The notes under the pieces: generated by a model
What the model was told of the DNA's origin: nothing
The model's input: only the letters and a program-made list of their open reading frames with translations
Database searches by the model: none
In this document: positions 1 to 23,457 of the stretch, in pieces
Position numbering within the stretch: position 1 is the stretch's first letter
How the letters are laid out: every line of letters starts with the position of its first letter
Virus record (IMG/VR): IMGVR_UViG_3300031951_001221
Location: 1-23,457 of that record
DNA: 23,457 nucleotides
DNA from: a virus
Strand: one strand, 5' to 3'
Made by a program: the position numbers and the translations under genes

Positions 1-24
1 CCATTGGATGCTCCTAAAGAAAGT

Positions 25-98
25 TACGGGGGTGGGATTTGAACCCACGTTGTTTGGCTTATGAGACCAAGCTGGGACCAGACTCCAGTCCACCCCGT
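25..98 (-). tRNA. tRNA-Met (CAT anticodon)
   Basis: Read on the minus strand this folds as a full cloverleaf. The acceptor stem starts ACGGGG and closes on CCCCGT with discriminator A. The anticodon arm is TTGGT-CTCATAA-GCCAA with anticodon CAT, and the T arm is GTGGG-TTCAAAT-CCCAC. The last acceptor pair (T7/C66) is a mismatch. CAT could be elongator Met or, if C34 is modified to lysidine, Ile. The A1-T72 pair argues against an initiator tRNA. No CCA is encoded. It follows the coat protein gene on the same strand. Confidence 0.9.
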
Positions 99-103
99 AA
101 TAG

Positions 104-175
104 CGGTCAATAGGGGAATCGAACCCCTTCTAGTTGTGCGACAGACAACTGTGCTAGCCGTTACACCAAAAGACC
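104..175 (-). tRNA. tRNA-Asp (GTC anticodon)
   Basis: Minus-strand cloverleaf. The D arm is GTGT/GCAC, the anticodon arm is GTTGT-CTGTCGC-ACAAC with anticodon GTC, and the T arm is AGGGG-TTCGATT-CCCCT. The acceptor stem begins GGTC and ends GACC with discriminator G, but has two internal T/T mismatches (positions 5-68 and 6-67), so it may be decaying or need unusual processing. It lies 5 bp upstream of tRNA-Met and is probably co-transcribed with it. Confidence 0.8.
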
Positions 176-179
176 GTTA

Positions 180-234
180 GGGTTGTATTCGACGCTCTCT
201 CCGCCTAAAGGCAAGTGCTTTCGTTATACAACCC
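180..234 (-). ncRNA. 55-nt rod-shaped RNA hairpin next to the tRNAs
   Basis: A perfect 9-bp inverted repeat (GGGTTGTAT at 180-188, ATACAACCC at 226-234) encloses a second short stem, TTGCC-TTTA-GGCGG on the minus strand. It sits between the coat-gene terminator and tRNA-Asp on the same transcript. It could be a processed small RNA or a remnant of a third tRNA, since a TCGAAT-like T-loop is visible but the length is too short for a cloverleaf. Confidence 0.4.
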
Positions 235-241
235 GAAAATT

Positions 242-270
242 ACGGGGCAACCTCAATGAGGTTGCCCCGT
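242..270 (-). terminator. Terminator after the coat protein gene
   Basis: A 29-nt perfect palindrome, ACGGGGCAACCTC/GAGGTTGCCCCGT, lies 4 bp past the coat gene stop codon. On the minus strand it is followed by an AATTTT tract. This is the strongest hairpin in the left part of the window and probably ends or attenuates the head operon before the tRNAs. Confidence 0.75.
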
Positions 271-274
271 TTGA

Positions 275-1684
275 TTACGCTACGAACACGGCACCGAGGT
301 TGGTATCGAGCGTCTTGATACCCGCGAGGATATCGAGAGTCACGCGAGTACCTTGGGCCTTGCCGTCGTAGGTCATGACAACGCGAACGGACAGGCCGTT
401 GTAGTTGACATTGGCCGACGCAGCACCGATTCCCTGGCGAGGCAGTTCCATCGGACGAGTCACGAGTGCAATCGCATTCTTGTGGAAGGCGAAGTTGTAC
501 TCACCCATCGGCGACAGGTTGACTTCATCTTCATCGGCAACAGCCACGGACAGCGAACGATCCAAGGTCAGACCGTAGCTGGGACCAGCGTAGGTGCTGA
601 CATTGATGATCGTGTAGACCGGGCTATTGGCCGTGTTGCTGAACGAAACCAGTTGGCCGATCTTCGGTGCAACCGTGAGACCGTCAACGATGATTTCCTT
701 GTTGTACCCAGCCGCGTATCCGGCGGTGAGTTCAACAGCACCAGGGACAGTGAACGTCACGACAGCACTGTCAAGCACCGCACCCGAAAGAGCCGGTGTG
801 AAAGTGATGCTCGTAGCCGTCGACTGGCCACCAGTCACAACGCGGTGCGGAACGCCCGAGCCGGCAACAGTGAACCACGTGTTGTTATCGAACAACGTGG
901 TACCGGTCTTGAGGGCAAGAGTCGTCGCGCCAGCCGCAGCAGCCGCGTTGGTACGGTACGTCGCATCGACAGTCGGAGTCACGGCAACGCTGGACATGTG
1001 CTGAGACATGTACGTTCCGAATCCGTACTTGCGACCGATGTACGCGTTCGCGAGAGCCTGACCTTGGTCACCGACTTGGTTGGCCTGCGTGAAGATCGGC
1101 AGGTTCAAGAGAGTGGTTTCGGTCGAGGGAGTCAGAATCAGGTTACGTCCATCGACGTAAGCGAGGTTCCGATTCATGATCTCGCGAGTTCCGAGGATGC
1201 CGTCGATCGCGTTGTTGACGGTCAGGCCGTTCAGGGTACCGTAGGAATTACCCATGAAGTTACTGACTTGGCCGAGAACGACCTTGTCAATGGCCTGAGC
1301 GTGCGCCAACATGGCGGGACGCATGTACTCGGTGACCAAGTCCTTGAAGGACTTGCTGGCTTCCGCGTCGTAGATGACGAAGGTCACGTGGAACAACTGG
1401 TCGAGAACGACCGGTACGTTCGTGGCCACCGCATCTTGATCGGTCACGTTTTCCGTGCCGGTCTTGCGGATGGCAGTGAACTTGCTGGGCCGACGAGTGT
1501 TGACCGTGTCGCCGTAGGAGGCGATCAGCGGGCTAAAATCGCGGTGCACCAAGTTGGCTGCCACCATATTTTCCTCAAGGATGGCGAGCGATTCCTGTGC
1601 CCACATCTGAGGAACGTACGCGCTGTTGTCGTTCGAGTAAACGGTGCAAACAGCGACCGCTTGGAGGTAATTGAGAGTCTTCAT
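275..1684 (-). CDS. Major capsid (coat) protein, P22 coat-like
   Basis: The 469-aa product looks like the P22-type coat protein family with the HK97 fold. The N-terminus (YVPQMWAQESLAILEENMVAANLVHRDF) and the following RRPSKFTAIRKTG region are typical, and positions 110-150 resemble the spine helix region. A threonine/glycine-rich stretch at about residues 230-350 could be the inserted beta-barrel I-domain. The protein forms the capsid shell. The ATG has AGAAGG 10 nt upstream, inside the end of the scaffold gene, and the two genes are 3 bp apart, so they are translated together. Codons are richer in G/C at third positions than in many small genes here, as expected for high expression. The fold call rests on sequence style and gene order. 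Confidence 0.85.
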   Translation of the reverse strand: MKTLNYLQAVAVCTVYSNDNSAYVPQMWAQESLAILEENMVAANLVHRDFSPLIASYGDTVNTRRPSKFTAIRKTGTENVTDQDAVATNVPVVLDQLFHVTFVIYDAEASKSFKDLVTEYMRPAMLAHAQAIDKVVLGQVSNFMGNSYGTLNGLTVNNAIDGILGTREIMNRNLAYVDGRNLILTPSTETTLLNLPIFTQANQVGDQGQALANAYIGRKYGFGTYMSQHMSSVAVTPTVDATYRTNAAAAAGATTLALKTGTTLFDNNTWFTVAGSGVPHRVVTGGQSTATSITFTPALSGAVLDSAVVTFTVPGAVELTAGYAAGYNKEIIVDGLTVAPKIGQLVSFSNTANSPVYTIINVSTYAGPSYGLTLDRSLSVAVADEDEVNLSPMGEYNFAFHKNAIALVTRPMELPRQGIGAASANVNYNGLSVRVVMTYDGKAQGTRVTLDILAGIKTLDTNLGAVFVA

Positions 1685-1687
1685 GTT

Positions 1688-2500
1688 TTACAGACCTTCT
1701 TTCTTGCGCCACTCACGATATTGAGCGGGCGTCATTTCGGATGGATCGACACCCCTGCCACCGGGCCGTGTATTGGCTCCCACGCCAGCCTGTGCAGTAG
1801 TTTCAAACAAGTATCCATACTTGGGAATTTCTTTCATGCGTGCCACAACTTCCGGCACCGTCAAATCCGCGACGAATTCCTTCTTCTCTTTGTCAACATC
1901 CTTGAACTTGGTCTTGGGGACGAAATCGCCGGTCGGTTGACCAGATTCGTCCAAGACTTCAACGAGTCGCGTATTCGGCCCCAGAATAGCAATCAACGCG
2001 TCAGAATCGAATGCTTTGTGGGCTGCTGCCTCACTGGTAATCGCTTGCTTGATCTGAGACGTATGGAAGCGATTCTTCCACTGATCACGTTCGGCCGTGA
2101 GTTGCTCGGACGTGGCCTTAAGGTCCTTCTCAAGCTTTTCTTTTTCCTTGGCAGCGCGTTGTTCCTTCGTCAACACGCTATTTTGAAGCTCTTCGATCTT
2201 GGTCGTCAGATTCGTCCGTTCTTGATCAGAGAGGCTTTTGGACTTCTTCAATTGCTCAAGCTCAGCGACGTGCTTGTCAACTTGAGCCTTGTGCTTTCGA
2301 CGGTCTTCCGCCAGCATTTTGTTCACTTGGTCTTGTGTGAACACCTGGTTCGGATTCGCTTTTGCGTCCGCTTCGGCTTTGGCTTTGGCAGCAGCTTCGG
2401 CTTCGGCAGCCTTGGCTTCCGCTTCCGCAGCCTTCGCGGCCTCGTCATCGCCTTCGTAAAACGTCGAAACGATCAGCCCAGGGAGGTAACGATTCTTCAT
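1688..2500 (-). CDS. Head scaffolding protein
   Basis: This 270-aa product has an Ala/Glu/Lys-rich N-terminal region (about 20-50), a long charged coiled coil (about 60-150) and a basic C-terminal tail ending MTPAQYREWRKKEGL. That architecture is typical of phage scaffolding proteins, whose C-terminal helix binds the coat protein. It lies directly upstream of the coat gene and downstream of the portal gene, the usual place. The ATG is preceded by AAAGGTG. Scaffold acts inside the procapsid and leaves before or during packaging. No protease domain is visible. Confidence 0.85.
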   Translation of the reverse strand: MKNRYLPGLIVSTFYEGDDEAAKAAEAEAKAAEAEAAAKAKAEADAKANPNQVFTQDQVNKMLAEDRRKHKAQVDKHVAELEQLKKSKSLSDQERTNLTTKIEELQNSVLTKEQRAAKEKEKLEKDLKATSEQLTAERDQWKNRFHTSQIKQAITSEAAAHKAFDSDALIAILGPNTRLVEVLDESGQPTGDFVPKTKFKDVDKEKKEFVADLTVPEVVARMKEIPKYGYLFETTAQAGVGANTRPGGRGVDPSEMTPAQYREWRKKEGL

Positions 2501-2522
2501 TGCACACCTTTAGAAATCCCTA

Positions 2523-4289
2523 CTATTTGTTGGGTGTAGGTTTCCCAGTTCCGCGTACTGGCACTTTACCAGTATCATTTTGAGTGGGGTCTTTCTGTTC
2601 CTTTTTCTCATTTTTACCAGCCAGTGGGTCACCACCCTGGTCTATGATTCCTCGGGCTTGTCCGTCTTGGACAGGATTCTTAGGAGCTTGAGCTTCCTGA
2701 ATCCGTTTCAATCGCTTCTCATGGTCCTTTTCAGCTTTCTCGGCTTCACCCTCAGGGTAGCCGCGAAGGATAGAAGCTGTCCCATTGGACACCAATCCGT
2801 GTTCCACATCACTGGCAATCGTCACAGGATCGCTACAGAAACCAGGAGCGTCATCGATTTCCTTGTAAATCTTCTCCATCGTTTCTTTCGAACTCGACGC
2901 TGCAAGTAACGAGTTTGCCAATTTCTTGCCAACAGTCTTCTGGTACGTCACACTCGGTACAAGTGGCAGAAGTTTGCCCAACTGTTCCGATTCGGTACGG
3001 CGATCTTGTTCGGTCCGTAACGTATACGTCTCAGGATAGTTGACTGTCGCGACTTTGTTCTCTCCTTCGTAGTATGACCAAATTTCGGCTACTTTCCGTT
3101 CGCCGTTTTCAAGAGTCATACCAATGTAGCTAAGACCAGCTTCAAGAGAAGCTTCATCTTTTGCTTTCGATTCCGCCGATGCCATTCGTGGACCTTTAAG
3201 ATTCGCAAGAGCAAGTCCGACAAGTTGTCGAATTTCTCCCTTGAGTTGGTCCTGTTTTTCCATCGAAGCGGTCATCGGTTCCGAAGAAGGGTGGATGAAC
3301 TTCGGAGCTTCAACACCCTTCGGGTATCGGCGTCCCTTAGCGACACCCATCTTGACTTCTTCGGTTGTTGCTGCTGCAGCACCTTCCGCCGTACCATCTC
3401 CGACCGGTCGAAGATGCTGACTATTCATTCGTGGTTCGTACTGTTCGACGTAGAATGGGAAGTTAGCTTTCAGTGCATAGATCATATCGGCCGAAGCCAA
3501 GTTGAGCAATGCAATCTGATAATCCGCGATGTTCTTCATCAACGAATCGCTAATCTCAAACAACACGAACGGTACGATTGGAATGTTCAGGACTGTTGGG
3601 TCTTTGATCGGTTGATTATTCTTGTCAACCATATCTCCAGCAGCATTGTAGAAAGCGAAGTAGACCTTTCCGGCTTCCTTCCAGATTCGTCGATAACGCT
3701 CAACACAATTTATCGGGAAACCAAACTGATTATCATATTCGTAAATATGGTCTCTCAGTAAGACAGACTGAAACTGAGTAAGGTCATCAGTTTCATCAAG
3801 CTTCCAAGCTCGAATGTCTTCGGTAATGTAGGTGTAAAGATAAGGATGTTTGTGTGCCGAATCCGCCTGACTTTGTCCTACGTCACTTGGCATATCGACA
3901 TACACCCCGACTTTACGCATCTTGAGCATTTCTTCAAGAACATTACATCCAATGTAGTAGTTCATCGAAGAGCCGCACAAATCGACACCACCGTTGCCAC
4001 CCTCACAAGCTGCTTGATACTTCTTGCTGCCACCTTGCCGGCTCACATCGGCCATTCGCTGATAGATGGAGTTCTTCACTTCATCAAGAGCGGCCTTTGC
4101 AAAGGCAGGGCAATAAGAAATATCCCGACGCATCGTAAAATCATCAGGGTCTTCACGATTGGTAAATTGGCGGAGATACTTTCGGATGAAAGCGGTTCCG
4201 CTCTCATACGTGTATCTCCACTTTATCCATTCTTGAAGTTGTTGCTGGTAATCTGGATGCGTCAAATTACAAACATTTGCATTTGACAT
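2523..4289 (-). CDS. Portal protein (DUF4055-type)
   Basis: The 588-aa product matches the DUF4055-type portal family in length and style. It has an aromatic/charged start (about 10-60), a central part with the long KVGVYVDMPS beta region (about 125-140), YLYTYITEDIRAWKLDE (about 150-165), and a helical stem/clip part around 330-400. The C-terminal tail (about 530-588) is rich in Lys, Glu and Gln. Portal forms the dodecameric ring at one capsid vertex for DNA entry and tail attachment. The ATG follows TGGAGATGAC. The gene sits between the terminase block and scaffold as expected. Confidence 0.85.
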   Translation of the reverse strand: MSNANVCNLTHPDYQQQLQEWIKWRYTYESGTAFIRKYLRQFTNREDPDDFTMRRDISYCPAFAKAALDEVKNSIYQRMADVSRQGGSKKYQAACEGGNGGVDLCGSSMNYYIGCNVLEEMLKMRKVGVYVDMPSDVGQSQADSAHKHPYLYTYITEDIRAWKLDETDDLTQFQSVLLRDHIYEYDNQFGFPINCVERYRRIWKEAGKVYFAFYNAAGDMVDKNNQPIKDPTVLNIPIVPFVLFEISDSLMKNIADYQIALLNLASADMIYALKANFPFYVEQYEPRMNSQHLRPVGDGTAEGAAAATTEEVKMGVAKGRRYPKGVEAPKFIHPSSEPMTASMEKQDQLKGEIRQLVGLALANLKGPRMASAESKAKDEASLEAGLSYIGMTLENGERKVAEIWSYYEGENKVATVNYPETYTLRTEQDRRTESEQLGKLLPLVPSVTYQKTVGKKLANSLLAASSSKETMEKIYKEIDDAPGFCSDPVTIASDVEHGLVSNGTASILRGYPEGEAEKAEKDHEKRLKRIQEAQAPKNPVQDGQARGIIDQGGDPLAGKNEKKEQKDPTQNDTGKVPVRGTGKPTPNK

Positions 4290-4301
4290 GTCATCTCCAG
4301 A

Positions 4302-4553
4302 TTACTGGGTACTCTGCTTGAGTCCCAACTTGTTACCAACGGAAACATTGATTTGTTTCCCTTGCACCAGTTCTTTGAGTCCATTGGGCAACGCACCACT
4401 TAGGACTTCCCAATTTGAGGCATCCAAAACCTTAGCTCCAGTTTTCGGATTGTAGGTGATGCCCGCACCACAGGCGGAACAAGCGTGTGGATGGGAGCAT
4501 TCACCCGCTTGTTCCGCCGATTCTACATGTCCGCAGTTTTTGCACTTAAACAT
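4302..4553 (-). CDS. Zinc-ribbon small protein
   Basis: An 83-aa protein with a clear N-terminal zinc-binding pattern: C4-x2-C7, then C19-x2-H-x-H-x-C-x2-C within the first 30 residues. A short tail without recognised motifs follows. The ATG has GGGGTAATC just upstream, overlapping the end of the preceding gene, so it is translationally linked to it. It lies between portal and a minor structural gene. I do not recognise a specific function; a small nucleic-acid or assembly factor is possible. Confidence 0.7.
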   Translation of the reverse strand: MFKCKNCGHVESAEQAGECSHPHACSACGAGITYNPKTGAKVLDASNWEVLSGALPNGLKELVQGKQINVSVGNKLGLKQSTQ

Positions 4554-4555
4554 GA

Positions 4556-5410
4556 TTACCCCGAAACCGTGAGAGTGTCAGTGACGGTGAGCGTATCACC
4601 GTTGCCGACAGTTGCGTCTTGGTTCAACACCGTCTCGAAGATCATCGGGTCGGCTCCAGCAGCACTGAGTGCTGTGAAGAGACCCATGCGGTGAATGGCT
4701 GTCAACGTGCCCGTAATCGAGAACGCTTTTTGCAGCGTGAACGTCGCAGCACCAAAGGTATGGGCATACGTCGCCAACGCACGAGCAGCACCGTTGTTGG
4801 TGATTTCGCTCGTCAGCACAGTGTTCGATGCAGAAGCTGCCGACGAGTTTGTCGTCAACGCCATGAATCGAGCCGAAGCTGGTCCACCTGCTCCGATAAT
4901 GAAAGAATCACCTGTTGTTGGTGTAGTACCAGTCGTGTCATCAGCCTCCCACCACTTATCAATCGTGATGACGTTTGTGGTATTGCTGATGATGTTGCCA
5001 TACACCATCGGGTCGGTCGATGTATTTGGCGAAGCATAGACGCGAAGTCCAGCCAAACCAAGTTGTGGCGTTGCAAGATTGCTTGCAGTCCAGACCGAAC
5101 CAGTACCAGTGATGCTCGTTGCAGAGACACCAGTGGAGATGTTTGAGGCAACAGTGTTACCAGCAGGAATAAACCCGCCGATTGCACCGCACAACCAGTC
5201 ACGACCAATGTTTGTCAGCAAATTGTAGCTGACACCAAGGTCTTCGTAGGAACCATCCGCTCGGGTGATTCCTACATGGATTGCGTTCGGTCCCATTCGG
5301 ACCTTACTGATGGCCGTTTGGGAACCCGATTTTTCACGCTGACGGAACATTGTAATCAATGCTCCATCGTTGTAGTGAACGATTCTATTCAGAATGTTCT
5401 TCAAGAACAT
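4556..5410 (-). CDS. Minor structural protein (tail or head decoration type)
   Basis: A 284-aa product. I chose the ATG at 5410 because TAGGAGAAACC lies directly before it; the upstream ATG at 5464 lies inside the terminase gene and has no such site. The middle is low in charge and rich in Thr, Ser, Gly and Ala. The C-terminal part (GLFTALSA, FETVLNQDATVGNGDTLTVT) has the beta-strand style of phage virion proteins annotated as structural or tail-fibre-like. It starts 9 bp after the terminase gene. The exact virion role cannot be read from sequence. Confidence 0.65.
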   Translation of the reverse strand: MFLKNILNRIVHYNDGALITMFRQREKSGSQTAISKVRMGPNAIHVGITRADGSYEDLGVSYNLLTNIGRDWLCGAIGGFIPAGNTVASNISTGVSATSITGTGSVWTASNLATPQLGLAGLRVYASPNTSTDPMVYGNIISNTTNVITIDKWWEADDTTGTTPTTGDSFIIGAGGPASARFMALTTNSSAASASNTVLTSEITNNGAARALATYAHTFGAATFTLQKAFSITGTLTAIHRMGLFTALSAAGADPMIFETVLNQDATVGNGDTLTVTDTLTVSG

Positions 5411-5418
5411 GGTTTCTC

Positions 5419-7092
5419 CTAGATAGGTGTATCGAAAATATCTTGGCTCTGACCCATACCACACGCAAAAGGCAGAGCGATTTCGGCATAGTTCCGTGCA
5501 TGTGCCAAGTGGTCTTCATCTCGTTCCTTCTTGATGTATTTTGCCACAGGGTTACCGTCCTGGTCTTTCTCGAAAACACGCACCAATGCTTTTAGGTGCT
5601 GTAGGTATTCAAGGTCCGTGTCCATTGGAAGCTCAATTCGTTTCGAGCGAAATCGTCCCAAGGACATATCGAGCCAAGAGGTTCGATCAACCGTGATGGT
5701 TGGCTCTGAGTTCCTGTCCGCATTCGGTACGTTAATCTGTTTCCCTTGGATACCTCGTCCATAGAAACACATCTTAACGTAACCCCAAAAACGTGAAGCA
5801 AATTCAAAAGCTTTACGTCTTTCAGGATTCGCGTCAACTACACAGAAGTTGACTTGAAACTCTCGCATCAACACATCAAGGTCTTCAAACTTTTGAACCT
5901 TACCCATCGTTACAACACGACAGAAAGATTCCAAGTTCAAGTCATTCTGAATGTGTTCGGGTGGATACCACAAATCGATTTCGTAGTGAATCCACTTACC
6001 AATATCGACACCCATTGTCGTGAAGCCGTTCTTAGATAGCTCTTTCTTCTTGTAGCTACCATAGCACTTCTTGATGGTTTCGTCATCAAGCTTGGCACCA
6101 TCGACAGTATGAGCTAGGCCACCTTTTGAGTTCCAGTATTCTTGCTCAACAGCCGGGTTGTATTCCGATTCAATCGCAAACTTTGCCAATTCGTATGGCG
6201 ATACTGTAGGCGAATACTGTTGATGAATGTAAAAGCCCCGTTCTTCACGGTCAGTATAGCTTGGCACCCATCGACCAGTTTGCAACCATTCTGACTTACC
6301 CTTATGGGGTAGCACGGCTTTACAGTGCAGACAAATCAAGTGGCTCTTTTCCAAGTCGGGATCAAACAGGTCTTTACCAGTGACCACCAAAGACTTAGGA
6401 AACTCCAGTTCAATGAACCGTGAGCAACTAGGACAGTTGAAGAAGAAATGCTCTTGTGTGGTTTTACCAAACAATTCATCAATTCCAAAGGTAGGAATCG
6501 TAGGCGTCGAAATCGCCCAAGCATTCTTTGTCAACTGACCGTCTTGACGAGCCATAGCCAGTGGAATGTTCTTCTCCACCATTTCGTCAACTTCGTCCAG
6601 AACCAAGAAGCCGACCGGAATCGACTTAAGTTGTGAACGACTTTTACTACCACGAATGTAAAGATTCGTAGGGCCGGCTCGTTTGTGTCCGATGTTCTTC
6701 ACATCACTGAAAAGATTCTCCAGATGCGGCGACAGTTCCAAAGCCGGATCGAATCGTCCGGTAGAAAAGTCGCTCGCATCAGGAGTCTTTGAGGGCAGCA
6801 CATACAGGCAATCAATCCGTTCGATATCAATCTTGAAGAACGTCAGATTGAGAACGGTTTCCGTGTAGCCCATCTGTGCAGACTTCTTACCCACATTCAT
6901 CGGGGCTTGGGAGTCGTGCATCTCAACCAACCAAGGATGGTGTTTAAATCGCCACGGACCAGGGAAATCTTTACCACCAAGCACACGGTACTTTTCAGCC
7001 CATTGTGACGGTTTTGTAATTGTTTTCCGACTAAGCCCAGCAGCAATTCTATTGGCCATTTCCTTGAATAACGGGTGTTTCAGATTCGCCAT
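5419..7092 (-). CDS. Terminase large subunit, GpA-like
   Basis: The 557-aa product has the hallmarks of the lambda gpA-type large terminase that packages DNA into procapsids. It has a variant Walker A, VGKKSAQMGYTE (67-78), Walker B GFLVLDEVDE (161-170), and a coupling motif AISTPT (193-198). Two CxxC pairs (C220/C223, C254/C257) probably form a zinc site. The C-terminal RNase H-like nuclease is marked by GVDIGKW (D363), VVDANP (D420) and DHLAHARNY (D527). The gene overlaps the upstream small gene by 44 bp, typical of terminase pairs. Length fits the family. Confidence 0.92.
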   Translation of the reverse strand: MANLKHPLFKEMANRIAAGLSRKTITKPSQWAEKYRVLGGKDFPGPWRFKHHPWLVEMHDSQAPMNVGKKSAQMGYTETVLNLTFFKIDIERIDCLYVLPSKTPDASDFSTGRFDPALELSPHLENLFSDVKNIGHKRAGPTNLYIRGSKSRSQLKSIPVGFLVLDEVDEMVEKNIPLAMARQDGQLTKNAWAISTPTIPTFGIDELFGKTTQEHFFFNCPSCSRFIELEFPKSLVVTGKDLFDPDLEKSHLICLHCKAVLPHKGKSEWLQTGRWVPSYTDREERGFYIHQQYSPTVSPYELAKFAIESEYNPAVEQEYWNSKGGLAHTVDGAKLDDETIKKCYGSYKKKELSKNGFTTMGVDIGKWIHYEIDLWYPPEHIQNDLNLESFCRVVTMGKVQKFEDLDVLMREFQVNFCVVDANPERRKAFEFASRFWGYVKMCFYGRGIQGKQINVPNADRNSEPTITVDRTSWLDMSLGRFRSKRIELPMDTDLEYLQHLKALVRVFEKDQDGNPVAKYIKKERDEDHLAHARNYAEIALPFACGMGQSQDIFDTPI

Positions 7093-7621
7093 GATTCATC
7101 TCTGTGATAACTCGCATGATGCGTTCGGAGACGCCAGCAATCTTGTCGGGAGGACAAACCTCTCCGATGATTTGAATGACGACATCGCCCATGAACATCA
7201 TGTTTTGTTTGTTGACAAGTTGACCAGTAGCCAGCTCAAGTTTGTGGCAGCTAGCCACGAGTTTTTCGATCTTTACAACAAGATCAGAAATTTTACTGCT
7301 ATAGAGCATGAGATCAGTGTCGGTATGACACTTATTCATGGTCTCTTCCAAGAGTAATCTTAGCACGCCAATTTCTTCGTGCAATGATTTCAACGAATCA
7401 TTGTCAGCCAATTCGTTGATGCGATGTTGCCATTTATTGATTCTGTAGTTTCTTGCTTCTCTTTGTTCGGCAATCTTGTTACCGATTCCAAAGTGCAGCT
7501 TACAAAACTTTTGTCCTGGCACCGCTTGTATGTTACAAGGGCCATGAGCATTCAGACCCTGACAACATGTTGGATCATCGGGTTCTACCCGTATGAAAGA
7601 GGCTGCATCTTCAATTGCCAT
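7049..7621 (-). CDS. Probable terminase small subunit
   Basis: A 190-aa protein directly upstream of, and overlapping, the large terminase. The N-terminus has a possible zinc knuckle, C19/C20, C29, then C41-x2-H44 in a GQKFCKLHFG context. The rest is helical and charged (about 55-165), suitable for oligomerisation. Position and overlap suggest the small terminase that recognises DNA and recruits the large subunit, but I see no clear helix-turn-helix. The ATG overlaps the end of the upstream gene by 11 bp, with only a weak GGTG site, so coupling to upstream translation is likely. Confidence 0.55.
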   Translation of the reverse strand: MAIEDAASFIRVEPDDPTCCQGLNAHGPCNIQAVPGQKFCKLHFGIGNKIAEQREARNYRINKWQHRINELADNDSLKSLHEEIGVLRLLLEETMNKCHTDTDLMLYSSKISDLVVKIEKLVASCHKLELATGQLVNKQNMMFMGDVVIQIIGEVCPPDKIAGVSERIMRVITEMNHGESETPVIQGNGQ

Positions 7622-8876
7622 TTTTCACCATTGCGTTGAGATGTCCAGAGTAGCCACGTTTGGCACTGTAAAGGAAGGCTTGAGCGGCTCTCATGCCACC
7701 CACATAACCCTTCTTAAAATGCCAACTGTCAGTTCCGCATAAGCTAGGAAGAACTCTTACAAGCACACCATCGATAGTCTCGGCGGCATTGTAGTGCGTT
7801 TCTTTCACTCGATGGAAATGTCCCAATTTCCATTCGCGATGAGTCGTTCTGGCCCACTCGTGAGGCCATTGTCCGGCCATAATCGCTGGTAAAGAGCCGT
7901 GTTTCTCGTCACAACCGTGAGTATAACCCAAAAGATTCACACCGTATTCGATGTGTTTCCTTGGCATTTCACTCGCATCCACGGTTACACTTTTTGTGAA
8001 CCGATAATGTGCCTCAAGCACTTTAATCAAATACCAACTTGTGTACCAGTCATGATTCCCAGGCACCCAAAGAATGTGTACTGGAGCAATTCCCATGAGC
8101 AAATCGCAAAGATTAATCAAGGCCCTTTGCCCGGTGGCAAAGATTTTGGCTAATCGGCCATCAACATCCTGCGGTGTACCGGCTGTTGTCGTGTTATTTG
8201 GTCCGTCAACGTGAAAAAAGTCCTGCCCAATGGGTAGAACGATCTTGTCGATGTTGAACCCGCGGCTCTTTTCGATTAATTCGTGAGCCGCATCAGAGTA
8301 AATCTGTTCCGCGATCTTGAGATCATAGTTCTCTCCGGTCTCGCGGCCCCATGCCAGCTTACCGAAGTGGTGATCCCAAATACTTATCTCAAGCAGGTAA
8401 GGATCAGCGTGTTTTTCGTAAAAGATTCTTTCGGTCCGTTGACTCGGAACCTGTGCAAGGAAGAGTTTCAAGCCCTCTTCAATGGTTACTGGCACTTTTC
8501 TTCGCAAAAAGACCTTAACTTGCCACAATTCTGTAGCGGCAAGCACCTTTTTGCCTTTGCGTTCAATCTTGGCAACACAGTCCCATTTGTTGATTACAAA
8601 GCGTTCGACTTCCCAAACCTTTGTATCAACGGCACTGGCCTTGAGAGCTTGTTCCAATGTCCGCACAGTTTTACTGTGCGAAGTGATTACTGCGACATCT
8701 TCCTTAACGTCGACCTCCAAGTTTTCCTTAACCCCAGCGACTGATTCCTTTCCGGCCTTCAACTTCTGACGAATCGAAGGGATTGTACGACCCAAACGCG
8801 ATGCGATTTCCTTGTGCGTCATCTTTTGGTTGTTCAGGTTGTGTAAAATCGCTACTTGTTCAGGTGTCCAGAACAT
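7611..8876 (-). CDS. HTH-metallophosphoesterase fusion
   Basis: A 421-aa protein. The ATG at 8876 has GGGGA 6 nt upstream; a longer TTG-started form (8888) is less likely. Residues 1-45 form a helix-turn-helix (EIASRLGRTIPSIRQKLKAG) like those that read DNA sites. The second half is a calcineurin-like metallophosphoesterase, with WDHHFGK (D168, H170), GQDFFH (D219), GNHD (273-276), a GYTHG segment and GHFHR (352-356), so all metal ligands appear present. Possible roles are a DNA nuclease or phosphodiesterase targeted by the HTH. It sits just upstream of the terminase genes in the packaging operon. Confidence 0.85.
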   Translation of the reverse strand: MFWTPEQVAILHNLNNQKMTHKEIASRLGRTIPSIRQKLKAGKESVAGVKENLEVDVKEDVAVITSHSKTVRTLEQALKASAVDTKVWEVERFVINKWDCVAKIERKGKKVLAATELWQVKVFLRRKVPVTIEEGLKLFLAQVPSQRTERIFYEKHADPYLLEISIWDHHFGKLAWGRETGENYDLKIAEQIYSDAAHELIEKSRGFNIDKIVLPIGQDFFHVDGPNNTTTAGTPQDVDGRLAKIFATGQRALINLCDLLMGIAPVHILWVPGNHDWYTSWYLIKVLEAHYRFTKSVTVDASEMPRKHIEYGVNLLGYTHGCDEKHGSLPAIMAGQWPHEWARTTHREWKLGHFHRVKETHYNAAETIDGVLVRVLPSLCGTDSWHFKKGYVGGMRAAQAFLYSAKRGYSGHLNAMVKNGN

Positions 8877-8909
8877 AAAAATCCCCAACTGAGGACGGAA
8901 AGACTACGG

Positions 8910-9596
8910 TCAACGCGACCGAATCATTCTTGGGGCGACATCCGCCAAGTACCCACCGTTGCGGGTCATTGGCGGATGTCCACCACAATTTCTACACGTA
9001 TGTGTAGGGTTTGCAGTATGGTCCCAAGTCTCGCCACAACTGGTGCAGGTGTGAGTGTGGCCAACAGGATTCCTAGAAGTCTTTTGCACACCAACCCAAA
9101 CTCGACCGTATGGACACGTTGCACATTCCTGGTAACCAGCAGTCAGCGGGTAGTAAACGTGCAAAATATCCAAACGAATTCGTTGTTTGGTTGCGGTTGG
9201 CGGGAAGTCCAGACGAACCAAAGCCCCATCCTTAGGCACTCCAACGATGTAACCAGGCTTTTCGCCTGTAATCGTTTTCAGTTCAATCAGCTTCCACATT
9301 GGACTTTCGATTTTCGGGGCACTTACAGCAAGTACCACGGCTTGGTTGTCTTTGATTGCTTTCTTGTAAACGGCGTCAAAGCTGTTACAAGAGATGCAAT
9401 CGCAAGTGTCCTTTGTGCATTTGCAATCTTTGCAGTCGCAGTTCTGACACTCACAATGTAGCTTAACCGATTCGAAAGCCGACTTGGCAATGGAATCGAA
9501 TTTCACTTGAGCGAAAGCATTCTTTGCTTGCTCGTCCTTCGACTGCCCAAAAGCAATCGAAGGAAAGAGAAGAAGTAGGAGAACTAGCTTTTTCAC
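8910..9596 (-). CDS. Exported cysteine-rich protein, metallothionein-like and zinc-ribbon
   Basis: A 228-aa protein with a GTG start overlapping the stop of the preceding small gene. Residues 1-18 are a classic signal peptide (basic start, LVLLLLL core, AFG-Q cleavage). Residues 48-70 hold nine cysteines in C-x-C and C-x2-C spacing, like metallothionein. Two further C-x2-C pairs (184/187 and 201/204) are framed by HTHTC and THTC and form a zinc ribbon; another lies at 158/161. The middle (85-150) looks like a small beta domain. The protein is probably exported and binds metal. I do not recognise the family; it is unusual inside a head-gene operon. Confidence 0.7.
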   Translation of the reverse strand: MKKLVLLLLLFPSIAFGQSKDEQAKNAFAQVKFDSIAKSAFESVKLHCECQNCDCKDCKCTKDTCDCISCNSFDAVYKKAIKDNQAVVLAVSAPKIESPMWKLIELKTITGEKPGYIVGVPKDGALVRLDFPPTATKQRIRLDILHVYYPLTAGYQECATCPYGRVWVGVQKTSRNPVGHTHTCTSCGETWDHTANPTHTCRNCGGHPPMTRNGGYLADVAPRMIRSR

Positions 9597-9772
9597 ATCC
9601 AGCCCCCATCATTCAAGGAATCACCAACATCCATTTGATTCAGATTCGGTGCCCGAACAACTTGTGGACTCTTCGGCGATTCGAAGCACATGCACTGGTT
9701 CGGAGTTTGACAGACAATCATGCCCGTATTGAACATGATTGCGGGCATGAGAGTTTCAAGTTCTTGGTTCAT
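9593..9772 (-). CDS. Small hypothetical protein (59 aa)
   Basis: A 59-aa open frame starting at ATG 9772 with AGAGGG about 8 nt upstream. Its TGA overlaps the GTG start of the next gene (ATGTGA arrangement), a sign of translational coupling. The product is Met-rich with three cysteines near residues 21-29 (VCQTPNQCMCF) and no recognised domain. It is the first gene after a terminator hairpin, so it may head a sub-operon. Confidence 0.6.
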   Translation of the reverse strand: MNQELETLMPAIMFNTGMIVCQTPNQCMCFESPKSPQVVRAPNLNQMDVGDSLNDGGWM

Positions 9773-9788
9773 GTCTTTACCCTCTTAA

Positions 9789-9820
9789 AGCCCCGTTACC
9801 GATTGCTCGATAACGGGGCT
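9789..9820 (-). terminator. Terminator hairpin after the peptidase gene
   Basis: The inverted repeat AGCCCCGTTA/TAACGGGGCT (10 bp, 12-nt loop) sits 9 bp past the peptidase stop codon. On the minus strand it is followed by TTTAA. It probably ends or weakens transcription between the peptidase and the next small gene. Confidence 0.6.
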
Positions 9821-9828
9821 GAGTTTGG

Positions 9829-10776
9829 TTAGAAAATCCAGGGAACCCAGTCGGCTGGGAATCCTTCGACGAATGGCGAGTACGCGAACGTCTCACCTTG
9901 ATTGCAGATGTATTGAAGTTCACCCTTCAATACCCAGAAGCCACCACCAGGCGCACCCGATGGACAGATACCGTGGACAAACCAGCCCCACGAGTTCTGA
10001 ATGTAGAAGATTTCGCCAAGATCGGGGTGGTCCCAATAGGCGATAACGGCCATCTGGTGGTTCCAAGTGGTTACTCTCCGATTAAGGAGAACACCATTCT
10101 TCACCTGCGGCTTCATCGAGCCGCCCCAGTTGGATGCAATCGTCACGGCATACTTGTTGACAAGTGCGTCGCGAACTTGATCCGTTGTGCGGAGGTTCGC
10201 CGTACTCTTCACCAACTGCTTCTTGCCGAGTTCGATGTACTTGGAAGGGGCACCGTTGCGTCCCCAATCCTTCTCGACGTTACCCGGTTGATTCAGCGTC
10301 TTGCCGTCATCCGTGTAAGTAATCGTATTGGCGAGGCTCGGCTCATATCGGATGAACAAGGCACCGAATTTGGTAGCCGCTTCCGCAGCACCCGATCCAG
10401 TCGACCCGTCCGAGTTGCCTCTGATTCCTGCACAAACACGACTCTGAGCGTATCCATACGGCTCATAAATCTGTTCATACTTTTGTGTTGGATCGGCAAG
10501 GACCGTGTTCACCAAGGTGTAAGCCTCGGCACACTCTTTACCCTGACCAACACAGGAACCGATTGCTTGGTAGTTGGTAGGCTTGTCCTTACCAACTACC
10601 TGCCGGAAAGCATCCCAAAGGAACACCTTTTCGACGGCCTTGAATTGCCCGATGATCTTGAAGGCGGGCATCGCACCCATGATTGTGGCATGGGCGTTCT
10701 TTGTTTCCGTGGTTCGCACACCCGGCTCAATCCAGCCGGACTCAATGTGCTGTCCCTCGTTGGCTTGGGTGTACAT
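9829..10776 (-). CDS. Papain-like (C1) cysteine peptidase
   Basis: A 315-aa protein with all papain-family catalytic signs: oxyanion Gln Q70 and nucleophile C75 in QAIGSCVGQG, His H240 in TWNHQMAV, and Asn N261 in QNSWGW. There is no signal peptide and no clear inhibitory propeptide, so it probably acts in the cytoplasm or as part of the virion. Its ATG directly follows the stop of the exported Ig-like gene (GTGAAGTAAATG), so the two are coupled. Roles worth considering are prohead maturation, cleavage of host proteins, or help at entry. No typical S14, S49 or U35 prohead protease is visible in the window. Confidence 0.85.
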   Translation of the reverse strand: MYTQANEGQHIESGWIEPGVRTTETKNAHATIMGAMPAFKIIGQFKAVEKVFLWDAFRQVVGKDKPTNYQAIGSCVGQGKECAEAYTLVNTVLADPTQKYEQIYEPYGYAQSRVCAGIRGNSDGSTGSGAAEAATKFGALFIRYEPSLANTITYTDDGKTLNQPGNVEKDWGRNGAPSKYIELGKKQLVKSTANLRTTDQVRDALVNKYAVTIASNWGGSMKPQVKNGVLLNRRVTTWNHQMAVIAYWDHPDLGEIFYIQNSWGWFVHGICPSGAPGGGFWVLKGELQYICNQGETFAYSPFVEGFPADWVPWIF

Positions 10777-11493
10777 TTACTTCACCTGTTTCAGAAGATT
10801 CGCAATCCGTTGCAGTTGCGGGACCAGTAGTTCCTTGTTCACTTGGGTTCCACCGTCACTTGGACTAATCGGGATGCCCGCAAGGGTCATCTCGTTTTGG
10901 ATCAATTGTTGCACAGCAATCAGTTTCTTCGAGCAACCAAGTGTCTTGGCCACTTCGCTGAATGCCGTCCAGACTTGTCCGTAAGTTTTCAAATCGGCTC
11001 GCGTCTTGACAAACGTGCTTCCTTGTTCGTACAACGCGATCAATGCCTCAAGCTCAGTCTCCTTATCGCTTGAAGAGTCCGCGGCGTAGACGGCTTTCAG
11101 ATTCTTGAGCAACTGTGCATCCGGACCCGGAGGCACAGGAATTGGTTTGATGTCGGGTGGCACAGGTACAGGAGCCGGACCACCGACTTGTACCACGCAT
11201 GTTTTGGTAGTAATCTTGTCGTTCAACGTCGTGTTGGCGACAATGTAATAGGTTCCGTTTGTGTAGCTGAGGAGGCGAAGTTTGATTACCGTTGGGTCGG
11301 GATCGTACTCGCGGAAGATATCGAGATTATCGTTGGGCAAGGCAACGTAGTTCGTCGCTTTACCGTCCGATTTGATGGTCACAGACGCCATGCGTCCGTT
11401 TTTGACTTCGACTTTGTCTTCAATGGAAATCGTCTGGCCGAAGCTGATTCCTTGAAGGAGCAAAATCGCGATTAAGCTAAGAAAACTTTTCAC
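10777..11493 (-). CDS. Exported Ig-like protein with proline-rich linker
   Basis: A 238-aa protein with a GTG start preceded by GGGAGAAAAAG. Residues 1-19 are a signal peptide (LSLIAILLLQG core, ISFG-Q cleavage). Residues 21-103 look like an all-beta Ig-like domain (TYYIVANTTL, KTCVVQVGG). A Pro-rich linker (104-123) joins a helical C-terminal domain (125-238) of unknown type. It is the first gene of the leftward operon and is coupled to the peptidase downstream; it could be a partner, substrate or inhibitor of that enzyme outside the cytoplasm, though the peptidase has no export signal. Family not recognised. Confidence 0.65.
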   Translation of the reverse strand: MKSFLSLIAILLLQGISFGQTISIEDKVEVKNGRMASVTIKSDGKATNYVALPNDNLDIFREYDPDPTVIKLRLLSYTNGTYYIVANTTLNDKITTKTCVVQVGGPAPVPVPPDIKPIPVPPGPDAQLLKNLKAVYAADSSSDKETELEALIALYEQGSTFVKTRADLKTYGQVWTAFSEVAKTLGCSKKLIAVQQLIQNEMTLAGIPISPSDGGTQVNKELLVPQLQRIANLLKQVK

Positions 11494-11612
11494 CTTTTTC
11501 TCCCAAAAAATTCGTGTGTCGTTTTGTATACCCCTCTATGATAGGTGGTCCGATATGCCTATTTTTGTTTCACAAATTTTTTGGGCGTAAAACGTGAAAA
11601 AATATATCCGAT

Positions 11613-11895
11613 TAACCCTGACTCATGACTCCCCGACCAATCGGGATTTTGTTAAGAAATGAACTAACCCTGACTCATGACTCCGCGATCAATCACCCTT
11701 TTTCTAACCCTGACTCATGACACCTTTTCCATTTGATTAACCATGAACCATGACTCTTTTCAGAATCGAACCATGTCTCTTTGAGGAATCGGTTCGCCGC
11801 AGATTTGAACCATGAACCTATGACACCTTTGCCGTAATCATCATGCACCACGATTAATCTTATCATTGGTCATGGGTCAGTGGTCATGATTAATT
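11613..11895. repeat. Heptamer-type repeat cluster (TGACTCA, GAACCAT, TGGGTCA)
   Basis: TAACCCTGACTCATGAC occurs at 11613, 11665 and 11705. Diverged forms follow (TAACCATGAACCATGACTC near 11737, GAACCATGAACC near 11805), and the reverse-strand form TTGGTCATGGGTCAGTGG occurs near 11867. Each copy is built from 7-bp units related to TGGGTCA/TGACCCA. Related words recur at 15154-15182 and near 15430. They could be iterons, operators or short tandem repeats of no function. Confidence 0.6.
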
Positions 11896-11960
11896 TTTTG
11901 GAATTTTTCCAGTGCAAAATACGATTGTTTGAAATGTGATTCCGACTCTGAATTTAACAT

Positions 11961-11990
11961 TTGACCCCACCGGGGGTAGGGGTCTATAAA
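11961..11990 (+). promoter_or_regulatory. Rightward sigma70-type promoter
   Basis: TTGACC (11961-11966) and TATAAA (11985-11990) are separated by 18 bp. The spacer holds CCCCACCGGGG, a possible operator. No gene follows in this direction, only the hairpin at 12033-12063, so the product would be a short RNA. Confidence 0.5.
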
Positions 11991-11996
11991 AATTTT

Positions 11997-12066
11997 CTAG
12001 GCGCGAAATAGTGTGGGGCGGCCGGCCAGGCGAAACCCCGTAGGCGACTTTGCCTAGGGGTTTTGA
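11997..12066 (+). ncRNA. Candidate small RNA
   Basis: The stretch runs from the expected start point of the promoter at 11961-11990 to the T-run after a strong hairpin (12033-12063: AAACCCC, TAGGC, loop, GCCTA, GGGGTTT, then T). It also contains a GGCCGGCC palindrome. The size of about 70 nt suits a regulatory RNA. There is no open frame. Confidence 0.35.
12033..12063. terminator. Bidirectional terminator-like hairpin
   Basis: A 12-bp two-part stem (AAACCCC/GGGGTTT outside, TAGGC/GCCTA inside, one bulged G) ends in TTTT on the plus strand and TTT on the minus strand. It would stop rightward transcripts from 11961 and leftward transcripts from the island. Confidence 0.6.
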
Positions 12067-12174
12067 CCCACCGGGGGTTATCGGGCTTTTCCCCTATGGG
12101 AAAATCGGTCCGCGTTTTTCAGTAGTGTACAAAAAAGCCACGTTCCGATGAACAAAATGAATAAAGCCATTTCC

Positions 12175-12300
12175 CTATTCGCTTTCTGGCGGACCAAACC
12201 GCCGTAAGATAACCGCGTTGAACCGTTCCCACAATTTCGCGCCCGCGTTCGCTGGCATACGTTGCCACAATTTCCAAACCGTTGCGTTTCGCTTGCTCAT
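12175..12300 (-). CDS. Small hypothetical protein (41 aa)
   Basis: A 41-aa open frame with ATG at 12300 preceded by CACGGGGAAACGC, the same ribosome-site context seen before the other two minus-strand genes of this island. A full promoter lies at 12338-12366. The product is Trp/Arg-rich (MSKRNATVWKLWQRM...), basic, with no recognised domain. An overlapping frame (12119-12334, TTG start) is possible, but lacks this site. Confidence 0.4.
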   Translation of the reverse strand: MSKRNATVWKLWQRMPANAGAKLWERFNAVILRRFGPPESE

Positions 12301-12337
12301 TGCGTTTCCCCGTGGCCGTTGTTCTTCCCGACAAGGA

Positions 12338-12366
12338 AAGATAGGGCGCGTTTCGCCCCTTGTCAA
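12338..12366 (-). promoter_or_regulatory. Island promoter 3 with GGGCG palindrome
   Basis: On the minus strand, TTGACA (12361-12366), a 17-bp spacer and TATCTT (12338-12343). The spacer contains GGGCGAAACGCGCCC, an inverted repeat likely to be an operator. The start point near 12331 gives a leader of about 30 nt before the ATG at 12300. Confidence 0.65.
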
Positions 12367-12368
12367 AT

Positions 12369-12445
12369 GATAGAGACAGAAAACGGGGAAATAATTTCCA
12401 GAATTATTTCCGCCCGTGGCCGTGGCCCGTTATCGGGCCACGTTC
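12369..12445. repeat. Duplicated promoter-upstream segment, copy 1
   Basis: About 60 bp starting at 12357 is repeated at 12613 almost unchanged. It holds the AGAGACAG box, then GGAAATAATTTCC and the start of the CCGTGG repeat. The end of this copy forms the hairpin CGTGGCCCG-TTAT-CGGGCCACG, whose loop holds the stop codon of the 12558-12430 gene and which may terminate it. Confidence 0.7.
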
Positions 12446-12558
12446 AACGCCACGTTTAACCGTTCCATTTGAGCGAAAGAACGCTTGACAACGGAAGCGT
12501 TGCAAACGCTGGCGACGACGACGACGACGAACGCAAGAGACAGAAAGTAAGTTTTCAT
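12430..12558 (-). CDS. Small membrane or exported peptide (42 aa)
   Basis: A 42-aa open frame with ATG at 12558 after CACGGGGAAACAAA and an upstream promoter (12595-12623). The N-terminus MKTYFLSLAFVVVVVASVC is a strong hydrophobic helix or signal peptide. The tail (VVKRSFAQMERLNVALNVAR) is amphipathic and basic. The five valines come from a (GTC)n trinucleotide run. Its early codons contain the CTGTCTCTTGC word found in the nearby promoter modules, so the gene may have arisen from repeat DNA. Function unknown; a holin-like or toxin-like membrane peptide is conceivable. Confidence 0.5.
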   Translation of the reverse strand: MKTYFLSLAFVVVVVASVCNASVVKRSFAQMERLNVALNVAR

Positions 12559-12594
12559 TTTGTTTCCCCGTGGCCCGTTGTTCTTCCCCGTTGA

Positions 12595-12623
12595 ACTATG
12601 GGGCGCGTTTCGCCCCTTGTCAA
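12595..12623 (-). promoter_or_regulatory. Island promoter 2 with GGGCG palindrome
   Basis: On the minus strand, TTGACA (12618-12623), 17 bp, CATAGT (12595-12600). The spacer again carries GGGCGAAACGCGCCC. The leader before ATG 12558 is about 30 nt. The sequence upstream of -35 is a copy of that of promoter 3. Confidence 0.6.
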
Positions 12624-12670
12624 ATGATAGAGACAGAAAACGGGGAAATAATTTCCAGAATTATTTCCGC

Positions 12671-12814
12671 CCGTGGCCCGTGGCCCGTGGCCCGTGGCCC
12701 GTGGCCGTGGCCGTGGCCCGTGGCCGTGGCCCGTGGCCGTGGCCCGTGGCCCGTGGCCCGTGGCCGTGGCCGTGGCCCGTGGCCGTGGCCCGTGGCCGTG
12801 GCCCGTGGCCCGTG
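12671..12814. repeat. CCGTGG array of 6- and 7-bp units
   Basis: A pure array of CGTGGC (6) and CGTGGCC (7) units. Unit lengths run 7, then 7-7-7-6-6-7-6-7-6 twice, then 7: a 59-bp higher-order block present in two copies. Frames through it encode only low-complexity GHGPRAT or ARGPWPV chains, so I do not call a gene. It lies between the sigma-like gene and promoter 2. Confidence 0.9.
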
Positions 12815-12825
12815 CGCAAGGGGAA

Positions 12826-12904
12826 ACGGGCCACGGTTAGCGTTCCCGTGGCCCGTTCCCGTGGCCGATGAACGGGCCACGGTTAGCGTTCCCGTGGCCC
12901 GTGG
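12826..12904 (-). terminator. Two tandem hairpins after the sigma-like gene
   Basis: AACGGGCCACGG, loop TTAGCGTTC, CCGTGGCCCGTT occurs at 12826-12858 and again (slightly shorter 3' arm) at 12871-12903. Each is a near-perfect 11-12 bp stem, just downstream of the gene stop at 12908. The loop word TTAGCGTT matches the last bases of the gene, so these look like duplications of the gene end. No T-run follows, so a factor-dependent or processing role is possible. Confidence 0.5.
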
Positions 12905-12907
12905 CGT

Positions 12908-14002
12908 TTAGCGTTGTTCCGCCCGTTCCATCCGTTCCGCCCGTTCCCGCAAACGTCCTAAGCGTTTGCACAATTCGCCCGCGCTAATTCCCAGCGCGTC
13001 AGCTAGTTCGCGCTGGTTTGATGCGCCATGTTCCCGCATAGCTTCCGTAAGCGCGTCTAGTTCGGCATCATAGAAACGGTTAGCGTATCCGCGTTCCTTG
13101 TCTTCCCGCGCTTGCATCCTCATTTTGAGGATGTCTAACCGTTTCGCTTCCGCCCATTTTCTACGCTGGAAAGCGTTCCGCGCGTCGCGGACCGCGTTGC
13201 AAGTGTCGAATAGCTTGTTTCCCGTGGCGTATTTTTTCGCCCCGTCTTCCCGCGTTCCCGTGGCCCATAGAATGAACGCTTCTTGAATGATGTCTTCAAT
13301 GTCACTGGCGACGAAGAACGCGGTTTGATGTTTGCTTGACGATGTTTTCCGCGCCTTCAATGTCGCGGGCGCATCCTCTTTCCCCGTGGCCGATGAACGC
13401 GGAGAAAAGATAAGACGTTTGGTGAGATAACGCAACGCGATGGTACGGGAAAAACTATCGTCTTCCCTTTCCCCGTGGCAAAACAACGCTTCGCACGTTG
13501 CTTGCCCGCGCGGTTTTTTGCTCACTTTCGCCCCGTTGCTCTTGCGCATCATCTTTCCGGTTTTTTCGTTCCGTTTCAAAATGATGTCATTCGCGATGTC
13601 GTCGGCGCGTTTCACTTTCGCCCCGTCAAGGAACGGATGCGCCTTTTCATGGGCGATACGTTCCTTGCGTTCCGCGTTCGTCAATGTCGGTTCAACGCGC
13701 CCCGTTCCTTCCCGCGTATCCGCATGAACGCGGGCCACGGGCGGAGCGATAATAACCGTTTTATCGCAATGAAGCGAAACGCGGTTAGTATGGGCGATAA
13801 CGTCGATACGCGGAAAGATAACTTGCGTTATTTCCTTCCCCGTTGCTTCCGTTTCGCCCGTGGCCGTGGCCGTGGCGTTTAACCGTTCCATCGCGCCCGC
13901 GTCGTATCCTACGCTGGCGATGAATGCGGCGCGTTGTTCGCGGGCCAATTGGCGTTCCGCGTTTTCCCGTTGTTCCCGTTCCGTTTGGCGTTGTTCGTTC
14001 AT
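12908..14002 (-). CDS. Sigma-factor-like protein
   Basis: A 364-aa protein; ATG 14002 follows AAGGGGAAACGCC. Residues 1-27 are a charged helix. Residues 229-248 (FFVASDIEDIIQEAFILWA) resemble sigma70/ECF region 2 (the DxxDxxQExFxxxW pattern), followed by the helical NAFQRRKWAEAKRLD. Residues 322-350 (REHGASNQRELADALGISAGELCKRL) form a helix-turn-helix like region 4. The N-terminal 220 residues are not recognised. The role would be to direct RNA polymerase to phage promoters. Its DNA is rich in the word GCCACGGG, always read as Ala-Thr-Gly. The gene has its own promoter (14060-14088). The sigma call is by motif only. Confidence 0.6.
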   Translation of the reverse strand: MNEQRQTEREQRENAERQLAREQRAAFIASVGYDAGAMERLNATATATGETEATGKEITQVIFPRIDVIAHTNRVSLHCDKTVIIAPPVARVHADTREGTGRVEPTLTNAERKERIAHEKAHPFLDGAKVKRADDIANDIILKRNEKTGKMMRKSNGAKVSKKPRGQATCEALFCHGEREDDSFSRTIALRYLTKRLIFSPRSSATGKEDAPATLKARKTSSSKHQTAFFVASDIEDIIQEAFILWATGTREDGAKKYATGNKLFDTCNAVRDARNAFQRRKWAEAKRLDILKMRMQAREDKERGYANRFYDAELDALTEAMREHGASNQRELADALGISAGELCKRLGRLRERAERMERAEQR

Positions 14003-14059
14003 GGCGTTTCCCCTTGCGTCGTTTCGCTCCGCGTTTTGCGTTGCGTTCCCGACACAAGA

Positions 14060-14088
14060 AAGATAGGGCGCGTTTCGCCCATTGTCCA
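14060..14088 (-). promoter_or_regulatory. Island promoter 1 with GGGCG palindrome
   Basis: On the minus strand, TGGACA (14083-14088), 17 bp, TATCTT (14060-14065). The spacer again holds GGGCGAAACGCGCCC (14066-14080). It lies about 50 nt upstream of the sigma-like ATG. With promoters 2 and 3 it forms a family of three. Confidence 0.65.
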
Positions 14089-14128
14089 CTAGCAAGAGAC
14101 AGAAAAGGCGAAAAAAATTTCCAAGATT

Positions 14129-14159
14129 CCATAACTCATTGCGGCGCAATGAGTTATGG
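14129..14159. repeat. Perfect 14-bp palindrome
   Basis: CCATAACTCATTGC and GCAATGAGTTATGG flank a 3-nt loop. It separates the leftward promoter of the sigma-like gene from the rightward modules. It could be a cruciform, an operator or a terminator for convergent transcripts. Confidence 0.8.
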
Positions 14160-14196
14160 CAATTTTTATTTTCCTGGAAATTATTCGCCCCGTTTC

Positions 14197-14265
14197 TGTC
14201 TCTTGCTTGTGTTCTCAGTCTTTTCCGCGAACGCGGGCCAGCTGGGAACGCAAGCAAGAGACAGA
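14197..14265. repeat. Long imperfect palindrome ending in CTGTCTCTTG
   Basis: CTGTCTCTTGCTTGTG and its inverted copy (CAAGCAAGAGACAG) close a 69-bp palindrome with an inner GTTCTCAG/CTGGGAAC stem. The ends resemble the Tn5 inside end over about 10 bases, but there is no transposase and the flanks are themselves inverted copies. Confidence 0.6.
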
Positions 14266-14322
14266 AACGGGAAAAATAATTTCTAGGAAATTATTCGCCC
14301 CGTTTCTGTCTCTTGCTTGTGA
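14249..14322. repeat. 74-bp palindrome of facing CTGTCTCT modules
   Basis: CAAGCAAGAGACAGAAACGGG on the left is mirrored by CCCGTTTCTGTCTCTTGCTTG on the right, with an inner AAATAATTTC/GAAATTATT stem. It can form a hairpin of more than 25 bp, and shares its left arm with the preceding palindrome. Confidence 0.7.
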
Positions 14323-14348
14323 AGAGAGGGAAAACGATACAATACAAT
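14286..14348 (+). promoter_or_regulatory. Rightward promoter with CTGTCTCT module
   Basis: The module GGAAATTATTCGCCCCG plus TTTCTGTCTCTTGC leads to TGAAGA (14320-14325), a 17-bp spacer and TACAAT (14343-14348). The layout (module, -35, 17 bp, -10) matches the three leftward island promoters. It would drive transcripts into the structured RNA region. Confidence 0.5.
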
Positions 14349-14360
14349 ATCAGTGAAGTA

Positions 14361-14434
14361 ATGTATGAAAATCATACAATACTCGACTGGTTTGGTAATG
14401 TATGAAAATCATACAATACTCGACTGGTTTGGTA
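14361..14434. repeat. Two 37-bp tandem repeats with an operator-like palindrome
   Basis: Exact copies at 14361-14397 and 14398-14434. Each starts ATGTATGAAAATCATAC, containing the palindrome GTATGA-AAA-TCATAC, and ends GACTGGTTTGGTA. A further partial start follows. They are just downstream of the promoter at 14343-14348, a good place for repressor sites. Confidence 0.85.
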
Positions 14435-14479
14435 AGGTATGGGCGTACACTGTACACTGGTATAGGTAGGGGTCGTTTT

Positions 14480-14515
14480 CCTCTAAGTATAAATGGGACC
14501 GGATCAAAAGCGTTT
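14480..14515 (+). promoter_or_regulatory. 36-bp TATAAAT repeat, copy 1
   Basis: CCTCTAAGTATAAAT followed by GGGACCGGATCAAAAGCGTTT is repeated with one change at 15380-15415. The AGTATAAAT core resembles a -10 or a T4-late-type promoter. It precedes the large structured RNA. Just upstream is GTACACTGTACACT, which shares TACACT with the intercistronic elements. Confidence 0.45.
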
Positions 14516-14601
14516 ACAATTCCATTTTGGAATTGTGGAAATTGTTTGGTCCGTTTCTGTCTCTACTTAGTGAAGAGAGGAATAACTGCGAATAACTTCC
14601 G

Positions 14602-14666
14602 ATTCTTAGGTGAGTACCCGCAAGGGTATCGCCGCAAGGTGAGCCGATCGGCCCATGCCTAAGAAT
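14602..14666 (+). ncRNA. Compact RNA domain with two GCAA tetraloops
   Basis: A 9-bp stem (ATTCTTAGG/CCTAAGAAT) closes a junction of three hairpins: TACCC-GCAA-GGGTA, CGCC-GCAA-GGTG and GCC-GATC-GGC. GNRA loops on two adjacent stems are a hallmark of folded functional RNA. It lies between two CTGTCTCT modules. Confidence 0.55.
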
Positions 14667-14754
14667 TATGGAAATTATTCAAGGCGATTCTGTCTCTTCA
14701 TTGCAGAGAAGAACGGTTTGGCTACGGGATTTCTCCCTTAAATGGGCGTGCGGG

Positions 14755-15150
14755 AAAGGCATACCTTAGACTTCAGAGCAAGTGGACCGATGGCGACTAC
14801 ATATGAACTACGCCATTCAACCCCACAGATGTTCACCTAAGCGAAGGCGGCACGTTGAATCCTTCCGCGTCAACCCCGGTTAGTAAGCTATAGTGGCTGA
14901 GTCTATCTATAGCGAGGACATGGGGCCAGTGGATAGCCTAGGCTGAATCAAGCCGAAAGACCAGCATACACCGCATGGGTATGCTAGAAAGCCTTGCCAG
15001 TAATGCCAAGCATATAGGATTACTTGGGGCTTTCCGTAATAGTCGGATATGAAATGGCTGTTTGTTTCATAACTGCCGATTATTGCGAGTGTACGGCGCT
15101 TCCGCCTAGTCCGCTTGACTTAGTGGCTTAGGGTATTCGCCCTCGCAATT
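14755..15150 (+). ncRNA. Large structured RNA candidate
   Basis: About 400 nt with no gene but many stable stems in series: ATGGCG/CGCCAT (14790-14816), GCTATAG/CTATAGC (14887-14913), AGCATAC/GTATGCT (14963-14985), AAAGCC/GGCTTT enclosing GTAAT/ATTAC (14988-15033), a two-part 16-bp stem (15038-15084) and a long-range ATTGCGAG/CTCGCAAT (15082-15149). Size and phage context recall GOLLD- or ROOL-type RNAs, but I cannot match either. A TGCGGGAAA word hints at a group I intron core, but no flanking exons exist. The strand is uncertain because one arm carries an inverted copy of the intercistronic element. Confidence 0.5.
15088..15117 (-). repeat. Inverted copy of the intercistronic element
   Basis: Read on the minus strand these 30 nt match 16869-16898 at 29 positions, including CAAGCGGACTAGGCGGAA and GCCGTACACT. 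It is the only copy found outside the rightward gene array and points the other way. No Shine-Dalgarno site and gene follow it. Confidence 0.75.
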
Positions 15151-15153
15151 CAC

Positions 15154-15182
15154 TGACCCATGATTCTTTGAGTCATGGGTCA
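15154..15182 (+). promoter_or_regulatory. Hairpin just before a ribosome site
   Basis: TGACCCATG/CATGGGTCA is a perfect 9-bp stem with an 11-nt loop, two bases before AAGGGGAG of the next gene. It is built from the TGGGTCA heptamer family and could end the upstream RNA or gate translation of the gene. Confidence 0.5.
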
Positions 15183-15197
15183 CAAGGGGAGAATACC

Positions 15198-15374
15198 ATG
15201 TTTCAAGTTACTGTGATTCGTCAAGATGAAAAGGTGACGCAAGTCATTGATGAAAGTTCCCTTCGCGGGTTTCTTGATTCTCTGGACCTGCGTTCACTGG
15301 TCGGATTGTCAGTGGAACAAGTGTCCACTGAAACGACCTGGACGGTCGAAGAGATTTTGGCGAGGGAGGGCTAA
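15198..15374 (+). CDS. Small hypothetical protein (58 aa)
   Basis: ATG 15198 is preceded by AAGGGGAGAATACC; the frame is open further upstream (to 15168) but without a site. The 58-aa product has a beta start (MFQVTVIRQDEKVTQVIDES), then short helices (LRGFLDSLDLRSLVG, TWTVEEILAREG). No family recognised. It is the first gene of the rightward group and is followed by a hairpin around its stop codon (GAGGGA/TCCCTC) and the second TATAAAT repeat. Confidence 0.65.
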   Translation: MFQVTVIRQDEKVTQVIDESSLRGFLDSLDLRSLVGLSVEQVSTETTWTVEEILAREG

Positions 15375-15379
15375 CCTTC

Positions 15380-15415
15380 CCTCTAAGTATAAATGAGACC
15401 GGATCAAAAGCGTTT
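15380..15415 (+). promoter_or_regulatory. 36-bp TATAAAT repeat, copy 2
   Basis: Identical to 14480-14515 except GAGACC for GGGACC. It starts a long leader to the gene at 15636. Two copies, each in front of a long structured leader, suggest a phage-specific promoter. Confidence 0.45.
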
Positions 15416-15635
15416 TCCGATTGGAAAGTGTCATTGGTCAGTGGTCAGTTGTAAACTAATAATCGAATCGGTTGATGCAAAGACCGATTGGATTCGGCGC
15501 GTAAAAATTCTTGTTCGATTCCGCTAGGGCGATTACCCCTAGCCACTAAGTTTTCCTGTCAGTTGAACGATTCCTTATGCTCTAGCATGTCGCTAGAGTA
15601 TTCCGTTTCTTCCATCATGAAAGGCAAGTGTTACT
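15416..15635 (+). promoter_or_regulatory. Structured 5' leader of the ParB-like gene
   Basis: No gene. There are three clean hairpins: AATCGGT/ACCGATT (about 15465-15490), GCTAGGG/CCCTAGC (about 15522-15543) and CTCTAGC/GCTAGAG (about 15579-15599). A heptamer repeat (TTGGTCAGTGGTCAG) lies near 15432. The leader may control translation of the downstream gene. Confidence 0.5.
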
Positions 15636-16835
15636 ATGGCAAGCGCTACCTCACACAGCACGAACGTCAAGGTCGGCGAAGTCTTCCATCATCGCGATTT
15701 CAACAAGGCTCGTCTCTCGGGGGAAACGAATCCCACGAAGGAAGCCGAGTTGCACAAGAGCATGGTGGCGGACGGCTGGCGCATGAACGGCGACGGTGTC
15801 CTCGAAGTCGTCAAGATCGACGACGCGTGGTTGAAGAAGGCCACGGAGATTCTGACGGAGCGTTGGAACAGTCTCAAGGAAGCGGCGAAAACCGATTCCA
15901 AGAAACTCTCCGCCCTCCACGTCTTCGAGGCGACGCGCACGAGCAAGGGCAAGCTGATTCTGCCCAAGTACATGGGCGTCTCGGGTAACACCCGTGACAA
16001 GCTCCTGGAACTGGGCGTCGTCGGCGACAAGCCCCTGCCGTCGGTCAACGTCGCGCGATACGATGCGGGTCTTCCGTTGATTACGGAGTACCCGGTCATC
16101 GTCGTCGAGTTCGAGAACTCGATGGAACGCATCATCGCCCAAGTCTTGGAGAACTCCGGCAAACTCACCGGCTTCTCCAAGATGACGGAAAAGGATTTCC
16201 TCCTCGCGGCGAAGGAGATTTACACCGAGTCGAAGAAGATTCGGAAAGGCTCCCTCAAGGGTGTCCAGAACGACATCCGCCGTGCGGTCGGCGAAACCTC
16301 GGGCCAGAAGCTCTACGGGATCATGGTCCTCGACGAGCGATTCCCCGAAGTGAAGCTGTTCCATCGCCTCACCGAACTGAAGCCGGAAGACACCGGTTTC
16401 CTGCGGTACGGACCGATTTCCGGCCCGGCCCTGCCCAACCTCGTCATGCGGTCGGACCCGACGGAACTCGCGAACGAGAACGTCAAACGCCGCACGAAGG
16501 GATTGGAGCAGTACGCTCCGATGACCGCCGAGAAGCTCGAAGAGTTCCTCGGCACTCCGAAGACGAACGCTCAGAAGATCATGTCGAAAGACAACATCGC
16601 CGCGTTCGACACGGAGTACCAGAACGACATCATCAAGGAAACCGCGAAAGCGATTTACCGGAACGATGTCGATTCGCTGAAGAAGTTCGAGGTCCAGGCC
16701 ACGGTCTACAACACCGTGGCGTCCATCTGCACCCTCGGATTCGGCCCGGACATCGAGGAGATTCTCCTCAGCGTCACCAAGGCCCAAGACCCCAAGGTCG
16801 CCATCGCGTCCTTGAAGAAGGCCGTCAAGGTCTAA
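15636..16835 (+). CDS. ParB-like protein
   Basis: A 399-aa protein. The N-terminus (about 12-60: VGEVFHHRDFNKARL, AELHKSMVADGWRMNG, LEVVKID) and 145-205 (VIVVEFENSMERIIAQVLENSGKLTGFSKM) resemble a divergent ParB/Srx-type fold with its E-N segment. The C-terminal half is helical and unrecognised. ParB-like phage proteins bind DNA or act as CTP-dependent clamps or nucleases. The ATG has AAAGG about 12 nt upstream, a weak site. Its third codon positions are much richer in G/C than those of its neighbours, which suggests strong expression or a different origin. The ParB call is tentative. Confidence 0.4.
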   Translation: MASATSHSTNVKVGEVFHHRDFNKARLSGETNPTKEAELHKSMVADGWRMNGDGVLEVVKIDDAWLKKATEILTERWNSLKEAAKTDSKKLSALHVFEATRTSKGKLILPKYMGVSGNTRDKLLELGVVGDKPLPSVNVARYDAGLPLITEYPVIVVEFENSMERIIAQVLENSGKLTGFSKMTEKDFLLAAKEIYTESKKIRKGSLKGVQNDIRRAVGETSGQKLYGIMVLDERFPEVKLFHRLTELKPEDTGFLRYGPISGPALPNLVMRSDPTELANENVKRRTKGLEQYAPMTAEKLEEFLGTPKTNAQKIMSKDNIAAFDTEYQNDIIKETAKAIYRNDVDSLKKFEVQATVYNTVASICTLGFGPDIEEILLSVTKAQDPKVAIASLKKAVKV

Positions 16836-16856
16836 GTCCCAGCCCATAAGGGCAAC

Positions 16857-16902
16857 CCGCCCACTATTCAAGCGGACTAGGCGGAATCGCCGTACACTAA
16901 CC
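16857..16902 (+). repeat. Intercistronic element 1 (divergent)
   Basis: CCGCC/GGCGG forms the main stem and CGG-AATCG-CCG the second hairpin, then TACACTAACC and AAGGAG before the next ATG. The upstream pseudoknot arm is not clear in this copy. An inverted near-copy lies at 15088-15117. Confidence 0.7.
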
Positions 16903-16914
16903 AAGGAGAAAGAG

Positions 16915-17262
16915 ATGAGTCTGTTGCATAGTCTCCATAACCCCGAATTGATTAAAGCACCTGGAATGGTGTATGAGATTTGGGAAGATGGGGAGATTAC
17001 CCTGACAAAGTCGGGTGATCTCTACGGAATGCGTGGACTGCACTGTATCGTACCGGGCAAGCAAGGCGTGAATGTCCCTCTCCCTGTCAAGCGAGGGAAT
17101 CATTCCAGCATGGCTATCGCCGATACTGATATTGCGGTTGCTCGCAAATTGATTGTCGGCGACAATGACCCGTATGAGACTTGCTTGCCGGGTAAGAAAT
17201 ATGAAACCCAGCAAGAACTCTACGATGAAATTACTCGCCGGAACACGATTGCGATGAGCTAA
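16915..17262 (+). CDS. Hypothetical protein (115 aa)
   Basis: ATG 16915 follows CAAGGAGAAAGAG. The 115-aa product starts with a short helix (MSLLHSLHNPELIKAPG), then a beta-rich part (MVYEIWEDGEITLTKSGDLYGM) and a helical C-terminus (YETQQELYDEITRRN). Single cysteines lie at about 44 and 90. No family recognised. It is framed on both sides by intercistronic elements, so it is a single-gene cassette. Confidence 0.75.
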   Translation: MSLLHSLHNPELIKAPGMVYEIWEDGEITLTKSGDLYGMRGLHCIVPGKQGVNVPLPVKRGNHSSMAIADTDIAVARKLIVGDNDPYETCLPGKKYETQQELYDEITRRNTIAMS

Positions 17263-17315
17263 CCAGGGGCTTCCCAGTGGTCAAGCTGGGAAGACGGAAG
17301 TGCCGTACACTAACC
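17262..17315 (+). repeat. Intercistronic pseudoknot element 2
   Basis: ACCA (17262-17265) pairs with loop TGGT (17278-17281). The main stem is CTTCCCAG/CTGGGAAG and the second hairpin ACGG-AAGTG-CCGT, then ACACTAACC and AGAGGA before the ATG. It begins at the stop codon of the preceding gene. Confidence 0.85.
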
Positions 17316-17328
17316 AGAGGAATCAGAA

Positions 17329-17511
17329 ATGGACATGAAGATACTTGCCACAGAAATCGAAAGATTGCGAGACAAGTTTGTCTTTGCCGAAGATGAGCCA
17401 GTGAACGAATCGCTAATGTCACAAGGCTATTGGCTGGCGTCACTGGCGTCATTGCAACAAGCAATTGCCCAAGCAAGAATCGGAGCTTGTCTCCAAGAAG
17501 AAGGAAAATAA
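17329..17511 (+). CDS. Small helical protein (60 aa)
   Basis: ATG 17329 with AGAGGA upstream; a second ATG at 17335 is also possible. The 60-aa product is almost entirely helical and amphipathic (ILATEIERLRDKF, YWLASLASLQQAIAQARIG), suggesting a dimeric or coiled-coil partner. No family recognised. It is framed by elements 2 and 3. Confidence 0.65.
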   Translation: MDMKILATEIERLRDKFVFAEDEPVNESLMSQGYWLASLASLQQAIAQARIGACLQEEGK

Positions 17512-17545
17512 CCAGGGGCTTCCCAGTGGTATAACTGGGAAGACG
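17511..17545 (+). repeat. Intercistronic pseudoknot element 3
   Basis: ACCA starts inside the stop codon and pairs with loop TGGT. The main stem is CTTCCCAG/CTGGGAAG and the second hairpin ACGG-AAGCG-CCGT. Unlike most copies it is followed by about 135 nt of non-coding sequence, not by a ribosome site. Confidence 0.85.
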
Positions 17546-17680
17546 GAAGCGCCGTGCAGTTAGGAATTGATGCGAAGCGGACGCGATGAAATAACCATCG
17601 TGAGAGACCGCCAGACCTAACGATTCCGAGTCCACTCTTCCTAGGAAGTTGAAAGGTGGAACCAACAGGGTAGGAATCAG
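17546..17680 (+). ncRNA. Non-coding spacer RNA A
   Basis: No open frame with a start site. GTTAGG/CCTAAC closes a domain with an inner CGATG/CATCG hairpin, followed by the 12-bp palindrome CTTCCTAGGAAG. It is bounded by element 3 on the left and element 4 on the right. It shares the GGAATCA and CCCGGTG words with spacer B (17928-18093). Confidence 0.4.
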
Positions 17681-17714
17681 CCCGGTGCTTCCGGGTCCGC
17701 CGTACACTCAAACC
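17681..17714 (+). repeat. Intercistronic element 4 (variant)
   Basis: CCCGG-TGCTT-CCGGG replaces the usual main stem, and CGG-GTCCG-CCG keeps the second hairpin with its 5-nt loop. TACACT is kept and AAGGAG precedes the ATG at 17731. Same variant class as element 6. Confidence 0.65.
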
Positions 17715-17730
17715 TTAAGGAGATTGCAGC

Positions 17731-17877
17731 ATGTTCGTCATCGTGTTGAGTTTCGAGGAAGGCGATTTGGTGATTCCGATCAACGAAGAGAAGGCGGCAA
17801 AACGCCTCTACAGCATCGTGCGATTGCTGTTCCCGTCCGTGCCCGTGTCGGTCTACCAGATTGTCAAGGTCGCGTAA
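17731..17877 (+). CDS. Small hypothetical protein (48 aa)
   Basis: ATG 17731 follows TTAAGGAGATTGCAGC. The 48-aa product alternates beta and helix (MFVIVLSFEEGDLVIPINEEKAAKRL...), ending VYQIVKVA. Its MF(V/I)(I/V)V start and overall length resemble the 54-aa product at 19399, so the two may be distant copies. No family recognised. Confidence 0.65.
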   Translation: MFVIVLSFEEGDLVIPINEEKAAKRLYSIVRLLFPSVPVSVYQIVKVA

Positions 17878-17881
17878 GCAA

Positions 17882-17927
17882 ACCAGGGGCTACCCAGTGG
17901 TCATAACTGGGTAGACGGAAGCGCCGT
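17882..17927 (+). repeat. Intercistronic pseudoknot element 5
   Basis: ACCA pairs with loop TGGT. The main stem is CTACCCAG/CTGGGTAG, a compensatory change (A-T for T-A) relative to element 2. The second hairpin is ACGG-AAGCG-CCGT. It is followed by spacer B and not by a ribosome site. Confidence 0.85.
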
Positions 17928-18093
17928 ATGCCGATAAAATCAAGACTGTCTTCACTGTCACAACTGGTTGGGGATACGTTGTACTAGCACTTGATTTGCA
18001 CTATACAATGCGCCGTCCCACCTACTAGGCAGCCAGAGAAGACGTGTTCGCGAGGCTATCGCGCCATGGGAATCAACAGCGACCAAAGTCTGA
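17928..18093 (+). ncRNA. Non-coding spacer RNA B
   Basis: No credible gene; the 19-codon frame at 17928 has no ribosome site. A possible inner promoter is TTGTAC (17979-17984), 17 bp, TATACA (18002-18007). It ends in sequence related to the end of spacer A. It may be a small RNA made or processed from the operon. Confidence 0.35.
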
Positions 18094-18173
18094 ACCCGGT
18101 GATTCCGGCAGAGGACACGGCTGGCACATGGTTAAGCATATCGGCCCTTCCGGGTCCGCCGTACACTCCAACC
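18094..18173 (+). repeat. Intercistronic element 6 (variant with insert)
   Basis: ACCCGG (18094-18099) pairs with CCGGGT (18150-18155) across a longer insert, then the CGG-GTCCG-CCG hairpin and TACACT. AAGAGAGG precedes the next ATG. Related to element 4. Confidence 0.6.
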
Positions 18174-18187
18174 AAGAGAGGAATCAA

Positions 18188-18478
18188 ATGAACAGTCCCA
18201 TCGGAAAGGCATTCGAGATCGAATTGCCTAGCTCGCGTCAAGTTCTTCGTGAAAAGTTTGCAGCACTTGCTGCGGCTGATGCGGCAGCGAACGATGGTCT
18301 CTACCTCAACGCACCCTACAAGGTTCGCGTCGGCGATGAGACCTACAAAGGTTCGATTCGCGTCAACTCCAAGCCGGACGAAGACGGCACGCGAAACGTC
18401 AAGAACGATGTCTACACGCTGGTTATCGAACGCCCCGTGCGGCATATCGCCAACGTGGACTTGAAGAATCCGTACTAA
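18188..18478 (+). CDS. Hypothetical protein (96 aa)
   Basis: ATG 18188 follows GAGAGGAATCAA; upstream in-frame codons lie in the spacer. The 96-aa product has a helical N-terminus rich in Ala (about 20-42: LREKFAALAAADAAAND) and a beta-rich C-terminus (YKVRVGDETYKGSIRVN, VYTLVIERPVRHIANVDL), like a small single-strand- or protein-binding barrel. No family recognised. It is a single-gene cassette between elements 6 and 7. Confidence 0.7.
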   Translation: MNSPIGKAFEIELPSSRQVLREKFAALAAADAAANDGLYLNAPYKVRVGDETYKGSIRVNSKPDEDGTRNVKNDVYTLVIERPVRHIANVDLKNPY

Positions 18479-18480
18479 CA

Positions 18481-18532
18481 CCGGGCACGATCCAGCGGCA
18501 AACTGGGTCGTCGGAATCGCCGTACACTAACC
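18481..18532 (+). repeat. Intercistronic pseudoknot element 7
   Basis: CCG (18481-18483) pairs with loop CGG (18496-18498). The main stem is CGATCCAG/CTGGGTCG (one G-T wobble). The second hairpin is TCGG-AATCG-CCGT, then ACACTAACC and TTGGAG. Confidence 0.85.
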
Positions 18533-18543
18533 TTGGAGATACC

Positions 18544-19017
18544 ATGTATGAGAGACGTGTAGCGACACTGTCAATAGGTTTGGGCGGCGTCGGCGGTAAT
18601 ACCATCGACGGCGGGAGTATCACATACTATGATACTCGATTGCGAGCCTACTACGGTGAGCTTGTTGAAGGTGGATTCGTAATCGACAAAAGCAAAGTTC
18701 TGGCTGAAAAGCCGGGGCTAGTGATTGCGTCTCCACTGTGCAAGGGTAGTATGAAACCTGGCACAACCGATGCACTCGGCGATGTTAGCGATAACTTTGT
18801 CGCTAACGCAATTGCCAACGACCGTAACAATCCGGCCAGCGTCTTAGCGAAGCTGGCTATTGCAGGTTTCGGTGGCTTCGATTATGTTGCACCGGACTTG
18901 TATGCTGCGTGGTGGCTGGACAAAGGTGCCCGAGTTGGCACTCGAATCGGAGACACCATCCACTGGTCTGACGGAATCATCGAGCAAATACCTAGCTTTG
19001 AAGCAAGGTACAAGTAG
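18544..19017 (+). CDS. Hypothetical protein (157 aa)
   Basis: ATG 18544 follows TTGGAGATACC. The 157-aa product begins with a Gly-rich beta segment (VATLSIGLGGVGGNTIDGGSITYYD), then mixed regions. At about 95-120 it has ASVLAKLAIAGFGGFDYVAPDLYAAWWLDKG, a hydrophobic and aromatic stretch. No family recognised. The glycine-rich start is not a Walker or Rossmann motif I can defend. Confidence 0.7.
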   Translation: MYERRVATLSIGLGGVGGNTIDGGSITYYDTRLRAYYGELVEGGFVIDKSKVLAEKPGLVIASPLCKGSMKPGTTDALGDVSDNFVANAIANDRNNPASVLAKLAIAGFGGFDYVAPDLYAAWWLDKGARVGTRIGDTIHWSDGIIEQIPSFEARYK

Positions 19018-19076
19018 ACGTTCCCCAGCGTATGATTCGGCCCACGTTACGGACCGAACGGAAGCGCCGTAACCTC
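19018..19076 (+). repeat. Intercistronic pseudoknot element 8
   Basis: The main stem is TTCGG-x-CC/GG-x-CCGAA and the second hairpin ACGG-AAGCG-CCGT. An ACGT before the stem can pair with ACGT in its loop, keeping the pseudoknot with new bases. TACACT is replaced by AACCTCAAC; ATGGAG precedes the gene. Confidence 0.7.
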
Positions 19077-19098
19077 AACTTTTCATGGAGAATCAGTC

Positions 19099-19296
19099 AT
19101 GGCTCAGCCACACCAAGTGAACATCGACGATATTTCGACTTTCAAGGTCGAACACGTTTTGGCAAGTTCCTCAGCCGATTCCAAGAAATTGGTCGTCCGA
19201 GTTACCGCCAAGGTCACGGATTTCGTCGTCACGAAAGACGGACTCGTCCAAGTGTTCACGAATCTCGCGGCAGCGGTCAAACGCTACAACGGGTAG
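19099..19296 (+). CDS. Small hypothetical protein (65 aa)
   Basis: ATG 19099 follows CATGGAGAATCAGTC. The 65-aa product has beta strands (KLVVRVTAKVTDFVVTKDGLVQVF) and a C-terminal helix (NLAAAVKRYNG). No family recognised. It is a single-gene cassette between elements 8 and 9. Confidence 0.65.
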   Translation: MAQPHQVNIDDISTFKVEHVLASSSADSKKLVVRVTAKVTDFVVTKDGLVQVFTNLAAAVKRYNG

Positions 19297-19312
19297 AATC
19301 AACTCTGGGTTC

Positions 19313-19385
19313 CAGCCTGCGGCCCGGATGTTTGCGTCTGTTAGGGGACTTCGTCCTCAAGTAGGCTCGGAAGCGCCGTCCCTTT
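19313..19385 (+). repeat. Intercistronic element 9 (divergent)
   Basis: AGCCT/AGGCT forms a wider outer stem around GGAC-TTC-GTCC, then CGG-AAGCG-CCG and TCTGGAGGAA before the ATG. The second hairpin is the best-kept part; the pseudoknot arm is not visible. Confidence 0.6.
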
Positions 19386-19398
19386 TCTGGAGGAATCC

Positions 19399-19563
19399 AT
19401 GTTCATCGTCGTAAGAGTGGAAGACGGATTAACAACCGTCGTCCCGAAAAAGACATGGACGGATGTTATCCCGCTTCTCAAAGTGAAAGATTCCATCCGT
19501 CGCTTGTCCGTCAAAGAAGACGGCAAGTTCGTTTTGCTTATCAGGAGGAAACTATGTGGCTGA
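19399..19563 (+). CDS. Small hypothetical protein (54 aa)
   Basis: ATG 19399 follows TGGAGGAATCC. The 54-aa product is beta-rich with a short helix (MFIVVRVEDGLTTVVPKK, VIPLLKVKDSIRRL). Its last codons contain AGGAGG, the ribosome site of the next gene, which it overlaps by 10 bp. It resembles the 48-aa product at 17731 at its start. Confidence 0.65.
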   Translation: MFIVVRVEDGLTTVVPKKTWTDVIPLLKVKDSIRRLSVKEDGKFVLLIRRKLCG

Positions 19564-19622
19564 TCCTGTTAATCATGATCTTCGTCATCGGTCCAATGGC
19601 AATGAGCCGTAGACGCAGATAA
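19554..19622 (+). CDS. Membrane micropeptide (22 aa)
   Basis: ATG 19554 is 5 nt after a perfect AGGAGG located inside the upstream gene. The 22-aa product is one hydrophobic helix (MWLILLIMIFVIGPMAM) followed by SRRRR, the normal inside-positive pattern of a single-pass membrane peptide. The strong ribosome site and its place before an element support a real gene. Confidence 0.6.
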   Translation: MWLILLIMIFVIGPMAMSRRRR

Positions 19623-19671
19623 CCGTAGGTCCAGCGGTCAAACTGGACCAACGGAATCGCCGTACACTAAC
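19622..19671 (+). repeat. Intercistronic pseudoknot element 10
   Basis: ACCG (19622-19625) pairs with loop CGGT (19635-19638). The main stem GGTCCAG/CTGGACC is perfect but differs from other copies on both arms. The second hairpin is ACGG-AATCG-CCGT, then ACACTAAC and AAGGAG. Confidence 0.85.
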
Positions 19672-19683
19672 AAGGAGAAAGCC

Positions 19684-20112
19684 ATGCAACTGTTCGATCA
19701 CTACCATATTGACGATGACATTGCCGAAGCTGTCTGGAAAAGACACGGCAATGAGATTGCCAAGCTGGAACAGAAAGCCAAAGAACAGACGGACCCGAAG
19801 GAACAGGTCCGATTGGAAATGGAAGCCGCGAGAATGTCCATCTGGTCAAAGCTGGACGTTATCATGGCGGACATGCAAGTGCTTCTGTCTTTCTGGACCA
19901 AAAAGCGATTGGTCTTCGTCGATGGCGGCGAAGGCGAATTTGAAGAGGATGGAGTCTCAGCGTTCAAAGAACGATTCCAACGAGTTGTTCACTTCATGGA
20001 GGAAATTGATGAGGAATCGAAGTTCGAGGCTGCAAAGCGTCTCGTGCAATGCGGCACGGATGAGGAAGCCCGAGACGCGATGGAACAACTCAAGCTAGAT
20101 TGTGAATTGTAA
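19684..20112 (+). CDS. Hypothetical helical protein (142 aa)
   Basis: ATG 19684 follows AAGGAGAAAGCC. The 142-aa product is acidic and mostly helical, with a charged helix at 22-48 (EIAKLEQKAKEQTDPKEQVRLE), a hydrophobic helix at 55-75 (KLDVIMADMQVLLSFW), and acidic helices to the end. Many small phage inhibitor proteins look like this, but no family is recognised. Confidence 0.7.
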   Translation: MQLFDHYHIDDDIAEAVWKRHGNEIAKLEQKAKEQTDPKEQVRLEMEAARMSIWSKLDVIMADMQVLLSFWTKKRLVFVDGGEGEFEEDGVSAFKERFQRVVHFMEEIDEESKFEAAKRLVQCGTDEEARDAMEQLKLDCEL

Positions 20113-20113
20113 A

Positions 20114-20163
20114 CCGGGGGCTACCCAGCGGAATCTGGGTAGACGGAAGTGCCGTACCCTTAA
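20114..20163 (+). repeat. Intercistronic pseudoknot element 11
   Basis: CCG pairs with loop CGG (20129-20131). The main stem is CTACCCAG/CTGGGTAG and the second hairpin ACGG-AAGTG-CCGT, then ACCCTTAAC and AGGAGAG. Confidence 0.85.
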
Positions 20164-20175
20164 CAGGAGAGAACC

Positions 20176-20442
20176 ATGCCGTTGAAGTTCAGATTAATCG
20201 AAGAAGTCAACGACTTGGGGTCTACTCTTACCACGGAGTATGAGGGCTTCACTCACCAGATTACGAAAGCGAACATCAAGGACTACATCTTTGTAATCGC
20301 CTGGTTAGACGGTGAGCAAGACTACTGGATTGTAGACGGTGAACTCGGCATTGCCGAACTAAGCCGCCACTACATGGACATGGTAGGAATCGTCCCCGAG
20401 TTCATGAGGATGCGTTATGAAGACGTACCAAGATGTCCGTGA
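20176..20442 (+). CDS. Hypothetical protein (88 aa)
   Basis: ATG 20176 follows AGGAGAGAACC. The 88-aa product is beta-rich (MPLKFRLIEEVNDLGSTLTTEYEG, DYIFVIAWLDGEQDYWIVDGELG) with aromatic strands. It overlaps the next gene by 26 bp without an element between, so the two form one two-gene cassette and may work together. No family recognised. Confidence 0.7.
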   Translation: MPLKFRLIEEVNDLGSTLTTEYEGFTHQITKANIKDYIFVIAWLDGEQDYWIVDGELGIAELSRHYMDMVGIVPEFMRMRYEDVPRCP

Positions 20443-20692
20443 TTTCCTCGAAAAGAGTCAAGATGAATTCTCTGTCAAATTCATCAAGCGGGGAACAAAT
20501 CAACTGCGTCACATGCGTTGCAAGAAGTTTGTCAAGGAAGCCTTGAAAGGTGGCGAGCAATCGTACAACGCCAAGGATTACTTGCTGGTCAACGTGTTTG
20601 ACTTGGATGCGAAGCACTACAAATGCTTCCCGCTCGATGGGTTGAAAGAGATTCTTGTTGACGGTGAGTGGCACGAAGTTGTGCCAAAGTGA
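20417..20692 (+). CDS. WYL_2-like small beta-barrel protein
   Basis: A 91-aa product whose ATG lies inside the upstream gene; a GAGG about 8 nt upstream (20406-20409) may serve as ribosome site. The pattern of FIKRGTNQLRHMRCKK, a spacer, YLLVNVFDLDAKHYKCFPLDGLKEI and a final EWHEV resembles small Sm/SH3-like barrel proteins of phages (WYL_2, DUF2693). Those are thought to bind nucleic acid or ligand. I judge this similarity by eye only. Confidence 0.5.
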   Translation: MKTYQDVRDFLEKSQDEFSVKFIKRGTNQLRHMRCKKFVKEALKGGEQSYNAKDYLLVNVFDLDAKHYKCFPLDGLKEILVDGEWHEVVPK

Positions 20693-20694
20693 AA

Positions 20695-20748
20695 ACCAGG
20701 GGCTACCCAGTGGTATAACTGGGTAGACGGAAGCGCCGTTACACTCAC
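20695..20748 (+). repeat. Intercistronic pseudoknot element 12
   Basis: ACCA pairs with loop TGGT. The main stem is CTACCCAG/CTGGGTAG and the second hairpin ACGG-AAGCG-CCGT, then TACACTCACC and AAGGAG. Confidence 0.85.
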
Positions 20749-20766
20749 CCAACAAGGAGAATCGAA

Positions 20767-21231
20767 ATGAAAGCAAAATTGGTAGGAATCAAGGATCAGT
20801 TGTTTGCCGCCTTGTACTTGGTTGCCCACCAAAAGGTCAACCATGTGGACTTGCAGAATATGTTCGGCAAAGAACGAGGCAAACAACTCTCGGACTTGAT
20901 TGAAATCGACCAACGGTTCTGGCATCTCGGGACTCGATTCGCGAGTCTCAAGAAGCTCGAAAGTCTCGACTACAAGAAGCTGGCGTCATTGGTCAAGCGA
21001 ATCGATGAAGTCTCGGACGACGAGATCATGAAGTTCTTTGATCTTCGTGAACCTGTGAACAAAGTAAGAATGATGCCTCGAAAAAGAATCGAAATGTTGA
21101 CGATGGGGTTCCCTGTGAACATCATCTCCGATTCGTTTCGGGCCATCGCCGAAGACAACATGGATCGCATCGACAAATACGTTAAACATGCCGACGCAAT
21201 CAATGCGGCGGTCAACGAGATCATGAAATAA
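20767..21231 (+). CDS. Hypothetical helical protein (154 aa)
   Basis: ATG 20767 follows AAGGAGAATCGAA. The 154-aa product is basic and helical throughout. Residues 10-45 (DQLFAALYLVAHQKVNHVDLQNMFGKERGKQL) might include a winged-helix-like unit, and the C-terminus is a helical bundle (about 110-150). No family recognised. It is a single-gene cassette. Confidence 0.7.
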   Translation: MKAKLVGIKDQLFAALYLVAHQKVNHVDLQNMFGKERGKQLSDLIEIDQRFWHLGTRFASLKKLESLDYKKLASLVKRIDEVSDDEIMKFFDLREPVNKVRMMPRKRIEMLTMGFPVNIISDSFRAIAEDNMDRIDKYVKHADAINAAVNEIMK

Positions 21232-21280
21232 CCGGGGGCTACCCAGCGTCAAACTGGGTAGACGGAAGCGCCGTTCTCTA
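21231..21280 (+). repeat. Intercistronic pseudoknot element 13
   Basis: CCG with loop CG (shortened pseudoknot arm). The main stem is CTACCCAG/CTGGGTAG and the second hairpin ACGG-AAGCG-CCGT. TACACT is degraded to TTCTCT; AAAGGAG follows. Confidence 0.8.
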
Positions 21281-21296
21281 ACAAAAGGAGTCCCTC

Positions 21297-21704
21297 ATGA
21301 TTGAAGTCCATGACCACGATGGCAAGAAAGTCGATGGGAAATCGCCCATCGTTGCCAGACTGGACACGGAGAAAGAATGCGTCGATTACATCAAGAAAGT
21401 TCATCGTGGCCAAAAGGTCACGTTGGATGCCCCACCTTTTGGTCCGGGCAAGTTGGTGTCGATTGACGGCAACTACCGCTACTTCGTCGGCTCGGATGAA
21501 AAGTTCAAGCCCGAACCGGATGCGGGAATCACTCTCCATGTGCCGTGCATCAAATGCCCGAAGATCACGCCAGTCGTGATGACGCAGGAGCAAGCGATTG
21601 CATATGGCAACCCAGAGCGTGGTGCAGTCGCGGCGATCTTCCCCAACCAAAGTGTCGAGACTCAACGATTGTTGAGTGTCGGCATCTGTCCGAAGTGTTG
21701 GTGA
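21297..21704 (+). CDS. Zinc-ribbon protein with a duplicated N-terminal domain
   Basis: ATG 21297 follows AAAGGAGTCCCTC. The 135-aa product has an N-terminal domain (1-70) that aligns with the whole 69-aa product at 22696: PIVARLDTEKECVDYI against PIVAELATVEECVALL, with a shared downstream FGPGKL/FSGGPEL region. The C-terminal part carries C-x2-C twice (PCIKCPK and ICPKCW), so probably one zinc site. Function unknown; likely a metal-dependent regulator. Confidence 0.7.
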   Translation: MIEVHDHDGKKVDGKSPIVARLDTEKECVDYIKKVHRGQKVTLDAPPFGPGKLVSIDGNYRYFVGSDEKFKPEPDAGITLHVPCIKCPKITPVVMTQEQAIAYGNPERGAVAAIFPNQSVETQRLLSVGICPKCW

Positions 21705-21708
21705 AGCT

Positions 21709-21957
21709 ATGCCAAAAACTGACAAGCAGATGATTCTGAATCCAGACCTGTGGCCACGATGGCCTTGGCTTCCGGTGAAGAAGTCGGCACAGACGTTACT
21801 CACTGGTCTTCTCTGTTGTTCGGAAGAACACCTGGAAGGCAAGATGATTATCTATCATGCCTACCTCTACAAGATGCCGGAGACAATGGAAGGAGTCCCA
21901 ACTACGGAGTACCCGAACGTCGATGCAATGCTTGCAGATGGATGGGTCATCGATTGA
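21709..21957 (+). CDS. Hypothetical protein (82 aa)
   Basis: ATG 21709 comes 4 bp after the upstream stop, with only a weak GGTGAAG site, so coupling is likely. The 82-aa product is Trp/Pro-rich at the start (LNPDLWPRWPWLPVKKSAQ) and ends in a beta-helix part (MIIYHAYLYKMPETMEG, VDAMLADGWVID). No family recognised. It shares a cassette with the zinc-ribbon gene. Confidence 0.6.
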   Translation: MPKTDKQMILNPDLWPRWPWLPVKKSAQTLLTGLLCCSEEHLEGKMIIYHAYLYKMPETMEGVPTTEYPNVDAMLADGWVID

Positions 21958-21962
21958 GAAAA

Positions 21963-22011
21963 CGGTTGCCGGTTCCCGACTGAACCGGACGGAATCGCCG
22001 TACACTCTAAC
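21963..22011 (+). repeat. Intercistronic pseudoknot element 14
   Basis: Upstream CGG (21963-21965) pairs with loop CCG (21976-21978): the reverse of the CCG/CGG pair elsewhere. The main stem CCGGTT/AACCGG is also new. The second hairpin is ACGG-AATCG-CCGT, then ACACTCTAACC and AAAGGAGG. Confidence 0.85.
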
Positions 22012-22024
22012 CAAAGGAGGACTG

Positions 22025-22363
22025 ATGATTACATCTGAATTCGAGTATTACTTGATTCAGGAGTTGAACAGTATGCCGGATCGTGAACTCGCTCAGAAGA
22101 TCGAGTTACATATCTGGTATCGCTGTGCAACTCCGCAACCAAAGATACTCGCGAAGTATCTTCAAGCCTTGAAGGAATCGGACGGACCAGAAGAGTTCGT
22201 CGAGAAGGCACAAAGATACCTCGACGCAAGCGGACTGGAGTTCGTTCTCGATGAAACTGGCAAATTCATGACTCGCACGCCGAACGTGAATCCGCCGGAT
22301 TACATCGAGATTTCCGTAGAAACCAGGCTCGAAGCTGAGAAGCAAGAGCCGCAAGTGGAGTGA
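22025..22363 (+). CDS. Hypothetical protein (112 aa)
   Basis: ATG 22025 follows AAAGGAGGACTG, one of the best ribosome sites here. The 112-aa product is helical in its first two thirds (EFEYYLIQELNSMPDRELAQKIELHIW) with a beta-rich end (YIEISVETRLEAEKQ). No family recognised. It is followed 3 bp later by a membrane micropeptide in the same cassette. Confidence 0.7.
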   Translation: MITSEFEYYLIQELNSMPDRELAQKIELHIWYRCATPQPKILAKYLQALKESDGPEEFVEKAQRYLDASGLEFVLDETGKFMTRTPNVNPPDYIEISVETRLEAEKQEPQVE

Positions 22364-22366
22364 CTG

Positions 22367-22453
22367 ATGGCTGGATTCATCATCCTGATCGTGTTAGGAA
22401 TCATCTATGCTTGGTTGACAAGCCCGGTTGATTTCTTTATCAACGATGACTAG
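22367..22453 (+). CDS. Membrane micropeptide (28 aa)
   Basis: ATG 22367 has GGAG 7 nt upstream, inside the end of the previous gene. The 28-aa product is a single hydrophobic helix (GFIILIVLGIIYAWL) with an acidic tail (FFINDD), a single-pass membrane peptide. Like the peptide at 19554 it is the last gene before an element. Confidence 0.6.
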   Translation: MAGFIILIVLGIIYAWLTSPVDFFINDD

Positions 22454-22460
22454 CAAAAAA

Positions 22461-22502
22461 CGGTTGCCGGTTCCCGCCTGAACCGGACGGAAGCGTCGTA
22501 CC
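22461..22502 (+). repeat. Intercistronic pseudoknot element 15
   Basis: CGG pairs with loop CCG. The main stem is CCGGTT/AACCGG. The second hairpin is ACGG-AAGCG-TCGT, where the changed base keeps a G-T pair. AGGAGAA precedes the ATG. Confidence 0.85.
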
Positions 22503-22518
22503 TTTACAGGAGAATCAA

Positions 22519-22686
22519 ATGAAACATGAGTATATCATCACTTGCATCAACAGCAAGGGTGAAACAGTTCTGACACAGCGAGGAATCGCGACTCAAAGCG
22601 ACATCGTTGCTGTGTACTTAACTTCGATGCAACGCACGGACACGGTTCGCGTGATCCTTGATGTTGCGATTACACCGTCAAACTAA
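22519..22686 (+). CDS. Small hypothetical protein (55 aa)
   Basis: ATG 22519 follows CAGGAGAATCAA. The 55-aa product has alternating beta and helix (MKHEYIITCINSKGETVLTQ, SDIVAVYLTSMQR, DTVRVILDVAI). No family recognised. It shares a cassette with the next gene, 9 bp away. Confidence 0.65.
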   Translation: MKHEYIITCINSKGETVLTQRGIATQSDIVAVYLTSMQRTDTVRVILDVAITPSN

Positions 22687-22695
22687 GGAGTCAAG

Positions 22696-22905
22696 ATGTT
22701 CACCATCTATGACATGCACGCTCCGTTGTTCAAAGGCGAAATGCCGATTGTAGCTGAACTGGCTACTGTTGAGGAATGCGTCGCCTTACTTGGAATGATT
22801 CACAAGTACGAAAGAATTGCAACACTCCCAACCTTTTCAGGTGGGCCAGAGTTGTACGCATTTGTACGTGGCAAAGCCATGTACCTGATTCAACCGCGAC
22901 CGTGA
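22696..22905 (+). CDS. Small protein, paralogue of the domain at 21297
   Basis: ATG 22696 follows AAGGAGTCAAG. The 69-aa product is homologous along its length to residues 1-70 of the protein at 21297 (PIVAELATVEECVALLGMIHK, SGGPELYAFVRGKAMYLI), but lacks the C-terminal zinc ribbon. This suggests duplication followed by fusion or loss. Function unknown. Confidence 0.65.
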   Translation: MFTIYDMHAPLFKGEMPIVAELATVEECVALLGMIHKYERIATLPTFSGGPELYAFVRGKAMYLIQPRP

Positions 22906-22986
22906 AGCTCTTGGCTATGGGTTGAACTATGTTCAAAGTGTATCTTCTGGATACGCAGCCTAGCTAATCGGCTCAAGGTTGTTACA

Positions 22987-23034
22987 CCGGGCACGATCCA
23001 GCGGTATATCTGGGTCGTCGGAAGCGCCTTACCT
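22987..23034 (+). repeat. Intercistronic pseudoknot element 16
   Basis: CCG pairs with loop CGG. The main stem is CGATCCAG/CTGGGTCG as in element 7. The second hairpin is weaker here (TCGG-AAGCG-CCTT). TATGGAGGAA precedes the ATG at 23051. Confidence 0.8.
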
Positions 23035-23050
23035 TACTATGGAGGAATCC

Positions 23051-23457
23051 ATGCAAACGCTCGTCAAGACCTACGCCGAGCTAGATTCGCTGGTCAAGGT
23101 TTTCAACCAAGGAAAGTTGGAAATCATGATTGTCGAAGGCACAGCCGGTGTCGGCAAGTCAAGCATTGTCAAGAGGAATCTGCCGAACGATGGGCACTTG
23201 TGGCTGGAAGGCCGCGTCAGTGCTTTCACGTTCTACAAGAGTCTTCAAGAGAAAGCTGATTTGCCAGTGTTTCTCGATGATGTCGATGGTTTGCTGTCGA
23301 ACAAGGATTGTATCAACATCTTGAAGTGTGTCTGTCAAACCGAGTCGAAGAAGACTGTCTCGTGGCACACGAATGCAAACAAAGACGACGAGAAATCGTT
23401 TGAGACGACATCAAAGGTTCTTGTGATTACCAACGATTGGCGTGCCCTCAACAAGCA
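23051..23457 (+). CDS. AAA+-type ATPase (partial, runs off the window)
   Basis: ATG 23051 follows TGGAGGAATCC. The first 135 residues show Walker A GTAGVGKSS (30-38), Walker B VFLDDVD (73-79) and a sensor-1-like VLVITND (123-129, N128), in AAA+ order. The short spacing (about 40 residues between Walker A and B) is compact. Likely roles are a DNA-replication or helicase-loading ATPase, or another P-loop switch; the missing C-terminus prevents a choice. The frame is open at the window end. Confidence 0.75.
   Translation, partial: MQTLVKTYAELDSLVKVFNQGKLEIMIVEGTAGVGKSSIVKRNLPNDGHLWLEGRVSAFTFYKSLQEKADLPVFLDDVDGLLSNKDCINILKCVCQTESKKTVSWHTNANKDDEKSFETTSKVLVITNDWRALNK

Follow-up and report, generated by a model that had tools for sequence, protein, structure and literature searches.

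The locus analyzed here raises the question of why one and the same sequence element is repeated between the genes of a viral operon, and whether it acts as DNA or as RNA. The window, i.e., the whole stretch of 23,457 nt that was analyzed, contains a rightward operon at 16.8-23.05 kb. The original prediction was that about 16 copies of a two-part RNA element precede almost every gene of this operon in a layout resembling a cassette array.

Number, position and orientation of the copies

The operon was found to contain 14 full copies of the element, every one of them in sense orientation. Two extra 3'-half copies (CGGGTCCGCCGTACACT) are present at 17692 and 18151, and together with these the predicted number of about 16 is reached. 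The copies share a core with the pattern CGGAA-N-Y-G-C/Y-C-G/N-T, which is located on the plus strand at positions 16882, 17295, 17544, 17916, 18512, 19059, 19368, 19652, 20144, 20728, 21263, 21990, 22488 and 23019. With at most two mismatches, the core pattern had 34 matches in the whole window, compared to a mean of 14.8 and a maximum of 24 after shuffling. The copies at 16882 and 19368 represent divergent types, and a fifteenth core, which is antisense (15093-15104), is a relative of the former.

As predicted, the full copies are placed between a stop codon and a Shine-Dalgarno (SD) sequence, and this is true for 14 of 14. In the 12 short copies the end of the hairpin is followed by the SD sequence after 8-16 nt and by the start codon after 20-29 nt. 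The claim that almost every gene is preceded by the element was too broad: based on the reading of the ORFs, it is present before 14 of the 20 operon genes, and the first gene of the operon as well as the second genes of five tight pairs (19554, 20417, 21709, 22368 and 22696) are free of it. The sequence TACACTAACC, which had been placed between the hairpin and the SD sequence, is exact at only three places and is elsewhere a loose pyrimidine-rich stretch.

A pseudoknot followed by a hairpin

The predicted fold consisted of a short arm, a simple stem-loop and a second hairpin, CGG-5nt-CCG. The second hairpin stood up to the analysis and has the form CGG-AANYG-CCG, but the short arm and the simple stem-loop had to be reinterpreted. 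The short arm provides one strand, the 5' one, of a helix in which its partner is the 5' part of the loop of the stem-loop, and, thus, each copy is an H-type pseudoknot. The hairpin lies directly 3' of it, and the two are stacked, 0-2 nt apart. In at least 10 of the 14 copies the pseudoknot starts at the stop codon of the upstream gene or at most about 9 nt after it. The geometry comprises an S1 of 3-5 bp, an L1 of 2-4 nt, an S2 of 7-9 bp, an L2 of 0 nt and an L3 of 2-6 nt (24 of 25 copies). The interleaved helices, the short L1, little or no L2, an L3 across S1 and the location 5' of the SD sequence are the features of a pseudoknot of the gene 32 type. The copies and the associated features are:

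15084..15123, minus strand: antisense copy resembling type G, matched by the covariance model (E = 7e-4) within non-coding sequence
16852..16893, plus strand: copy 1, divergent type G, CCGC/GCGG stem, ACTAG spacer and hairpin GCGGAATCGCCGT; 26 bits with the covariance model; upstream of gene 16915
17262..17306, plus strand: copy 2, pseudoknot 17262-17293 and hairpin 17294-17306; S1 ACCA/UGGU, the first base of which is also the last one of the stop codon, L1 GGGG, S2 CUUCCCAG/CUGGGAAG
17511..17555, plus strand: copy 3, pseudoknot and hairpin core, 5' end of the long composite 1
17556..17711, plus strand: composite 1, structured RNA insert with CGGAAGCGCC/GGUGCUUCCG as closing strands and the half copy CGGGTCCGCCGTACACT at its end
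17882..17927, plus strand: copy 4, pseudoknot and hairpin core, 5' end of composite 2
17928..18170, plus strand: composite 2, RNA insert with CGGAAG...CUUCCG as closing strands and the half copy 18151 at its end
18480..18523, plus strand: copy 5, S1 CCG/CGG, L1 GGC, S2 ACGAUCCAG/CUGGGUCGU, hairpin loop AAUCG
19027..19070, plus strand: copy 6, type E, S1 AGCGU/ACGUU, L1 AUGA, S2 UUCGGCCC/GGACCGAA, one C.A mismatch
19306..19379, plus strand: copy 7, type F, a possible S1 (UGGG/CCCG) recognized by eye, two extra hairpins separating the arms of S2 (AGCCUG/UAGGCU); the right part has recombined with another cassette
19622..19663, plus strand: copy 8, S1 ACCG/CGGU, L1 UA, S2 GGUCCAG/CUGGACC
20113..20155, plus strand: copy 9, S1 CCG/CGG
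20695..20739, plus strand: copy 10, S1 ACCA/UGGU, S2 CUACCCAG/CUGGGUAG
21231..21274, plus strand: copy 11, S2 like the A types, S1 of 2 bp only (C.U mismatch)
21963..22001, plus strand: copy 12, type D, S1 CGG/CCG, with the strands swapped versus the other types, L1 UUG, S2 CCGGUUC/GAACCGG
22461..22499, plus strand: copy 13, type D, like copy 12, the hairpin containing one G-U pair
22986..23030, plus strand: copy 14, S1 ACCG/CGGU, L1 GGC, S2 ACGAUCCAG/CUGGGUCGU; upstream of the AAA-type gene 23051

The sequence of the pseudoknot helices differs among the copies, and the pairing is retained. In a set of 25 copies, from which the divergent ones had been left out, an S1 of at least 3 bp directly after the 5' arm of S2 was observed in 24 copies, versus a mean of 3.7 and a maximum of 10 in 1000 shuffles. 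When the upstream arms were dealt among the copies, the observed score was never reached (0 of 2000). Among 16 distinct copies, 93.2% of the S1 and S2 cells were paired, and 46 cells were changed on both sides. The covariation score of S1 plus S2 was 0.816, versus 0.190 +/- 0.036 after shuffling (0 of 500) and at most 0.18 when slid, and that of S1 alone was 0.494 versus 0.125 (0 of 500), whereby the copies, about six independent helix types from two phages, are related and the shuffles do not preserve this relatedness. The 16-copy alignment was composed of stem segments and hand-typed constant linkers, which hold the register, and, therefore, the score tests the pairing only. The three inner pairs of S1 were standard in 47 of 48 cells. 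The covariation of the helices thus supports the predicted structured element at the RNA level.

The hairpin core is almost invariant across 29 copies. Double changes were not seen in this second hairpin (HP2), and, thus, its pairing rests on conservation. The folding z-scores of single short copies, calculated without the pseudoknot, were modest (+0.4 to -3.4). Two other pairings were dropped because they are not retained in all types: a simple closing helix enclosing the two hairpins, and a helix between the upstream arm and the 5' arm of the second hairpin.

Two copies, those at 17544 and 17916, have the form of long composites, the 5' and the 3' half being separated by an insert RNA (about 135 or 225 nt in length) that is closed by CGGAAG...CTTCCG. 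The folding z was -4.1 for composite 1 (17512-17712), and only -1.4 for the insert of composite 2. In both composites an RNA domain occupies the hairpin loop, showing that the pentaloop is not indispensable there.

The related phage G001 and cassette differences

The element was found in two phages only, the virus of the window and phage G001 (111.8 kb), the one close relative that was found (TerL 97% identical). Exact and gapped DNA patterns retrieved from viral contigs only G001 and single chance matches without the stem, a single scan of genome contigs yielded no more than two chance matches, and blastn against 50,697 phage records revealed no carrier of the element. Protein searches with the first and the last gene of the operon matched G001 alone, and the covariance model had no matches in five more distant relatives. 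With the 4227 families of Rfam 15, two tRNAs were the only matches in the window at or above the gathering score; relaxing the scan to E = 5 revealed no relevant family, and the relatives tested likewise were without a family for the element. The element is thus absent from Rfam, in agreement with the view that it is not a described RNA family, but it is not unique in kind, as other phages are reported to have conserved repeats ahead of the starts of their non-structural genes (PMC3203893, PMC7302621).

Eleven short intergenic elements are 90-100% identical between the window and G001, compared to 68-88% for the genes, and the two composites are 84 and 90% identical. At copy 6 the entire intergenic region is 100% identical. 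Double changes within the helices were observed at orthologous junctions: at one of these the CCG/CGG of copy 9 (window 20144) corresponds to ACCA/UGGU (G001 4951), a compensatory change, and a double change in S2 distinguishes copy 10 (CUACCCAG/CUGGGUAG, window 20728) from its counterpart (CUUCCCAG/CUGGGAAG, G001 5531). In the G001 orthologue of copy 11 the third S1 pair is restored (ACG/CGU).

The two phages exhibit five cassette differences of one or two genes each, which are located between copies. Gene 17329 corresponds to an insertion of exactly one unit with a 45-nt repeat at its flanks, and the window copy 19368 is a hybrid of the left half of the G001 copy 3731 and the right half of the G001 copy 4162. 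The cassette-like layout was thus corroborated by actual gain and loss of cassettes at the copies. All three observations would be expected if the element were primarily a recombination joint, i.e., a short homology, perhaps with DNA folding, for the exchange of small-gene cassettes. However, such a joint needs sequence identity, yet the helices differ among junctions and the pairing is kept. Furthermore, any repeat permits such an exchange, the orientation and the fixed distance to the SD sequence are left unexplained, and no recombinase was present among the scanned proteins, so that this explanation is regarded as unlikely. The 17-bp dyad repeats of Cluster O mycobacteriophages (PMC4351075) are similar in that many are intergenic and that recombination at them was inferred to have inserted and deleted genes, but they are simple palindromic DNA sites, are not linked to starts, and about a third lies within genes.

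Possible roles and likeness to known systems

It is similarly improbable that each cassette has its own promoter or DNA operator, the core being bound in double-stranded DNA by a sigma factor or a repressor. A DNA site would be expected to show both the location just 5' of the start and a core that hardly varies. In some copies TACACT is similar to a -10 box, transcription starting 7 nt downstream of it would give a short leader with an SD sequence, and G001 has a weak match to sigma-70 region 4. The extended start-associated sequences (ESAS) of Cluster K mycobacteriophages may be sites of this kind, and putative SigA promoters are present inside those of Adephagia (PMC11373665). However, a sigma-70 promoter in each copy was rejected: the scan yielded 11 matches versus 6.0 expected, only one of which (17912) overlaps an element, no -35 hexamer at proper spacing was found at the elements, and the A at position 2 of the -10 box is missing from several copies. 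Moreover, compensatory changes in interleaved helices are unexpected for a DNA site. An intrinsic terminator (GC stem plus T run) was also rejected, because no sense-strand terminator match was found at any copy, and the copies are indeed not plain terminators, as had been proposed. The PeSL (promoter early stem-loop) of T4-type phages consist of an early promoter and a stem-loop between small exchangeable early genes. They share the repeated stem-loops between small genes, but each PeSL copy contains an early promoter, whereas no promoter pattern was found here, and the distinction from PeSL that had been drawn is thus upheld.

The put sites of phage HK022 consist of two adjacent stem-loops; a genome has only a few of them, and they are not known to be linked to start codons. 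A comparable element could act in the nascent RNA on RNA polymerase and maintain its processivity through the long operon. The recurrence of two stacked structures, separated by 0-2 nt, along a single operon would fit, but neither the fixed distance to the SD sequence nor the restriction to cassette starts is predicted, and put sites differ in number and location, which makes this explanation quite improbable. Hardly credible is a decoy antitoxin, i.e., that processed pseudoknots bind a type III toxin nuclease (ToxN-like) of the host, as for pseudo-ToxI of phage PhiTE: ToxI is likewise a small repeated pseudoknot RNA (36 nt) of similar repeat number and unit size, also found in a phage, and expansion of such repeats can allow a phage to escape ToxIN (PMC3475682), but ToxI is a sequence-specific antitoxin with tandem, gene-free units that retain sequence contacts, whereas S1 and S2 vary freely here, the copies are separated by ORFs, each is tied to an SD sequence, and no toxN-like Pfam match was present among the operon proteins.

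The closest precedents are the start-associated repeats of actinobacteriophages and the T4 gene 32 pseudoknot, and no defining test assigns the element to either. The former comprise the start-associated sequences (SAS) and ESAS of Cluster K mycobacteriophages and similar motifs of the Microbacterium phage clusters EC, EF and EG, the function of which is unknown (PMC3203893, PMC7302621). Like the element, with its 14 sense copies 5' of the starts of non-structural genes, they occur in about 8-19 copies per genome, mostly in one orientation and just 5' of starts, are clade-specific and accompany mainly non-structural genes, often of different families. In contrast, SAS is a 13-bp sequence overlapping the SD sequence, whereas here the SD regions vary and the conserved block is located 8-16 nt 5' of them, and ESAS is a 17-bp imperfect inverted repeat without support for RNA pairing according to its authors, whereas the helices described here covary. 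The T4/T2 gene 32 leader also contains an H-type pseudoknot, about 67 nt from the start codon (PMC3014915), compared to 25-70 nt for the short copies. However, that pseudoknot is present in a single copy, is autogenous and is followed by A+U-rich unstructured RNA, in contrast to 14 copies at different genes, each followed by a conserved hairpin.

We give roughly even chances to the reading that the element is a cis-acting intercistronic control element of the mRNA, which is probably read by a trans-acting factor and secondarily serves as a recombination joint. We infer that it acts at the RNA level, with an effect on translation, stability or processing. In the transcript, the H-type pseudoknot would be directly followed by the hairpin with the loop AANYG and then by about 10 unpaired nt, after which comes the next gene's ribosome site. 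An RNA-binding protein or a nuclease, of either phage or host origin, would most likely recognize the hairpin core, and the pseudoknot would be a structural block independent of its sequence. Each cistron or coupled pair might then be separately translated, stabilized or processed from the common transcript, comparable to what the gene 32 pseudoknot does for one T4 gene. Recombination between copies could insert, delete or swap cassettes, and expression would remain unbroken because every junction bears the same element. An expression element could in this way double as a joint for the exchange of small phage genes.

A further reading, possible but rather doubtful, is that of a multi-copy RNA operator with constant shape and variable sequence, located before nearly every cassette, by which one trans-acting factor would control the whole operon set post-transcriptionally. 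If this were true, any gene landing between two copies would join the regulon, and the element would represent a novel RNA family and, among viruses, the first system of regulatory pseudoknots that acts on several genes. With a pseudoknot class that recurs about 14 times in one operon and clearly covaries, the role of start-associated repeats of phages becomes directly testable, and the shape, the recognition loop, the neighbouring genes and natural compensatory mutants are all provided by this operon.

Insulation of the SD sequence from upstream sequence was tested directly. The effect was small, with an opening cost of 5.96 versus 6.11 and 6.20 kcal/mol, which supports a role as SD insulator only weakly, and the spread of the opening cost was 1.30 versus 1.70 and 1.56.

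Placement of the element in the rightward operon

In the left part of the window, a fragment of 23,457 bases of the virus record, the head genes (major head protein, portal, TerL) run leftward. In the right part, about 20 small genes form a rightward operon, and hardly any of them matched a Pfam family. One close relative was found, the 111.8 kb IMG/VR contig G001, with a TerL identity of 97%. The 107 kb contig G002 is syntenic (TerL identity 80%), and it appears either to lack the rightward operon or to stop short of it. TerL identities to more distant relatives were 43-53%.

The original prediction was that about 16 copies of the element precede almost every gene. Fourteen full cores were found on the + strand of the window, each between a stop codon and a Shine-Dalgarno (SD) site. 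In addition, the window has two 3'-half copies and a single core in antisense orientation. The distance from the hairpin end is 8-16 nt to the SD and, for the 12 short copies, 20-29 nt to the start codon. The element is missing before the second genes of tightly packed pairs, and each unit is thus a one- or two-gene cassette. The G001 operon contains 15 copies at matching places.

A conserved pseudoknot followed by a nearly invariant hairpin

The predicted short arm, stem-loop and second hairpin were all present, and the first two together form an H-type pseudoknot. The stem-loop (S2) has 7-9 bp and many sequence types, and the arm on its 5' side pairs with the initial loop bases to form S1 (ACCA/UGGU, ACCG/CGGU, UCG/CGA, ACG/CGU, CGG/CCG, AGCGU/ACGUU). 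L1 has 2-4 nt, L2 is missing, and L3 has 2-6 nt and is often A-rich. Under strict geometry, S1 had at least 3 bp in 24 of 25 copies, compared with a mean of 3.7 and a maximum of 10 in 1000 shuffles. When upstream arms were dealt among the distinct copies, the observed score was reached in none of 2000 trials. The covariation score was 0.816 versus 0.190 after shuffling, with 46 double-change cells (pair counts, 16 distinct copies), and 0.494 versus 0.125 for S1 by itself. Double changes were also directly visible at orthologous junctions of the window and G001. The sense strand of S2 has four G-U cells and one A-C cell, which weakly favor RNA folding over DNA folding.

The second hairpin, CGG-AANYG-CCG, showed almost no variation, an indication that it is recognized rather than kept for its shape. 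S1 starts at the stop codon or up to about 9 nt past it in at least 10 of the 14 copies, so that the folded pseudoknot should be incompatible with a terminating ribosome.

In the long copies 17544 and 17916 an RNA domain, closed by CGGAAG...CUUCCG, separates the core from a second half core, and this layout is common to the window and G001. The first folded far better than shuffles (z = -4.1), the second slightly better (z = -1.4).

Cassette exchange and proposed mode of action

Eleven short intergenic elements were 90-100% identical between the window and G001, and the two long copies 84 and 90%, whereas the genes reached 68-88%. Five cassette differences lie between element copies:

Gene 17329: window only
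G001 gene 3763-4131: absent from the window
18544; 20767; 22519+22696: replaced or strongly diverged

The junction at window 19297-19399 is a hybrid of the G001 3731 element on the left and the G001 4162 element plus its gene on the right, and the switch point is within the core. Cluster O phages offer a precedent for recombination at repeats of this kind (PMC4351075). Cassette exchange is real, and it is treated as a consequence or secondary benefit of the element, because any repeat would provide it.

Sigma-70 promoters and terminators were rejected as the identity of the element by the respective scans, in agreement with the earlier view that the copies are not plain terminators. The proposal that it belongs to no described RNA family also held: no Rfam family reached its gathering score, and there were no relevant hits up to E = 5. 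At the sensitivity used, phage records, viral contigs and bacterial genomes yielded no copies beyond the window virus and G001. SAS/ESAS (PMC3203893) and Microbacterium phage motifs (PMC7302621) are likewise repeated and start-associated at non-structural phage genes, but the element does not share their sequence or their lack of pairing. T4 gene 32 (PMC3014915) also has a leader pseudoknot; in contrast, the element occurs in multiple copies, with a putative protein partner.

Action at the RNA level is the strongest inference, because compensatory change keeps the shape, the recognition loop is constant, and the place between stop codon and SD is fixed. The element may control translation, stability or processing. 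SD insulation by the element was tested and had only a small effect, and therefore a putative trans-acting factor that would read the element is favored.

Further RNAs and repeats

A second repeated RNA, unrelated to the element, occurs between genes and tRNAs in a leftward operon (about 12 copies in G001, 9 in G002):

L053:1000-5000 (G001 41.0-45.0 kb), minus strand: Y RNA-like array
L058:4860-6330 (G002), minus strand: Y RNA-like array
G001:C1:38652-40103, minus strand: TROVE (Ro60-family) gene, PF05731
G002:C1:about 23377-24798, minus strand: TROVE (Ro60-family) gene, PF05731
L053:14690-15883, minus strand: phage RNA ligase in the same genome as the array, PF09414, E 1e-18

The unit order is P1, GGUGGCG, P2, UUACUUC, P2', AAUCCCC, and several copies have a tRNA-like domain with a capped acceptor stem. 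Single members hit YrlA, the Y RNA-like family of Rfam, with scores short of the gathering score of 69, e.g., L053:1267-1360 with 40.9 bits (E 3e-8). The TROVE gene, with PF05731 over the cut-off, adjoins the array in both phages. The repeats may represent an array of phage Y RNAs.

Window 14715-15150 (+) is non-coding and has a good predicted fold (z = -2.8). The antisense core is in the 3' end of this stretch, which shows complementarity both to copy 1 (16864-16898) and to the leader 15523-15551. The stretch that separates the last gene pair from the last element (window 22906-22985 and L051:7740-7840) looks like a three-way-junction RNA that is kept in both phages with changed hairpin sequences. 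The poorly coding window region 12300-14300 is densely packed with tandem repeats of CCGTGGCC and also has several inverted repeats around TTTCTGTCTCTTGC; the G001 contig breaks near this place. Upstream of the operon, a repeat of 39 nt that includes CTCTAAGTATAAATGRGACCGGATCAAAAGCG (window 14477-14515 and 15377-15415) may be a phage-specific promoter-like motif.
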